A stretch of 53,183 nt of DNA from an uncultured Acidobacteriia bacterium (GTDB lineage Bacteria > Acidobacteriota > Terriglobia > Bryobacterales > Bryobacteraceae), in NCBI GenBank assembly GCA_903875575.1, contig CAIQWJ010000102.1, positions 1 to 53,183 on the forward strand, given 5' to 3'. Below the pieces are notes generated by a model that saw nothing but the letters and a program-made list of their open reading frames with translations, had not been told where the DNA came from and ran no database searches. The translations under genes were made by a program, and so were the position numbers. Position 1 is the first letter of the stretch; each line of letters starts with the position of its first letter. Shown piece after piece: positions 1-53,183 of the stretch.

Positions 1-162
1 GCCCGGATGAACCCCGGTTCGCAGTTCGAGTCCATGATGGGGTCGGAGAAAAACGGATCAAATCCCGACGTAAATACTCAAGACTGCCTGATCAAATCAA
101 TTGAGATGGCGCCGAGGTCGGGAATTGATATTTGCCTCCCCATCGTGGATTCGAACCACGAA
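1..162. other. non-coding edge of window
   Basis: No convincing gene is visible here. The open frame crossing it on the plus strand is antisense to the cupin gene and has no family resemblance. A short hairpin (143-161, 6-bp stem) follows the cupin stop codon on the minus strand but has no T-tract, so it is at best a weak terminator. Confidence 0.5.
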
Positions 163-522
163 TCACCCACGCAGATAGGCGTCGTCACCCCGAATCCAGT
201 CTTCTCTGCGCGGTGCAAACAGATCGGTGGCCATGGAATCTTCCAGAACCTCCACCATGTGAGGCACATTGGGCGGAATCGTCAGCACATCCCCCGCGCG
301 CACAATGATCTCTTTTCCCGCCTCGCTGCCGCCGAAGACAAAACGCAGCACACCGGACTTCATCATGGTCACCTGCTCGTTCTCGTGATGGTGCATGGCG
401 ACCACCGCGCCCTTCAGCAGCTGTAGTCTGGCGATGGTCATGCGTTCGGTGTGGATGGCCTGACGCACGGTTTTCGCGCTCAGTTCTTCCCGCGGAATTG
501 AAGCCCAGTTGAGTTGGTCCAT
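163..522 (-). CDS. single-domain cupin protein
   Basis: A 119-residue protein that is essentially one cupin beta-barrel. The first cupin motif is visible as MHHHENEQVTMMKSG (His cluster plus Glu, the usual metal ligands) and the second as the PPNVPHMVEVLED segment, whose His would complete the site. Small cupins of this kind bind a metal and act as small-molecule enzymes or sensors; the substrate cannot be told from sequence. It is transcribed divergently from rfbA with only 26 bp between the start codons, so the two promoters overlap. No Shine-Dalgarno sequence is visible; a GATACT hexamer (minus strand, 531-536) lies 8 nt before the ATG. A link to the polysaccharide locus is possible but unproven. 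Confidence 0.85.
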   Translation of the reverse strand: MDQLNWASIPREELSAKTVRQAIHTERMTIARLQLLKGAVVAMHHHENEQVTMMKSGVLRFVFGGSEAGKEIIVRAGDVLTIPPNVPHMVEVLEDSMATDLFAPRREDWIRGDDAYLRG

Positions 523-530
523 ATGAGGTC

Positions 531-543
531 AGTATCCTATAAG
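531..543. promoter_or_regulatory. overlapping divergent -10 elements, cupin gene and rfbA
   Basis: The short gap between the two divergent start codons holds TATCCT (533-538) and TATAAG (538-543) on the plus strand and GATACT (536-531) on the minus strand. Each lies 5-10 nt from the start codon it would serve. No good -35 matches were found. If used, both transcripts would start at or next to the start codon. Confidence 0.35.
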
Positions 544-548
544 TGCTT

Positions 549-1292
549 ATGAAAGGCATCGTCCTGGCAGGGGGAACCGGCAGCAGGCTGTTTCCACTCA
601 CCAAAATTACCAACAAACACCTGCTACCCATTTTCGACAAGCCAATGATCTACTACCCGATCCAGACGCTTGTCGACGCCGGCATCACGGACATTATGGT
701 GGTCACCGGAGGGAAGAACTCCGGGGATTTTCTGCGTCTGCTCGCCAATGGCAAAGATTTCGGACTGAAGCACATCGCCTACGCGTATCAGGAAGGCGAG
801 GGCGGTATCGCGGAGGCCCTTGGGCTCTGCGAACATTTCGCCGCGGGTCAGCCCATCTGCGTGGTGCTGGGCGACAACATCATTGAGAAAGACATTCGCG
901 GCGCGGCCGATGCGTTCCGTGCTCAGGGACGCGGCGCGCGGATTCTGCTCAAGGAAGTGACCGACGCCGAACGCTTCGGCGTGGCGGAATTCGACGGCGA
1001 TCGCATTGTGGGCATTGAGGAGAAGCCGAAGAAGCCGAAGTCGAACTACGCCGTGACCGGCATCTACATGTACGACTCCTCGGTATTCGACAAGATCAAG
1101 ACGTGTAAACCGTCCCATCGCAACGAACTCGAAATCACGGATGTGAATAACGCCTACGTGGCTGAGGGAACAATGACTTATTCGTTCCTCGATGGCTGGT
1201 GGACGGATGCCGGGACGTTTGACTCGTTGCTGCGGGCGGCGAATCTGGTGCGGCAGACGCGCGGGCCCGAAGCGGCGGAGGACGACGAATAA
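549..1292 (+). CDS. rfbA: glucose-1-phosphate thymidylyltransferase (RmlA/RfbA), short form
   Basis: Makes dTDP-glucose from glucose-1-phosphate and dTTP, the first step towards dTDP-rhamnose. The 247-residue protein opens with the nucleotidyltransferase signature GGTGSRLFPLT, followed by KPMIYYP, VLGDNI (metal-binding Asp), GIEEKPKKPKSNYAVTGIY and GWWTDAGT, all in family order. It is shorter than the roughly 290-residue E. coli RmlA and matches the short RmlA type lacking the C-terminal extension. An upstream in-frame GTG at 543 exists, but the ATG at 549 begins directly with the conserved KGIVLAGG strand. Its stop overlaps the rfbC start by one base (TAATG), so the two are translationally coupled. 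Confidence 0.95.
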   Translation: MKGIVLAGGTGSRLFPLTKITNKHLLPIFDKPMIYYPIQTLVDAGITDIMVVTGGKNSGDFLRLLANGKDFGLKHIAYAYQEGEGGIAEALGLCEHFAAGQPICVVLGDNIIEKDIRGAADAFRAQGRGARILLKEVTDAERFGVAEFDGDRIVGIEEKPKKPKSNYAVTGIYMYDSSVFDKIKTCKPSHRNELEITDVNNAYVAEGTMTYSFLDGWWTDAGTFDSLLRAANLVRQTRGPEAAEDDE

Positions 1293-1840
1293 TGAAGCCA
1301 GCTGTGGAGATCGTAATCGAACTTCCAAAGTGCGAGAAGGGTATCGGCGATATTATTCTGTCTCCCGATTCGCCGAAGCTGATTGCGGGAGTAGTTTGCG
1401 CGCCAGTGGCGTTTTGGCCGGATGACCGCGGCTACTTTCTGGAAGTACAGCGGATCGGAGTCGGGCTTGCCGGGCATTTTCCGAAAGAGACGACGCAGAT
1501 CTCCGCGGCAGTCAACTATCCCGGGATCATTAAAGCGTTCCATTTCCATCGTCACCAGACAGACTGCTGGACGCCGGCGAACGGGATGTTCCAGGTGGTG
1601 CTGATCGACCTGCGGCCGGAATCGGCCACGTTCGGACGGCGCAACACGCTCTACGTGGGGCAATTGCGACCCTGGCAGATTCTGATTCCGCCCGGAGTGG
1701 CGCACGGCTACAAAGTGGTGGGGACTGGGCCGGCGACGCTGATTTATGCGACCGACCGCTTCTACAACCCGTCCGACGAGGGCCGCATCCCACACAACGA
1801 CGCCCACCTCAACTATGACTGGGAACTGCAGCATAAGTAG
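1292..1840 (+). CDS. rfbC: dTDP-4-dehydrorhamnose 3,5-epimerase family protein (RmlC-like)
   Basis: A cupin-fold sugar epimerase acting on dTDP-4-keto-6-deoxyglucose. Visible family features are the DDRGYFLEVQR strand, the KAFHFHRHQTDCW segment (catalytic-site His region), the VLIDLRPESATFG strand and the IPPGVAHGYKV segment. At 182 residues it has the usual RmlC length. It follows rfbA with a one-base overlap and precedes a glycosyltransferase by 2 nt, so it belongs to the same transcript. The partners RfbB and RfbD are not in the window and are probably encoded elsewhere. The N-terminus (about 25 residues before the core) is longer than in many RmlC proteins, so a variant specificity cannot be excluded. 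Confidence 0.88.
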   Translation: MKPAVEIVIELPKCEKGIGDIILSPDSPKLIAGVVCAPVAFWPDDRGYFLEVQRIGVGLAGHFPKETTQISAAVNYPGIIKAFHFHRHQTDCWTPANGMFQVVLIDLRPESATFGRRNTLYVGQLRPWQILIPPGVAHGYKVVGTGPATLIYATDRFYNPSDEGRIPHNDAHLNYDWELQHK

Positions 1841-1842
1841 GA

Positions 1843-2955
1843 ATGCGGGAGCGGGGTCGGCTGGCCGGCAATCAATCGCGTGGCGATGCGGGCGTCGCTA
1901 AAAAGGTGATTGCTGCCCTCGATGCAACGCCACTTACGCTGAGTTCGGGCGGTCTGTGCCGGTATGTCACGGAACTGGCGCTGGCACTGGCGCGTGAGTT
2001 TCCAGAAGACCGCTACGCGCTGCTTTCGGATCAGAAATTCACGGTACCGACGGGGGCTCCGCCGAATTTGACGGCGGGACCGGTGGTAACCGAAGAACGT
2101 CGATGGTGGCTGCGCGGGGTGCGAAAGGCGATTGCCGCAACCGGAGCGCAGGTGTTTCATGGCACCAACTTCGAGGTACCGTATCTGGGGAGCACTCCCT
2201 CCGTCCTGACCATTCACGACCTTTCCCCGTGGCGCGATCCGGCATGGCACGGCTCCGGTGCGGACCGGGTGCGACAGCGAACGCCGTGGCTGATCCGATT
2301 GGGGCGGGCGGACTGGATTCTCACAGTTAGCGAGGCCGTGCGGCGCGAGATCATTACTCACTTCGGCGCGCGCGAAGACCGGGTTCGGGCCATATCTCTG
2401 GCAGCTTCTGAGTGCTTTCACCCGGTTCTGGCTCAAAAGACCCACCAACGCCCCTATTTTCTTTTCGTGGGAACTTTGGAACCGCGTAAGAATCTGGCTG
2501 GCCTGGTGGAGGCATGGAGAAACACGCGGGAAGAGACTGGGGCCGATCTGTGGATTGCGGGAAGAACCCGGTCGGATTTTTCGCCTATTCCCGATATACC
2601 CGGCATCCTGATGTTAGGTGAGGTTCCGGACTCTGACTTGCCTGGGCTGTTCGCGGGCGCACTGGGGTTTGTGTATCCGACATTCTACGAGGGCTTCGGC
2701 TTGCCTGTGCTGGAAGCCATGCAGTGCGGCTGCCCGGTGATCACTTCCAGAGATCCCGCGGTGATGGAGGTGAGCGGGGGGGCTGCGATTCATGTGACTA
2801 CGGCGGCGGAACTGGCGGAGTCGATGCGAGCGCTGGCGCGGGATAGCGCATTGCGCGCCAGTATGAGTGCAGCCGGCATGAAACGCGCGACGCAGTTCTC
2901 CTGGAACCGGACGGCCCGGGAGACCCGCGCACTGTATGCGGAAGCGGCCCGATGA
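1843..2955 (+). CDS. GT4 family glycosyltransferase
   Basis: A GT-B fold retaining glycosyltransferase of family GT4, 370 residues. The N-terminal Rossmann domain carries FHGTNFEVPYLG and LTIHDLSPWRDP. The C-terminal nucleotide-sugar domain carries FVGTLEPRKNLAGLVEAW and the EX7E motif in YEGFGLPVLEAMQCGCPV. Donor and acceptor cannot be predicted; with rfbA and rfbC upstream a dTDP-rhamnose donor is a reasonable guess. The first conserved strand starts near residue 22 (KKVIAALDATP), so the true start may lie downstream of the annotated ATG. It overlaps the next gene by 4 nt (ATGA), indicating coupled translation. Confidence 0.9.
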   Translation: MRERGRLAGNQSRGDAGVAKKVIAALDATPLTLSSGGLCRYVTELALALAREFPEDRYALLSDQKFTVPTGAPPNLTAGPVVTEERRWWLRGVRKAIAATGAQVFHGTNFEVPYLGSTPSVLTIHDLSPWRDPAWHGSGADRVRQRTPWLIRLGRADWILTVSEAVRREIITHFGAREDRVRAISLAASECFHPVLAQKTHQRPYFLFVGTLEPRKNLAGLVEAWRNTREETGADLWIAGRTRSDFSPIPDIPGILMLGEVPDSDLPGLFAGALGFVYPTFYEGFGLPVLEAMQCGCPVITSRDPAVMEVSGGAAIHVTTAAELAESMRALARDSALRASMSAAGMKRATQFSWNRTARETRALYAEAAR

Positions 2956-4193
2956 CGAAATCCGTTCTGATGCTTTCTCCGGAACCGCCATACCCGCTGC
3001 AGGGCGGCGGCGCATTTCGGATCGCATCACTGGTGCATTATTTCGCGAAATTTGCGGATGTGGACCTGGTGTTGTTCTCGGAAAGCGGCAGGCCCGCCGT
3101 GGTACCGGAGGGCCTGCTGCGATCGCAGACCGTCATCCGTCTGCCGGTGCACCAGACGAACACTGCTGCGCGCTATCTCCGGAACGCGCGCCGGGCGCTT
3201 CGCGGTGTGCCGCCACTGGTAGATCGCCTGGCCGGTCATCAGGAGGAGTTGGCGGGAATACTCTCAGGCCGGCGGTACGACGTGGGGATCATTGAGCACT
3301 TCTGGGGCGCCCCCTACGTGGAACAACTCGGAATGGTCTGCAACAAAACGGTGCTGGATCTGCACAATGTTGAGTCCGTCCTGCATGCTCGCTGCGGCGA
3401 GACGAGCGGGGGGCTGGTGGCAGCAGGACAAAGGAGGTTTGCGGGCTGTTCGGAGGCTCTGGAGGGGCGCTTGCTGCCGAAGTTCTCCCTGGTGCTGGCG
3501 ACTTCGGCGACGGATGCCGCCATGACGAGGCGAATCGCACCGGGATCGAGGGTGGAAATTTACCCGAACGCCATTCCGGAGATGGACGTCCCCGCGGTTT
3601 TGGAGCAGCCGGTCGTTGTTTTTTCCGGAAACTTCGAGTACCATCCAAACATTGACGCGGTGAGGTTTCTGGTGCATTCGATCTGGCCAGAGGTGCGAAA
3701 GCGGTGCCCGGAACTCAGGTTGCGCCTCGTAGGACGCGGCGACAGCTTTATCCGCCATCTGCTGCCTTCCGGAATGGGTATCGAAACAACCGGACAGATA
3801 GACAATGCCATGGCTGAAATTGCCACAGCGCGGATTGTCGTCGCACCCCTCCGGGCCGGGAGCGGGACCAGGATTAAGATCCTGGAGGCGTGGGCGACGG
3901 CGCGGCCGGTCATCGCAACTTCCGTAGCGGCCGAGGGTTTGGAATATAGGGCGCTGGAGTATGGGCAGGGGCAGGGACGCGAGAGCGTCTCTGAGCCATT
4001 GGTGCAGCGCGGGAATGACGATTTGTGGATCGCCAACGACGGACATTCCATTGCGGACGCCATCGTCCGGCTGAATGCCGATCCCGAACGCCGTGCCCGC
4101 CTGGCGGCAGGGGGCCTGCGGCTTTTCAGGCAACGTTATACGTGGCAGGCCGCGTGGCGGACATTGGACGCCAATTGGTTCGCCTCGCAGTAG
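2952..4193 (+). CDS. GT4-like glycosyltransferase
   Basis: A 413-residue GT-B fold glycosyltransferase. The N-terminus starts directly on the first beta strand with a glycine-rich loop (LMLSPEPPYPLQGGGAFR). The C-terminal half has VFSGNFEYHPNIDAV, LRLVGRGD and VVAPLRAGSGTRIKILEAWA, where Glu of KILEAWA sits at the place of the GT4 EX7E motif. The PLRAGSGTRIKILEA pattern is common in polysaccharide-locus transferases. An insertion around residues 335-355 (rich in Gly, Gln and Glu) is unusual. It is translationally coupled to the preceding glycosyltransferase and is part of the rfbA operon. Sugar specificity is unknown. Confidence 0.88.
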   Translation: MTKSVLMLSPEPPYPLQGGGAFRIASLVHYFAKFADVDLVLFSESGRPAVVPEGLLRSQTVIRLPVHQTNTAARYLRNARRALRGVPPLVDRLAGHQEELAGILSGRRYDVGIIEHFWGAPYVEQLGMVCNKTVLDLHNVESVLHARCGETSGGLVAAGQRRFAGCSEALEGRLLPKFSLVLATSATDAAMTRRIAPGSRVEIYPNAIPEMDVPAVLEQPVVVFSGNFEYHPNIDAVRFLVHSIWPEVRKRCPELRLRLVGRGDSFIRHLLPSGMGIETTGQIDNAMAEIATARIVVAPLRAGSGTRIKILEAWATARPVIATSVAAEGLEYRALEYGQGQGRESVSEPLVQRGNDDLWIANDGHSIADAIVRLNADPERRARLAAGGLRLFRQRYTWQAAWRTLDANWFASQ

Positions 4194-4236
4194 ATTTACG
4201 GCAACAGAATTGCTGACCGCTATACTGAGGGATCAG

Positions 4237-5430
4237 ATGCGAATAGCCGTGGACGCACATGCAATCGGCCGCCATCTTACTGGCAACGAAGTATACGTGC
4301 GCAGTTTGCTGCGCGAATTCAACGTACTGGACCCCGATTCTGAGTTCATCGCGTATGTTTCCGAACCAGGGGCGGAACGCCTGGTTCCGCGGCGGTTTAC
4401 CACGAAACAGGTCGGCACCAACCCCTACCTGCGGCTGGGCTGGGACTTAAGCCGAAGAGAGCGCGCCGATAAACCGGATCTTCTCCACGTTCAGTACACG
4501 GCCCCGCTGGTCAATTCAGCGCCTATCATCGTCACCGTCCACGACGTGAGCTTCATTGAGCATCCTGAGTACTTTACGGCCTGGAAGCGGACACATCTCC
4601 GTTCCAATGTGGCACGGACGGTTCAGCTTGCAGCCCGCGTCATTACCGTCAGCGAGTTTTCCCGCGATGCCATTCTGCGGGCCTATCCGATCTCGCCGGA
4701 TAAAGTGCGTGTGGTGCCTAATGCGGCCAGTTCTGAGTTTCGGGTGGTATCGCGGGGTCGTGCCTCGCAGGCAGTGCTGGATCGGTTTGGTATCCGGACC
4801 CCTTTTGTGTTCTCGGTCGGGGATCTGCAGCCCAGAAAGAACCACATCGGACTGATTTCAGCCTTTGCAGCTATGCTGGCGGCGCACCCCGAACTACCGC
4901 AGCACCTGGTACTTACGGGTCAGAATACGTGGTTCACTCCGCGCGTTCAGGCTGCGGCACAGGCGTCCGGCGTGGCGGATCGCATCCATTTCACGGGTTT
5001 TGTGAGCGATTCCGACCTGGTGCATCTGTATAACGCTTCAGACTGCTTCGTGTTTCCTTCGTTTTACGAAGGCTTCGGCCTGCCGATTCTGGAGGCCATG
5101 GCTTGCGGACGCGCGGTGGCGTGTTCGAGCACCTCCGCCATGCCGGAAGTGGCGGATGGCGCGGGGTTGCTGTTTGATCCGCGAAACCCAGCCAGTATTT
5201 CCCGCGCCATGACGGATATACTGCTGGATTCGGAACTTCGTGAACGCATGGAAAACCGCGGCCTGAAGCGGGCGGGCCATTTCAGCTGGCGGAAGAGCGC
5301 GGAGGCGACGCTGGCCATTTACAGGGAGGTCGTCCAGGGCGCACGGACGACTGTTGCCAGTTCCGTCGCAGCCGGGGCCAGCGTGGCGCAGATTGCCAAA
5401 GTCGAAAAGGGATCTTCGAAAAAGAGATGA
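4237..5430 (+). CDS. GT4 family glycosyltransferase (mannosyltransferase-like)
   Basis: A 397-residue GT4 transferase starting MRIAVDAHAIGRHLTGNEVYV, a typical N-terminus of this group. HVQYTAPL and VTVHDVSFIEHPEYF lie in the N-terminal domain; VGDLQPRKNHIGLI and FPSFYEGFGLPILEAMACG (EX7E) lie in the C-terminal domain. A longer open frame runs upstream to 4075, but it overlaps the previous gene, and the ATG at 4237 has a Shine-Dalgarno-like GAGGGA and begins the conserved strand. A TATACT hexamer at 4221-4226 may allow separate transcription. The last 35 residues form an Ala/Val-rich basic tail outside the catalytic fold. It overlaps the next gene by 4 nt. Confidence 0.9.
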   Translation: MRIAVDAHAIGRHLTGNEVYVRSLLREFNVLDPDSEFIAYVSEPGAERLVPRRFTTKQVGTNPYLRLGWDLSRRERADKPDLLHVQYTAPLVNSAPIIVTVHDVSFIEHPEYFTAWKRTHLRSNVARTVQLAARVITVSEFSRDAILRAYPISPDKVRVVPNAASSEFRVVSRGRASQAVLDRFGIRTPFVFSVGDLQPRKNHIGLISAFAAMLAAHPELPQHLVLTGQNTWFTPRVQAAAQASGVADRIHFTGFVSDSDLVHLYNASDCFVFPSFYEGFGLPILEAMACGRAVACSSTSAMPEVADGAGLLFDPRNPASISRAMTDILLDSELRERMENRGLKRAGHFSWRKSAEATLAIYREVVQGARTTVASSVAAGASVAQIAKVEKGSSKKR

Positions 5431-6194
5431 GAAACCCGATCTGGCGTTTTGCGCTGGCAGTCAGCGCGGCGGTGTGTCTTCAATTCGGGAGCCCCGCCGG
5501 GCTTGCCCAGGCTCCCGCAGTTCAGGCCAAAGCGGCCCCTGCGAAACCGGCATTGACAGGCTTCCCTTTTACCAACGAGAGTCTCGCCTACACCGTGGAC
5601 TGGCCGAGCGGGCTGAGCCTGGGCGACGGACATCTTTCGGCCACCAGCAGCGCTGCCGGCTGGAAGTTTGAACTGACTATCGATGCGGGCATCCCGGGCT
5701 TCGCGGTGAAGGATACTTATCGCGCCAGCGCGGGGACGGATCTCTGCTCTGCCTCTTTCAATAAAGAAACCTCGCATGGGTCGCGGAAGGGCAACGAATC
5801 GGTTACGATTGACCGGGCGACGGCGACTGCCACCAGGCACTCCAATTACGGAGGAACAACCGGCGGCACCAGCAAGGTCACCGTGCCTGATTGCGTTCAC
5901 GACGCCCTGACCTACCTTTACTACGCTCGCCGGGAACTGGGGCAGGGCCGTGTGCCGCCTTCGCAGCAGATTGTTTTCGGAAACACCTACAATATCTCCA
6001 TGGAGTATGCCGGGGCGGAAACCATTACGGTGAATGAGAAGAAGATCCTTACCGACAAGCTGATCTGCCACGTGAAAGGCCCGGCCTCGGACGTGCAGTT
6101 CGAAGCTTATTTCGATCGCGATGCCGCCCGGACGCCGGTCTCAATACGCGTGCCGCTGGTAGCCGGCAAATTCTCCCTGGAGTTGGTCCGCTGA
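5427..6194 (+). CDS. secreted DUF3108-like protein
   Basis: A 255-residue protein with a signal peptide at residues 1-28 (hydrophobic core ending GLAQA), then an Ala/Pro-rich spacer and a beta-rich domain. The segments ESLAYTVDWPSGLSLGDGHL, DALTYLYYARR and VGN-like FGNTYNISM match the pattern of DUF3108 proteins, which are periplasmic or outer-membrane-associated beta proteins of unknown activity. It is translationally coupled to the glycosyltransferase upstream (ATGA overlap) and its stop overlaps the likely start of the next gene. Placement inside the polysaccharide operon suggests a role at the cell envelope. Assignment to DUF3108 is by pattern and not by search. Confidence 0.75.
   Translation: MRNPIWRFALAVSAAVCLQFGSPAGLAQAPAVQAKAAPAKPALTGFPFTNESLAYTVDWPSGLSLGDGHLSATSSAAGWKFELTIDAGIPGFAVKDTYRASAGTDLCSASFNKETSHGSRKGNESVTIDRATATATRHSNYGGTTGGTSKVTVPDCVHDALTYLYYARRELGQGRVPPSQQIVFGNTYNISMEYAGAETITVNEKKILTDKLICHVKGPASDVQFEAYFDRDAARTPVSIRVPLVAGKFSLELVR
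6179..6193 (+). promoter_or_regulatory. Shine-Dalgarno and probable CTG start of the GT4-methyltransferase gene
   Basis: GGAG at 6179-6182 is followed 8 nt later by CTG at 6191-6193, in frame with the glycosyltransferase below. The first ATG, at 6224, falls inside the conserved first beta strand (FRIAIFSPMPPSKSGIADYS). The CTG overlaps the TGA stop of the preceding gene, giving the same coupled arrangement seen at other junctions of the operon. Confidence 0.55.
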
Positions 6195-8287
6195 GCCGGT
6201 TTCGTATCGCCATTTTCTCTCCTATGCCGCCATCGAAGAGCGGCATTGCGGATTACTCCGAGGCCCTGGTTGGGGAACTTTCAAAACGGGCCGACGTCGA
6301 AATCTTCGCCTCCGGCGATAAGAAGTTCGATCCCGCGCGGTTCGACGCGATTCTGTATCAGATCGGCAACAATCCGCATCACGATTTCGTGTATGAGACG
6401 GCCATCCGCAATCCGGGCTTTGTCGTCATGCATGAGGCGAACCTGCACCATCTGATGGCGCACCTGACGATTGGCCGCAAAGACTGGGATGCTTACATGC
6501 AGGAAGTGGCGCTCAACGGCGGACCGGAAGCCATCGAGTTCTCCCAGCGGGTGCGGCGACTGGAAGTGGGCCCCGATTATGAAGGCGTTCCGATGACCCG
6601 CCGCCTGCTGGAAGCCTCAAGAGGAGTCATCGTTCACAGCGATTACGTGGCACGGTTGTCGCGGGAACAGGGCTTCACAGGCCCGATCGCGACGATTCCT
6701 CACGGGGCCTGGCTGCCGGACATGGAACCCGCCGGGATAGCGGCACCGGGCGCGGCACCAACAGGGATGGCGAAGGGCAGCCGTATGGCGGCCCGTCACG
6801 AACTCGGTCTGGATGAAACGACGCCCCTGATCGGCGCATTCGGACACATCAAGCCCTACAAGCGTATTGCAGAATCTCTGCGGGCGTTTCGACGCCTCGT
6901 GAACGTGGAACCACGGGCGCGCATGATTCTCGTGGGAGAACCGCACCCCGAATTCCCGGTGGAGCAACTGATCCGGACGCTGAATCTGCGCGAGCAGGTT
7001 CGGGTGATCGGATTCGCCGATATAACGAAATTCGTGGCTTATATGGGTGCGTGCGACATCGTGCTCAATCTGCGTTTTCCCACCGTGGGGGAAACGTCCG
7101 GTTCGCTGCAAAGGGCACTCGGCCTGGGCAAGGCCGTTATCGTGAGCGACATCGGGTCGTTCGCTGAACTGCCCGATGAAATCTGCATGAAAGTCCCGCC
7201 CGGGCGCGGCGAAGAAGATCTGACTTTCGAATACCTGAACGTGCTCGTATCACGGCCCGACCTGGCGAAGGCCATGGGGACCCGGGCTCGCGACTGGGTG
7301 GCGCGGGAGTGCGACTGGGGCGCGGTCGCGGAGCGATATCTGACGTTCCTGCAGGACCCCGAAGGCGAAGCTTCACGTCAGGCAGCGGCAGAGCCCGCCC
7401 CGACGCCCGACACCGCACCGGAGCCCCCGGCTATGGCGGCAGCCCCGACTGAGGCGTCCACCGAGTCTTCGGCTGATTCGATTGCAACGCCCGCCGAACC
7501 GGCGGTTCCTCTTGAAGCCATCACAACCTGGGTCTCGGCGGAAGGCCAGGCCTACGCGGCCGCGCACCGCACGCGCTTCGTTCACACCCTGGAGATCACG
7601 CCTCCGGGCGACGCAGCGAAAAGCGTGCTCGAAATGGGTGCCTACATGCAGATCACCGCGCCGCTGAAGTTCCAGCTTGGCTACGGCACCGTTCGCGGCT
7701 GCTATTACGGTCCCGCGGGGCGCACGGATCACAAAACAATTACCTCAGGCACCGGCGAAGTCTTCGAATGCGAGATCGACCTTTTCAATGCCGAAAAGGA
7801 CCCGTTTCCCTACCCCGATGAATCGTTCGACACCGTGCTTTGCTGCGAACTGATCGAACATCTGGTGGAAGACCCGATGCACATGATGAGCGAAATCAAC
7901 CGGATTCTGAAGCCCGGCGGCCATCTGGTGTTGACCACGCCGAATATCGGGTCTCTGCGGTCGATTTCCGGCATCCTGCTGGGCTACCACCCGGCGTTCT
8001 TCCCTGCCTACATTCGCCCCCGCAAGGCTGGCGAGGAAGCCGAGGCGAGGCACAACCGCGAATATGTTCCGATGGAAGTGCAGCATCTGCTCACGGATTC
8101 CGGCTTCGCCATGGTGAGACTCGAAACCGGCGAGTTTCTGGATGAACCGCACCCGGAGTTCGCCTGGGTGAAACACATGCTGGAGCGCTACAATCTGAGT
8201 CACAATCTGCGGGGCGATGGCATTTACGCGGTCGCGAGCAAAGCGGGTCCGGTGAAGAACCGCTGGCCTGCCTGGCTGTACGCGTGA
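6191..8287 (+). CDS. GT4 glycosyltransferase fused to a SAM-dependent methyltransferase
   Basis: A two-domain enzyme of about 698 residues. The first 385 or so form a GT4 glycosyltransferase (FGHIKPYKRIAESLRAF, FPTVGETSGSLQRALGLGKAV in place of the usual EGFG motif). A Pro/Ala/Thr-rich linker of about 40 residues follows (AEPAPTPDTAPEPPAMAAAP and on), then a class I methyltransferase (VLEMGAYMQI as motif I, SFDTVLCCELIEHL as motif II, LKPGGHLVLTTPN as motif III). Such fusions add a sugar and then methylate it, often at the growing end of a surface glycan. The start is set at CTG 6191 because the annotatable ATG at 6224 would cut the first strand. The methyltransferase target (sugar O-methylation) is inferred. 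Confidence 0.85.
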   Translation: MSRFRIAIFSPMPPSKSGIADYSEALVGELSKRADVEIFASGDKKFDPARFDAILYQIGNNPHHDFVYETAIRNPGFVVMHEANLHHLMAHLTIGRKDWDAYMQEVALNGGPEAIEFSQRVRRLEVGPDYEGVPMTRRLLEASRGVIVHSDYVARLSREQGFTGPIATIPHGAWLPDMEPAGIAAPGAAPTGMAKGSRMAARHELGLDETTPLIGAFGHIKPYKRIAESLRAFRRLVNVEPRARMILVGEPHPEFPVEQLIRTLNLREQVRVIGFADITKFVAYMGACDIVLNLRFPTVGETSGSLQRALGLGKAVIVSDIGSFAELPDEICMKVPPGRGEEDLTFEYLNVLVSRPDLAKAMGTRARDWVARECDWGAVAERYLTFLQDPEGEASRQAAAEPAPTPDTAPEPPAMAAAPTEASTESSADSIATPAEPAVPLEAITTWVSAEGQAYAAAHRTRFVHTLEITPPGDAAKSVLEMGAYMQITAPLKFQLGYGTVRGCYYGPAGRTDHKTITSGTGEVFECEIDLFNAEKDPFPYPDESFDTVLCCELIEHLVEDPMHMMSEINRILKPGGHLVLTTPNIGSLRSISGILLGYHPAFFPAYIRPRKAGEEAEARHNREYVPMEVQHLLTDSGFAMVRLETGEFLDEPHPEFAWVKHMLERYNLSHNLRGDGIYAVASKAGPVKNRWPAWLYA

Positions 8288-8296
8288 GCGCGACGG

Positions 8297-9556
8297 ATGC
8301 CGCGTCGCATGCCGGCTGGAATCATGAGCGCTGAATTCCGCAATTTATCGGTAACCCTTGCGGGCGGCACCCTGCGCGTACGGGGAGAACTGCGCAACGC
8401 TACAGGGACCGCCTGGACTTCAGAACAAGGCTGGAATACCGGCTATCACCTGTTCGACGCGCCCTCCGGCACGCTGGTTATCGATGGAGCGCGAACACCA
8501 CTGGATCTTACGGCGGGTGGCGCGGCAACATTCGACACGCAGATCCCGCATCTGCCGCCGGAGCCGGGCGAGTATTCCGTCTACGTCAGCGTGATGCAGG
8601 AGCATGTCGCCTGGTTTTACGATCAGGGCTGGCCGTTCGTGCTGATCGACATTTCCGTCGACGACAATGGCTCGGCGACCCTGCGTCGCTGGCGTGTGGC
8701 GAGTAAGCGCGCCGTCCAGCGCCGCAAACTGGCGCGCGATCTGGTCAGCGCCGTCACCCTGCCCATCGAAATTCCGTGGCGAAATCACAGTCTGATCCGG
8801 ACGCTCGTGCGGCGGGATATCCTCAGCCGCTATGCGGGCTCTGCCGGGGGGGCATTCTGGGCGATTCTCAATCCCCTGCTCCTGATGCTCACTTACTTCT
8901 TCGTATTCGGAGTGGTGATGCATTCGCGACTCCCCGGCGATCCCAGTGCGACCGGCTTCGCGTTCTACTTCCTGGCCGGGATGATGCCGTGGCTGGCCTT
9001 CAGCGACGCGGTGGGCCGGGCACCCGGTATTTTGATCGAGCACCGGAATTTCATCCGAAAGCTGGTTTTCCCGGTGGAGACTCTGCCGGTGAATCTGGTC
9101 ATGACCGGGCTGGTGACGGAGTTCTTCGGTGTGGTGCTGGTGCTGGCGGGTAGCTTCATCCTGCGCGGCCGTATACCGGCTACCGTGATTTACCTGCCAC
9201 TGCTGGTGATTCCGCAAGTGCTCCTTACGGCGGGCTTGTGCTGGTTTCTGGCGGCGCTCGGAGTCTTTGTCCGGGATCTGGCGCAGATTAACGGGTACCT
9301 GCTGACCATCTGGTTCTTCGCGACCCCCATCTGCTACCCGGAATCGCAACTGGCCACGCAGTCCCCGTGGGCGGCGAAGCTGATGGGCCTGAACCCGATG
9401 TACATCCTGGTGCGGAACTACCGACTGGTCCTGCTCGATTCCCATCGCCCGGAATGGCGCGGACTGCTTTGGGTCACTTTGGCGGCGGCGCTGGTGTTTC
9501 TGGCGGGACACGCCTGGTTCCGGAAGCTCCGCCGGTCGTTTGCGGACCTGATCTGA
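8297..9556 (+). CDS. ABC-2 polysaccharide export permease (Wzm-like) with N-terminal beta domain
   Basis: The C-terminal 260 residues are a Wzm/TagG-type permease: an amphipathic stretch with LIRTLVRRDILSRYAGSAGG and WAILNPLLLMLTYFFVF, then about six membrane segments ending in LNPMYILVRNYR. The first 120 residues are a soluble beta-rich domain (LRVRGELRNATG, GYHLFD, LVIDGARTPL, PGEYSVYVSV) that resembles domains found in glycan-locus transferases. Wzm proteins normally lack this. Wzm works with the Wzt ATPase, whose C-terminal domain can bind the glycan end; no ATPase gene is present here. ATGs at 8309 and 8324 are alternative starts. It is the last gene of the locus. Confidence 0.85.
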   Translation: MPRRMPAGIMSAEFRNLSVTLAGGTLRVRGELRNATGTAWTSEQGWNTGYHLFDAPSGTLVIDGARTPLDLTAGGAATFDTQIPHLPPEPGEYSVYVSVMQEHVAWFYDQGWPFVLIDISVDDNGSATLRRWRVASKRAVQRRKLARDLVSAVTLPIEIPWRNHSLIRTLVRRDILSRYAGSAGGAFWAILNPLLLMLTYFFVFGVVMHSRLPGDPSATGFAFYFLAGMMPWLAFSDAVGRAPGILIEHRNFIRKLVFPVETLPVNLVMTGLVTEFFGVVLVLAGSFILRGRIPATVIYLPLLVIPQVLLTAGLCWFLAALGVFVRDLAQINGYLLTIWFFATPICYPESQLATQSPWAAKLMGLNPMYILVRNYRLVLLDSHRPEWRGLLWVTLAAALVFLAGHAWFRKLRRSFADLI

Positions 9557-9684
9557 AACTGCGCCTACTCACCCGTCCCGCGTCATGACACGGGTTTACA
9601 ATGACAGGGCGGCATTCCGTGATACTCTAACCTCTTTTGGACGGTGCCGCACTGGCACTGCTTCCCCGAAAACTGTCAAAAAAC

Positions 9685-12144
9685 ATGAGCGACGCACAAA
9701 CCAACCCTATTTCCGCCTCCCCGGTTACATCCGGAGGCCGTGGCAGCGCCTACCTGCCCCTGCTGTTGCTCCTCTTTGCAGGCAGCGGCTGCTCCGCGCT
9801 GATCTATGAAGTCGTCTGGTATCAGGCACTTCAGCTTGCGATCGGCTCCACCTCCGTCTCCATGGGAGTCCTGCTGGCCACCTTTATGGGCGGCCTCTGC
9901 ATCGGCAGCACGGTTTTTCCGCGCCTGAAAATCCTGAAGGGCCATCCGCTCCGCACCTACGCGCTGATCGAACTGAGCATCGCGGTATTCGCAGTGGCCG
10001 TCCAGTTGGTCATGCCAATGATCAACCGGGTTTACTTCGCCGGTGCCGAAAGCGGCCTGCCCGGCATGTTGCTGCGCGGCGTGGTGGCGGCGGTCTGCAT
10101 GCTGCCGCCCACCATCCTGATGGGCGCTTCCCTGCCCTCGATCGTCCGCTGGCTGGAAGCTTCGCCCCGCGCTGTCAAATGGTGGGGTTGGCTCTACGGC
10201 GGCAACACCGCCGGGGCCGTCATCGGCTGCCTGCTGGCTGGCTTCTGGCTTCTGCGCGATTTCAACACCACCACCGGCACCCTGTTTGCGGCAGCCATTA
10301 ACGTGGTCGTGGCAATCGTAAGTTGGGCCCTGGCGTCGTCTACTCCCAGCACGATCGAAGTAGGCTCGGACGCCGTTGAGGAAACGCCTGAGTCCCTGGC
10401 CGCGGCCGCTCCTGCCGAAGCACAGAGCAAATGGCCGGTGTACGTCACGATCGCCCTCTCCGGTGCCGTGGCGCTCGGCGCGGAAGTCGTCTGGACCCGT
10501 CTCCTCGGCTACCTGCTGTTGGCGACGGTCTACGTTTTCGCCATCATTTTGGCCGTCTTCCTGACCGGACTGGCGCTCGGCACCGCCGGCGGCTCCTGGC
10601 TGCTCAAACGTGTCAACGCCCGCAACGCGCTCGGCTGGTGCCAGATCCTGCTCTGCGTCGGTTTCGCGTGGACCGCCTACACCATCGTCAACACCTTCCA
10701 CCTGCCCTTCTGGAATAACGACGTGCTGACCACCCAGGATGGCTGGTACATGTACTTCCTGGACCTCAAAGTAGTGGCGATCGCCATCTTCCCCGCCACT
10801 CTCTTCTGGGGCGCGAGCTTCCCCTTCGCCTGCGCGGCAGTTTCCGAACCAGGCCAGGATTCCGGTAAAACGGCGGGCGGCATCTACGCCGCTAACACCC
10901 TGGGCGGCATCTTTGGCGCTCTGATTGTGAGCCTGGTGCTGATTCCGTGGATCGGCACCCAGGATTCGCAGCGCGTTCTGCTGCTGGTCTCGGCCCTGAG
11001 CGGTCTCCTGCTGCTGGCCCCCAAAGCCAAACAGACCATGGGCGCTCTTGCGCTGGGCGGTGCAATTGCAGGTGCCGCGCTGCTGGCCTGGACGCTGGGG
11101 CCCACGCCCGGCGAACTCATCGCCTATGGCCGCTTCATGGGCCAGAACCAGGGCCGCTCCGAAATCCTGTATACGAAGGAAGGCCGCAACTCCTCCGTGG
11201 CGATTTCCCGCTGGGAAAACGGCGCGATCTACGTCAACGTCAATGGCCACGTGGAAGCCACCACGGAAATCTTCGATATGAAGCTCCAGCGCATGGTCGG
11301 CCACCTGGCGGCGCTTCTGCATCCCAATCCCAAGTCGGTACTGGGCATCGGCTTCGGCGCGGGCGTTTCCGCCGGCACGTTTACCCGCTACCCGGGCATC
11401 GAACACATCACGGTCTGCGAAATTGAGCCGGTGATTCCGCCCGCGTCCACGAAGTACTTCGCGCCCCAGAACTACGCCGTCCGCAACAATCCGAAGACGC
11501 GCATTGTGTTTGACGACGCCCGCCACTATCTCATGACCACGAAGGACATGTACGACGTCATCGCTTCCGATCCTCTGGACGTTTTCGTCAAGGGCACTGC
11601 AGCGCTCTACTCGCTCGAATATTATGAATCGGTCAAACGACACCTGAATCCCGGTGGCATCTTCACTCTTTACGTGCCACTCTATGAAACCGACGAACTG
11701 ACCTTCAAGAGCGAACTGGCCACCTTCTTCAAAGCTTTCCCCGAAGGCAGCGTCTGGTCCAACACGCGCGACGGTCTCGGTTACGACATGGTGTTTATGG
11801 GCCAGGCTGGCCCGCTCCATATTGATCTCGATAAGGCTCAGGAAAAATATGACCGGCCGGAACATGCCACCGTCCGCGAATCGCTGCACGATATCGGCAT
11901 CGATTCCATGGGCGACCTGTTCTCCACCTTCACGGGTACCTCGGCGGATCTGAACCGCTGGGTGGGTGAGTCGCCGCTCAATACCGACGCTGATCTTCGC
12001 CTCTCCTATCTGGCTGGCTGGGGTATCAACTCGGAACTGGCCGACTACCTGTACCGGCAGATGCTGAAGTACCGCCGTCCGCCGCAGTTCTTCACCGGCA
12101 CCCCGGAGCATATGTCGGCGGTTGTCGACCACCTGACGAAGTAA
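9685..12144 (+). CDS. membrane-bound spermidine-synthase-like protein
   Basis: A protein of about 819 residues combining a multi-pass membrane region with a spermidine-synthase-like domain. Membrane segments are visible from YLPLLLLLFAGSGCSALIYE through the first 480 residues, in two blocks with internal similarity (GCSALIYEVVWYQAL and GAVALGAEVVWTRLL). The C-terminal part has the SAM-binding motif VLGIGFGAGVSAG, the acidic CEIEPVI strand end and the DDARHYLMTTKDMYDVIASD segment. Members of this fused MFS/spermidine-synthase group have no settled function. An upstream in-frame start at 9637 adds 16 non-conserved residues, so the ATG at 9685 is preferred. A strong hairpin terminator follows. 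Confidence 0.85.
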   Translation: MSDAQTNPISASPVTSGGRGSAYLPLLLLLFAGSGCSALIYEVVWYQALQLAIGSTSVSMGVLLATFMGGLCIGSTVFPRLKILKGHPLRTYALIELSIAVFAVAVQLVMPMINRVYFAGAESGLPGMLLRGVVAAVCMLPPTILMGASLPSIVRWLEASPRAVKWWGWLYGGNTAGAVIGCLLAGFWLLRDFNTTTGTLFAAAINVVVAIVSWALASSTPSTIEVGSDAVEETPESLAAAAPAEAQSKWPVYVTIALSGAVALGAEVVWTRLLGYLLLATVYVFAIILAVFLTGLALGTAGGSWLLKRVNARNALGWCQILLCVGFAWTAYTIVNTFHLPFWNNDVLTTQDGWYMYFLDLKVVAIAIFPATLFWGASFPFACAAVSEPGQDSGKTAGGIYAANTLGGIFGALIVSLVLIPWIGTQDSQRVLLLVSALSGLLLLAPKAKQTMGALALGGAIAGAALLAWTLGPTPGELIAYGRFMGQNQGRSEILYTKEGRNSSVAISRWENGAIYVNVNGHVEATTEIFDMKLQRMVGHLAALLHPNPKSVLGIGFGAGVSAGTFTRYPGIEHITVCEIEPVIPPASTKYFAPQNYAVRNNPKTRIVFDDARHYLMTTKDMYDVIASDPLDVFVKGTAALYSLEYYESVKRHLNPGGIFTLYVPLYETDELTFKSELATFFKAFPEGSVWSNTRDGLGYDMVFMGQAGPLHIDLDKAQEKYDRPEHATVRESLHDIGIDSMGDLFSTFTGTSADLNRWVGESPLNTDADLRLSYLAGWGINSELADYLYRQMLKYRRPPQFFTGTPEHMSAVVDHLTK

Positions 12145-12163
12145 AACTCATCGCAGACAAGAG

Positions 12164-12197
12164 AAAAGGCCACGGAGATCGCTCTCCGTGGCCTTTT
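12164..12197. terminator. bidirectional rho-independent terminator
   Basis: An 11-bp GC-rich stem (GGCCACGGAGA pairing with its complement) closes a TCGC tetraloop and extends by four A-T pairs. A runs precede it and T runs follow it, so it can stop transcription from both sides. It sits between the convergent spermidine-synthase-like gene and the secreted protein gene at 12220. Confidence 0.93.
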
Positions 12198-12219
12198 TAT
12201 TTATGCGTTGACCCGGCGA

Positions 12220-13182
12220 TCAACGCCGACGGCCGCCAAAGCGGAAGCCGCCGCCGTAGAATCGCGGACCCACGTAGACACCAAAGCCGCCACCGTAGTA
12301 GTACGGGTCATAGTAATACGGCGGATAAACCCGCCGCGCAACCGCCACCGGCCGCGGCGGAGCCTGCGACGCAATACGGTTATCGCCCGCGCTGTAATCC
12401 TCCTGATCGGCGTAATGGAAGGCGGCTGCGGCATGGGCCGTGGAAACCGTCACCGGCGTATCCAGACGGAAGGTCAGCATAGTTTCCGGATAGACCTCGG
12501 TAGCGCGTCCACGGGTCAGCAGTACGCCCACCGTACTGGCAATGGCCCCGGCACCCGCACCAATCGCCGCACCGGGTCCACCTGCCGCTGAAGCGCCTAC
12601 CGCCGCACCCATCGCAGTAGTTCCGCCAATCGCCGCTGCGTCACGCCCTACGGAAGTTGTTCCCTGGCGATCCACAATCTGGGATTGCACCTGGATCTGG
12701 CTACCGTCCACCAGCGACAGGCTGGTCAACTGAAGGCCGAGACCGGAAGTTCCCTGGACACGGCCCGCTTTGTGCGCTTCGCTGACGCGGCCCATGACGG
12801 TGGAACCCTTGCGCGCCACCACCACGCCATCGATAATCACAGGTTGCGCCAGCGTGGCGTAGAAGCTGTCGCCAGCCTGATTACGGTCGGAAGAGAGCCA
12901 CTGATTTACACGCACCGTCACGAACGCGCCTGTGGGTAAAGTTAACGTAGCCGGAACGCTGCCATAGTTGGCGGCGGAACCGGTCGGAGGAGGCGGCGGA
13001 TCGTTATACTGCGCGCGCGGGGCCATCGGTGCGCCACCCTGATCGGGAGCGGCGTAATCCGGTTCGTTGGAAACTGCGGCGATGGAAGGAGCGACGGAAA
13101 GCCGCGGGGAATCCTGCGCCATCAGACCTGCGGCACAGGCAACAGAGATGATCGTGATTCGGAGAGTTTTGGTGTGTAGCAT
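12220..13182 (-). CDS. secreted protein with a VirB10/TrbI-like beta domain
   Basis: About 320 residues. The start MLHTKTLRITIISVACAAGLMAQ is a good signal peptide; an ATG three codons upstream (13191) is an alternative. After a Pro-rich stretch comes a beta domain (TGAFVTVRVNQWLSSDRNQAGD, ARKGSTVMGRVSEAHKAGRV) that resembles the VirB10/TrbI fold and is shared with the protein at 15614-16816. A Gly/Ala-rich segment (about residues 190-230) could span or associate with a membrane. The last 50 residues are rich in Tyr, Gly and Arg (YYYDPYYYGGG). Nothing in the neighbourhood suggests a secretion machine. The role is unknown; cell-envelope localisation is inferred. Confidence 0.75.
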   Translation of the reverse strand: MLHTKTLRITIISVACAAGLMAQDSPRLSVAPSIAAVSNEPDYAAPDQGGAPMAPRAQYNDPPPPPTGSAANYGSVPATLTLPTGAFVTVRVNQWLSSDRNQAGDSFYATLAQPVIIDGVVVARKGSTVMGRVSEAHKAGRVQGTSGLGLQLTSLSLVDGSQIQVQSQIVDRQGTTSVGRDAAAIGGTTAMGAAVGASAAGGPGAAIGAGAGAIASTVGVLLTRGRATEVYPETMLTFRLDTPVTVSTAHAAAAFHYADQEDYSAGDNRIASQAPPRPVAVARRVYPPYYYDPYYYGGGFGVYVGPRFYGGGFRFGGRRR

Positions 13183-13359
13183 AGCGACCATGATGAGGCA
13201 CGCGCCATGCCACGATTTGCCGCCCGCAAGTAACTGAAAAGACTAGAGCACAACCACCAGCCAACTGGCAAAGCGCCACCAGTCTGGTTGTTTTCAGCCA
13301 AAAGCTAATAGGTTTCGTTTATTTTCAGGCTCGGCGAGCCAGACAGCCGCGTCCTTCCC

Positions 13360-13365
13360 TATAAT
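13360..13365 (+). promoter_or_regulatory. consensus -10 element, TATAAT
   Basis: A perfect TATAAT ends 9 nt before the ATG at 13375. Transcription would start about two or three nucleotides before the start codon, so the mRNA would be leaderless or nearly so. No -35 consensus is visible at the right distance. Confidence 0.55.
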
Positions 13366-13374
13366 TGTGAACGC

Positions 13375-14361
13375 ATGGTTCGTCTTCCTGCTACCGCGCT
13401 TATCGCGCTTATTTTCGGGCTTCTGATGACAACCGCAGTACCTTTGTCCGCACAGGCAACTCCCGAGCGGTTCTGGCTGGCCGGTTGCTACGACGGTAAC
13501 CATATCATCGTCTATTTCCAGGCCGTCAAATTTAAGGGCACTGTACCGGCGGTGAGACGCAGGATCAACCCTCCGGTTTCGGACGGCTTCTTTATTCCGG
13601 AGGAGCTTCCGGCAGACTATGTAGCTGCATTCCAGAAGTCAACGGGCGCGGAGCATTTTTCACTGGGAGACACCTACGATTTGCTGACCGGCGATGGCGG
13701 GGTAGTGCCAATTACGCTGACGACCCTGGTTGGTACGGAAGGCGATGAAGAGGTTGGCAATGACTCTTACATTGGGGCGCTCGCGACGTTGAGTAACCGC
13801 AGCGGCGTACCGCCGCATGGTTACTACGCCGTCAGGCGGCATCGGGAGGTGAAGGCCGGTCCGAAGATGATTTCGGCGCTGTTTGCGCGACTCCTGGATG
13901 AACCGACCCGGCTTAACACACAGACAAGAATCGCCGGGCTCCTCACGCAGCGACAGAGGATGAACCCAACCGGTGTTTCCCCCCGGTTTTCCATCCAGCA
14001 GTTCCGCCTGGCGAATGGCAGCCTCCGCTACTATGCTCAGGCCGACTGGAGTTCCGCCAAAGGGCAACCTGACGAAAAAGAAGACATACTGGCAGCCTGG
14101 ATCTCACCTATTCCAGGCCCGCACATTCTGGCAACGGAAAGCCGTATGTCGCCGGACGGTCTGAACGCCACGCTTCCGCGGCTACTCAACGTGGTGGACC
14201 TCGGTGATGGCCGAACCGGACTGGTGGTTGCCTCGTCGGGTGAGGACAGCATCGCCCTGACGCTTTTCGAATACCGCGATGGGTTGAGCCGCGCAGATGC
14301 CTCACCTACAGGTCATCGCAGCAGGCGAATAACTCCACCCGATTCAGACTATTCGCCCTGA
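13375..14361 (+). CDS. secreted protein of unknown function
   Basis: A 328-residue protein with a signal peptide (MVRLPATALIALIFGLLMTTAVPLSAQA). The mature part is mixed alpha/beta with no motif I recognise. Two phrases stand out: WLAGCYDGNHIIVYFQAVKF near the start and ILAAWISPIPGPHILATES in the second half. It lies between two other secreted-protein genes transcribed from the opposite strand, and converges on the gene at 14349 with a 13-bp overlap of the 3' ends. The promoter is a perfect TATAAT placed 9 nt before the ATG, with no Shine-Dalgarno sequence. Confidence 0.75.
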   Translation: MVRLPATALIALIFGLLMTTAVPLSAQATPERFWLAGCYDGNHIIVYFQAVKFKGTVPAVRRRINPPVSDGFFIPEELPADYVAAFQKSTGAEHFSLGDTYDLLTGDGGVVPITLTTLVGTEGDEEVGNDSYIGALATLSNRSGVPPHGYYAVRRHREVKAGPKMISALFARLLDEPTRLNTQTRIAGLLTQRQRMNPTGVSPRFSIQQFRLANGSLRYYAQADWSSAKGQPDEKEDILAAWISPIPGPHILATESRMSPDGLNATLPRLLNVVDLGDGRTGLVVASSGEDSIALTLFEYRDGLSRADASPTGHRSRRITPPDSDYSP

Positions 14362-15455
14362 GTAATCGCAGGCCGGACGACTGCGGGCTTGGGTGCCGCA
14401 GGCGCTGCGGGTTTCGCAATCGGTGCCGGTGCCTGCATCGCCTTCAGCGCGTTCTCCAGTTGCGTCTCCGGAACACTCATCGCCAGGTTAATCGTCGCAC
14501 CGTTGGCGGTGACTTTCACGTTCTGCAGCAGTTGTGCAATAGCCGCAAACTGGGCATTCTGTCCGCCACCCGCCGCGCCGCCAGGCATCTGTCCGCCGCT
14601 CATGGCCGCAATAGATACCAACGCCGTCAGCACGTCCGCCAGGGATTTCGCCGTGGGGGCATCTTTGGTCATTGCCTGACCGGTGACCTGCACCACTGTG
14701 CCAAACTTGACGCCGCCGCTGGAACCAAGAATCCCGTTGAACATCTGGCCCATCTGGCCAAGTGGGCCGGCAGCCGTGGCCGGAGTCGCACCGGCGGGGG
14801 TTGCCGACGAACTCGTCAGGCTCGCAAGAATAGTAGCGAACGGGCTCGTGGTCACCATCCAGGCGTCCTGCGTCGAACTGAGAGATTGCACCTGCGTCGC
14901 CAGCGCCGGATTAATCGAATTGACGGCCGATGAACGATCAATGGCCGCCTTCACAGACCCGGTGTCGCCCAGAATTGCGACGTTCGTGCCCATAAAGGCA
15001 ACGGAGAAACTGGTCTTCGTGACCGCGGCACCCGTTCCAATGGTGCCAGTACCGGAAATCAGCGTGGCTCCGCCGTAGCTTGTTACCGTCATCTGCGGAG
15101 ATTTCGCCGCTGCCGCCGCCGTCAACTGGCTCACCTGAAAATTACCCAGGGCCAGCACGAGCCCGCTGCTGGCCGGTCCCGAAGCGGAAGCAGCCAGAAC
15201 TTCGCTCACATCCTGGCGCGGGTCAAAACCTGTGCTGGAGACAAATGACTGAAGCTGGTCGGCCACCGCCGAAGTCACCTGGGTGATCACGTACTGACCG
15301 AACGGCGTGTTCTTCGCATTCGCCACGTTAATACCCGCCAGCGAGGCAGCGTCCGGCATCACGAGATTCATGAGGCGCGGATCGGCCCCGGAGGAATTCG
15401 CGGCGAACAACATCGAGGTCAGGGTAAAGCCGGCGAGCAGGCAGGTGGTTCTCAT
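14349..15455 (-). CDS. secreted Ala/Ser-rich protein of unknown function
   Basis: About 368 residues. The start at 15455 (MRTTCLLAGFTLTSMLFAANSSGA) is chosen because GAAGGAGA lies 8 nt upstream and a signal peptide follows; a longer frame reaching 15518 lacks both. The mature protein is low in charge and rich in Ala, Ser, Thr and Gly, with segments such as FGQYVITQVTSAVADQL and VAFMGTNVAILGDTGSVKAAID that suggest a mixed alpha/beta fold. The C-terminus is an Ala/Pro-rich tail (APAPIAKPAAPAAPKPAV). I do not recognise the family. The last codons overlap the convergent gene at 13375-14361. Confidence 0.75.
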   Translation of the reverse strand: MRTTCLLAGFTLTSMLFAANSSGADPRLMNLVMPDAASLAGINVANAKNTPFGQYVITQVTSAVADQLQSFVSSTGFDPRQDVSEVLAASASGPASSGLVLALGNFQVSQLTAAAAAKSPQMTVTSYGGATLISGTGTIGTGAAVTKTSFSVAFMGTNVAILGDTGSVKAAIDRSSAVNSINPALATQVQSLSSTQDAWMVTTSPFATILASLTSSSATPAGATPATAAGPLGQMGQMFNGILGSSGGVKFGTVVQVTGQAMTKDAPTAKSLADVLTALVSIAAMSGGQMPGGAAGGGQNAQFAAIAQLLQNVKVTANGATINLAMSVPETQLENALKAMQAPAPIAKPAAPAAPKPAVVRPAITQGE

Positions 15456-15613
15456 AAAGGTGTCTCCTTCAATGCTAGCGCAAAATACCGCCCCGGAATG
15501 GAAACGGCGCGCCGTCAATATCTAAGACCGGCCTGGCAGGCGATTATTACGGTGCCTGGGTCGGCTCAACCGGCGGCTGCGATATTCGCCGCGTTTTCTG
15601 CTACATTGCAGTT

Positions 15614-16816
15614 ATGACGCGGGGAAACTCTTTCAAAAATGCCGAATTCATTCGAAATGCGGCCGTCCTGTGCCTGCTGGCCGCAGGATTCGCGCACGCG
15701 CAGGCCGACCGGAACTTCCAGGGCACATGGCGGCTCGACCCGGAACGCAGCGATATCGCCGGCATGAAGGTACCCGCCGATCCCACCTTCCGCGCCGAAC
15801 AAAGCCCCGTTTCCCTGACCCTGATGGCACCTTCCGCCGACGGCGGCCCGGCTGCGTTCGCCGTTTATCCGCTGGATGGACGGCAGGAGAAGTACCAGGC
15901 AGGCACGCTCCAGAAGAACACCGCGACCAAGTGGGAAGGCTCGGCCCTGCTGGTGAACACCATCGTGACCGGCAGCGATAGTTACTCCATCGCAGAACGC
16001 TGGAAGCGGTCCAACGACGGCAACACGCTGACCATTACGCGCAGCATCGTGCGGGCAACCGGCGAGTCGGAATACGTCCTGGTGTACGTGAACGCCGAAG
16101 CCGCTCCGGTTCCAATGCAGGCCGGGACCTTGCCGAACGCCTCGCCCGCCGCATCCAGCACGACCGCCCCGCGGCAACCGGCGCTGATTCCCCGCACCGC
16201 ACCGCAGCCCACGGCGGCGGCCGGTCCGGACTACGTGGTGACAGCCGGGACGCACATCCTGCTGCGCCTCACCAATGAGGTCGATACCAAACGAGCCAGG
16301 ACTGGCGATCACGTCTATCTGGAAACCGCAGTGCCGGTCTTCGTGAATGGCCGCATGATCATTCCCGTTGGCAGCTACGTGAATGGCTCAATATCCGATG
16401 CGAAGCAGGCCGGCCGCGTGAAATCGAAGGCTTCGCTCACCCTGCAATACGATTCCATCACCCTGCGCAGCGGCACCACCCGCGACCTGCGCTCCCGTCC
16501 GGACAGCGTGGATTCCCAGGGCAATCTGGATAAGACCGAGGGCAAGATTGACGGCGGCACGAATAAGGTGAACGCCGGCACCATGGCCCGAACAACAGTC
16601 GTTGGCACCGGCGTGGGTGCCGCGATCGGCAGCGCGGCGGGCCACATCGGCGCAGGAGCCGGCATCGGTGCCGCAGCCGGGGCACTGGCCGGACTGGGCA
16701 GTGTGTTCGGATCGAAGAATCCGGAAGTCGTGTTGCGACCGGGCACCACGATGGACATGGTGCTCGACCGCGATATCCACTTCAGCGACGAAGATCTGCG
16801 CGGACGCGTCCAGTAA
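15614..16816 (+). CDS. secreted protein with a VirB10/TrbI-like beta domain
   Basis: A 400-residue protein with a signal peptide ending AAGFAHAQA. The first domain (FQGTWRLDPERSDI, WKRSNDGNTLTITRSI) looks like a small lipocalin-like beta barrel. The second half carries the VirB10/TrbI-like pattern shared with the protein at 12220: ILLRLTNEVDTKRARTGDHV, IIPVGSYVNGSISDAKQAGRV and a Gly/Ala-rich segment (VGAAIGSAAGHIGAGAGIGA). A TACATT hexamer ends 6 nt before the ATG and there is no Shine-Dalgarno sequence. It ends 6 nt from the convergent rsgA. Function unknown. Confidence 0.75.
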   Translation: MTRGNSFKNAEFIRNAAVLCLLAAGFAHAQADRNFQGTWRLDPERSDIAGMKVPADPTFRAEQSPVSLTLMAPSADGGPAAFAVYPLDGRQEKYQAGTLQKNTATKWEGSALLVNTIVTGSDSYSIAERWKRSNDGNTLTITRSIVRATGESEYVLVYVNAEAAPVPMQAGTLPNASPAASSTTAPRQPALIPRTAPQPTAAAGPDYVVTAGTHILLRLTNEVDTKRARTGDHVYLETAVPVFVNGRMIIPVGSYVNGSISDAKQAGRVKSKASLTLQYDSITLRSGTTRDLRSRPDSVDSQGNLDKTEGKIDGGTNKVNAGTMARTTVVGTGVGAAIGSAAGHIGAGAGIGAAAGALAGLGSVFGSKNPEVVLRPGTTMDMVLDRDIHFSDEDLRGRVQ

Positions 16817-16822
16817 GAGGCG

Positions 16823-17800
16823 TCAAAAATCGCCGCGGATTTTCAGGTACGACATGTAGCGTCCCTTCGGGATGCTTCCGTCATCCACCGCGCCGCGAAT
16901 GCCGCAGCCCGGCTCTTCGCGATGTTTGCAGTCCCGGAATCGGCAGCCATATTCGGCAAACTCGGGAAACGCCGCGCTCAACTGATCGGCTGTCACGGTA
17001 CCCGGATCAAAAACGCGAATGCCCGGAGTATCGATAATGCGCGCGCCGTTCTTCAGCGTGTAGAGCCAGGACGAGGTTGTCGTGTGAGTGCCCTTTCCGG
17101 TTTCTTCGCTAACCCCGCCTGTGCGGGCTCTGGCTTCCCGCGCCAGAGCGTTCAACAGAGAACTCTTTCCTACGCCGCTGTGTCCGGCGAAGACCGCGAG
17201 ACTGCCCGCGAGCAGACCGCGCAGTTCGTCGATGCCTGTGCCGTCAGTACCCTCGTCGACCTGGACGGAGCAGCGCACCACAGGTACGCCGGCCTCACGA
17301 TAAACTTCAGCGGCGGAGGTATCGGCGGCAAGATCGACCTTGGTGACGCAAAGGATCGGTTGTACACCTCCCCGCGCGGCGGCGACCAGGTAGCGGTCAA
17401 CAAGGCCGGGACGGAAGGGCGGGTCCGCGATTGCCGCGACGATGACCAGGATATCGATATTGGCCGCAATGACGCGTTCGCGGTGAACATTGACGGGGTC
17501 CGTCCGCGAGAGCGTAGTCCGGCGCGGCGCGATGGCTGCCACTTTTTCGAAACGAATTGCCACGCGGTCCCCCGGCGCGACGGACATCTCGGTGCGGCAG
17601 AGGCGCGGTTCGCCGCCATCGGGCGCGATAGTGCAGACGCCGGGCCCTACGCCGATCACGAGGGAATCGGTCTCCAGGCCTTCTTCGTTGTTCGTAACTT
17701 TCGCTTTGTTCTTTGCTTTGCGTGCCACGATTTCGTTGACACGCTGATGACGCTTCATAGCGCGGATATCGGCCATGCCGCGCTGTTCCTGTCTGTTCAT
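16823..17800 (-). CDS. rsgA: ribosome small-subunit biogenesis GTPase RsgA
   Basis: A circularly permuted GTPase that acts late in 30S subunit maturation. The motif order proves the permutation: G4 CVTKVDL comes before G1 GHSGVGKSS and G3 DTPGIRVFD. An OB-fold domain forms the N-terminal third, and a C-terminal zinc site is visible (C-X5-C-X-H then C in EEPGCGIRGAV). At 325 residues it has normal length. The N-terminus has an extra basic stretch (RHQRVNEIVARKAKNKAK), common in the family. It stands alone; its upstream region leads into the REP-bounded RAYT gene. Confidence 0.95.
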   Translation of the reverse strand: MNRQEQRGMADIRAMKRHQRVNEIVARKAKNKAKVTNNEEGLETDSLVIGVGPGVCTIAPDGGEPRLCRTEMSVAPGDRVAIRFEKVAAIAPRRTTLSRTDPVNVHRERVIAANIDILVIVAAIADPPFRPGLVDRYLVAAARGGVQPILCVTKVDLAADTSAAEVYREAGVPVVRCSVQVDEGTDGTGIDELRGLLAGSLAVFAGHSGVGKSSLLNALAREARARTGGVSEETGKGTHTTTSSWLYTLKNGARIIDTPGIRVFDPGTVTADQLSAAFPEFAEYGCRFRDCKHREEPGCGIRGAVDDGSIPKGRYMSYLKIRGDF

Positions 17801-17927
17801 TTGTTAGATGGCTCCTGCTGACGTTGGAAGGAAGAGACACGTCGGGCGGACGGTCCCGGGGCAGATTCGCGAGCGTGGTCAGCGGACAGACATAGGCGTA
17901 AGAACAGCATACCGCAGATCGAAAGGC

Positions 17928-17950
17928 AGGGTCAGGGCTTCGGCCCTGCC
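17928..17950 (+). repeat. REP-like repeat, left copy
   Basis: A 23-bp sequence containing the hairpin CAGGGC-TTCG-GCCCTG. It is repeated perfectly and in inverted orientation at 18582-18604, so the two copies bracket the RAYT gene. Hairpin-forming repeats around a RAYT gene are the expected substrate of that transposase family. Confidence 0.8.
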
Positions 17951-18030
17951 AACGTGCTTCTGCCCGGAGCAACCGCAGATTCTATGCGCCCGGCGTGAGA
18001 TTTTCCCGGCCTCGGCGCACTATCATCCCG

Positions 18031-18600
18031 ATGAATCCCTACAACCTCCGCCTGCCCTATTGGGACGTTATTGGAGCACCGGTGTTCGTGACGTTTCGCC
18101 TGCATGGAAGTCTGCCCGCAAACCGGGTGTTTCAGCCCGTAAGCGTCAATCATGGAAGGGCATTCGTTGCCATGGACCAGTTGCTCGACCACCCGCGCTC
18201 CGGCCCGATATTCCTGCAACATCCGGAAGTTGCGGGAATGGTGATGGATTCATTGCTGGATGCAGACAGACGCTTCAGGCGCTATACGCTGCATTCGTAT
18301 GTTGTCATGCCAAACCATCTGCATCTTCTCGTGACGCCCAAAGTGTGCGCCTGGGAGTGGCTGCGACCAATGAAGGCCTTTACCGGGTACGAGGCGTTAA
18401 GAATTTTGAACCTGAGCGGGCTGCCGTTCTGGCAGGATGAAAGCTGCGTCCACCTGGTTCGTAACGCGGTCGAGCGTGAGCGGGTAATCCGTTATATCGA
18501 GGAAAATCCGGTCAAAGCAGGCCTGGTCTCAGTGCCGGAAGATTTTAGGTGGTCCAGTGCCGCGCGGGGCGAAAGCCCCGCGGCAGGGCCGAAGCCCTGA
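18031..18600 (+). CDS. REP-associated tyrosine transposase (RAYT, Y1/HUH family)
   Basis: A single-strand DNA transposase-like protein of about 189 residues. The HUH motif is visible as VVMPNHLHLLV and the catalytic Tyr lies in the conserved YIEENPVKAGL helix. RAYTs recognise REP hairpins; matching 23-bp inverted repeats flank this gene on both sides. Its stop codon and last residues (AAGPKP) lie inside the right-hand repeat. A GTG at 17995 would add 12 residues; the ATG at 18031 is preferred because conserved sequence starts there (MNPYNLRLPYW). TATCAT ends 4 nt upstream. It converges on lepA and looks intact. Confidence 0.9.
   Translation: MNPYNLRLPYWDVIGAPVFVTFRLHGSLPANRVFQPVSVNHGRAFVAMDQLLDHPRSGPIFLQHPEVAGMVMDSLLDADRRFRRYTLHSYVVMPNHLHLLVTPKVCAWEWLRPMKAFTGYEALRILNLSGLPFWQDESCVHLVRNAVERERVIRYIEENPVKAGLVSVPEDFRWSSAARGESPAAGPKP
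18563..18582. repeat. GNRA-type hairpin next to the right REP copy
   Basis: A perfect 8-bp stem (CGCGGGGC and complement) closed by a GAAA loop. It lies at the 3' end of the RAYT coding sequence directly before the right REP copy, giving two adjacent hairpins. The left side of the gene has no matching hairpin. Confidence 0.7.
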
Positions 18601-18604
18601 CCCT
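18582..18604 (-). repeat. REP-like repeat, right inverted copy
   Basis: Perfect inverted copy of the repeat at 17928-17950. It contains the stop codon of the RAYT gene and ends 5 nt before the lepA stop codon on the other strand, so it may also act as a transcription barrier between the two. Confidence 0.8.
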
Positions 18605-18609
18605 ACGCT

Positions 18610-20424
<1,815 letters not shown>

Positions 20425-20488
20425 GCGGTAAGATAGGGCTGAACTAACGATTATCCCATAGGCACGGGACCCCTGCGAATATTAGCGA

Positions 20489-20980
20489 ATGAGCACTGAC
20501 AACTATAGCCAGCCATCCGGCGGCAAACTGAGCGCGAAAGGTCTGCGACTTGCCGTCGTGGTCAGCCGCTTCAACGGTTTCGTGACCGATAAACTCTGCG
20601 AAGGCGCACTCGAAGCAATTGCCGAAGCTGGCGGCACTATCCCGAAAGAAGACGTGATCCAGATCCCCGGTGCCTGGGAGTTTCCAGTGCTGGTGCGGGC
20701 TCTGGCCGGCACGGGCAAATACGACGCCATCGTGTGTCTGGGCGCGGTGATTCGCGGCGACACGCCCCACTTCGACTACGTGGCGGGCGAAGCGGCCCGC
20801 GGCATTTCAGATGCAACCGCGGCCACCGGTGTCCCGATGGCCTTCGGCATTCTGACCACGAACACAGTGGAACAGGCGACCGACCGCGCGGGCGGCAAAC
20901 TCGGCAACAAAGGTTACGACGCGGCCATGACGGCGATCGAAATGGCGCTGACCCTGCGCGGATTGCGGGCGCGAAACTAG
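20489..20980 (+). CDS. ribH: 6,7-dimethyl-8-ribityllumazine synthase
   Basis: Penultimate enzyme of riboflavin synthesis, 163 residues. Signature parts are [46 protein letters not shown] (catalytic His region) and [24 protein letters not shown], all in order. No FMN riboswitch is seen in the 64-bp divergent gap to lepA, and no other rib genes are present. Its stop overlaps the GTG start of nusB by one base, the frequent ribH-nusB pairing. Confidence 0.97.
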
Positions 20981-21435
20981 TGGCACGGCACAAGGCACGC
21001 GAGCAAACGCTCCAGATGCTGTTCCAGTGGGACCTGCGCCGCACCTCGGCCGAGCCGATGCTGGTGGACGAAGTGGAGCGCGGTTACTACGGCTCCCTGC
21101 TGGTGCCGGACGAGGCGACCAAAAAGCAGGAGCCCGATCCATTTGCGCAGAAACTCCTGCGTGGCGTAATCGAAGGCGTCGTCGGGATCGACGAACTCAT
21201 CACGCGTTACGCCGCAAACTGGCGCATCGAGCGCATGCCCGCAGTGGATCGCAACGTCCTGCGGCTCTGTGTTTACGAACTCCTGCACGGCGAAACCCCG
21301 GCACCTGTCGCGATAGACGAAGCACTGGAACTGACCCGGCGATTTGCAGGCGAAGAGTCGGTCCAGTTTGTAAACGGCGTGCTCGACGCCGTTCGGCGCG
21401 CCTTACCCGTGAAGACGACGCCCACAGCCGGCTAA
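20980..21435 (+). CDS. nusB: transcription antitermination factor NusB
   Basis: A 151-residue all-helical RNA-binding protein that with NusE (S10) binds boxA of rRNA leaders. The start is the GTG at 20980 (MARHKAREQTLQMLFQWDL), overlapping the ribH stop by one base (TAGTG); an open frame continuing upstream inside ribH is not coding. Family features are the arginine-rich N-terminus, the WRIERMPAVDRNVLRLCVYELL helices and the VAIDEALELTRRFAGEESVQFVNGVLDAV end. Confidence 0.95.
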   Translation: MARHKAREQTLQMLFQWDLRRTSAEPMLVDEVERGYYGSLLVPDEATKKQEPDPFAQKLLRGVIEGVVGIDELITRYAANWRIERMPAVDRNVLRLCVYELLHGETPAPVAIDEALELTRRFAGEESVQFVNGVLDAVRRALPVKTTPTAG

Positions 21436-21437
21436 CG

Positions 21438-23795
21438 TTACTGCGCCTCGGCGACCGCCGCGCGCCCCCCACGGGTCGCCCCAGCGGGCGGCTTCAATTC
21501 ATAGCCCTTCGGCGGTTCCGCGCCCAGCAGATACCGCACGAAATAATCCCAGCGGCGCCGGATCATATAAGGTTCATTGCCGAACCCATGCGTCCGGTTC
21601 GGCAGCATGATCAGATCGAAATCCTTGTTGGCCTTAATCAGCGCGTCTACCACCAGCAGCGTATTATACGGCGGAACATTGTTATCCATTGTCCCGTGCG
21701 CCAGCAGTAGGTGCCCCTTCAGATTCTTCGCCAGATTCTGATTCGCCTGATCGTCGTAATTCGTGGTGCCATCGGCATTCTTCGTCAGCAGCCCCTGATA
21801 CCGCTCGCCCCAGTCGTCTTCGTAATCGCGGTTGTCGTGGTTCCCCGCCTCCGAAATTCCCACCTTGAAGAAATCGGGATAGCGGAACATCGCGTCCGCC
21901 GTCGCAAACCCGCCGCCGGAGTGCCCATAGATGCCCGCACGATCCAGATCCACGTACGGATACCGCGCGGCAATCTGCTTCATCGCGGAAACCTGATCCG
22001 GCAGCGTGTTGTCACCCATATTGGCGTAGTAAGCATCATGGAAAGCCTTCGACCGCGTCGGATTCCCCATGCCGTCAATCTCCACCACAATGAAGCCCAG
22101 TTCCGCCAGTGCCTGGGCGTCGCCCCGGCCAGCCGAGAAATTGCGGCTGCCCACACTGCCAGCCTGCGGCCCCGGATAGATGTGGTTCACGATCGGATAC
22201 TTCCGGCGCGGATCCAGATTGACGGGCTGGAACATCAGACCGTACAAATCCGTCTTGCCATCCCTGGCCTTCACCGTAAACGGCATCGGCGGCTTCCAGC
22301 CGGTGGCCTGCAGCGCCGTAATATCGGATTTCTCCAGCGTGGCGATCAGCTTACCCTGGAGATCGCGCAGTACCGTCACTCCGGGCGCATCCGGCTTCGA
22401 ATAAGTATCCACGAAAAAGTTTGACCCCGCCGGTGCCAACGTCACATCGTGATTCGCATCTTCCGGCGTGAGCAACTTGAGACCAGTGCCATCGAAGTTG
22501 ACCCGATAGAGATGAGTGAAGTAAGCATCTCGCCCGCTCTCTTTGCCCGCAGCCAGAAAGTAAATCACCCGCTCCTGCTCATCCGTCCGCAGCACTTGGC
22601 GAACCACCCACTCGCCGGAAGTGACCGGAGCCTTCACTCTGCCTGTCTTCCAGTCGCCCAAATAAAGATGCCCCCAACCGGATTTCTCCGAATACCAGAG
22701 ATACTCGCTCGATTGATACAGCACCTTCCAGTTCACCTTGCCATCGCCCGATTCGTACTGCGTGCCAACCGATTCCTCGCTGATTTCCCGAACATCGCCA
22801 GTCGCCGTGTCAGCCTCGCGCAGCCGCTCCTGCTTGTGATCGCGCGACGTCGAAACGAAGGCCACCCGCGTGGCGTCCGGACTCCACTGCACGTCGGCCC
22901 ATTCGCCGCCGGCACAGGCCACGTCGTCACAGAGCGTAGAACGGTGCTGGTCGGGCTGGATCTTGAAACGGACCACGCGCTTACTCTCCAGATCGATCAC
23001 CACCCGCTGAATCGTGGTGACGACATCGTCTCCCGGCAACGGATACTTCCAGGCTTCCAGCTTCGGATGCCCCACGGCGGTATTCACCAGATACATCTCG
23101 CCGACGCCGCGCTGGTCCTGCTGGAACGTAGCGATCTTTCGGGAGTCCGGCGACCACAGCAGGATAGGCCGATCGCTGTGGGTCCAGCCGGCGTTGTCGG
23201 TGGCGTAACCGAAATCCTTCACGCCGTCAGTCGTGAGCTGCGTATCAGCCCCGCTCGCAAGGTCGCGCACCCAGAGGTTGTAATCGCGAATAAACGCCGC
23301 CTTCTTTCTATCGGGTGAGAGCGAGGAATTCGGGGGCGGAGCCGGGTCCATAGCGCACTTATACGTATCGAGCGCACACTGCCACCGCTTGCCGGAAACG
23401 GTGGCGATCACGCTCTTCCCGTCGGCGGAAAAATCGATCGTCTGAAAAGGCAGCTTAGCGCCATCAAGCTTGGCGGAAGCCGCAGCGGAGAGCGCCTCCG
23501 CCAAACGAGCGTGATCGAAAGCCGTAACCCGCGCGCCGCCCTTCGCCGGATCGGCGATCATGAATTCGGAACCTCCGGGGCGCGTCACCCGGTACCAAAA
23601 CCGGCCGTCCGCCAGCCAACCCGGATGCCCGGCTGTGTTGTAAACCAGCGGCGTGGTGTTGTAACCCATGAACTTCTCAGCGCGGGCGTAGTCCGCGATC
23701 GTCAGGGCCGCCGGGTTTTGCTGGGCCGAAGCCGGCCCGCACACCGTAAGCGCGGCGCAGGCAATGAGAGCGGAGTTCATGAGGGATTGACGCAT
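21438..23795 (-). CDS. S9B dipeptidyl-peptidase IV-like secreted peptidase
   Basis: A 785-residue secreted serine peptidase. A signal peptide (CGPASAQ) is followed by the eight-blade DPP-IV N-terminal propeller and a C-terminal alpha/beta hydrolase domain. The catalytic triad is visible: Ser in YGHSGGGFA, Asp in HGTMDNNVPP and His in NRTHGFGNE. DPP-IV-type enzymes remove dipeptides, often X-Pro, in the periplasm or outside. The Glu pair that binds the substrate N-terminus in DPP-IV was not located with certainty. TAAACT ends 6 nt before the ATG. It ends next to convergent nusB. Confidence 0.92.
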   Translation of the reverse strand: MRQSLMNSALIACAALTVCGPASAQQNPAALTIADYARAEKFMGYNTTPLVYNTAGHPGWLADGRFWYRVTRPGGSEFMIADPAKGGARVTAFDHARLAEALSAAASAKLDGAKLPFQTIDFSADGKSVIATVSGKRWQCALDTYKCAMDPAPPPNSSLSPDRKKAAFIRDYNLWVRDLASGADTQLTTDGVKDFGYATDNAGWTHSDRPILLWSPDSRKIATFQQDQRGVGEMYLVNTAVGHPKLEAWKYPLPGDDVVTTIQRVVIDLESKRVVRFKIQPDQHRSTLCDDVACAGGEWADVQWSPDATRVAFVSTSRDHKQERLREADTATGDVREISEESVGTQYESGDGKVNWKVLYQSSEYLWYSEKSGWGHLYLGDWKTGRVKAPVTSGEWVVRQVLRTDEQERVIYFLAAGKESGRDAYFTHLYRVNFDGTGLKLLTPEDANHDVTLAPAGSNFFVDTYSKPDAPGVTVLRDLQGKLIATLEKSDITALQATGWKPPMPFTVKARDGKTDLYGLMFQPVNLDPRRKYPIVNHIYPGPQAGSVGSRNFSAGRGDAQALAELGFIVVEIDGMGNPTRSKAFHDAYYANMGDNTLPDQVSAMKQIAARYPYVDLDRAGIYGHSGGGFATADAMFRYPDFFKVGISEAGNHDNRDYEDDWGERYQGLLTKNADGTTNYDDQANQNLAKNLKGHLLLAHGTMDNNVPPYNTLLVVDALIKANKDFDLIMLPNRTHGFGNEPYMIRRRWDYFVRYLLGAEPPKGYELKPPAGATRGGRAAVAEAQ

Positions 23796-23863
23796 AAATG
23801 TAGTTTAACCAGGTTCGGCGAAATCTTCGCAACTTCCGCCTTCCCTGGTTCGTAATAGCTTCC

Positions 23864-24706
23864 GTGAGACTGAACCTCCTTTTCCTGCTGCTGCCCGCGC
23901 TGGCCTGCGCGCAAACTGCCGACCAGATCATGGCGAAGGTCGCCGAAAACCAGAACCGGGCGGAGGCCGCTCGGACCGGATTCGTCTATCGCCAGAACGT
24001 TCTGGTAAGGCTCAAGCGTACAAACGGCGAACTCGCCCGCGAGGAAGACCGCGAATACACGGTGGCACCCACCCCCGATGGCGTAAAGCGCGAGATGGTC
24101 CATTTCGCGGGCAAGTACGGCGTCAACGGCAAAGTGACCTCATTCGCCGAGCCAGGCGAAAAGTACAAGGATGCCGACATCGACGCTGACCTTGCGAAAA
24201 GTCTGGCCGAAGACTTCGGTAACGACAAAGACTCCCGCGATGGCGTCAATATGGACCTGTTCCCTTTGACCACGAAGAAACAACAGTCTTATACCTTTAA
24301 ACTGGCCGGAACCGAGATTTACCGCGACCGCGAAGTCTTCCGCATCACCTTCGAGCCCCGTTCGAAAAACGGCCCCCGATCCGACGACCATGGCACCCCG
24401 TGGGCGGGCGAAGCCCTCATCGACAAAGCCGATCTCGCACCGGTGCTCATTACGACCCACCTCGCACACGGCATTCCGGTGCTGGTCAAGACCCTGCTCG
24501 GCACCAATATCCGGCAACTGGGGTTCAAAGTGAGCTACGGAAGGTTCGACAGCAACCTCTGGTTTCCGGAAACCTACAGCGGGGAGTTGAAACTGCGAGC
24601 GCTATTTTTATACGCACGCACAATCTCGATGGGCCTGGTAAATTCCGGCTTCCAGAAAGCCGACGTGAAATCGAATGTCACGTTTGAGAAGCTGACGGCG
24701 GAGTAG
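23864..24706 (+). CDS. secreted protein, LolA-like fold suspected
   Basis: A 280-residue protein with a short signal peptide (LLFLLLPALACAQ) and GTG start. The mature part begins TADQIMAKVAENQNR, a helix typical of outer-membrane lipoprotein-sorting (LolA-like) proteins, and continues as a beta-rich domain (QQSYTFKLAGTEIYRDREVF, RQLGFKVSYGRFDSNLWFPE). No catalytic motif is seen. It is divergent from the DPP-IV-like gene with 68 bp between the start codons. The LolA-like assignment is by pattern of the N-terminal helix and strands and is tentative. Confidence 0.7.
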   Translation: MRLNLLFLLLPALACAQTADQIMAKVAENQNRAEAARTGFVYRQNVLVRLKRTNGELAREEDREYTVAPTPDGVKREMVHFAGKYGVNGKVTSFAEPGEKYKDADIDADLAKSLAEDFGNDKDSRDGVNMDLFPLTTKKQQSYTFKLAGTEIYRDREVFRITFEPRSKNGPRSDDHGTPWAGEALIDKADLAPVLITTHLAHGIPVLVKTLLGTNIRQLGFKVSYGRFDSNLWFPETYSGELKLRALFLYARTISMGLVNSGFQKADVKSNVTFEKLTAE

Positions 24707-24760
24707 CGTCGCCCGCTGTTGGAGAGCCGCGACCGCAGGGAGCGAACTCAGGTTAGCGAA

Positions 24761-25309
24761 CTACGCCAGGTTCAGCGCCTGTTTCACCGCACCCGACGAA
24801 TTCCCGATCTTCTCCTGGAGCATCATAATCGCCTGAATCAACTGCTCCGGACGTGGCGGGCAACCGGGCACGAACACGTCCACCGGAATCACCTGATTCA
24901 CCGGTACCAGCGCGTAATTATTGAACACACCAGTCGACGTGGCACACGCACCCATCGAAATCACCCACTTCGGTTCCGGCATCTGCTGATAGAGGTGACG
25001 AATCACCGGCGCCATCTTGTTCGAGACGCGGCCGGCAATGATCATGAGATCACTCTGCCGCGGCGAACCGCGGAAGACCTCCGCACCAAAACGCGAAATA
25101 TCGAAGCGCGACGCGCTCATCGACATCATCTCGATCGCGCAGCAGGCGAGTCCGAACGCCATCGGCCAGATGGAGTTCTTGCGGCCCCAGTTGATGACGC
25201 TGTCGACGGTGGTCAGGAACGCGCCGGACTGCAGCAGCGCCTGATCCATAGTTTCGTTGTCGATGTGCGAAAACAGCTCCGGGGGACCGCTCGCCAGGAT
25301 AGTGCTCAT
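24761..25309 (-). CDS. nuoB: NADH-quinone oxidoreductase subunit B (complex I)
   Basis: A 182-residue subunit that carries the last iron-sulfur cluster (N2) of complex I on the cytoplasmic side of the membrane. The adjacent cysteines are visible in [10 protein letters not shown], and further cysteines in [12 protein letters not shown] and [18 protein letters not shown] and the [22 protein letters not shown] segment are diagnostic. It stands alone: no other nuo gene lies on either side, so the remaining subunits must be elsewhere. Confidence 0.95.
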
Positions 25310-25407
25310 ATAGGTTTATTGTGCCACGGGCCTGCCTCTGAAGTCATGCCACCACCCGGTTCATGCCGCCCTAAAGCCCGCCCCGCCGGTTGATACACTG
25401 GGGTTTC

Positions 25408-25764
25408 ATGCCCAGTCTTCTCCGGCGTCTCGTTTTGTGGGACTATCAGCGCGGCGTATGGCAGTACGACGTGATCTGCGGCGTCATCATTCTGTTCATC
25501 TTTTTCTCGCCCCGCGAGTGGTTCCGCGACCAGCCCCGCATCCCGAACGCCGCCGAAATCACGTCTCTCCCGTCGCATCAGGGCGAATCGGCATTCTGGG
25601 TGGAACCGGAACTGGTGACTGCGCTGCCCGAAGATCAGCGCCTGGTGGAAATCGGCAAACTGCTGACCACCCGAACCCGCAAAACCCACGTCATCACCCG
25701 GATAGAGCCGATTTACGATTCCGAACAGGTGGTAAAGGGCTATGTGGCCTTCGCCAAACCCTGA
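25408..25764 (+). CDS. small single-pass membrane protein
   Basis: 118 residues. The ATG at 25408 is chosen over a TTG at 25390, because TACACT (25394-25399) sits 8 nt upstream and would drive a near-leaderless transcript. One membrane segment is visible at about residues 20-36 (YDVICGVIILFIFFSP), with a soluble C-terminal domain (LPEDQRLVEIGKLLTTRTRK). Family not recognised. It precedes a LolA-like gene by 59 bp and may be co-transcribed with it. Confidence 0.7.
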   Translation: MPSLLRRLVLWDYQRGVWQYDVICGVIILFIFFSPREWFRDQPRIPNAAEITSLPSHQGESAFWVEPELVTALPEDQRLVEIGKLLTTRTRKTHVITRIEPIYDSEQVVKGYVAFAKP

Positions 25765-25823
25765 CGTTTTTTGAAATGCAGCGCGTACCTATGCAAAGGC
25801 CCTCCAGCGTCCCCATTACAGCT

Positions 25824-26519
25824 ATGAAGCGATTCCCTTCCGTTCTGACCGCGATCTTCGCACTGGCCGCCCTTCCGGCGCTCGCCTGCGCCGCCGATCC
25901 GCTGGCCACCGTTTTCGAGCACATTGATGCTGCGGCAAAGAGCTTCAAAGGCATCACGGCGAACATCTCCAACACCGAATTTCATGCCCTGGTGGACGAC
26001 ACCGACGTCCAGACCGGCACCTTCAAACTACTCCGGGTCAACCCGACTCTCACGCGCGTGCTTCTTGACCTCACCGGCGGCATGAACGGCGCGCAATCCA
26101 TGGCGCTCAATGGCGACAAGGCCCTGGTTTACAACCCGAAAACCAAAATCCTTGCCGAGTACGACATCGCAAAATACAAGGACACCGCCAGTCAGTTTCT
26201 GGCGCTCGGCTTCGGTGCCACCAGCGCCGCTTTGAAGGCTTCTTACGACGTCACATACGTAGCCGAAGAGACCATCGGCGGCAAGCCGACCGCGCACCTG
26301 AAGCTGGTGCCGAAATCGAAGGAGGTTTTGCGCCAGTTGAAGCAGGCCGAACTTTGGTTCGGCGATGACGGTCTCTCCGTGAAACAGAAATTCCTCCAAC
26401 CGTCCGGCGACTACCGGCTGGCAGCCTACTCCAACATGAAGCAGGCAGCCACCATGCAGGAGAAGGATCTGGATCTGAACCCGAAAGGCGCGACCAGACA
26501 AAAGATGGAGACCAGGTAG
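25824..26519 (+). CDS. LolA-like periplasmic lipoprotein carrier
   Basis: 231 residues with a signal peptide (MKRFPSVLTAIFALAALPALACA). The mature protein has the LolA pattern: an N-terminal helix (VFEHIDAAAKSFKGITANI), successive strands (TRVLLDLTGGMNG, ALVYNPKTKILAEYDI) and FGDDGLSVKQKFLQPSGDYRLAAYSN near the end. LolA proteins carry lipoproteins across the periplasm; whether this one does is not shown. A longer open frame from 25437 overlaps the previous gene and is not used. The next gene starts 4 nt after its stop. Confidence 0.8.
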   Translation: MKRFPSVLTAIFALAALPALACAADPLATVFEHIDAAAKSFKGITANISNTEFHALVDDTDVQTGTFKLLRVNPTLTRVLLDLTGGMNGAQSMALNGDKALVYNPKTKILAEYDIAKYKDTASQFLALGFGATSAALKASYDVTYVAEETIGGKPTAHLKLVPKSKEVLRQLKQAELWFGDDGLSVKQKFLQPSGDYRLAAYSNMKQAATMQEKDLDLNPKGATRQKMETR

Positions 26520-26523
26520 CGCA

Positions 26524-27645
26524 GTGGAAACATCGGTCCAGCCTCAACCCGGCAACAGCCGCCTGGCCTACCTGGACTGGATGCGCGGCCTTGCCGCCAT
26601 CACGATGCTCCAGGGCCATGTATTCCACTCGTTCCTGCGCGACGATCTCCGCACCGGCGGCCCCTACCTCTTCTCGCAATTCGTCGGCGGCATGCCTCCC
26701 GCCGTTTTCCTGTTCCTCCTGGGCGTGACTTTCGCTTTCGGGATGGATAGCCAGGAGCGAAAAGGCGTCAACGCCTCAGGCCGCTTGGTAGCCTCGCTCA
26801 AACGCGCCGGACAAATCTTCGCGCTGGCCTTCGCCTTCCGCTTCCAGATGTGGATCGTCTCCATCGACAAAAGCCCGTGGACGGATCTGTTCCGCGTGGA
26901 CGTACTGAACACGATGGGTTTCTCTCTCCTGTGTCTTTCTGCGATGGCCGTATTTCTGACTGTCGACAGAATTCGCCTCTGCGCAATTCTCGGCGTCCTG
27001 ATAGCCGCCGCCGCGCCTCTGATTACGACGCTCAACTGGGACGGTGTGCCCCCGTTGGTGAAGCACTACCTCGCGCCAGACGCTTTCTATTTCGGCTTCT
27101 TCCCCTGGGCGTCGTTTGTCGCCTTCGGGATGAGCGCCGGCAGCCTGTTGCGGCACCTGAAACGCGATCAGGTCGGCACCGCAATGCAATGGCTCGGAGC
27201 CGCCGGCGTCGCCCTGGCCTTCGGAGCCTGGGTGCTCTCAAACCAGCCCTTCTCCATCTATTCAAAAGAAGACTTCTGGCACGATGGACCGCTCCTGATC
27301 TTCATCAAACTCGGTGTCCTGCTGATGATCCTGTCGTTTTCCTACGTGTGGAATCTCGCCATCCCCGAAGGCCAGTGGAGCCTGATCCGCCAGTTTGGCG
27401 TCACCAGCCTGCTGGTCTATTGGGTTCACGTAGAACTGGTTTACGGGAAGTCGCTGTGGTTCTTTAAGGAGAACCTGACGCTGCCGCAGACCGTGGCTGC
27501 CTGCCTCGGCGTGACTTTCTTCATGCTGGGCGTTTCATTACTGCGAACGAACTGGGCGGCAGTGCGGGAGTGGTGGAAAACCCGTTCGCTGCCGACGTGG
27601 CAGACGGCCGCCGAGACCGAATCAGGCGAAGCCGCCGGCGACTAA
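26524..27645 (+). CDS. HGSNAT-like membrane acyltransferase
   Basis: A 373-residue polytopic membrane protein with about ten hydrophobic segments. The start region RLAYLDWMRGLAAITMLQGHVFHSF matches heparan-alpha-glucosaminide N-acetyltransferase-like proteins (DUF1624 type), with an Asp and His in the first helix as expected. Such proteins transfer acyl groups to sugars across the membrane. The start is a GTG 4 nt after the LolA-like stop. The last 100 bp or so of the gene occur again, in decayed form, at 35776-35880 on the far side of the island that follows. Confidence 0.8.
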   Translation: METSVQPQPGNSRLAYLDWMRGLAAITMLQGHVFHSFLRDDLRTGGPYLFSQFVGGMPPAVFLFLLGVTFAFGMDSQERKGVNASGRLVASLKRAGQIFALAFAFRFQMWIVSIDKSPWTDLFRVDVLNTMGFSLLCLSAMAVFLTVDRIRLCAILGVLIAAAAPLITTLNWDGVPPLVKHYLAPDAFYFGFFPWASFVAFGMSAGSLLRHLKRDQVGTAMQWLGAAGVALAFGAWVLSNQPFSIYSKEDFWHDGPLLIFIKLGVLLMILSFSYVWNLAIPEGQWSLIRQFGVTSLLVYWVHVELVYGKSLWFFKENLTLPQTVAACLGVTFFMLGVSLLRTNWAAVREWWKTRSLPTWQTAAETESGEAAGD

Positions 27646-27657
27646 CAAGCGCGGATG

Positions 27658-29793
27658 TCAATTCGTGGGCCGATAAGCCCCGCGCCCCGACTTCCCCTTC
27701 AATCCCTCCGGTCTCGAAACGCTTCTGTAGTGAAATATATAGCTTTGAGGGCAAAACCCGACTCGGCGGCCCTGTCTTACCCAACGCTGTTGCAATTCAA
27801 CCTCATTGCGCACGAGCGGATACGCCGGGTCGAATACGGCCTGATCCGAGAACGCCCCGCGCCACCATGTTTCGGTCTTCGCCATCATGAAGAATCCGTT
27901 GATGGGTGCCTCAATCGGCCCGACTGCATGTCTCCCGAGAGCCGCGACAACCGCGCCCATTTGCTCTCGTTGATCGTCGCAAACAAGCTGATCCGGATGG
28001 CAAAAAGGGAGCACATTCTGCCATGGCGCATGACCTGGAGCATTCGTTACCGGACCAACCAGGTCGAAGCCACCCTCAAGTGCGCTGACGAGAGCATCAA
28101 ACCAATTCGGCGAGAACAGAACATCGCTGTTCGTGCAGACCGTATATTTCGCGGATATCTCGGCGGCAAGCCGAAGCCCGACGTTCCATGAACGCGTCAA
28201 GCCCCCATGGTCGCCGAAGTGAACCTTCCAGCAGTTCGGATTTGGCCAGGTTGACCAGTCAACTGATTCCCATTCCGCGCTGGCGTCGTCAACGATAACG
28301 TATTGTCTCGCCGGTTTCGCGTGGTTTACCGCCCCTCCGTGTAGAGATCTGACCGCCTTCTTTACGTACTCAAAATGCCCATGGGACGGAATGATAACCA
28401 GTACGTCGGGAGCTTCCCGCCCAATGCTGAAGGCGATGTTGCCCCCGCCCAAGGGCGCACACTCATTCACGCTTTCACAGACGGCAGTGCCCTCGCTGCC
28501 GGCGTCCTTCGACGGACCAGGCAAGTTCGTGCCTCCCTGCTGGAACACCCTTTCAAATCGGTATGCCGTACTTGAGTCGAACTGTCGTAAGGACGACTCC
28601 TCCAGTTTCCGCGAACCACTCTTCACCCTGGCAAAATCAGCCCACCAGGGTGCTTCCGTTCGCACACGGGCCGGAGTGCCGTTGCCGGTATCGGGCCGGA
28701 CGGTCAGTGCCCCCGGGTGTTTCCGGCGGATATATAGAAATTCGTCCACATTTCGCACCCTGGTATGAAAGAATGCACGGAGCAGAAACTGCGTATCCGC
28801 GCTGAAGATCACATGCGTCGAAAAGCCTCCAACTCGCTCATAAACATCGCGCTTGACGATGGTAGACGGATGCAACTGAGCAAGGGACGGACCGATTCCC
28901 AGCGCCCCGTTGACATCCAGTGGATAGCGCACGGCAATAACACGGCGGCTCAGTTCATCCAATCGCAATTCATGACTGCCGACAAGTCCCACACTGTCGG
29001 CTGCCAGAGAAGGCGCTAGCTTCTCGAACCGGTCCGAACACGATAGATCGTCCGAATCGTGGAAGATGATGAGCGGATCGCCTACGCCCTCAATTAGCTT
29101 CCTGCGGACCACATAAGGCCCGGCAGGCGAAGGCGACACCCGGAAGAACTCGACACCCGAATGATCGGACGTTACTGCCTCATGCGAGCCCATGTCCGCT
29201 TCATCGATATCCAGTCCAACCAGCGTTCTCCCTTCCACGCCCCGAATGGCCGCGGCATGCGCAAGAGCAGCCCTAAGGTGCCGTGGGGGTCCCCGGTGCG
29301 CCATTACCAGGGTGCAACGACCGTCCACGGGTGTTTCGTTCGTAGGCTGCGCTGACCGGCGTCCCACCTGATGAACGGACAATGAGCCCACAACCAATAG
29401 GCCCTGCGCAATCTCTTCCAGAAGATGAAAACAGAAGGCCGCGATGCCGTCATCCTGACAGCCGGGCCGGCTCAGAATTGCGCGCGCAACCGGCGACGAG
29501 CAACGGCAGGACTGGACATCGTGACGGTCTAAATGCAGACCCAGGATCGGTGATGGTTGCCAGGCGACAAATACGGTCACACCGTCGTTGTCGCCCGGCG
29601 GTTCCAATGGGTCCGCTGGAAACAGATCGCAGGATGCCGCCCGAGTTGACGGGTTCAGAACGGCCACAGCGTCAACATCCCTGGCCACCATCTCGCGAAG
29701 TTCGTAAAGGGCATTCTCTTCACGGCTTTCGCGAACTATGCTAACCGTCCCCGCGCAGAGCCCCACGATCAACCAGTCAGATACCGTGATCAT
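27658..29793 (-). CDS. double GT2-like glycosyltransferase
   Basis: 711 residues with three parts. Residues 1-150 form an unassigned domain whose end (SPVARAILSR to FHLLEEIAQGLL) looks like a winged-helix/PqqD-like unit. Residues 158-365 form a GT-A domain (TLVMAHRGPPRHL, acidic motif FHDSDD, then RDVYERVGGFS). Residues 462-700 form a second GT-A domain of family GT2 (DVLVIIPSHGHFEYVKKAV, VIVDDAS, CTNSDVLFSPNWFDAL). It starts 6 nt after the previous gene's stop, so the two transferases are co-translated. It closes the minus-strand island operon. The acceptor may be the Cys-rich peptide of the island, which is inference from context only. Confidence 0.75.
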   Translation of the reverse strand: MITVSDWLIVGLCAGTVSIVRESREENALYELREMVARDVDAVAVLNPSTRAASCDLFPADPLEPPGDNDGVTVFVAWQPSPILGLHLDRHDVQSCRCSSPVARAILSRPGCQDDGIAAFCFHLLEEIAQGLLVVGSLSVHQVGRRSAQPTNETPVDGRCTLVMAHRGPPRHLRAALAHAAAIRGVEGRTLVGLDIDEADMGSHEAVTSDHSGVEFFRVSPSPAGPYVVRRKLIEGVGDPLIIFHDSDDLSCSDRFEKLAPSLAADSVGLVGSHELRLDELSRRVIAVRYPLDVNGALGIGPSLAQLHPSTIVKRDVYERVGGFSTHVIFSADTQFLLRAFFHTRVRNVDEFLYIRRKHPGALTVRPDTGNGTPARVRTEAPWWADFARVKSGSRKLEESSLRQFDSSTAYRFERVFQQGGTNLPGPSKDAGSEGTAVCESVNECAPLGGGNIAFSIGREAPDVLVIIPSHGHFEYVKKAVRSLHGGAVNHAKPARQYVIVDDASAEWESVDWSTWPNPNCWKVHFGDHGGLTRSWNVGLRLAAEISAKYTVCTNSDVLFSPNWFDALVSALEGGFDLVGPVTNAPGHAPWQNVLPFCHPDQLVCDDQREQMGAVVAALGRHAVGPIEAPINGFFMMAKTETWWRGAFSDQAVFDPAYPLVRNEVELQQRWVRQGRRVGFCPQSYIFHYRSVSRPEGLKGKSGRGAYRPTN

Positions 29794-29799
29794 CAGTGC

Positions 29800-31647
29800 T
29801 CAAATCCGGCGCCCCAGGCGGATTCCGTCGCCTGCGAGAACAGCCGCCCGTTGCGTGATAGCTGGCCACCACTCCAGAAGCCGACCGTATGCGGCCAACA
29901 CAGCCTGAATCGCTGGCATAGCCTCGTCAGTACCATTCAGCAACAAGTCGCTGGGCATGGAGAAATCGTACTCGCTGGCGTGCCGCATCGCCTCAATTCT
30001 CCCGCCGATGTCCTCCGCCCAATGGACAGGCATGTAACCATCTTCGGCCAGCATGTTCTCGAGCGTCTCTATCTGCGCTGATCGATGGGAACACGCAAAC
30101 ACCGTTAAGACTTCCGCTAACTCAGTGATCGGTAGCAGCGCCAGTTCTTGAAACCAGGCACCGAGGGAAGAGACTGGATGAAGAGATCCGCCCTGCGGAA
30201 CAGAGCGCCAAGCCGAGGTGCACCAAAGCATGACATCGGACATGCGGAACCTCACGCCCTGGTCGTCGGCGTAATTTCGGTCAGTTGGCGGAGCATGGAC
30301 TAGAGTAAAAGGCAGATGCGCGGCGTACGAATCGCCACCACACACGGCTACAGTTCGGGCGAAGACGCCATCCTCATTATTGAAATCCGGCATAAAGGGG
30401 GGCAAGAGAGTTCGAGCATCCAGTCCCCTATTGTCTAATCCAAGAAACATGCCGACCGAGAGCGCGTCCGAGTGAGTCACGGTTGCCCGCAGCGACTGAC
30501 GAACTATCTTTCGGGACTTTACGACATCAGCGTATCCACCACTCAGATTCTGGATGCGACTGCGAGTGTTTGAGGAATGGTGGGATATCAGCCCAAGGTC
30601 AGTGTGAAAACCACTATCGCCAGCCGCCCCGTTTGAAGTGATTGAAATTCGCCCGCTCCCGCCAAGCAAACTCGTAAGGAAATGGCCGCACATTCCGTCA
30701 AGGTTCACATGTCGCCCTGCCGACACGGTCGCGCGGACAATCGACGACAACGGTTTTCCAAGGAAGCTCTCGTGCTCGCCGAGGACATCGAGCGCCGTCG
30801 GCGTCACGAATGCGAGAGCATCCTTCTGTTCAGGAACACACCACGTTTCCTCCGGCCGTTCATGCCCCGCAACAAACACGTCCCCGCCGCTGGAAGTCTC
30901 AGGGACGCGGCCCACGTCACACACGGTGTCATCGTCGACGCTGAGAACCATGCAGCCGAGAGTTTGAAGCAGGATTGCGTTTCGATTGGCACCCGGGTGC
31001 CGCGTGGAATACCCAGTACCCCCTAGAAGGTAGTCAATCACGGCTGAGGGAATCCGCCCGCCATCGGACAGGAGGACCGCGAATGCTTGCTTTTGTTCCC
31101 TTCCAGCATAAACAACAGGGAGTTGCGTCCGGTCCCGCACTAAGCTCACCGACGTGTTCCTGAATTCCGTACCCGTCGCTTGGTCTCCGCAATCATCAGC
31201 AATAAAAACACTACATTGCCTATCAAAAGCCGCCAGATTGGAGGCATACGAAGCCACCGCCCTCTCGACGCATGTCGCTCGTCCCGAGGTAGGCATCGCT
31301 ATCCACTCGATTCTGTGGCTTTGCCCAAAAAGATCGGAAGACTCGGGGATAATGGGTGCCGTCACAAGTTGTTCAAACGAGACGAGCCCATTCCGCTCCC
31401 TTAGTTCGATGAACAAAGATGTGAGCGACGCGCTGGACATCGACGGCAACATATCGACCGCTTTCCGAACCGCTACCTCGATGGGCTGCAGAGCATTCCA
31501 CTGGCAGACGGCGGCCGCCTCCATGGTCGACATCCGACGACTAAACCCTGCTAGTGGAAAGTGAAGCAGTTCCTGACCCGGCCCGGCTCGAAAGCGCGAG
31601 CACGGACCACATCTGAATCTTTCTGGCATACTATCTTGAGAGTTCAT
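29800..31647 (-). CDS. GT-A glycosyltransferase with a probable PqqD-like N-terminus
   Basis: About 615 residues. Residues 20-95 (ELLHFPLAGFSRRMSTMEAA to SLFIELRERNGLVSFEQL) have the strand-then-helices pattern ending in a short L-x-x-x-G-L turn seen in PqqD-like/RRE domains. Residues 112-300 form a GT-A domain: RIEWIAMPTSGRATCVERAV, VFIADD, GANRNAILLQTLG and SVDDDTV (DXD metal site). The remainder (300-615) has no recognised motif. Start codons at 31668 (TTG), 31647 and 31629 (ATG) are possible; none has a good Shine-Dalgarno sequence. The PqqD-like call is structural guesswork. Confidence 0.65.
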   Translation of the reverse strand: MNSQDSMPERFRCGPCSRFRAGPGQELLHFPLAGFSRRMSTMEAAAVCQWNALQPIEVAVRKAVDMLPSMSSASLTSLFIELRERNGLVSFEQLVTAPIIPESSDLFGQSHRIEWIAMPTSGRATCVERAVASYASNLAAFDRQCSVFIADDCGDQATGTEFRNTSVSLVRDRTQLPVVYAGREQKQAFAVLLSDGGRIPSAVIDYLLGGTGYSTRHPGANRNAILLQTLGCMVLSVDDDTVCDVGRVPETSSGGDVFVAGHERPEETWCVPEQKDALAFVTPTALDVLGEHESFLGKPLSSIVRATVSAGRHVNLDGMCGHFLTSLLGGSGRISITSNGAAGDSGFHTDLGLISHHSSNTRSRIQNLSGGYADVVKSRKIVRQSLRATVTHSDALSVGMFLGLDNRGLDARTLLPPFMPDFNNEDGVFARTVAVCGGDSYAAHLPFTLVHAPPTDRNYADDQGVRFRMSDVMLWCTSAWRSVPQGGSLHPVSSLGAWFQELALLPITELAEVLTVFACSHRSAQIETLENMLAEDGYMPVHWAEDIGGRIEAMRHASEYDFSMPSDLLLNGTDEAMPAIQAVLAAYGRLLEWWPAITQRAAVLAGDGIRLGRRI

Positions 31648-31730
31648 AAGGTTGGCACGGCAGGACAATGGGCGAAATTGGACGAGCCCAATGTTGACGC
31701 CACCAATTTCCTTGCCTATTGGTGCAGGGA

Positions 31731-32354
31731 CTACGAGTGCTTGTCATCAGGCGCACCGCCGAGTTCCAACTTCGGTAGTGCCACACCGAATTGTTGCTCA
31801 ATCTGCGTTGCCACCTTTCCGCTGTAGGCACCGACCCACACGTTTCGCACGGTACCGTCTCGAGAAACGACTAATGTCTCAGGAGTCGCGGTGATCTTAA
31901 GTGCCGCGACAGTCGCTTGGCCACTGTCCGCGTAATACACAGGAAATGCTAGGCCGCTCTTCTTGACATAGTCAGCAAGCCCAGTGTCTGTGAGCGATAT
32001 ACCAATAAACCGGTAGCCAGAAGAGCGCTCGAACACCGTCTTCATCGCCGTCATGTTCCTCTTGCACCACACGCAGGTCGGCGTAAACACATAGACAATT
32101 GTTGGCCTCGTGTCACCGTTCCACCTCAGGGTGGTTCGCTGCCCGCGAATATCACTCAAGGCCAGTTCAGGGAGTCGCTGCCCGGCCTCCAAGGCAGGCG
32201 CTTTGGCCGGCGGATGTAACAGCACCCACCTCTGATAAAGAATTACGCTGACTAACAGGGCTACAACCGCTACTCCGAGCCATGTGCCAGCAAGAATGCG
32301 GACGATCGCTCTTGTTATTCGATCTATTCGGTGAAGGGCGTTGATGGCGTACAA
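31731..32354 (-). CDS. membrane-anchored thioredoxin-like (TlpA-type) protein
   Basis: 207 residues. One membrane segment at residues 24-41 (GTWLGVAVVALLVSVILY) anchors a thioredoxin-fold domain outside the cytoplasm. The active site is CVWC (Cys94, Cys97) in FTPTCVWCKRN, and the cis-Pro region is visible in TATPETLVVSRDG. The start is the TTG at 32354, since AAGGAG lies 8 nt upstream; a TTG at 32378 would place that sequence inside the gene. Such proteins reduce or form disulfides in secreted proteins. In this island the obvious client is the eight-cysteine peptide. Confidence 0.85.
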   Translation of the reverse strand: MYAINALHRIDRITRAIVRILAGTWLGVAVVALLVSVILYQRWVLLHPPAKAPALEAGQRLPELALSDIRGQRTTLRWNGDTRPTIVYVFTPTCVWCKRNMTAMKTVFERSSGYRFIGISLTDTGLADYVKKSGLAFPVYYADSGQATVAALKITATPETLVVSRDGTVRNVWVGAYSGKVATQIEQQFGVALPKLELGGAPDDKHS

Positions 32355-32505
32355 TTTAAGAGCTCCTTTTTGAGACAATCCAAATGCCGTTGACAGCTTG
32401 CCAACTCTGCGGAAACGTACCTGCGCAGCCGCAGCACAAACAGACAGTAGAAACGCGTCACTGTGGATTCGTTTGCGTCGAAGACCACGTAATGACGAGT
32501 TCTTT

Positions 32506-32513
32506 AGTTATCG
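32506..32513. repeat. 8-bp target-site duplication, left
   Basis: AGTTATCG directly precedes the left inverted repeat of the IS and recurs directly after the right one (33826-33833). Confidence 0.95.
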
Positions 32514-33825
32514 GGCTCTGCGCAGGAATATGAAGGGGTGATTTAGAATTGCGGGAGTGACAGACCGGGAATTGACGACAATACTGGACTGGCCGGGGTA
32601 CCGGGTTTACCGGCATGAGATTGACGAAGCTGGGCGAACACTGAAGTTGTGGGTGCGACGCAAGCGCGGGAACCGGGTATTGATCTGCTCGGGGTGCGGA
32701 GGCAGAGCGCACAAGATTGAGGAGGTCCGCCAACGGGAGGTACGGGATCTGCCGTGGCGCAAGTATCAGGCAATCGTGCATGTGGAGTACTACCGGATAC
32801 GCTGTCCGAAGTGCGGCCTGAAAGTGGAGCAGGTTGCCCAGTTGCCGAGCAAGGCTCCGTTCAGCAGGGATTTCGAAGACGCTGTCGGATTGGCCTGCGA
32901 ATCGGCGGCGGCCCGGCAAGTGGCGCGGCAGTTCGGCCTGGCGGCAAGCACCGTCAGAGCCATTGACTTGCGGTATCTGGAGCGCTGGACAAAGAGCCGG
33001 AAGAAGCCGGTGCTGCGACAAATGGGTGTGGATGAAATCTTTCTGGGGAAGACACAAAAGTTTCTGACTGTGGTCAGCAACCTGGAGACTGGCGAACCGC
33101 TGTGGTTCGGAGCGGACCGGAAGGAAGAGACGCTCGACGAATTCTTCCGGACGCAACTCAGCGGGATGCAGCGCAGCCGAATCAGCGCCGCATGTGTGGA
33201 CATGTGGGAACCGTTTACGAAGAGCATCCTGAAATGGGTAGCGGACTGCCGAATCGTATTCGACAAATTCCACGTGATGCAGCATGCGAATAAGGCCGTC
33301 GACGAAGTTCGCCGCGCCGAGTTTTTTCGGAAGGGCGGACCGATGCGTGGCCTGGTGAAGGGCAAGCGTTGGTTGCTCCTCAGCCGATGGGTGAATCTGG
33401 ACGGCAAGAAGCGGCAACTACTGAACGACCTGTTCCGGCTGAACCGCCGGATGATGAAAGCCTATCTGTTGAAGGAAAGCCTGGATCGCCTGTGGACCTA
33501 CAGCTACGAGAGAGCGGCGAACCGCTATCTCAATCAATGGATCGATCAATTGCGCTGGCAAAGGCTGGAACCCTTCAAGAAGCTGGCTGTCATGCTCCTG
33601 CGGCATCTGGAAGGAATCCTCAACTACTGCAGGGTCAAGGTACCGTTCGGAGTGGTGGAGGCGGTCAACGGCAACATCAAATCACTGCTCCGCCGTGGTC
33701 GCGGTTATAAGAACCTCCGCTATCTGCTGCTAAAGGCCCAGCGAATGGCAGTTCTTAAGACCGAATTTGTCGTCTTCCGGAAAGCCGCCTAATATGCGGA
33801 CCCTTTCACATTCTCGTTCAGAGCC
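32514..33825 (+). mobile_element. complete ISL3-family insertion sequence
   Basis: A 1312-bp element with imperfect 26-bp terminal inverted repeats (32514-32539 and 33800-33825; 19 of 26 positions match, both starting GGCTCTG). It carries one intact transposase gene and is flanked by 8-bp duplications, as ISL3 elements are. It is inserted in the stop codon of the TIGR03435 gene and separates that gene from the thioredoxin-like gene. Confidence 0.95.
32557..33792 (+). CDS. tnpA: ISL3-family transposase
   Basis: 411 residues, full length. The N-terminus has the zinc-binding cysteines of ISL3 transposases (CSGCGG and CPKCG). A helix-turn-helix (ARQVARQFGLAASTVRAID) follows. The catalytic DDE residues fit MGVDEIFLGKTQKF (D), CVDMWEPFTK (D) and VVEAVNGNIKSLLRRGRGY (E). 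The GTG start at 32557 lies 17 nt inside the left inverted repeat end. No frameshift or internal stop is present, so the element may still be active. Confidence 0.95.
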   Translation: MTDRELTTILDWPGYRVYRHEIDEAGRTLKLWVRRKRGNRVLICSGCGGRAHKIEEVRQREVRDLPWRKYQAIVHVEYYRIRCPKCGLKVEQVAQLPSKAPFSRDFEDAVGLACESAAARQVARQFGLAASTVRAIDLRYLERWTKSRKKPVLRQMGVDEIFLGKTQKFLTVVSNLETGEPLWFGADRKEETLDEFFRTQLSGMQRSRISAACVDMWEPFTKSILKWVADCRIVFDKFHVMQHANKAVDEVRRAEFFRKGGPMRGLVKGKRWLLLSRWVNLDGKKRQLLNDLFRLNRRMMKAYLLKESLDRLWTYSYERAANRYLNQWIDQLRWQRLEPFKKLAVMLLRHLEGILNYCRVKVPFGVVEAVNGNIKSLLRRGRGYKNLRYLLLKAQRMAVLKTEFVVFRKAA

Positions 33826-34618
33826 AGTTATCGGTCGGTATTGAATTCAGCCTGTCAATCACCAGCTGAGGGAGGCTACGATGCCCGGATACCAGCTTGA
33901 GTCCGATGTTATGAAGAGCCGTGGAGATCGACGGCGCTTCTCCTGAAGATACGCCGTTGACGTCGTCCGATGCGGGTGATGATTTAGCTGAGGCCCCAGA
34001 AAACTCAATATCAATATCGAACGTTCCCTCAATTCCGGTCGCATCGAAGACTGGCCGCCCAGCGACCATTAGGCATGACGCGAGCGTCGCAACTGTCAGT
34101 GCGCGGGCATGGTAATCGTCGTCGGCGACCACCACCGTGCAGCCGTTCGACTGGGCTCCGTCCGGCGGTATAATACGCTTTGGTTTGAAGGCCGCATTGC
34201 CTCGAACCAATTCGAACACGGGGACGTCGCGCGGTTCGTAATGACTGACCAGTTTGAACCGATCCGCTAATAGCGCACGCAACATTTCTGGGATCTGCTT
34301 TTTTGTGGATCCATCTGGCAGCGTGGCCGCGATTTCAAAAAATTCTGGACGGCCTTCTGACTTCCACTCGATTTGGTAGTCCTTAACCGCATAAGCACGA
34401 GAGATAAGTCGCCGAAGGGGGATGCGAGAATAGTATATTCGCCCCGCGTCCTCGCGGATGACGTCCGCGGCGAGCGTCTGCGGTGGATCACGCTTCACAG
34501 ATGCCGCGACAAATGTTCTAGTAGACAAGTCCGTCGCTGTGACCTGCCCAAACGCCGCTTGCACTAGCAGGCCAGCCGCCCACCAGCGGCCCACAATCTG
34601 CATTCGCACTCTGCACAT
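33818..34618 (-). CDS. TIGR03435 family secreted protein, stop codon altered by an IS
   Basis: About 266 residues with a signal peptide (GRWWAAGLLVQAAFGQ). The mature part fits the TIGR03435 soil-bacterium family: TFVAASVKRDPP, IPLRRLISRAYAVKDYQIEW, EMLRALLADRFKLVSHYEPRDVPVFELVRG and GTFDIDIEFS in order. Function is unknown; the family is greatly expanded in Solibacter-type Acidobacteria. The start at 34618 follows a GGGGGA. The ISL3 element has inserted after the first base of the original TAA stop, so the protein now gains Trp-Leu from the inverted repeat before a new TGA. Confidence 0.88.
   Translation of the reverse strand: MCRVRMQIVGRWWAAGLLVQAAFGQVTATDLSTRTFVAASVKRDPPQTLAADVIREDAGRIYYSRIPLRRLISRAYAVKDYQIEWKSEGRPEFFEIAATLPDGSTKKQIPEMLRALLADRFKLVSHYEPRDVPVFELVRGNAAFKPKRIIPPDGAQSNGCTVVVADDDYHARALTVATLASCLMVAGRPVFDATGIEGTFDIDIEFSGASAKSSPASDDVNGVSSGEAPSISTALHNIGLKLVSGHRSLPQLVIDRLNSIPTDNWL
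33826..33833. repeat. 8-bp target-site duplication, right
   Basis: AGTTATCG, identical to 32506-32513, directly after the right inverted repeat of the IS. Confidence 0.95.
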
Positions 34619-34734
34619 GGATATCCCCCGGTTACCGTGCCTGCCAGCCAACAACAAATCGTGAACACCAGCGGGAGTGAGCCACCGACGTGGCATCACC
34701 CCCGAAAACACTCACCTCTAATTATCTGAATTAT

Positions 34735-34977
34735 CTAGCTAGTGGGAGCACAAGCACATACACATTGATAGCCCCGCGGGTTGATGCCAATGTTACAGCC
34801 CGAATATGGGCAGGCCCCGAGCGCCGTGTTCATACATATATTGACCTGGCAGTCGCTAATCATGGCCCCGGTGCATCCGTCTGCTTGGATTGCAGAGTAC
34901 CCGCCGATACCGAGAGCTAAAATGCCAGCAACTGCGATCCGCTTTGCAACACCAGTGGAAGCTGTTTCATTAATCAT
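34735..34977 (-). CDS. small secreted eight-cysteine peptide (candidate modified peptide)
   Basis: 80 residues. Residues 13-32 form a signal-peptide-like helix (basic KR, then IAVAGILALGIGGYS) with a possible cleavage after AIQA, leaving a mature peptide of about 48 residues. That part has eight cysteines at 35, 43, 48, 56, 61, 72, 74 and 76, plus several Ser, Thr and Gly, and no Lys. The gene is supported by AAGGA 7 nt before the ATG. It sits between an AraC-type regulator and the TIGR03435 gene, on the same strand as a thioredoxin-like protein and two glycosyltransferases. I do not recognise the family. It could be a bacteriocin-like or structural peptide stabilised by disulfides and perhaps glycosylated. 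Confidence 0.75.
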   Translation of the reverse strand: MINETASTGVAKRIAVAGILALGIGGYSAIQADGCTGAMISDCQVNICMNTALGACPYSGCNIGINPRGYQCVCACAPTS

Positions 34978-35078
34978 TGTCTTGTCCTTTTTTGTGTTTG
35001 AATGTTGTACCGCAAAACATCATAAGGCAAATGTATATGATGGCACTAACGCAAACAAGTGCCCAACTCAGACATTCG

Positions 35079-35432
35079 TTACCCATTTAGGCCACGTTTC
35101 GTTCGTCGATATTGCGTAGGGCTCAGCTTGAATGCGGCTTTAAAGTCCCCGACAAAATGTCCGTAATGAATAATTCCAACTGCAACCATGATTTCCTTTA
35201 CACGAAGGTTTGTCGTGCAGAGAAGAGTTGCAGCCTGATCCATTCGCCGGGCTTTCAGCGCTGGGATTGGCGTTAGGACTGAATACGAATCTTGGAATAA
35301 CCGGTCAAGATGCCGGGCCGATACATTCACGTGGAAGGCGAACTCTTCCAGGGTCCACGGCTCGGAGAATCGTGATTCAATCAAGTTTAGAACCTCTTGG
35401 ACGCGGTGATCGGTCGACGTACTGTTACGCAT
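35079..35432 (-). CDS. AraC-type DNA-binding regulator, HTH domain only
   Basis: About 117 residues comprising just the AraC double helix-turn-helix (WTLEEFAFHVNVSARHLDRLF and RVKEIMVAVGIIHYGHFVGDFKAAFKLSPTQYRR). The ligand-binding half found in full-length AraC proteins is missing. An upstream GTG (35576) would add 48 residues without recognisable domain. The conserved GF-x-S-x-F second-helix motif is altered to GIIHYGHFVGDF. It is the first gene of the minus-strand island and the likely local regulator. Base composition here is visibly more AT-rich than in the flanking core genes. Confidence 0.8.
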   Translation of the reverse strand: MRNSTSTDHRVQEVLNLIESRFSEPWTLEEFAFHVNVSARHLDRLFQDSYSVLTPIPALKARRMDQAATLLCTTNLRVKEIMVAVGIIHYGHFVGDFKAAFKLSPTQYRRTKRGLNG

Positions 35433-35775
35433 CGGTGGCTTCCCTGCGTCTTTGGTCGCACGCGTGCTGGGGGGGGATTCTCGTCCATCGACAAAACTGT
35501 CTCCTTCTCGCAACCTTGCCTGGCTGAGCTTAACACAACTTTCGGGCCGAATAGAGAAAATAAGCGACTGAAGCACGGAAATATTGCACTAATCAATGAA
35601 AAGTCTGGCGTGTTCAATTTCGCTGCGTAGTTCCCGCAGTCTTCGTCCCGGGATTTTTAAGAATGACTCAGTCCAGCGCATTAGGGGAGGAGCGCCGGCA
35701 AGGTTCGCAATCGTAGACATCAAACCTCGTGCGCCAGTTCGGTGTCACGAGTTAGCGAGGGCACGGCCAGCATGA
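35433..35775. other. gene-poor, AT-richer island edge
   Basis: No supported gene. The part to 35576 could encode an N-terminal extension of the AraC-type protein from a GTG start. The remainder shows short open frames only and no recognisable RNA or repeat. Confidence 0.4.
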
Positions 35776-35880
35776 AAGCGCACCAACCGGGCGGCTGCAC
35801 GCGAGTAGTGGCAGACCCGTTCCCTGCCGACATAGCAGACGGCTACTGAGACCCATCAGGGCGAAGCCGCCGGCGATTGA
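35776..35880 (+). pseudogene. decayed 3' fragment of the HGSNAT-like acyltransferase gene
   Basis: This stretch aligns with the end of the acyltransferase gene (27541-27643) at about three quarters identity by eye, including the exact 17-mer GGCGAAGCCGCCGGCGA at 27625-27641 and 35861-35877. It contains frame-disrupting changes and has no upstream part of the gene, so it is not coding. It forms the far boundary of the accessory island. Confidence 0.7.
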
Positions 35881-35898
35881 GCTCGGGACTGCCCGCAC

Positions 35899-36096
35899 TC
35901 AGGCCCGGTAGCTGCGATCGTGAATTTCGGCAGTCGCGACAAGCCGCGCAATGCATTCCATGATTTCGCGGAAGGAACGATCCCGGTAACGGTTCTCGTC
36001 AGCGATCTGGCGATTCTCAGTAGCCAGCGTTTCAATGCTCTTCGCAATCGCCTCATCGCGTTCGGCCAATCGTTCGATCCGCTCATCGATGGTCAT
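35899..36096 (-). CDS. small coiled-coil protein
   Basis: 65 residues, almost entirely one charged helix (MTIDERIERLAERDEAIAKS, then ETLATENRQIADENRYRDRS), with heptad-like spacing of Ile and Leu. Small proteins of this type occur widely and probably oligomerise. A TATACT hexamer (36114-36109 on the minus strand) lies 12 nt before the ATG. A much longer open frame upstream in the same frame is antisense to glyA and is rejected. Function unknown. Confidence 0.65.
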   Translation of the reverse strand: MTIDERIERLAERDEAIAKSIETLATENRQIADENRYRDRSFREIMECIARLVATAEIHDRSYRA

Positions 36097-36228
36097 ATTC
36101 TTGCCGTCAGTATAGCGCCGCCCCGCAGCCAGACGACATCGCGGCCCGCCAAGTCCCAGCCCACCGCAATTCATCCCCGGCGGTCCCCCCCCGAATGATA
36201 GAATTCGAATTTCCCTCTCTTGATCCCT

Positions 36229-37506
36229 ATGACTAACCCGATGGCCCGTCCCCTCGCTGAAGCCGATCCCGATATCCACCGCCTCATTCAAAAAGAAGCA
36301 GACCGGCAGAACAGCCAGATCGAACTCATCGCCAGCGAGAACTTCACCTCCGAAGCGATCCTGGAGGCCACCGGCAGCGTCCTCACCAACAAGTACGCGG
36401 AAGGCTATCCCGGCAAGCGCTACTACGGCGGCTGCGAGTTTGTCGACCAGATTGAAGACATCGCCCGCGACCGCGCAAAGAAGCTCTTCGGCGCCGAATA
36501 CGCCAACGTGCAGCCGCACTCCGGCTCGCAGGCCAACCAGGCGGCCTTCGCGGCCATCCTCCAGCCGGGCGACACCATCATGGGCCTCGATCTCGCCCAC
36601 GGTGGCCACCTCACCCACGGCCACAAGCTGAATTTCTCCGGCAAAACCTATCACGTAGTGGGCTATCAGGTCAGCAAGGAAGACGAGCGGATCGATTTCG
36701 AGCACATGGCCAGCCTCGCTGCCGAGCACAAGCCGAAGATGATCATCGCCGGTGGCAGCGCCTATGCGCGGCAGTGGGATTTCCCGAAGTTCCGGCAGAT
36801 TGCCGATTCCGTGGGCGCGTTTCTGGTCGTCGACATGGCGCACTTCTCCGGCCTGGTCGCGGCCGGCCTGCATCCGAATCCCTGCGAATACGCCGACATC
36901 GTTACCTCAACCACGCACAAGACATTGCGCGGACCGCGCTCGGGGCTGATCCTCGCGCGCGAGAAGTTCGCCGCCGCCATTGACCGCAACGTTTTCCCCG
37001 GCGTGCAGGGCGGCCCGCTGATGCACGTTGTCGCGGCCAAAGCCGTCTGCTTCCTCGAAGCATTGCAACCGGCGTTTAAGGAGTACCAGACACAGGTGGT
37101 CGCCAACGCCAAAGCGCTGGCCATGGGCCTGCGCGGCGAAGGTTTCCGCGTCGTCTCCGGCGGTACCGATACACACCTGCTCCTGCTTGACGTCTTCAGC
37201 AAAGGAGTACGCGGCAGAGAGGCCGAGAACGCTCTTGACGCCGCCCGCATCACGGTTAACAAGAACGCGATTCCGTTCGATACCAACCCGCCCATGAACC
37301 CCAGTGGCATCCGCCTGGGCAGCCCGGCCGTCACCACACGCGGCTTCCGAGAGAAGGAAATGCAGGAAGTGGCGTCGTGCATCGCCGAAGTGCTGCGCAG
37401 CCTCTCCACCGAAGGCTCCGAAGCCACCATCCAGGCCGTGCGCGCCCGTGTGGAAGCTCTCACGTCGCGCTTCCCGCTCTACGCCTGGCGTCGCGGAGAG
37501 GCGTAA
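36229..37506 (+). CDS. glyA: serine hydroxymethyltransferase
   Basis: PLP enzyme converting serine and tetrahydrofolate to glycine and methylene-tetrahydrofolate. About 425 residues. Visible are [57 protein letters not shown] and the PLP lysine in [15 protein letters not shown]. The TTG at 36220 offers a 3-residue-longer start; the ATG at 36229 is preferred. It stands just outside the island and is followed by a GT4 gene 18 bp later. Confidence 0.97.
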
Positions 37507-37524
37507 AACGCCCAGGCCGATCAC

Positions 37525-38733
37525 GTGAAAATTGCGCTTGATGTCCGGCGAATTCGCGATTTCGGCGTCGGCACGTACATCCGCAATCTGCTGCAGGCCA
37601 TCGCGGCGCAGAACTCACAATACGAGTTCATCCTGATTTGTTCCGCGGAAGTGCGGCAGCAGGTGCCTCCGCTCCCCGGTAACTTCCGCTACGAAATTTA
37701 TGACCGCCGCGATTCGTCGCGATTCGATCATATTGCGCTCCCGCATTTGCTGCGAAAGCTGCGTGTGGATCTCACGCACATCCCGTTCCACCGCGTCCCG
37801 CTGCTGATGCCGCAGCCTTACGTGGTGACCATCCACGATCTCAGCAGCCTCTTCTATGACGACGCCACCGGCATGCTCCATGAGGCTCGTGTCTTCCGCC
37901 TCAAACGTGGTCTCGAACGCGCCGCCCGAATCATTGCGGTGTCCGGAGCCACGCAGCGCGACGTGGTGAATCTGGTACCCGCCGCAGCAGATCGCGTCCG
38001 GCTGATCTACAACGCGCCAGATCCCCAGTTCCTGGGCCGCAGGACATCCCACGCCGTCGCTGCGTCTTCCCTCCCCTGGGGAACGCAAACCGTAGCCGGC
38101 GCAGCTACCGACCCCGCCGCCACAGCCCGCGAACGCCACCGCATTTTGGAGCGCTACCAGATCAACTACCCGTTTCTGTTGTATGCGGGCTCCATCCGTC
38201 CGCAGAAGAACATCCCCCGCCTGATTGAGGCCTTCGCTGTGGTGCGCCAAAAACTCGAAAACCACGGCGGCTACAAAGACCTCCGGCTGATCATCATCGG
38301 CGACGATATTTCGCGCTACCCCAACGTGCGGCGAGCAGTCATCCAGAGTCGCGTGGAAAACTCCGTGCGCTTCCTCGGTTTCATTCCGCTGGAAACGCTG
38401 CGGGTATTCCACGAACTTGCCACTGCCTTCGTTTTTCCCTCGCTCTACGAAGGCTTCGGCCTGCCGCCCCTCGAAGCCATGGCATCCGGTACGCCGGTGA
38501 TCGCGTCGCAGGTCAGTTCCCTGCCCGAAGTGGTAGGCGGCGCGGCTATGCTGGTGAATCCCGAAAACGTTTTCGATATCGCGCGCGGCATTGAAGAGGT
38601 GCTGCTCAACGCGGAATTGCGCGAAGAACTGATCACACGCGGACGCCGCCAGGCAGCCCGCTTCAGTTGGGCCCGAACCGCACAGGAAGTCCTGGCGGTT
38701 TACGACGAGGCCGGCCGCCGTCCCGCCGCCTGA
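37525..38733 (+). CDS. GT4 family glycosyltransferase
   Basis: A 402-residue GT4 transferase. It begins MKIALDVRRIRDFGVGTYIR, a typical opening. DLTHIPFHRVPLLMPQPY and VTIHDLSSLF are in the N-terminal half, and YAGSIRPQKNIPRLIEAF and FPSLYEGFGLPPLEAMASG (EX7E) in the C-terminal half. A 30-residue Ala/Thr-rich insertion lies around residues 175-210. It is close behind glyA but functionally unrelated, and may belong with the surface glycan genes at the window start. Sugar specificity unknown. It converges on the VWFA gene with 6 bp between stops. Confidence 0.9.
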   Translation: MKIALDVRRIRDFGVGTYIRNLLQAIAAQNSQYEFILICSAEVRQQVPPLPGNFRYEIYDRRDSSRFDHIALPHLLRKLRVDLTHIPFHRVPLLMPQPYVVTIHDLSSLFYDDATGMLHEARVFRLKRGLERAARIIAVSGATQRDVVNLVPAAADRVRLIYNAPDPQFLGRRTSHAVAASSLPWGTQTVAGAATDPAATARERHRILERYQINYPFLLYAGSIRPQKNIPRLIEAFAVVRQKLENHGGYKDLRLIIIGDDISRYPNVRRAVIQSRVENSVRFLGFIPLETLRVFHELATAFVFPSLYEGFGLPPLEAMASGTPVIASQVSSLPEVVGGAAMLVNPENVFDIARGIEEVLLNAELREELITRGRRQAARFSWARTAQEVLAVYDEAGRRPAA

Positions 38734-38739
38734 CCCAGG

Positions 38740-39675
38740 CTACTGCGTCGGCGCGAAACGCCCGCGCCGCCACGACGCCGTCAATTTCGGCATCCCACGT
38801 GGCGGGTTCAGCTTGACCGTAATAGACCGATATTTGCCATCCCGTGTCCCATTCGTCGGGCTGTAACCCAGCAAGTACGTATTCCGCAGTTCAATGCCGA
38901 TCTTCGCCGCAACATCCACCAGATCGCGCAGCCCCACCTCAAAATGCCGCCCGCCAGTCAGTTCCGAAAGACGCGACAGCAGCGCCGGATCGTCGTTGAT
39001 ATCGCCGCCGCCGCTAAAAATCCCCATGGAATAAATCTGCACGTCGGATTCCTTCACCCGGTTCTTCACCTCGCTCTCGGAATAACGGCTGTGGTTGTCA
39101 CCGCCATCGGAAAGCAGCAGCAGCGCCTTGCGCGGATGCGTTGCCTTCTTCATCGCGGCAATCGCCAGCGTCACCCCATCCAGCAAGGCCGTCGACCCCT
39201 TCGACCGCGCACTCAGAATCCGATTCTGAATGTCCCCCAGATTATGCGTAAACGGCACCACCATCTCCGGCCTGTCGTTAAACTCCACCAGAAACGCCTC
39301 GTCCTCCGGGTTAGCCGAACGAAAAAACTCCACCACACCCTGTCGCGATATCGCCAGCTTATTGCCCATGCTCCCGCTGGTATCGAGCACAATACCGATG
39401 GAAAGCGGCGCATCTTCGCTGCCGAATGAAATCAGCTTCTGCGGCACACCGTCTTCCAGCACCTGGAAGTTTTCCGCATCCAGTCCGGTCACCATACGGT
39501 CCAGCGGATCCAGCACCGTAACAGGCACCAGCACCAGATTGGCGTCCACCCGAATATTCGCGTGCGGCAAAGGCGGCGGCTCGTCCGCCGCGCCTCTGCC
39601 GCGAGGCGAAATGGTTGCCTGACCAGACAGACAAATTGCGGCGGCCAATAGCGCGGCCAGATATCGAAGTCGCAT
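38740..39675 (-). CDS. secreted VWFA-related acidobacterial protein
   Basis: About 311 residues; start at 39675 gives a signal peptide (MRLRYLAALLAAAICLSGQA), whereas the longer frame does not. It matches the VWFA-related acidobacterial family (TIGR03436 type): VDANLVLVPVTVLDPLDRMV, FQVLEDGVPQKLISF, then a von Willebrand A domain with the metal site DTSGSMGNKL and LLLLSDGGDNHSRYSE. The end RNTYLLGYSPTNGTRDGKYR is also typical. Such proteins bind ligands outside the cell; role unknown. TACTCT ends 9 nt before the ATG. Confidence 0.88.
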   Translation of the reverse strand: MRLRYLAALLAAAICLSGQATISPRGRGAADEPPPLPHANIRVDANLVLVPVTVLDPLDRMVTGLDAENFQVLEDGVPQKLISFGSEDAPLSIGIVLDTSGSMGNKLAISRQGVVEFFRSANPEDEAFLVEFNDRPEMVVPFTHNLGDIQNRILSARSKGSTALLDGVTLAIAAMKKATHPRKALLLLSDGGDNHSRYSESEVKNRVKESDVQIYSMGIFSGGGDINDDPALLSRLSELTGGRHFEVGLRDLVDVAAKIGIELRNTYLLGYSPTNGTRDGKYRSITVKLNPPRGMPKLTASWRRGRFAPTQ

Positions 39676-39722
39676 GCAGATTAAAGAGTACCTGAAACAG
39701 CCAGGTAACGTGCAACAGCGCG

Positions 39723-40391
39723 TCAGGGAATCAGCAAATTCAGATATGCCGGATCGCGATTGAAGACCGGAATCGCCAAATCCGCCTCCCATCCCTTCCC
39801 ATCCGCACTGCGCCGAACCACCCGACCGCGTTTGAAATCCGCCGCCTGCTTCGCCCAGTTGACACCCTTGGCGAACAGCATTTCGTGCTTCTCGGTGTTC
39901 GACTTGCCCTCCAGTTCCGCGTGCGCATAGTGCGCCGAGGCCAGCATGTTGAGACTGTTGGCCGACGCATCCAGCTGCCGCCAGAGAAAGTACTTCGCAA
40001 CCTCATCACGTCGCGAAATCACCAGCACGCGCGAGTCGAACGCCGCAATTCTTTCGCTCGGAAAAGCCTTGTTGAAGTACGCCGTAAAGAGACTCGCCGA
40101 AACAGAAACGATCTTCTGCACATTACCGTCAAACCACAGCGGCGAATTCTCTTTCTCGAAATCGGTAAGCAGGAATGAGTATTCGTCGCTCTGCCCGTAA
40201 GCGAACCGGCAGCCAATCATTTCCTGACACAGCCCGATCGCCGCCGCATCCAAAGCCTCCGCCAGCCGCCGCGAATACGGCCGCTCCAGTCCCTTGGTAA
40301 ACGTATGGAAGCCGCGCCCGTCGATGCGGATGACCACGTAAGACCGCCGCGGCAACGTAACCCGCAGCGCATCCTCGTAATCCTGTTTCAT
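39723..40391 (-). CDS. Thg1-like 3'-5' nucleotide polymerase (bacterial TLP)
   Basis: About 222 residues. It carries the Thg1 signature VVIRIDGRGFHTFTKGLERPYS (metal-binding Asp) and CRFAYGQSDEYSFLL, then YFLWRQLDASANSLNMLASA. Eukaryotic Thg1 adds G-1 to tRNA-His; bacterial Thg1-like proteins repair tRNA 5' ends by 3'-5' addition in vitro. Start options are the ATG at 40391, which directly follows GGAGG, or a TTG at 40442 adding 17 residues. Neighbours give no clue to the substrate. Rare in bacteria, so this is a notable gene. Confidence 0.9.
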   Translation of the reverse strand: MKQDYEDALRVTLPRRSYVVIRIDGRGFHTFTKGLERPYSRRLAEALDAAAIGLCQEMIGCRFAYGQSDEYSFLLTDFEKENSPLWFDGNVQKIVSVSASLFTAYFNKAFPSERIAAFDSRVLVISRRDEVAKYFLWRQLDASANSLNMLASAHYAHAELEGKSNTEKHEMLFAKGVNWAKQAADFKRGRVVRRSADGKGWEADLAIPVFNRDPAYLNLLIP

Positions 40392-40505
40392 CCTCCGGCC
40401 GAGATCGTCTTTCACGCAGACACCATGGTTCGATTGTGCCAAAGCCGATACAGTGAAGTCAGTCTGCCCCTTGCATCAGCAGCAGCGGCGTGACAACAAT
40501 GACCT

Positions 40506-41261
40506 ATGCGAAACGGAATCCGGCTCCGCACCCTGTTAACAGCCGTTGTTCTGTCGCTGACCGCAACCGGCCAGACAAAGATGACGCAAATGAGATCTCG
40601 GGCCACGGAGCCTGGGGTGTTGTACAGCAACGGCAGAATGGAATTCCAGTATGCAGGTAAGCCCGTTGTCATCGACGGGGCCATGGTTCCCTTTCCCGAA
40701 AAGGAGTGCGGCACAAGGTGCGAAGATCTCACAGGCTCGCTGCGGAAGGATTGCCGCGGTAAGTGCTCCATGTTCGAGCCCGAAGCTCTTGCATTTAATC
40801 CAGCAAAACCGGCTCTGATCTTCGGCATCTTCACCGATTTCTCCCAAAACAAACCGATGGTACTGATGGAGGCCGACTTACAAACAGGCGGCTATCGCCA
40901 CTTGATAGCTTTCTATACGGCCGGACTGACCGACGCCGTCTTCTCTCCAGATGGCCGTTATCTTGCTTTCGCTAATTGGGTACATGACGGAGGGTGTTTC
41001 AATTCCTCCCGAGTCGGAGTTATCGACCTGGAAGATCACACCGGTATCACCGTCGCAGAGTTCGGTGCAGATTCGTTTGCGAACGGCTCGATGCCGAAAC
41101 AGGTCCGCCGGTTCAGTGCCTTGCGATGGCGTTCAGCGACGACACTTGAAGGCATCGAATCGACATTCAGCACCGCACGGTGCACAAACCCGATCCGTCA
41201 GCTAACCCGAAGCGTCGATATTTCCACACTTGACCTTCACCCGCCGACGGGGATTGAATAG
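40506..41261 (+). CDS. secreted protein of unknown function with a beta-propeller-like segment
   Basis: 251 residues with an N-terminal hydrophobic signal (LLTAVVLSLTATGQ). Residues around 140-160 read TDAVFSPDGRYLAFANWVHD, the repeat pattern of WD40-like/TolB beta propellers. Cysteines in ECGTRCEDLTGSLRKDCRGKC suggest disulfides. Only one clear propeller repeat is visible, so a complete propeller is unlikely. Upstream lies the divergent Thg1-like gene. No family assigned. Confidence 0.6.
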   Translation: MRNGIRLRTLLTAVVLSLTATGQTKMTQMRSRATEPGVLYSNGRMEFQYAGKPVVIDGAMVPFPEKECGTRCEDLTGSLRKDCRGKCSMFEPEALAFNPAKPALIFGIFTDFSQNKPMVLMEADLQTGGYRHLIAFYTAGLTDAVFSPDGRYLAFANWVHDGGCFNSSRVGVIDLEDHTGITVAEFGADSFANGSMPKQVRRFSALRWRSATTLEGIESTFSTARCTNPIRQLTRSVDISTLDLHPPTGIE

Positions 41262-41269
41262 GGGATCCG

Positions 41270-41491
41270 CTACCTGACCAGTTTCGGAGCGCAGCCGAGA
41301 TTCCTGTCATGCGCCACGGAAGCGTCGCAGACACCGGCACGTCGAGCCTCCGCAGGATTGACGTTGTAGGTCATGAACGCCGGCGCGCCGCCGGCAAACG
41401 GCGGAGCGGCGTTTCGGGATGGCGCGGAAGAATTCGGAATGACCGCCGCCAGCACCGCCAGAAGTGCAACGCAGACATAATTCACATTCAT
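41270..41491 (-). CDS. small secreted protein
   Basis: 73 residues with a signal peptide (MNVNYVCVALLAVLAAVIPNSSA) and a short mature part with Cys in RAGVCDASV and LGCAPKL. It is supported by a well-placed promoter: TTGAGT, 16 bp, TAATCT, then the ATG 6 nt later. No family recognised; the paired cysteines may form one disulfide. Confidence 0.6.
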   Translation of the reverse strand: MNVNYVCVALLAVLAAVIPNSSAPSRNAAPPFAGGAPAFMTYNVNPAEARRAGVCDASVAHDRNLGCAPKLVR

Positions 41492-41497
41492 GACCGC

Positions 41498-41525
41498 AGA
41501 TTAGCAACCGAAAGTCACAACTCAA
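41498..41525 (-). promoter_or_regulatory. promoter of the small secreted protein
   Basis: On the minus strand TTGAGT (41525-41520) and TAATCT (41503-41498) are separated by 16 bp. The -10 ends 6 nt before the ATG, predicting a leaderless mRNA. This is the only -10 in the set with a recognisable -35. Confidence 0.55.
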
Positions 41526-41594
41526 TGACAGATTCATGACCTTTCGCCCGGCAAATCGCCTCCGCGACAATGAAACTGACGCACACCGACAACT

Positions 41595-41987
41595 ATGCGA
41601 GTCGTCCTCGACACCAACATCCTGGTTTCCGCCTGCTGGAAGCCCGAAGGCCTCGAAGCCCAGGTAACGAATCTCGCCCGCACCGGAGAAATAACACCGT
41701 GCATCTCGGCCGAACTGCTCGCCGAATACCGCGACGTCCTGTCCCGAAAAAAGCTCGCCTCCGTCAGTACCCGAGCCACTGACCTCCTCGCCGCGCTCGA
41801 ACAGACCGCCATCGTAGTGACACCCGTCGACAAAGTAGCCGCCTCCGCCGACGACGACGATAACCGCTTCCTCGAATGCGCCGCTGCCGCCAACGCCGAT
41901 TTCCTCATTACCGGCAATCTCCGCCACTATCCGCAGATGTGGGAAAACACCCGCATCGTCAATGCGCGCGCGTTCCTCTCCCGCTAA
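41595..41987 (+). CDS. PIN-domain putative ribonuclease (toxin-like)
   Basis: 130 residues. The PIN fold carries acidic residues in MRVVLDTNILVSA, in AELLAEYRDVL, and in DDDDNRFLECAAAANADFLITGN. PIN proteins are Mg-dependent RNases, often the toxin of VapBC pairs. No antitoxin gene lies directly upstream (the nearest gene is divergent), so it may be an orphan or a chromosomal PIN protein of another role. It ends 9 nt before the response regulator gene. Confidence 0.85.
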   Translation: MRVVLDTNILVSACWKPEGLEAQVTNLARTGEITPCISAELLAEYRDVLSRKKLASVSTRATDLLAALEQTAIVVTPVDKVAASADDDDNRFLECAAAANADFLITGNLRHYPQMWENTRIVNARAFLSR

Positions 41988-41996
41988 AGTAATGGA

Positions 41997-43397
41997 GTGA
42001 GCCAAATTGACAAGCCCCGCATCCTGATCGTCGACGACGACGAGGCGCAGCGCTCCGCCATGAGCCAGTTACTCGCCGGTTGGGGCTACGAAACCACCAC
42101 CGCCTTCGACGGCCGCAACGCACTGGAGGCGCTCTCCGACTTCCCCGCCGACGTCGTCCTCACCGACCTCAACATGCCCAACCTTGATGGTGCCGGCCTG
42201 CTGGCGGAGTTGCACAAATCCCCCTCACCGCCCCCAACGATCATCCTCACCGCTTTCGGCAGCGCCGATAAGGCCATCGAAATGGTGCGGGAATCGGGCG
42301 CTTTCTGGTACCTGGAAAAACCGGCTCAACCAAAAGCTCTGCGCGCAATCCTCGAACGCGCCGTCGCACAGGCGAAACTCGTCCGTCACTCGCAGCGACT
42401 GGAGCGCCAACTTTCCTCACGCGGCGTCCTGGGTGGCCTGGTCGCGCAATCGGAATCCATGCGGCGCGTTTTCGCCCTGCTCGAACAAGCCGCACCCACA
42501 AAAGCAACCATGCTGATCGGCGGCGAAACCGGCACCGGCAAGGAAGTCACCGCGCGCGCCATTCACGATCTCAGTCCGCGCCGCGCCAGCCCATTCCTCG
42601 CCATGAACTGTGCCGCCCTGCCGGATACGCTCATCGAAAGCGAACTCTTCGGCCATGAGAAAGGCGCTTTCACCGGAGCCGCCGAGCGCCGCGCCGGTTA
42701 CTTCGAACTTGCCAACGGCGGTACACTGCTGCTCGATGAAATCGGCGAAATGCCCATCGCCACCCAGGCAAAACTGCTCCGCGTGCTGGAAGAGCGGAAA
42801 ATTCGGCGACTGGGAGGCTCGCGCGAAATCGATACCGACGTGCGCATCGTCGCCGCCACCAATCGCGACCTCCGCGAAGGCATCGCCAAAGGCACCTTCC
42901 GCGAAGACCTGTACTTCCGCCTCAACGTCTTCGAAGTCACGCTGCCGCCGCTGCGTGACCGCCGGGAAGACATCCCGCTGATTGCCGCTGCTCTGCTGGA
43001 TGGCCTCAACAAACGCCACGAATGCCGCGTGACCGGACTCTCGCCCGAAGTGGAAAAGCTGTTCTCCGAATACGCCTGGACCGGCAACGTGCGCGAACTC
43101 CGTAACGTCCTGGAACGCGCCGTTATTCTGGCGGGCAACGGCCTCATCCGGCCGGAGCATCTGCCCCCCGGCTTCGCGGGCCTGCCCAACCGCACCGTGG
43201 AATCGACCGGCAGTGAAGTCACTCTGCGCGCCGGCGTCACTGTGGACGAAGCGGAGCGTCAACTGATCCTGATGACGGTGCGCCATACGGGGGGCAATCG
43301 CGGCCGCGCCGCTGAACTCCTCGGCCTCAGCGTCAAAACACTCTTCAACAAGCTGAAACAGTACGGCGAACCGCAGGACGGCCAGACTGAACCATGA
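41997..43397 (+). CDS. NtrC-type sigma-54 response regulator
   Basis: 466 residues: receiver domain (residues 1-120; phosphoacceptor Asp in VLTDLNMPN), sigma-54 AAA+ domain (about 145-380; Walker A GGETGTGKEV, GAFTGA loop in HEKGAFTGAAERR, Walker B LLDEIGE) and a Fis-type DNA-binding helix-turn-helix at the end (GNRGRAAELLGLSVKTLFNKL). It activates sigma-54 promoters when phosphorylated, presumably by the histidine kinase encoded next, whose start overlaps its stop by 4 nt. The GTG start at 41997 is preceded by TAAAGT. No target promoter of the -24/-12 type was identified in the window. Confidence 0.95.
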   Translation: MSQIDKPRILIVDDDEAQRSAMSQLLAGWGYETTTAFDGRNALEALSDFPADVVLTDLNMPNLDGAGLLAELHKSPSPPPTIILTAFGSADKAIEMVRESGAFWYLEKPAQPKALRAILERAVAQAKLVRHSQRLERQLSSRGVLGGLVAQSESMRRVFALLEQAAPTKATMLIGGETGTGKEVTARAIHDLSPRRASPFLAMNCAALPDTLIESELFGHEKGAFTGAAERRAGYFELANGGTLLLDEIGEMPIATQAKLLRVLEERKIRRLGGSREIDTDVRIVAATNRDLREGIAKGTFREDLYFRLNVFEVTLPPLRDRREDIPLIAAALLDGLNKRHECRVTGLSPEVEKLFSEYAWTGNVRELRNVLERAVILAGNGLIRPEHLPPGFAGLPNRTVESTGSEVTLRAGVTVDEAERQLILMTVRHTGGNRGRAAELLGLSVKTLFNKLKQYGEPQDGQTEP

Positions 43398-44854
43398 GAC
43401 TGCGCGCTCGGCTGCTGGTGCTCTCCATCTCCACCGTGGCGATCATCGTCGCGGTCCTGTTCACCCTGCACCTGGACAGCCTGACCCACGCCTGGCTCGA
43501 TACCGCCGTGGACCGCAGCGCCATCGTTGGCAAACAGATTCAATCGCTGCTCACTGACCGCATCTCGAACACGCCGTCCGCCGCCGGGGCCAGCCTCGCG
43601 CAAACCAAACGCTCCTGGAGCCGCACCCTTGCGACCGATCAGGAGCTCTACACCATGCTCGTGGAGCAGGCCAACGTTCCCTCCGGAGCGATAGTGGAGA
43701 TCAACGTAATCGGCGAAGACGGACGAATTCTCCGCTCCTCCATCCCCACACGCGAAGGTCAGGCCTCGTTCGTACATGAAAGCCTCGTTTCAGTGCGCGA
43801 TTCCGGCGCCCTCGCTCGCCTCATGGCTATCCGCACCGCCACCACTGACTACGAAACACGCATCCCGCTGGGCATCGATGGTCAGGACAAACCGGTGTTC
43901 GAAATCCAGTTGCTCGTCTCGCCGGTCCTGCTGCGTGACAAAGTCATGCCGGATCTGACGAGCACCGTGCTCGTGTCGCTCTTTGCACTCTTCGCGGCAG
44001 CCGCGCTGGCGGGCGTCTCCGCGCACATGGCCCTGCTGCCGGTACGTCGGATCAGCAGAGCGATCGACACGCTTTCCACCGGCAACCCACTCGGTCTCAA
44101 TTTCCCGCGCCAAAGCAGCGAAGACCGGGAGGTCGCCGCCGTGGAATACAAACTCAGCCTGCTTGGCGAAAAGATGCAGGGGGCGCGGCGCGACGCCATC
44201 GGCACGCTCGTGCGAACCGTGGCCCATGAGATCCGCAATCCCCTGAACGCGATCTCCCTGCGCCTCGAAACATTGCGCATGAAAATTGCCGATGATATTC
44301 CCGAAGCCGAAGGCGAGATCGATCTGGTCAGCCATGAAGTCCAGCGGCTGGACCGCGTCGTGAAAACATTCCTCGACCTCAATCAGCCCCTCGAACTCGA
44401 ACTGGCGGACTTCGATCCGGCGGAACTCACCCGCACTACCGTGGAGACGCTACGACCTCAGGCTACTCAGGCAGGCGTGGAACTCCTTTTCACCGGACCA
44501 CTGACCAGCTTCACTGTGCGCGCGGATCGCGGCCTCATCGGACAGGCCATTCTCAACCTCATCAAGAACGCGATTCAGGCAATTGACGGAGGGGGTACGG
44601 TGAAAGCTACTGTCCAACTGAAGGACGGCTCCTGCCAGATCGCAGTAACCGATAATGGTCCTGGGATGCCAGCCAGCGTGCGCGAACGAATTTTCGAACC
44701 GTATTTCACCACAAAGCCGACCGGCTCCGGTATCGGACTGGCCTTCACGAAACGCGCCGTGGATCTGCACAACGGACGCATCGACGTGGAGAGCGCGCCG
44801 GGTTCGGGCACAACAATGGCGCTCTCCATTCCCGCAGTCAGGAGAACCGCGTGA
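43394..44854 (+). CDS. sensor histidine kinase
   Basis: 486 residues. A membrane segment near residue 10-25 and another near 185-205 enclose a periplasmic sensor domain of about 150 residues with no clear family. HAMP-like region follows (LLPVRRISRAIDTLSTG). The HisKA domain has VRTVAHEIRNPLNAISLRLE (phosphoacceptor His), and the ATPase domain has NLIKNAIQAI, VTDNGPGMPASV and PTGSGIGLAFTKRA. It is coupled to the response regulator and to the lipoprotein gene (GTGA overlap). The signal is unknown; the lipoprotein might contribute to sensing. Confidence 0.95.
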   Translation: MRLRARLLVLSISTVAIIVAVLFTLHLDSLTHAWLDTAVDRSAIVGKQIQSLLTDRISNTPSAAGASLAQTKRSWSRTLATDQELYTMLVEQANVPSGAIVEINVIGEDGRILRSSIPTREGQASFVHESLVSVRDSGALARLMAIRTATTDYETRIPLGIDGQDKPVFEIQLLVSPVLLRDKVMPDLTSTVLVSLFALFAAAALAGVSAHMALLPVRRISRAIDTLSTGNPLGLNFPRQSSEDREVAAVEYKLSLLGEKMQGARRDAIGTLVRTVAHEIRNPLNAISLRLETLRMKIADDIPEAEGEIDLVSHEVQRLDRVVKTFLDLNQPLELELADFDPAELTRTTVETLRPQATQAGVELLFTGPLTSFTVRADRGLIGQAILNLIKNAIQAIDGGGTVKATVQLKDGSCQIAVTDNGPGMPASVRERIFEPYFTTKPTGSGIGLAFTKRAVDLHNGRIDVESAPGSGTTMALSIPAVRRTA

Positions 44855-45435
44855 TCCGCCGCGCATTCACGTTCGTTCCGCTCGCCGGGCTGGTCTTGCT
44901 CTCCAGCGGCTGTTTCCTGCAGAAGAGTAAGGTGGCTCCGGTTCCACCTGCGCCCGCCCCGGTAACCGCACCCGTAACAGTGCCTCCGCCGGTGGCCGCG
45001 CCACAGCCAAAGCCGCAAACCCAACCGCCGACAGTACAGCCCGCGGCACCCGCACCTGAACCCGCCAAGCCCAGTCCGTTTCCAGGACCGCCAATTACCA
45101 CACCGCCGGCCCAGGTCCCCTCGCGTCCCCGACCCACGCCTGTAACCCCCGCACCGGTAACGCCAACGCCTTCCCCCACACTCGGAGCCATCCTCAGCGC
45201 CGACCAGCGTAAGCAACTCGATGCCGCCTACCAGGCCGACCTGAAACAGGCCAACGCCGTCCTCAACGGACTTGGCACCCGAAAACTAACGGCGGAACAG
45301 ACCGACACGGTCAACCGCTCCCGCTCCTTCATCCGTCAGGCCGCCCAATTTCACGACCGAGACCTCACCACAGCCGCCGAACTGGCCCGCCGTGCGAAAG
45401 TTCTGGCCCAGGATTTGGCCGGCACGCTCAAGTGA
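44851..45435 (+). CDS. proline-rich lipoprotein
   Basis: 194 residues. A lipobox is visible in AGLVLLSSGC, so the protein is lipidated and envelope-bound. Residues 30-115 are a Pro/Ala/Val-rich low-complexity spacer, and the end is a helical domain (ILSADQRKQLDAAYQADLKQ, then FIRQAAQFHDRDLTTAAELA). It overlaps the kinase gene by 4 nt with a GTG start and probably belongs to the two-component operon. Confidence 0.75.
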   Translation: MIRRAFTFVPLAGLVLLSSGCFLQKSKVAPVPPAPAPVTAPVTVPPPVAAPQPKPQTQPPTVQPAAPAPEPAKPSPFPGPPITTPPAQVPSRPRPTPVTPAPVTPTPSPTLGAILSADQRKQLDAAYQADLKQANAVLNGLGTRKLTAEQTDTVNRSRSFIRQAAQFHDRDLTTAAELARRAKVLAQDLAGTLK

Positions 45436-45505
45436 AAATGTGGGGCGGCCGTTTCGGCCTGCCGTACCGCGCAGCGCGAGCGACGTTGCGGCAGCAACGA
45501 GGCAC

Positions 45506-45931
45506 ATGAGAGCGCTACCCGCCCGCTCAGCAGCACTCTCCCTGGCGCTCCTGCTTGCAACCGTAGCCGCCGGTCTGACGCTCCGGCTCGCTCATCTGAG
45601 CTTGCCGTCTGGCGTCACGAAATACGGAGGCTCCGCCCTCTGGGGCCTGATGATCTACTGGATCGTTTCGTTTCTCCTGCCCACCCTTCAGATCCCGTCG
45701 ACCGTCCTGCTTGCGGGAGCCATCGCGACCGCCGTCGAGGTCTTCAAGCTCTACCACTCGCCCGGACTGGATGCCTTCCGCCTCACGCTTCCAGGTGCCC
45801 TGTTACTGGGGCGCTTCTTCTCCCTGTGGGACATCGCCGCGTATTGGCTCGCCATCGTCGCCGGAGCCCTGGCAGATCACGTTATCCGGTCCCATTCCCT
45901 GATAAGCACCCCGGCCAAACGCTTAAACTGA
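45506..45931 (+). CDS. DUF2809-like small membrane protein
   Basis: 141 residues with four hydrophobic segments. VTKYGGSALWGLMIYWIVSF and the VEVFKLYHSPGLDAFRLTLPGALLLGRFFS region match DUF2809 proteins of unknown function. The ATG at 45506 is preceded by GAGG; a longer frame from 45392 overlaps the previous gene and lacks membrane character. 70 bp separate it from the lipoprotein gene. Confidence 0.78.
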   Translation: MRALPARSAALSLALLLATVAAGLTLRLAHLSLPSGVTKYGGSALWGLMIYWIVSFLLPTLQIPSTVLLAGAIATAVEVFKLYHSPGLDAFRLTLPGALLLGRFFSLWDIAAYWLAIVAGALADHVIRSHSLISTPAKRLN

Positions 45932-45935
45932 AACC

Positions 45936-46112
45936 ATGCACTGTCATCTCGAACACGTGGACGGTGAGCAAGATGCTGAACGTCGCGCAACGTCCGCTCA
46001 CATTGAAGAAGGGTTCCGGCAATCCGAAAGAGGGAAACTGATCGATGGTGAACAAGCGCGTCTCAATCTTCAGGGAATGAAGGAAGACTGGCAACGCAAT
46101 CGCCGCATCTGA
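45936..46112 (+). CDS. small antitoxin-like protein
   Basis: 58 residues, too short for common gene callers. The C-terminal part (IEEGFRQSERGKLIDGEQAR then LNLQGMKEDWQRNRR) resembles the C-terminal helices of type II antitoxins (ParD/RelB-like). A TAAACT hexamer (45924-45929) ends 6 nt before the ATG, overlapping the stop of the previous gene. No recognised toxin follows; the next gene (46148) does not resemble RelE/ParE. Start and existence are uncertain. Confidence 0.4.
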   Translation: MHCHLEHVDGEQDAERRATSAHIEEGFRQSERGKLIDGEQARLNLQGMKEDWQRNRRI

Positions 46113-46147
46113 CGCGCCGAACGCCTCGGATCCGAAACGCCCCCTGC

Positions 46148-46489
46148 ATGATCGCCACAACCGAAGCCGGCAACAAAGAGGACAGAATCCGCGATCTGCT
46201 CAGGTATCTGGAGAGCGAACTCGGCCAGACTTTTTTGATCATGGACCACTGGGACTGTGACAAAACCCCGATTGGCATAGCGGCGGCGAACAACCCACAC
46301 CAACTTGTCTATATTTCGCTCAACGACAGCCCTGCGAATACATACTTTGTCGAACTCGAAACAGCTCCGACTGAGGGATCGGACTTTCCATACACAGTGG
46401 CAGGTACACACAAGACCGTAAATCGGGAACAGCTTCTGCAAATTGTGAGCCGACACCTGCGGACTGGGGCCTCCGAACCTGCGTTATAG
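46148..46489 (+). CDS. hypothetical protein
   Basis: 113 residues, soluble, mixed alpha/beta (EDRIRDLLRYLESELGQTFL, then QLVYISLNDSPANTYFVELE). No motif recognised. It has the size and acidic character of immunity-like or antitoxin-associated proteins but there is no partner evidence. No Shine-Dalgarno sequence is clear. It is followed by the terminator of the gene on the other strand. Confidence 0.55.
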   Translation: MIATTEAGNKEDRIRDLLRYLESELGQTFLIMDHWDCDKTPIGIAAANNPHQLVYISLNDSPANTYFVELETAPTEGSDFPYTVAGTHKTVNREQLLQIVSRHLRTGASEPAL

Positions 46490-46508
46490 CCAGTCAGCGC
46501 CTCCCCCA

Positions 46509-46553
46509 AAAAAGGATCTGGCCGGCACACTCAAATCGAGTGCGCCGGCCAGT
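46509..46553 (-). terminator. rho-independent terminator of the coiled-coil gene
   Basis: A 15-bp stem with one mismatch (CTGGCCGGCACACTC against its complement) closes a 5-nt loop; on the minus strand six T follow after four bases. It lies 46 bp past the stop codon of the gene at 46600. Confidence 0.8.
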
Positions 46554-46599
46554 TGAAGACATCCCAGGAGAACAACCCGACTGCTACCGCACAACCCGG

Positions 46600-47514
46600 C
46601 TACTTCCGTGCCGTCGTTACCTTCGGCGTCGCAAGATAACCCTTGATCGTATCCTTGCCCACTTCGTTCACAACAACCTCGTACGGCGTCCTGCTGCCGG
46701 TAACCGCGTAGAACTGCACCGGCTCGTTCGTCGACTTATCCTTCTTCTCCACCAGCTTGTCGTCGGCCATCACCACCATCGTGTAGCGGTTCTTCTTCTC
46801 GTCCACCTTCGTCAGGCGGATCTGAACGTCGCCCACCTTCTGGAGCCCGGCCTTCTTCGTGATGGCGAACTCATAGATGTTGCGGTCGCCCATGGCGCGC
46901 AAAGCCTGAATTTCCTTGCCATTCGTCGCGATCAGGCCGCTCATCAGACCCAGATCGCCAGTGGCGCGCTGCAGGTCGGAGGCTGTCTTATCCACTACGA
47001 GCTTGGTGGAAGCGAGATCCGTCTTCACGGAATCAACCGTCGTACCCACACCCTCAATCTTCGACGACATCTGTGCGGCAGTATCGGACACCGAGTTCTT
47101 CACCCCCGCGAGTTCGGCATTGATGGCCGCCTGCTGCTCAGCGCTCTTCTCGGTCAGAGACTTGGCCACGTTATTAGCGACCGTATCGGCATGACGTGTC
47201 GCGGCGGTCTGCGCCTGAGCCATCGATTTCGCGATGGATTGCGACGTCTGCTGCTCGGTGGTTTCCAGTTTCGCCTGGAGATCGTTGGCCGTGCCGGTCA
47301 GCGCCGTGCTCTGGGCTGCGAGTTGCGTCTGTACGGCGGCAGTCTCAGCCTTCGTGGCATTGAGATCGCGGCGCAGATCGCCAATCTGAGAATACTGGAC
47401 AAAGGAGAATGCTGCGACCGCCACTCCGACCACAAGGGCGGGAATCCACCCCGACTGGCTGCGCGGCGCATTCACTGTAACGATTTCGGGGTTGTTGCTG
47501 TATTCGGGGTTCAT
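46600..47514 (-). CDS. membrane-anchored coiled-coil protein
   Basis: 304 residues. The start MNPEYSNNPEIVTV follows GGAGG by 7 nt. One membrane segment (WIPALVVGVAVAAFSFVQY, residues about 21-40) anchors a long coiled coil (residues 45-200, with repeated Gln, Ala and Thr) and a C-terminal beta-rich domain (VQIRLTKVDEKKNRYTMVVM, QFYAVTGSRTPYEVVVNEVG). It probably forms a periplasmic rod. Function unknown. Confidence 0.8.
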   Translation of the reverse strand: MNPEYSNNPEIVTVNAPRSQSGWIPALVVGVAVAAFSFVQYSQIGDLRRDLNATKAETAAVQTQLAAQSTALTGTANDLQAKLETTEQQTSQSIAKSMAQAQTAATRHADTVANNVAKSLTEKSAEQQAAINAELAGVKNSVSDTAAQMSSKIEGVGTTVDSVKTDLASTKLVVDKTASDLQRATGDLGLMSGLIATNGKEIQALRAMGDRNIYEFAITKKAGLQKVGDVQIRLTKVDEKKNRYTMVVMADDKLVEKKDKSTNEPVQFYAVTGSRTPYEVVVNEVGKDTIKGYLATPKVTTARK

Positions 47515-47720
47515 TGTACTGCCTCCGCGCATTACTATTGCAAGGAGTGTGCCAAAGTGCGCGGCATTTGTTTTCAGCAAGATAGAAACTCAGTACCCTG
47601 AATACCCGGAAATCGTTACCGATCCCCCAGGCAAGAGATTCCGGTTCCATCGGCGGGAACCCCGCTGTTTGGCACTTCTGAGCAATCACTAAACGCTAAA
47701 CTGGAATCTACCCCTCCCGG

Positions 47721-49358
47721 ATGATCTCTTTTTCCAGCATCAACAAACAGTACGGCAAGCAACTCATCTTCGTCGACGCCTCTTTCCAGCTCAACCCCGG
47801 CGAAAAGGTCGGCCTCGTCGGCCCCAACGGCTCCGGCAAAACTACCCTCTTCCGCATGGTCATCGGCGAAGAATCGCCCGATGAAGGCGACGTCTCCGTC
47901 CCCAAAAAACTCACCATCGGCTACTTCCGTCAGGACGTGGAAGAAATGTCCGGCCGCTCCGTGCTCGATGAAGCCATCGCCGGCAGCGGACGCGCGGGCG
48001 ATCTCCACCACGAACTCGAAGCCCTGCAAAAGGCTATGGAAGACCCCGACCGGCTCGACGAAATGGATTCGATCCTCGCGCGCTTCGGCGATGCCCAGGA
48101 AGAATACGAACACCTCGGCGGCTACACCCTCGAGGCGCAGGCGCGCGAAGTTCTCCACGGCCTCGGTTTCGCGGACGATCAGGTGGATGGCGACGTCGGC
48201 GCACTCTCCGGCGGTTGGAAAATGCGCGTGGCGCTGGCCCGCGTGCTGCTCGGCCGGCCCGACGTCCTGCTGATGGATGAACCGACCAACCACCTGGATC
48301 TCGAATCCATCATCTGGCTCGAACAGTTCCTCAAGGGCTTCGAAGGCGCACTTCTCATGACCTCGCACGACCGCGAATTCATGAACCGCATCGTCTCGAA
48401 AATCGCCGAAATTGACGCCGGCGAAATCACAGCCTACTCCGGCAATTACGATTTCTACGAGCGTGAGCGCGCGATTCGAGAGAACAACCAGCAGGCCGCC
48501 TTCGCGCGCCAGCAGTCCATGCTCGCTAAGGAGCAGCGCTTCATCGAGCGCTTCAAGACCCACGCGGCGAAAGCTGCTCAGGTGCAGAGTCGCATTAAGG
48601 CGCTGGACAAGATTGAGAAGATCGAACTGCCCAAGAAGCGGACCGTGGTCAAGTTCGATTTCCGCGTACCGCCGCGTTCGGGCGATCAGGTGACCGTGAT
48701 GGAAGACCTGTGCAAAGCCTACGGCCCGCGCGTGATCTACGATGGCTTCAGCCTGACCATCCGGCGCGGCGAACGCTGGGCTGTGATGGGACGCAACGGC
48801 GCGGGCAAATCCACCCTGCTCAAGATGATCGCGGGCGCGACTCAGCCCGATAGCGGCACCGTGCAACTTGGGGCCAGCCTGACCATGGGCTACTTTGCAC
48901 AACAGTCCCTCGACGTGCTGAGTGCCGATCTCACCATCCTCGAACAGCTTCAGCAGGATTTCCCGCAGGATGGCATCGGATCGCTGCGGTCGCTGGCCGG
49001 TGCTTTCCAGTTTTCCGGTGATGACGTGGATAAGAAGATCCGCTCGCTCTCCGGCGGCGAGAAATCCCGTCTGGCCATGGCGCGTATGCTTTACAACCCG
49101 CCGAATTTCCTGGTACTGGACGAACCGACGAACCACCTGGATCTCGCCACCAAGGAAATGCTGATCGGCGCGCTGAAAGATTTTGAAGGCACTATGATTT
49201 TCGTCTCGCACGATCGCACGTTCCTGCGCGGTCTGGGCTCGCGCGTTCTGGAACTGGGCGGCGAAACCGGCAAAGAGCGTAACCCACGCATCTATCCCGG
49301 CCCTTACACTGAATATGTGGACGCGCTGGGCCACGAAGCTCCCGGCATTTACTCGTAA
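47721..49358 (+). CDS. ABC-F family ATPase (YbiT/Uup-like)
   Basis: 545 residues with two ABC domains and no membrane part. Walker A is GPNGSGKTT and GRNGAGKST; signatures are LSGGWKMRVALARVLL and LSGGEKSRLAMARML; Walker B is VLLMDEPTNHLDLES and LVLDEPTNHLDLA. A helical linker rich in Lys, Arg and Gln separates the domains. ABC-F proteins act on the ribosome as translation factors or antibiotic-protection proteins; which applies here is open. TAAACT lies 18 nt upstream of the ATG. Confidence 0.93.
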   Translation: MISFSSINKQYGKQLIFVDASFQLNPGEKVGLVGPNGSGKTTLFRMVIGEESPDEGDVSVPKKLTIGYFRQDVEEMSGRSVLDEAIAGSGRAGDLHHELEALQKAMEDPDRLDEMDSILARFGDAQEEYEHLGGYTLEAQAREVLHGLGFADDQVDGDVGALSGGWKMRVALARVLLGRPDVLLMDEPTNHLDLESIIWLEQFLKGFEGALLMTSHDREFMNRIVSKIAEIDAGEITAYSGNYDFYERERAIRENNQQAAFARQQSMLAKEQRFIERFKTHAAKAAQVQSRIKALDKIEKIELPKKRTVVKFDFRVPPRSGDQVTVMEDLCKAYGPRVIYDGFSLTIRRGERWAVMGRNGAGKSTLLKMIAGATQPDSGTVQLGASLTMGYFAQQSLDVLSADLTILEQLQQDFPQDGIGSLRSLAGAFQFSGDDVDKKIRSLSGGEKSRLAMARMLYNPPNFLVLDEPTNHLDLATKEMLIGALKDFEGTMIFVSHDRTFLRGLGSRVLELGGETGKERNPRIYPGPYTEYVDALGHEAPGIYS

Positions 49359-49383
49359 ACTTTTAACAGGAGATTTTCAACAT

Positions 49384-49809
49384 ATGGTAAGAACGGCAAG
49401 CGCCCATTGGGCAGGTGGTTTGAAAGACGGCAAAGGTACGGTTTCCACCGCGAGCGGCGTGTTATCGGAAACTCAGTATTCCTTCAGCACGCGCTTTGAA
49501 AACGGCGTGGGCACCAATCCGGAAGAATTGATTGCGGCAGCCCACGCGGGTTGCTTCAGCATGGCGCTTTCCGGCCAGTTGGGAGCAGCCGGTTTGACGG
49601 CGGAAGCCATCGACACGAAGGCCTCGCTCACCATGGAGAAGACCGATGCCGGCTTCACCATCACCGCCATCCACCTGGACGTCACGGTGAAGATCCCGGG
49701 CGCGAGCGAAGAGAAGTTCGCCGAAGCGGCCGCCAACGCGAAGAAGGGCTGCCCTGTATCGCGCGTTCTCAACGCCGCGATCACCATGGATGCAAAACTG
49801 ATCGCTTAA
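49384..49809 (+). CDS. OsmC/Ohr family peroxide-reducing protein
   Basis: 141 residues. The two redox cysteines are in AAHAGCFSMAL and AKKGCPVSRVL, with GTNPEELIAAAHAGC typical of OsmC. Such enzymes reduce organic hydroperoxides with thiol cofactors. A GGAGA sits 11 nt before the ATG. It lies 25 nt after the ABC-F stop and 15 nt before the acetyltransferase, so an operon is possible. Confidence 0.93.
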   Translation: MVRTASAHWAGGLKDGKGTVSTASGVLSETQYSFSTRFENGVGTNPEELIAAAHAGCFSMALSGQLGAAGLTAEAIDTKASLTMEKTDAGFTITAIHLDVTVKIPGASEEKFAEAAANAKKGCPVSRVLNAAITMDAKLIA

Positions 49810-49824
49810 GCAGAGCCGGAGCCA

Positions 49825-50355
49825 ATGGAAGTGCCGGTCCTCGAAACCGAGCGGCTGATTCTCCGTGGGCATGGTCCCGGCGATCTGGCCGCGTGCGCCG
49901 CTATGTGGGCGGACCCAATCGTGGTCCGTCACATCGGCGGGCGGCCCTTCACCAGAGAGGAAGTCTGGTCGCGGTTGCTCCGCTACGCGGGGCATTGGGA
50001 ATGGCTCGGTTATGGTTACTGGGCGATTGAAGACAGGGCCACTGGCGAATTCGTGGGAGAACTGGGGTTTGCCGATTTTCACCGCGATATGACGCCATCG
50101 GTCGAAGGCATTCCCGAAGCCGGTTGGGTACTCGCTGCAAAGTTCCACGGGAGGGGCTACGCAACAGAGGCCTTGCAGACCGTTCATACCTGGGGCGAAG
50201 CGAATCTCGTATCTACCCGAACCGCCTGCATCATCGACCCGGCGAACGCAGCTTCCATTCGGGTCGCAAACAAGTGTGGCTACATAGAAAACGGGCTCGC
50301 CTCCTACCGAGGCGAGCCCGCTCTTCTTTACTTCAGGAGTAACCAGGCGGCTTAG
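49825..50355 (+). CDS. GNAT family N-acetyltransferase (RimJ/RimL-like)
   Basis: 176 residues. The pattern LETERLILRGHGPGDLAACA, GYWAIEDRATGEFVGELGF, AGWVLAAKFHGRGYATEALQ (acetyl-CoA loop, R/Q-x-x-G-x-A-like) and NAASIRVANKCGYIENG fits RimJ/RimL-like acetyltransferases that modify protein N-termini or small amines. The last part of the gene contains a perfect 12-bp hairpin that seems to terminate the convergent receptor gene. The 3' ends of the two genes overlap by 4 bp. Confidence 0.9.
   Translation: MEVPVLETERLILRGHGPGDLAACAAMWADPIVVRHIGGRPFTREEVWSRLLRYAGHWEWLGYGYWAIEDRATGEFVGELGFADFHRDMTPSVEGIPEAGWVLAAKFHGRGYATEALQTVHTWGEANLVSTRTACIIDPANAASIRVANKCGYIENGLASYRGEPALLYFRSNQAA
50287..50320 (-). 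terminator. terminator of the TonB-dependent receptor gene inside the GNAT coding sequence
   Basis: A perfect 12-bp stem (CGGGCTCGCCTC and complement, loop of five) followed on the minus strand by TTTT. It lies 32 bp past the stop codon of the receptor gene and within the last 70 bp of the acetyltransferase gene. Confidence 0.75.
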
Positions 50356-52949
50356 CGCCGTGGAGCGTAGCCGCCAGTGATCGTCAGCGAAAAACTGCGT
50401 GCGGGCAGCATGCTGATCAGATCGCTCGGGCTCTGCACAAACGGCGTCGCGAGCGTGGGGGCTGTCGCCGCATTGACACCTACAATCGCGTGGCTGTCGG
50501 CCAGATTGTTGATGGCAAGCTGGATCTTCGTGCCGCGCAGATGCGAGGCATTCTTGACCGTGTAGTTGACGAACACGTTCGTCAGGCTGTACGGGTTGAT
50601 CGCCACTGCTTCGTTCACCGGATAAGGAATCGTGATCCCGTTATAGGTGAAGGGCAGCGAACTGTTGTCGTTGAAGTACGGTCCAACGCGCTTGTACGTG
50701 ATGCCCATATCGTAGTTCCCATGCTGCCACAGGAAGCTGAGACCTTCCACGTTGGAGGGCGTGTTGGCCACCCACTTGCCGCTATTCGGGAACGCGGGGC
50801 CGGTCTGATATTTGGCGGACCCGAATGACAGGTTGCCATACACGCTGAACCCGTGACCGAGCGCGACGTTGTATTCTGCCTCGATGCCCTTGGTGTTGGA
50901 CGGCCCGGTCAGGACGTTCACCGGTTCACCCGTGGCAACATCCGTGTAGGTCGCATAACCGTTCTGGAAGTGAACATAGTAGGCGTCCATATCCAGCGTC
51001 CAGCGGTTCATCTTGATGACGGAACCGGCCTGGTAAGTCTTCGCAAGCGTCGGCTTGGGAGGCGTCAGAACATTTCCGCCCTTGACGTCAAAAACGCTGC
51101 TGACCGGAATGACGCTGCCTTCAGCGAACTGAGCGTAGGTGGACCACTGCTTCCACACTCTGTAACGCGCGGTGAGGGATGGCAGCCAGTTGTTGTAGTT
51201 GATCGAATGCGACGTAAACTGGGCTCCACCGATGCAGTTCGGCGCTCCGGTCGCGAAGTCCGTGGAAGCCGTTCCACCGAGGCAGCCAACCGTCTTGCCA
51301 TTGTCCTGATACTGATTCAGCGCCATCTTGTAATCCGCAGCCTTCACACCGGCCGTAATCACGAGCCTGCGCGTCGCGTGCCACTCGAACTCCGCAAAGG
51401 GAGCGAAAGACTGCGTAATGAAATGCTCGTGGAAGTTCGGAAGAGGCGTATTCAGCTGCGTCAGGATGTTGGACGGAACCTGATAACGATCCGTATAGGC
51501 CCAGTCATACCATGCACCCGTGCGGAAGATTGCCCAACGCGATTCCCTGCTCAAAGTCAGTGTGTCGCCGGCGTGCCGGTAGCCATTCAGCTTATCGACA
51601 CCACTCGGCTTGGACGAAGAAAGGTTCACCGTGGCGCCGTTCTGGTAGAACTGCTTGTTCCAGTAGCGAGTGGTGTACAGCTTGGTGTCGAGCTTCCAGC
51701 CATTGCCAAAATCGTTCGTGTAACCGGCGTATTCAAAATCGGTCTGCACGTGATACGTGTTGTAGCCGAAGTAATACGGGTCCGGCGAACCATTGGCGAC
51801 CGGGCAAGTCAGCGTCACGGTGGTACAGGTTGGTGTGCCATCCATTAGGAAGTTGTCGCCGTAGGCTGCAACCTGGGCGCGCGTCGGAGTGGTTGTGTTC
51901 GGGGTATTGTTCCAGATATCCACTACGCCGCCGTACAGGCTCAGGCTGGCGCGGGAAGAGAAGCGATGCTGGAACTTGCCGTAACCTGCATCGCGTTGCT
52001 GGTTGTTAAAGGTCTGATAGCCGTCCGAGGTCATCGCATTGACGTTGAACAGAACGGAATCTTTCTTCCCCGGTCCAAACAGACCGGATTCAGCGTCCAG
52101 CGAGTACAACTTCGTATTGAAAGAGCCAGTCGTGAAAGTACCGCGAATGACGGGATCCGCCTGAAGTTCGGGCGACTTCATATTGATGGAACCACCGAAA
52201 TTCGTCGGTCCAAAGTTTGAGACCTGCCCCGGACTACGGTCGAAATCGGTAGAACTGATCCACTGGCGGGGAAAGCTGGCCCAGGAGTGGTGGGTCGGAC
52301 TGTTGGTGTCTTCAAACGGAATACCGTCGAAGGTCATCGTGTACTGGCCGTCGGAAAAGCCGCGGAAATACGATTTGCCCTGTCCAAGACCGATGCCATT
52401 GGGGTTGACGCTGAACGCGCCGGGGGCCTGCTGAATGACTTCGGCAAAGTCGGCAACCGGAGCCATGAAGTTGGTCATCACAGCGCTGCTGATCTCGGTA
52501 CGCGCCGAAGTGGCGTCGAGCGTATTACCGGCCGGGGACGTTTCCGCCGCCAGCAGGTACGTTTCCTGAACGGTCACCGACTGCGAAATCGCGTCGACGT
52601 TCAGGATAATGTTGACCGTCTCCGTGCCTGTAGCCGTCAACACCACATTGCGACGGGTGTTCAGCGCGAAACCAGGGGAAGTCGTTTCAATCGTGTAGGT
52701 TCCGGCAGTCAGGCCGGCAACCGAATATTTTCCTTCCACATCGGATGTGGCCGTCTTCTTGAAAGTCGGCGTGTCGTTCTTCACCGTGATTTCGGCCGCG
52801 GCAATCGCCTTGCCAGTCTGATCCAGCACGGTGCCTGCGATGGCTGCTCCGCCTTCCTGCGCGCGCAGGGGCGTCAAACCAGCCTGAATTAACAACAGCG
52901 AGACACCGACGTAGAGTATACGGACAAACGCCTTGTTAAAGCTTAGCAT
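50352..52949 (-). CDS. TonB-dependent receptor with carboxypeptidase-regulatory-like domain
   Basis: About 865 residues. The ATG at 52949 is preceded by GAGGA at 8-9 nt; a longer frame to 53000 has no such signal. After the signal peptide (LLLIQAGLTPLRAQ) comes a carboxypeptidase-regulatory domain (IAGTVLDQTGKAIAAAEITV, YSVAGLTAGTYTIETTSPGF), a plug-like region (VADFAEVIQQAPGAF, GQGKSYFRGFSDGQYTMTFD, IPFEDTNSP) and a long beta barrel to the end. It would import a ligand across the outer membrane using TonB energy. A TonB-box was not identified. The ligand is unknown. The terminator lies inside the neighbouring gene. Confidence 0.92.
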   Translation of the reverse strand: MLSFNKAFVRILYVGVSLLLIQAGLTPLRAQEGGAAIAGTVLDQTGKAIAAAEITVKNDTPTFKKTATSDVEGKYSVAGLTAGTYTIETTSPGFALNTRRNVVLTATGTETVNIILNVDAISQSVTVQETYLLAAETSPAGNTLDATSARTEISSAVMTNFMAPVADFAEVIQQAPGAFSVNPNGIGLGQGKSYFRGFSDGQYTMTFDGIPFEDTNSPTHHSWASFPRQWISSTDFDRSPGQVSNFGPTNFGGSINMKSPELQADPVIRGTFTTGSFNTKLYSLDAESGLFGPGKKDSVLFNVNAMTSDGYQTFNNQQRDAGYGKFQHRFSSRASLSLYGGVVDIWNNTPNTTTPTRAQVAAYGDNFLMDGTPTCTTVTLTCPVANGSPDPYYFGYNTYHVQTDFEYAGYTNDFGNGWKLDTKLYTTRYWNKQFYQNGATVNLSSSKPSGVDKLNGYRHAGDTLTLSRESRWAIFRTGAWYDWAYTDRYQVPSNILTQLNTPLPNFHEHFITQSFAPFAEFEWHATRRLVITAGVKAADYKMALNQYQDNGKTVGCLGGTASTDFATGAPNCIGGAQFTSHSINYNNWLPSLTARYRVWKQWSTYAQFAEGSVIPVSSVFDVKGGNVLTPPKPTLAKTYQAGSVIKMNRWTLDMDAYYVHFQNGYATYTDVATGEPVNVLTGPSNTKGIEAEYNVALGHGFSVYGNLSFGSAKYQTGPAFPNSGKWVANTPSNVEGLSFLWQHGNYDMGITYKRVGPYFNDNSSLPFTYNGITIPYPVNEAVAINPYSLTNVFVNYTVKNASHLRGTKIQLAINNLADSHAIVGVNAATAPTLATPFVQSPSDLISMLPARSFSLTITGGYAPRR

Positions 52950-53183
52950 CAAAGATTTCCTCAATTTTGAAAATTCCCTCGAGTTTGAGCTTACCGGCAA
53001 TATGTGACAACTGCGTTTCGGAGGGGTTACGTAACAGTGAGGCGTGAGCTACTTGCAAAACTCCGACACGACGGACTCCAGGCCGAACGGTTTTTCAATT
53101 TGGGGGCGAATCGGAAAAATCCGCGAACCTACAAATCAAATTGAAACAAGGGGTTGAAAAAGTAATTAGGAACGGGGGTTGAA
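52950..53183. other. upstream region of the receptor gene
   Basis: No gene is supported. On the plus strand the sequence GGGGTTGAA occurs twice with a 25-bp period at 53150 and 53175. No -10 or -35 is clear. The window ends here. Confidence 0.4.

Follow-up and report, generated by a model that had tools for sequence, protein, structure and literature searches.

A candidate operon for a Sec-exported, disulfide-stapled glycopeptide in an uncultured acidobacterium

An operon in the 53,183-nucleotide window analysed here, a contig of an uncultured Acidobacteriia bacterium, appears to encode a Sec-exported, disulfide-stapled glycopeptide whose glycosylation is guided by a docking domain, a reading to which we give a probability of about 0.57. 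It draws on the gene set itself, the recurrence of that set with the family of the putative glycosyltransferase P0003, the similarity of P0003’s N-terminus to PqqD and the even cysteine counts of the associated peptides, all read at the level of sequence, and it makes the cassette a candidate RiPP type. Divergent loci repeatedly bring together a Cys-rich peptide, a thioredoxin-like protein and a glycosyltransferase, an association best read as yielding a peptide that is both disulfide-bonded and glycosylated. Sequence inspection and Pfam/NCBIfam scans find all six genes described in the first-pass annotation on the minus strand, and the operon further contains an insertion sequence:

35079..35432, minus strand: AraC-type HTH regulator (ATG at 35432, ORF open from 35576; HTH_18 E 1.9e-15)
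34735..34977, minus strand: 80-residue precursor peptide (8 Cys in the roughly 50 residues that follow a hydrophobic, Sec-like N-terminus)
33818..34711, minus strand: TIGR03435/DUF3738 protein (TIGR03435 E 2.6e-48)
32514..33825, plus strand: ISL3-family insertion sequence (transposase 32557-33792, DDE_Tnp_ISL3 E 9.2e-61)
31731..32378, minus strand: membrane-anchored thioredoxin-like protein, CVWC (AhpC-TSA E 1.2e-8; ResA-like E 2.2e-10, below cut-off)
29800..31647, minus strand: P0003, candidate glycosyltransferase with a PqqD/RRE-like N-terminal domain, 615 aa (family alignment, 4/16 members GT2)
31384..31557, minus strand: PqqD-like (RRE-like) stretch of P0003 (profile-profile P 9.1e-5)
30928..30936, minus strand: invariant DDD of P0003, presumably a DxD-type motif (16/16 alignment rows)
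27658..29793, minus strand: P0004, a further glycosyltransferase containing two GT-A-like regions (Glycos_transf_2 E 8.2e-9; MftF-like below cut-off)

The operon and its putative precursor peptide

The assignments of the AraC-type regulator, the TIGR03435 protein and the 80-residue peptide with eight cysteines after its hydrophobic N-terminus hold with the scores and positions listed above, as does that of the CVWC thioredoxin-like protein, which has a strong hydrophobic segment near residue 28. P0004 starts six bases past the P0003 stop, and an AAGGA lies immediately 5′ of the peptide’s ATG. The ISL3 element, which the first-pass annotation had not mentioned, has terminal inverted repeats matching at 19 of 25 positions and is flanked by a perfect 8-bp target duplication, AGTTATCG, at 32506-32513 and 33826-33833; the present stop codon of the TIGR03435 gene falls inside the element, just within its 33825 boundary.

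With one filter that selects small, Cys-rich ORFs of secreted-like character, signal sequences being assessed by hydropathy, the 80-residue peptide is the sole candidate in the 53-kb window. A homology search of 200 kin genomes turned up no detectable relative of it: weak matches occur in 97 of 201 genomes, its own included, with a best foreign E of 0.0025; the 18 of 29 fetched loci inspected by eye were judged unrelated or off-frame, and none of the 29 foreign loci with weak matches holds relatives of P0002 to P0006. We therefore treat the peptide as one without detectable relatives. A peptide profile run over 200 class genomes matched once, in G333, at a position overlapping a large gene, and the match is probably fortuitous.

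Peptides from the different loci described below mostly have their architecture, rather than their sequence, in common, and they are Arg-poor (0-4% Arg). The mature cysteine number is even in all 12 peptides counted, in keeping with full disulfide pairing; in a looser background set it is even in 25 of 62. In a tandem peptide copy at locus L046, two cysteines have been lost together.

Two candidate glycosyltransferases and a PqqD-like domain

The family of P0003, divergent glycosyltransferases of sparse occurrence, is represented by 24 loci. The proposal that P0003 and P0004 together carry three GT-A domains is plausible, given the two GT-A-like regions of P0004, the Glycos_transf_2 matches listed for four of the 16 family members at E<=10 (best 2.2e-7) and a DDD invariant in every alignment row, which we take to be a DxD-type motif from general knowledge of GT-A enzymes; it stops short of proof, P0003 itself having no Pfam or NCBIfam match. 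No convincing PDB relative of the family was found at E<=10 and no P0003 relative in viral contigs, and a PHROGs search gave nothing useful.

The N-terminus of P0003 resembles PqqD, a RiPP-recognition fold: the profile-profile comparison spans PqqD positions 7-67 of 67 at P 9.1e-5, and none of 200 column shuffles did equally well, while the HHalign probability is only 59% and the Pfam PqqD model is listed for none of the 16 family members at E<=10. P0004 has a GT2 domain at 466-590 and, ahead of it at 157-340, a region resembling MftF (E 1.8e-10) that scores 40 bits where the cut-off is 280. A second RRE was sought by comparing stretches of P0004 residues 1-160 with PqqD or the P0003 N-terminus and gave no signal (P 0.016-0.033, single sequence). 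The mildly hydrophobic N-terminus of P0004 makes its cytosolic place uncertain. Searches for P0004 relatives came back empty, both in the PDB (E<=1) and across 60 kin genomes (E<=1e-8), so that the co-occurrence check suggested for both transferases could be made for P0003 only.

Recurrence of the cassette

A secreted-like, Cys-rich peptide is encoded within 5 kb of a P0003 homologue at 10 of the 24 family loci, the window among them (nine by the small-peptide filter and one, of 170 aa, by the long-peptide filter), placing a short precursor beside a candidate modifying enzyme, as is expected of RRE-type RiPPs. The background, 20 hand-chosen rather than random stretches totalling 400 kb from eight related genomes, yielded one candidate, for an expectation of about 0.5 against the 10 observed. 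The peptide filter was chosen with several peptides already known, and its long-peptide setting once locus L175 was known; identical settings were applied to the background, and for L176 rough gene limits (8000-9500) entered the count. With the final filters, 30 control loci around TIGR03435 genes gave no Cys-rich candidate; a looser filter gave one, Arg-rich and spurious-looking. In nine of the ten, the peptide gene precedes the P0003 homologue on the same strand; at L046 the two are divergent.

Thioredoxin-like neighbours occur in 8 of the 10 peptide-bearing loci, with CxxC in the window, L046, L047, L048, L087 and L175, and with CxxS only, unsupported by a Pfam model, in L083 and L084. Four of them (the window, L048, L083 and L084) have a second glycosyltransferase downstream; the L048 enzyme, whose sequence was taken from the twin locus L049, matches GT2 weakly (E 9.2e-4), and in L083 and L084 the enzyme is a fusion with a polysaccharide-lyase-14 domain. 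The L087 locus includes a signal peptidase gene of its own (Peptidase_S26 E 1.6e-34). An AraC-type relative of the window regulator, 43% identical, adjoins the peptides of L046, and another AraC-type gene lies upstream of the L086 peptide (HTH_18 E 2.1e-19). The TIGR03435 protein, put forward earlier as a partner, is encoded in three of the ten (the window, L046 and L048), which is weak evidence because the model has 134 matches in the window’s own genome; the same number rules it out as a marker of the system.

Homologous peptides occurring without these neighbours had been named as grounds for rejecting the idea, and part of the picture does run that way. At G070, a homologous peptide stands without P0003, its neighbours being a GT4 enzyme and a thioredoxin-rhodanese protein with the motif CRYC. 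Fourteen of the 24 family loci are peptide-free: the N-terminal domain is missing in L052, L054, L055 and L176, L177 is a fragment, and the contig ends just upstream in L045, L060 and L082. L049 (in G014) is 99.9% identical over 3.6 kb to the peptide-bearing L048 (in G017), yet on its contig the peptide and the greater part of the thioredoxin are missing; in L050, L051, L053, L061 and L174 the flank is present and still peptide-free. Mapped on the family tree, peptide presence changes 6 times, a number as low as that reached in 183 of 500 shuffles, which is no more clustering than expected by chance.

Proposed route, alternatives and known systems

We infer the enzymatic steps, their order and an O- rather than S-linkage as follows. 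The AraC-type regulator would control the operon, and the 80-residue precursor would be made with its Sec-type signal sequence. P0003 would then act in the cytoplasm, its PqqD/RRE-like domain binding the precursor’s N-terminus and its GT-A domain adding a sugar to the core, likelier on Ser/Thr than on Cys, and P0004 would extend the glycan or fill further sites. After export by Sec and removal of the leader by signal peptidase, the membrane-anchored thioredoxin-like protein may oxidise or shuffle the eight cysteines into four disulfides in the periplasm. More tentatively, and at somewhat less than even odds, the loci could define a RiPP class of O-glycosylated, fully disulfide-stapled, Sec-exported peptides, with a glycosyltransferase that carries its own peptide-docking domain and with a constant core of peptide and thioredoxin to which either a P0003-like or a GT4 transferase can be joined, sporadic across Acidobacteriota; we found neither such a class in the open-access literature searched nor a description of such a product from Acidobacteriota. 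A bacteriocin-like antagonism would be a guess at its role. If the scheme is true, one system combines a RiPP exported by Sec, glycosylation guided by docking and periplasmic machinery dedicated to forming disulfides, and Acidobacteriota have a genetically encoded way to make small, stapled peptides that bear sugars.

The glycosyltransferases might instead act on another substrate, such as a cell-surface glycan or secreted TIGR03435, TonB_C or CarboxypepD_reg neighbours, with peptide and thioredoxin forming a separate, unmodified secreted product of the same regulon. The GT2-family sequence, the polysaccharide-lyase fusions and the peptide-free majority of family loci are all consistent with this; we nonetheless consider it unlikely, in view of the peptide enrichment near P0003, the PqqD-like domain and the different transferase type that adjoins a homologous peptide in G070. 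Glycocin-like chemistry, in which P0003 or P0004 would place sugars on cysteine thiols and the remaining cysteines would pair, strikes us as quite improbable: no glycocin-type glycosyltransferase or peptide model matched, the peptide has a Sec-like N-terminus, and no C39 exporter was found among the window genes scanned. What speaks for it is the company of a Cys-rich peptide, a GT2-type enzyme and a thioredoxin, and the C39-peptidase ABC exporter and HlyD that adjoin the family locus L061, in Planctomycetota. The even cysteine counts cut both ways, ruling out a single S-linked sugar but fitting two, as in orniglycocin, described in PMC12457901 as carrying two GlcNAc on two cysteines with three disulfides.

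That the cysteines serve as metal ligands in a buffering peptide of the bufferin type is very doubtful: the thioredoxin partners suggest disulfides over free thiols, and no MNIO (DUF692) or DUF2063 match was obtained by Pfam among the 16 window proteins or the neighbour proteins scanned, even if a Sec signal with a Cys-rich core is the precursor architecture reported for bufferins in PMC12452194. A spurious peptide ORF beside unrelated genes would agree with the failure to find a homologue of the window peptide, but scarcely with one filter picking it alone out of 53 kb, with recurrence at 10 of 24 loci against one candidate per 400 kb, or with the low Arg content of the candidates; we regard such a coincidence as barely credible.

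The preferred reading, a Sec-exported, disulfide-stapled glycopeptide, shares elements with several known systems. Models and structures of the SunS/GccA type are part of the libraries searched, and no SunS/GccA-type glycosyltransferase model matched P0003, P0004 or the 16 family members; a C39/ABC exporter (PCAT) had no match among the 16 window proteins scanned and was seen only at L061. We therefore do not assign the cassette to the glycocins: of the suggestion that it is a glycocin relative or analogue, the disulfide-bonded, glycosylated peptide stands on the recurring gene set, and the kinship finds no support. Glycocins such as sublancin, glycocin F, thermoglycocin and orniglycocin likewise combine a small, Cys-rich ribosomal peptide with a GT2-type glycosyltransferase and thioredoxin-like thiol-disulfide proteins in one cluster, according to PMC12457901, whereas their leader is C39-cleaved where the window peptide has a Sec-like signal, and the window locus has a PqqD-like domain fused to its transferase. 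Bufferins and other MNIO-modified RiPPs offer a precedent for Sec-signal, Cys-rich precursors with an RRE-type partner domain, as PMC12452194 describes; in the window, by contrast, the candidate modifying enzyme is a glycosyltransferase and a disulfide-type enzyme is present. Mycofactocin MftF (TIGR03965) has weak profile similarity to P0004 and to 2 of the 16 P0003-family members (best E 1.1e-4 among the latter), and no mycofactocin genes were seen among the neighbours scanned. Fusions of an RRE-type domain with a glycosyltransferase, of unknown product, have been flagged by RRE-Finder (PMC7470986, 2020; PMC12710340, 2025), and P0003 may be identical with one of them; in the sections compared, neither a Cys-rich Sec peptide nor a thioredoxin nor a cassette from acidobacteria is mentioned. 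For such fusions, the ten peptide-bearing loci supply candidate substrates, and the route proposed above can be put to the test.

The window operon and its insertion element

From its sequence, we predict that the product of the cassette is a modified secreted peptide. All six minus-strand genes described by the first-pass annotation are present in the window, together with an insertion element that it had overlooked:

35079-35432, minus strand: AraC-type regulator
34735-34977, minus strand: 80-residue Cys-rich precursor peptide
33818-34711, minus strand: TIGR03435 protein
32514-33825: ISL3-type insertion sequence
31731-32378, minus strand: P0002, thioredoxin-like protein with a CVWC motif
29800-31647, minus strand: P0003, 615-residue glycosyltransferase
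27658-29793, minus strand: P0004, second glycosyltransferase

Behind its hydrophobic N-terminus, the peptide continues for about 50 residues that contain eight Cys, at spacings of 7,4,7,4,10,1,1. P0003 starts at the ATG at 31647, and P0004 starts 6 bases past the P0003 stop. Hydropathy analysis reveals in P0002 a single strong hydrophobic segment near residue 28, which should place its thioredoxin domain on the periplasmic side, and no N-terminal hydrophobic segment in P0003, which should be cytosolic; the placement of P0004 is less sure than that of P0003 because its residues 2-20 are mildly hydrophobic (1.79). The ISL3 element, which splits the operon between the TIGR03435 and thioredoxin genes, has inverted repeats that match at 19/25 positions and is flanked by a perfect 8-bp target duplication. 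The TIGR03435 gene now uses a stop codon within the element, and if its frame is read through from one flank to the other, the ancestral protein appears to have been two codons shorter; it is thus likely that the operon was originally uninterrupted and that the element inserted recently.

A Pfam scan covered ten more ORFs in the 23.8-41.3 kb part of the window: three have no match, one is the ISL3 transposase, and the others encode an NADH dehydrogenase subunit, an acyltransferase, a serine hydroxymethyltransferase, a GT4-type glycosyltransferase, a VWA protein and a Thg1-like protein. The GT4-type gene (37525-38733, plus strand) sits about 2 kb past the regulator, behind the serine hydroxymethyltransferase gene. 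The window's own 6-Mb genome (G000) holds 134 TIGR03435 matches, several as adjacent runs.

The P0003 family and its neighboring peptides

No relative of the window peptide was detected in 200 kin genomes, and none of P0004 at E ≤ 1e-8 in 60. Relatives of P0003 were found in 10 of 201 genomes at E ≤ 0.001, in 11 of 237 at the family level (E ≤ 1e-10), in 9 of 399 at the class level (E ≤ 1e-20) and in 5 of 396 at the phylum level (E ≤ 1e-15), in samples that overlap one another and include G000 itself. The latter carries a second homologue, about 35% identical, at the very start of contig C37 (194-1966; locus L045, 116-2020), where the contig end hides its upstream partners. A collection scan identified Bryobacterales bog_234 and three uncultured Acidobacteriia, which are the same contigs as in sampled genomes G008, G055, G017 and G014, as well as a Luteitalea and a Planctomycetota, six named records in all. 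The family is divergent, with 14-42% identity to P0003 in its alignment (A3).

The Pfam PqqD model is listed for no A3 member at E ≤ 10. In profile-profile comparison, a 15-row alignment of family N-termini (excluding L085, whose N-terminus failed to align) matched a PqqD reference alignment of 23 domains, retained from 30 fetched loci after weaker or partial ones were dropped, over positions 7-67 of 67 (P 9.1e-5, probability 59%). None of 200 column shuffles reached this match (best P 0.027), and the reversed alignment and nine slices of the glycosyltransferase region (best 0.01) all fell short of it. We regard the N-terminal domain of P0003 as quite probably PqqD/RRE-like (RRE, RiPP recognition element).

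We gathered 24 distinct P0003-family loci with flanks as far as the contigs reach, counting the two tandem genes of L061 as one locus and the near-identical twins L048 and L049 separately. A filter for ORFs of 55-130 residues within 5 kb of the P0003 homologue, having six or more Cys at a density of at least 10% after a hydrophobic stretch, found a peptide in 9/24 loci, and a second setting for long ORFs added L175 with a 170-residue Cys-rich, secreted-like ORF. Under these same two settings, a 400-kb background made up of twenty 20-kb stretches of eight related genomes yielded 1 and 0 candidates, and 30 TIGR03435 control loci (109 kb) yielded none. In nine of the ten peptide-bearing loci (window, L046, L047, L048, L083, L084, L085, L086, L087 and L175) the peptide lies upstream of the P0003 homologue on the same strand, the divergent one being L046, where the gene occurs in three tandem copies (6107-7090), one with an interrupted frame.

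Fourteen loci lack the peptide. In L052, L054, L055 and L176 the P0003 homologue has no N-terminal domain, that of L177 is fragmentary, and the contigs of L045, L060 and L082 stop just upstream; L050, L051, L053, L061 and L174 have flank present and still no peptide. L049 (G014) and L048 (G017) share 99.9% identity over the TIGR03435-P0003-glycosyltransferase stretch, and the L049 contig is without the peptide and most of the thioredoxin gene, through loss or misassembly. In the Planctomycetota locus L061 (1057-8068), the two tandem homologues are accompanied by an HlyD protein and a C39-peptidase ABC exporter (C39 E 1.1e-33), a combination that commonly exports peptide products, with no precursor recognised. 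About 2.4 kb downstream of the L051 homologue lies a very large ORF (12863-19000), which we take to be putatively peptide-synthetase-like. On a 21-row tree with several very long branches, from which L049, L055, L176 and L177 were left out, presence of the peptide does not cluster beyond chance (6 changes; 183/500 shuffles as low), and all three labels together cluster weakly (12/200 shuffles).

Cassette partners and cysteine parity

A thioredoxin-like protein adjoins the peptide in 8/10 peptide-bearing loci. Besides that of the window, CxxC proteins are found in L046 (CRFC, by BLAST to P0002), L047 (CPSC, Redoxin E 0.036), L048 (CHYC), L087 (CHYC, plus a rhodanese domain) and L175 (CHFC); in L083 and L084 the protein in this place keeps a single Cys and has no Pfam model support. 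A second glycosyltransferase follows in the window, L048 (a weak GT2 match, E 9.2e-4, read from twin L049), L083 (6698-8449) and L084 (10560-12257), the last two with a GT4-type domain fused to a polysaccharide-lyase-14 domain. TIGR03435/DUF3738 proteins occur in three of the ten loci (window, L046, L048), TonB_C-like proteins, all below the Pfam cut-off, in L047, L084, L086 and L087, and AraC-type regulators in the window, L046 and L086; in L087 a signal peptidase gene (Peptidase_S26, 7687-8340) lies between the peptide and the P0003 homologue.

A profile of the L083, L084 and L087 peptides retrieved one further homologue (E 2.7e-4) among 237 family genomes, a 79-residue peptide with six Cys in G070. 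It adjoins a CRYC thioredoxin-rhodanese protein, both domains of which are below the Pfam cut-off, and the same strand carries, some 0.9 kb further downstream, a GT4-type glycosyltransferase (Glycos_transf_1 E 9.8e-22); G070 has no P0003-family match at E ≤ 1e-10. The first-pass annotation held that homologous peptides without these neighbors would refute the system: G070 bears this out in part, yet the pattern of peptide, thioredoxin and glycosyltransferase is kept.

Cysteines were counted past the hydrophobic segment (L087 and L175 hold one Cys within it) in 12 peptides, namely those of the ten loci, one L046 tandem copy, the broken middle copy not being counted, and a second L083 peptide. 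The latter (15077-15442, opposite strand, 109 residues from its ATG, 14 Cys) is secreted-like and sits beyond a putative transposase-like ORF. All 12 numbers are even (8, 6, 4, 10, 6, 6, 14, 6, 6, 8, 6 and 14), compared with 25/62 in a looser background set; for ten independent peptides the chance of this is near 0.001. The third L046 copy is without Cys 1 and 3 of the first, as if one disulfide had been lost as a unit. In the available part of PMC12457901, six of the seven Cys of the thermoglycocin precursor form disulfides and the other is glycosylated, and orniglycocin combines three disulfides with two S-linked sugars. Since orniglycocin carries two, we argue that even Cys numbers speak against one S-linked sugar and not against two; for these peptides we would prefer sugars on Ser/Thr.

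Possible function and known systems

G+C content is below that of the surroundings in all seven loci measured, by 1 to 12 points. Together with sporadic occurrence, divergent cores and tandem copies, this would fit an antagonistic peptide of the bacteriocin kind that is passed from strain to strain, a role to which we give slightly less than even odds; no immunity gene was recognised. Locus L183 holds a secreted-like peptide with repeated Cys-Lys-Gly motifs (666-950), presumably a candidate resembling bufferin precursors.

In the literature library searched, TIGR03435, DUF3738 and DUF6271 are named in no paper, and cysteine-rich, glycosyltransferase, RiPP recognition element and signal peptide never appear together. 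RRE-glycosyltransferase fusions are mentioned without a product in the available parts of PMC7470986 and PMC12710340. According to the available part of PMC12452194, bacterial RiPP precursors very rarely carry Sec signals, and Sec use in the natural host has been shown for bufferins only, whose MNIO partner also bears an RRE-type domain.
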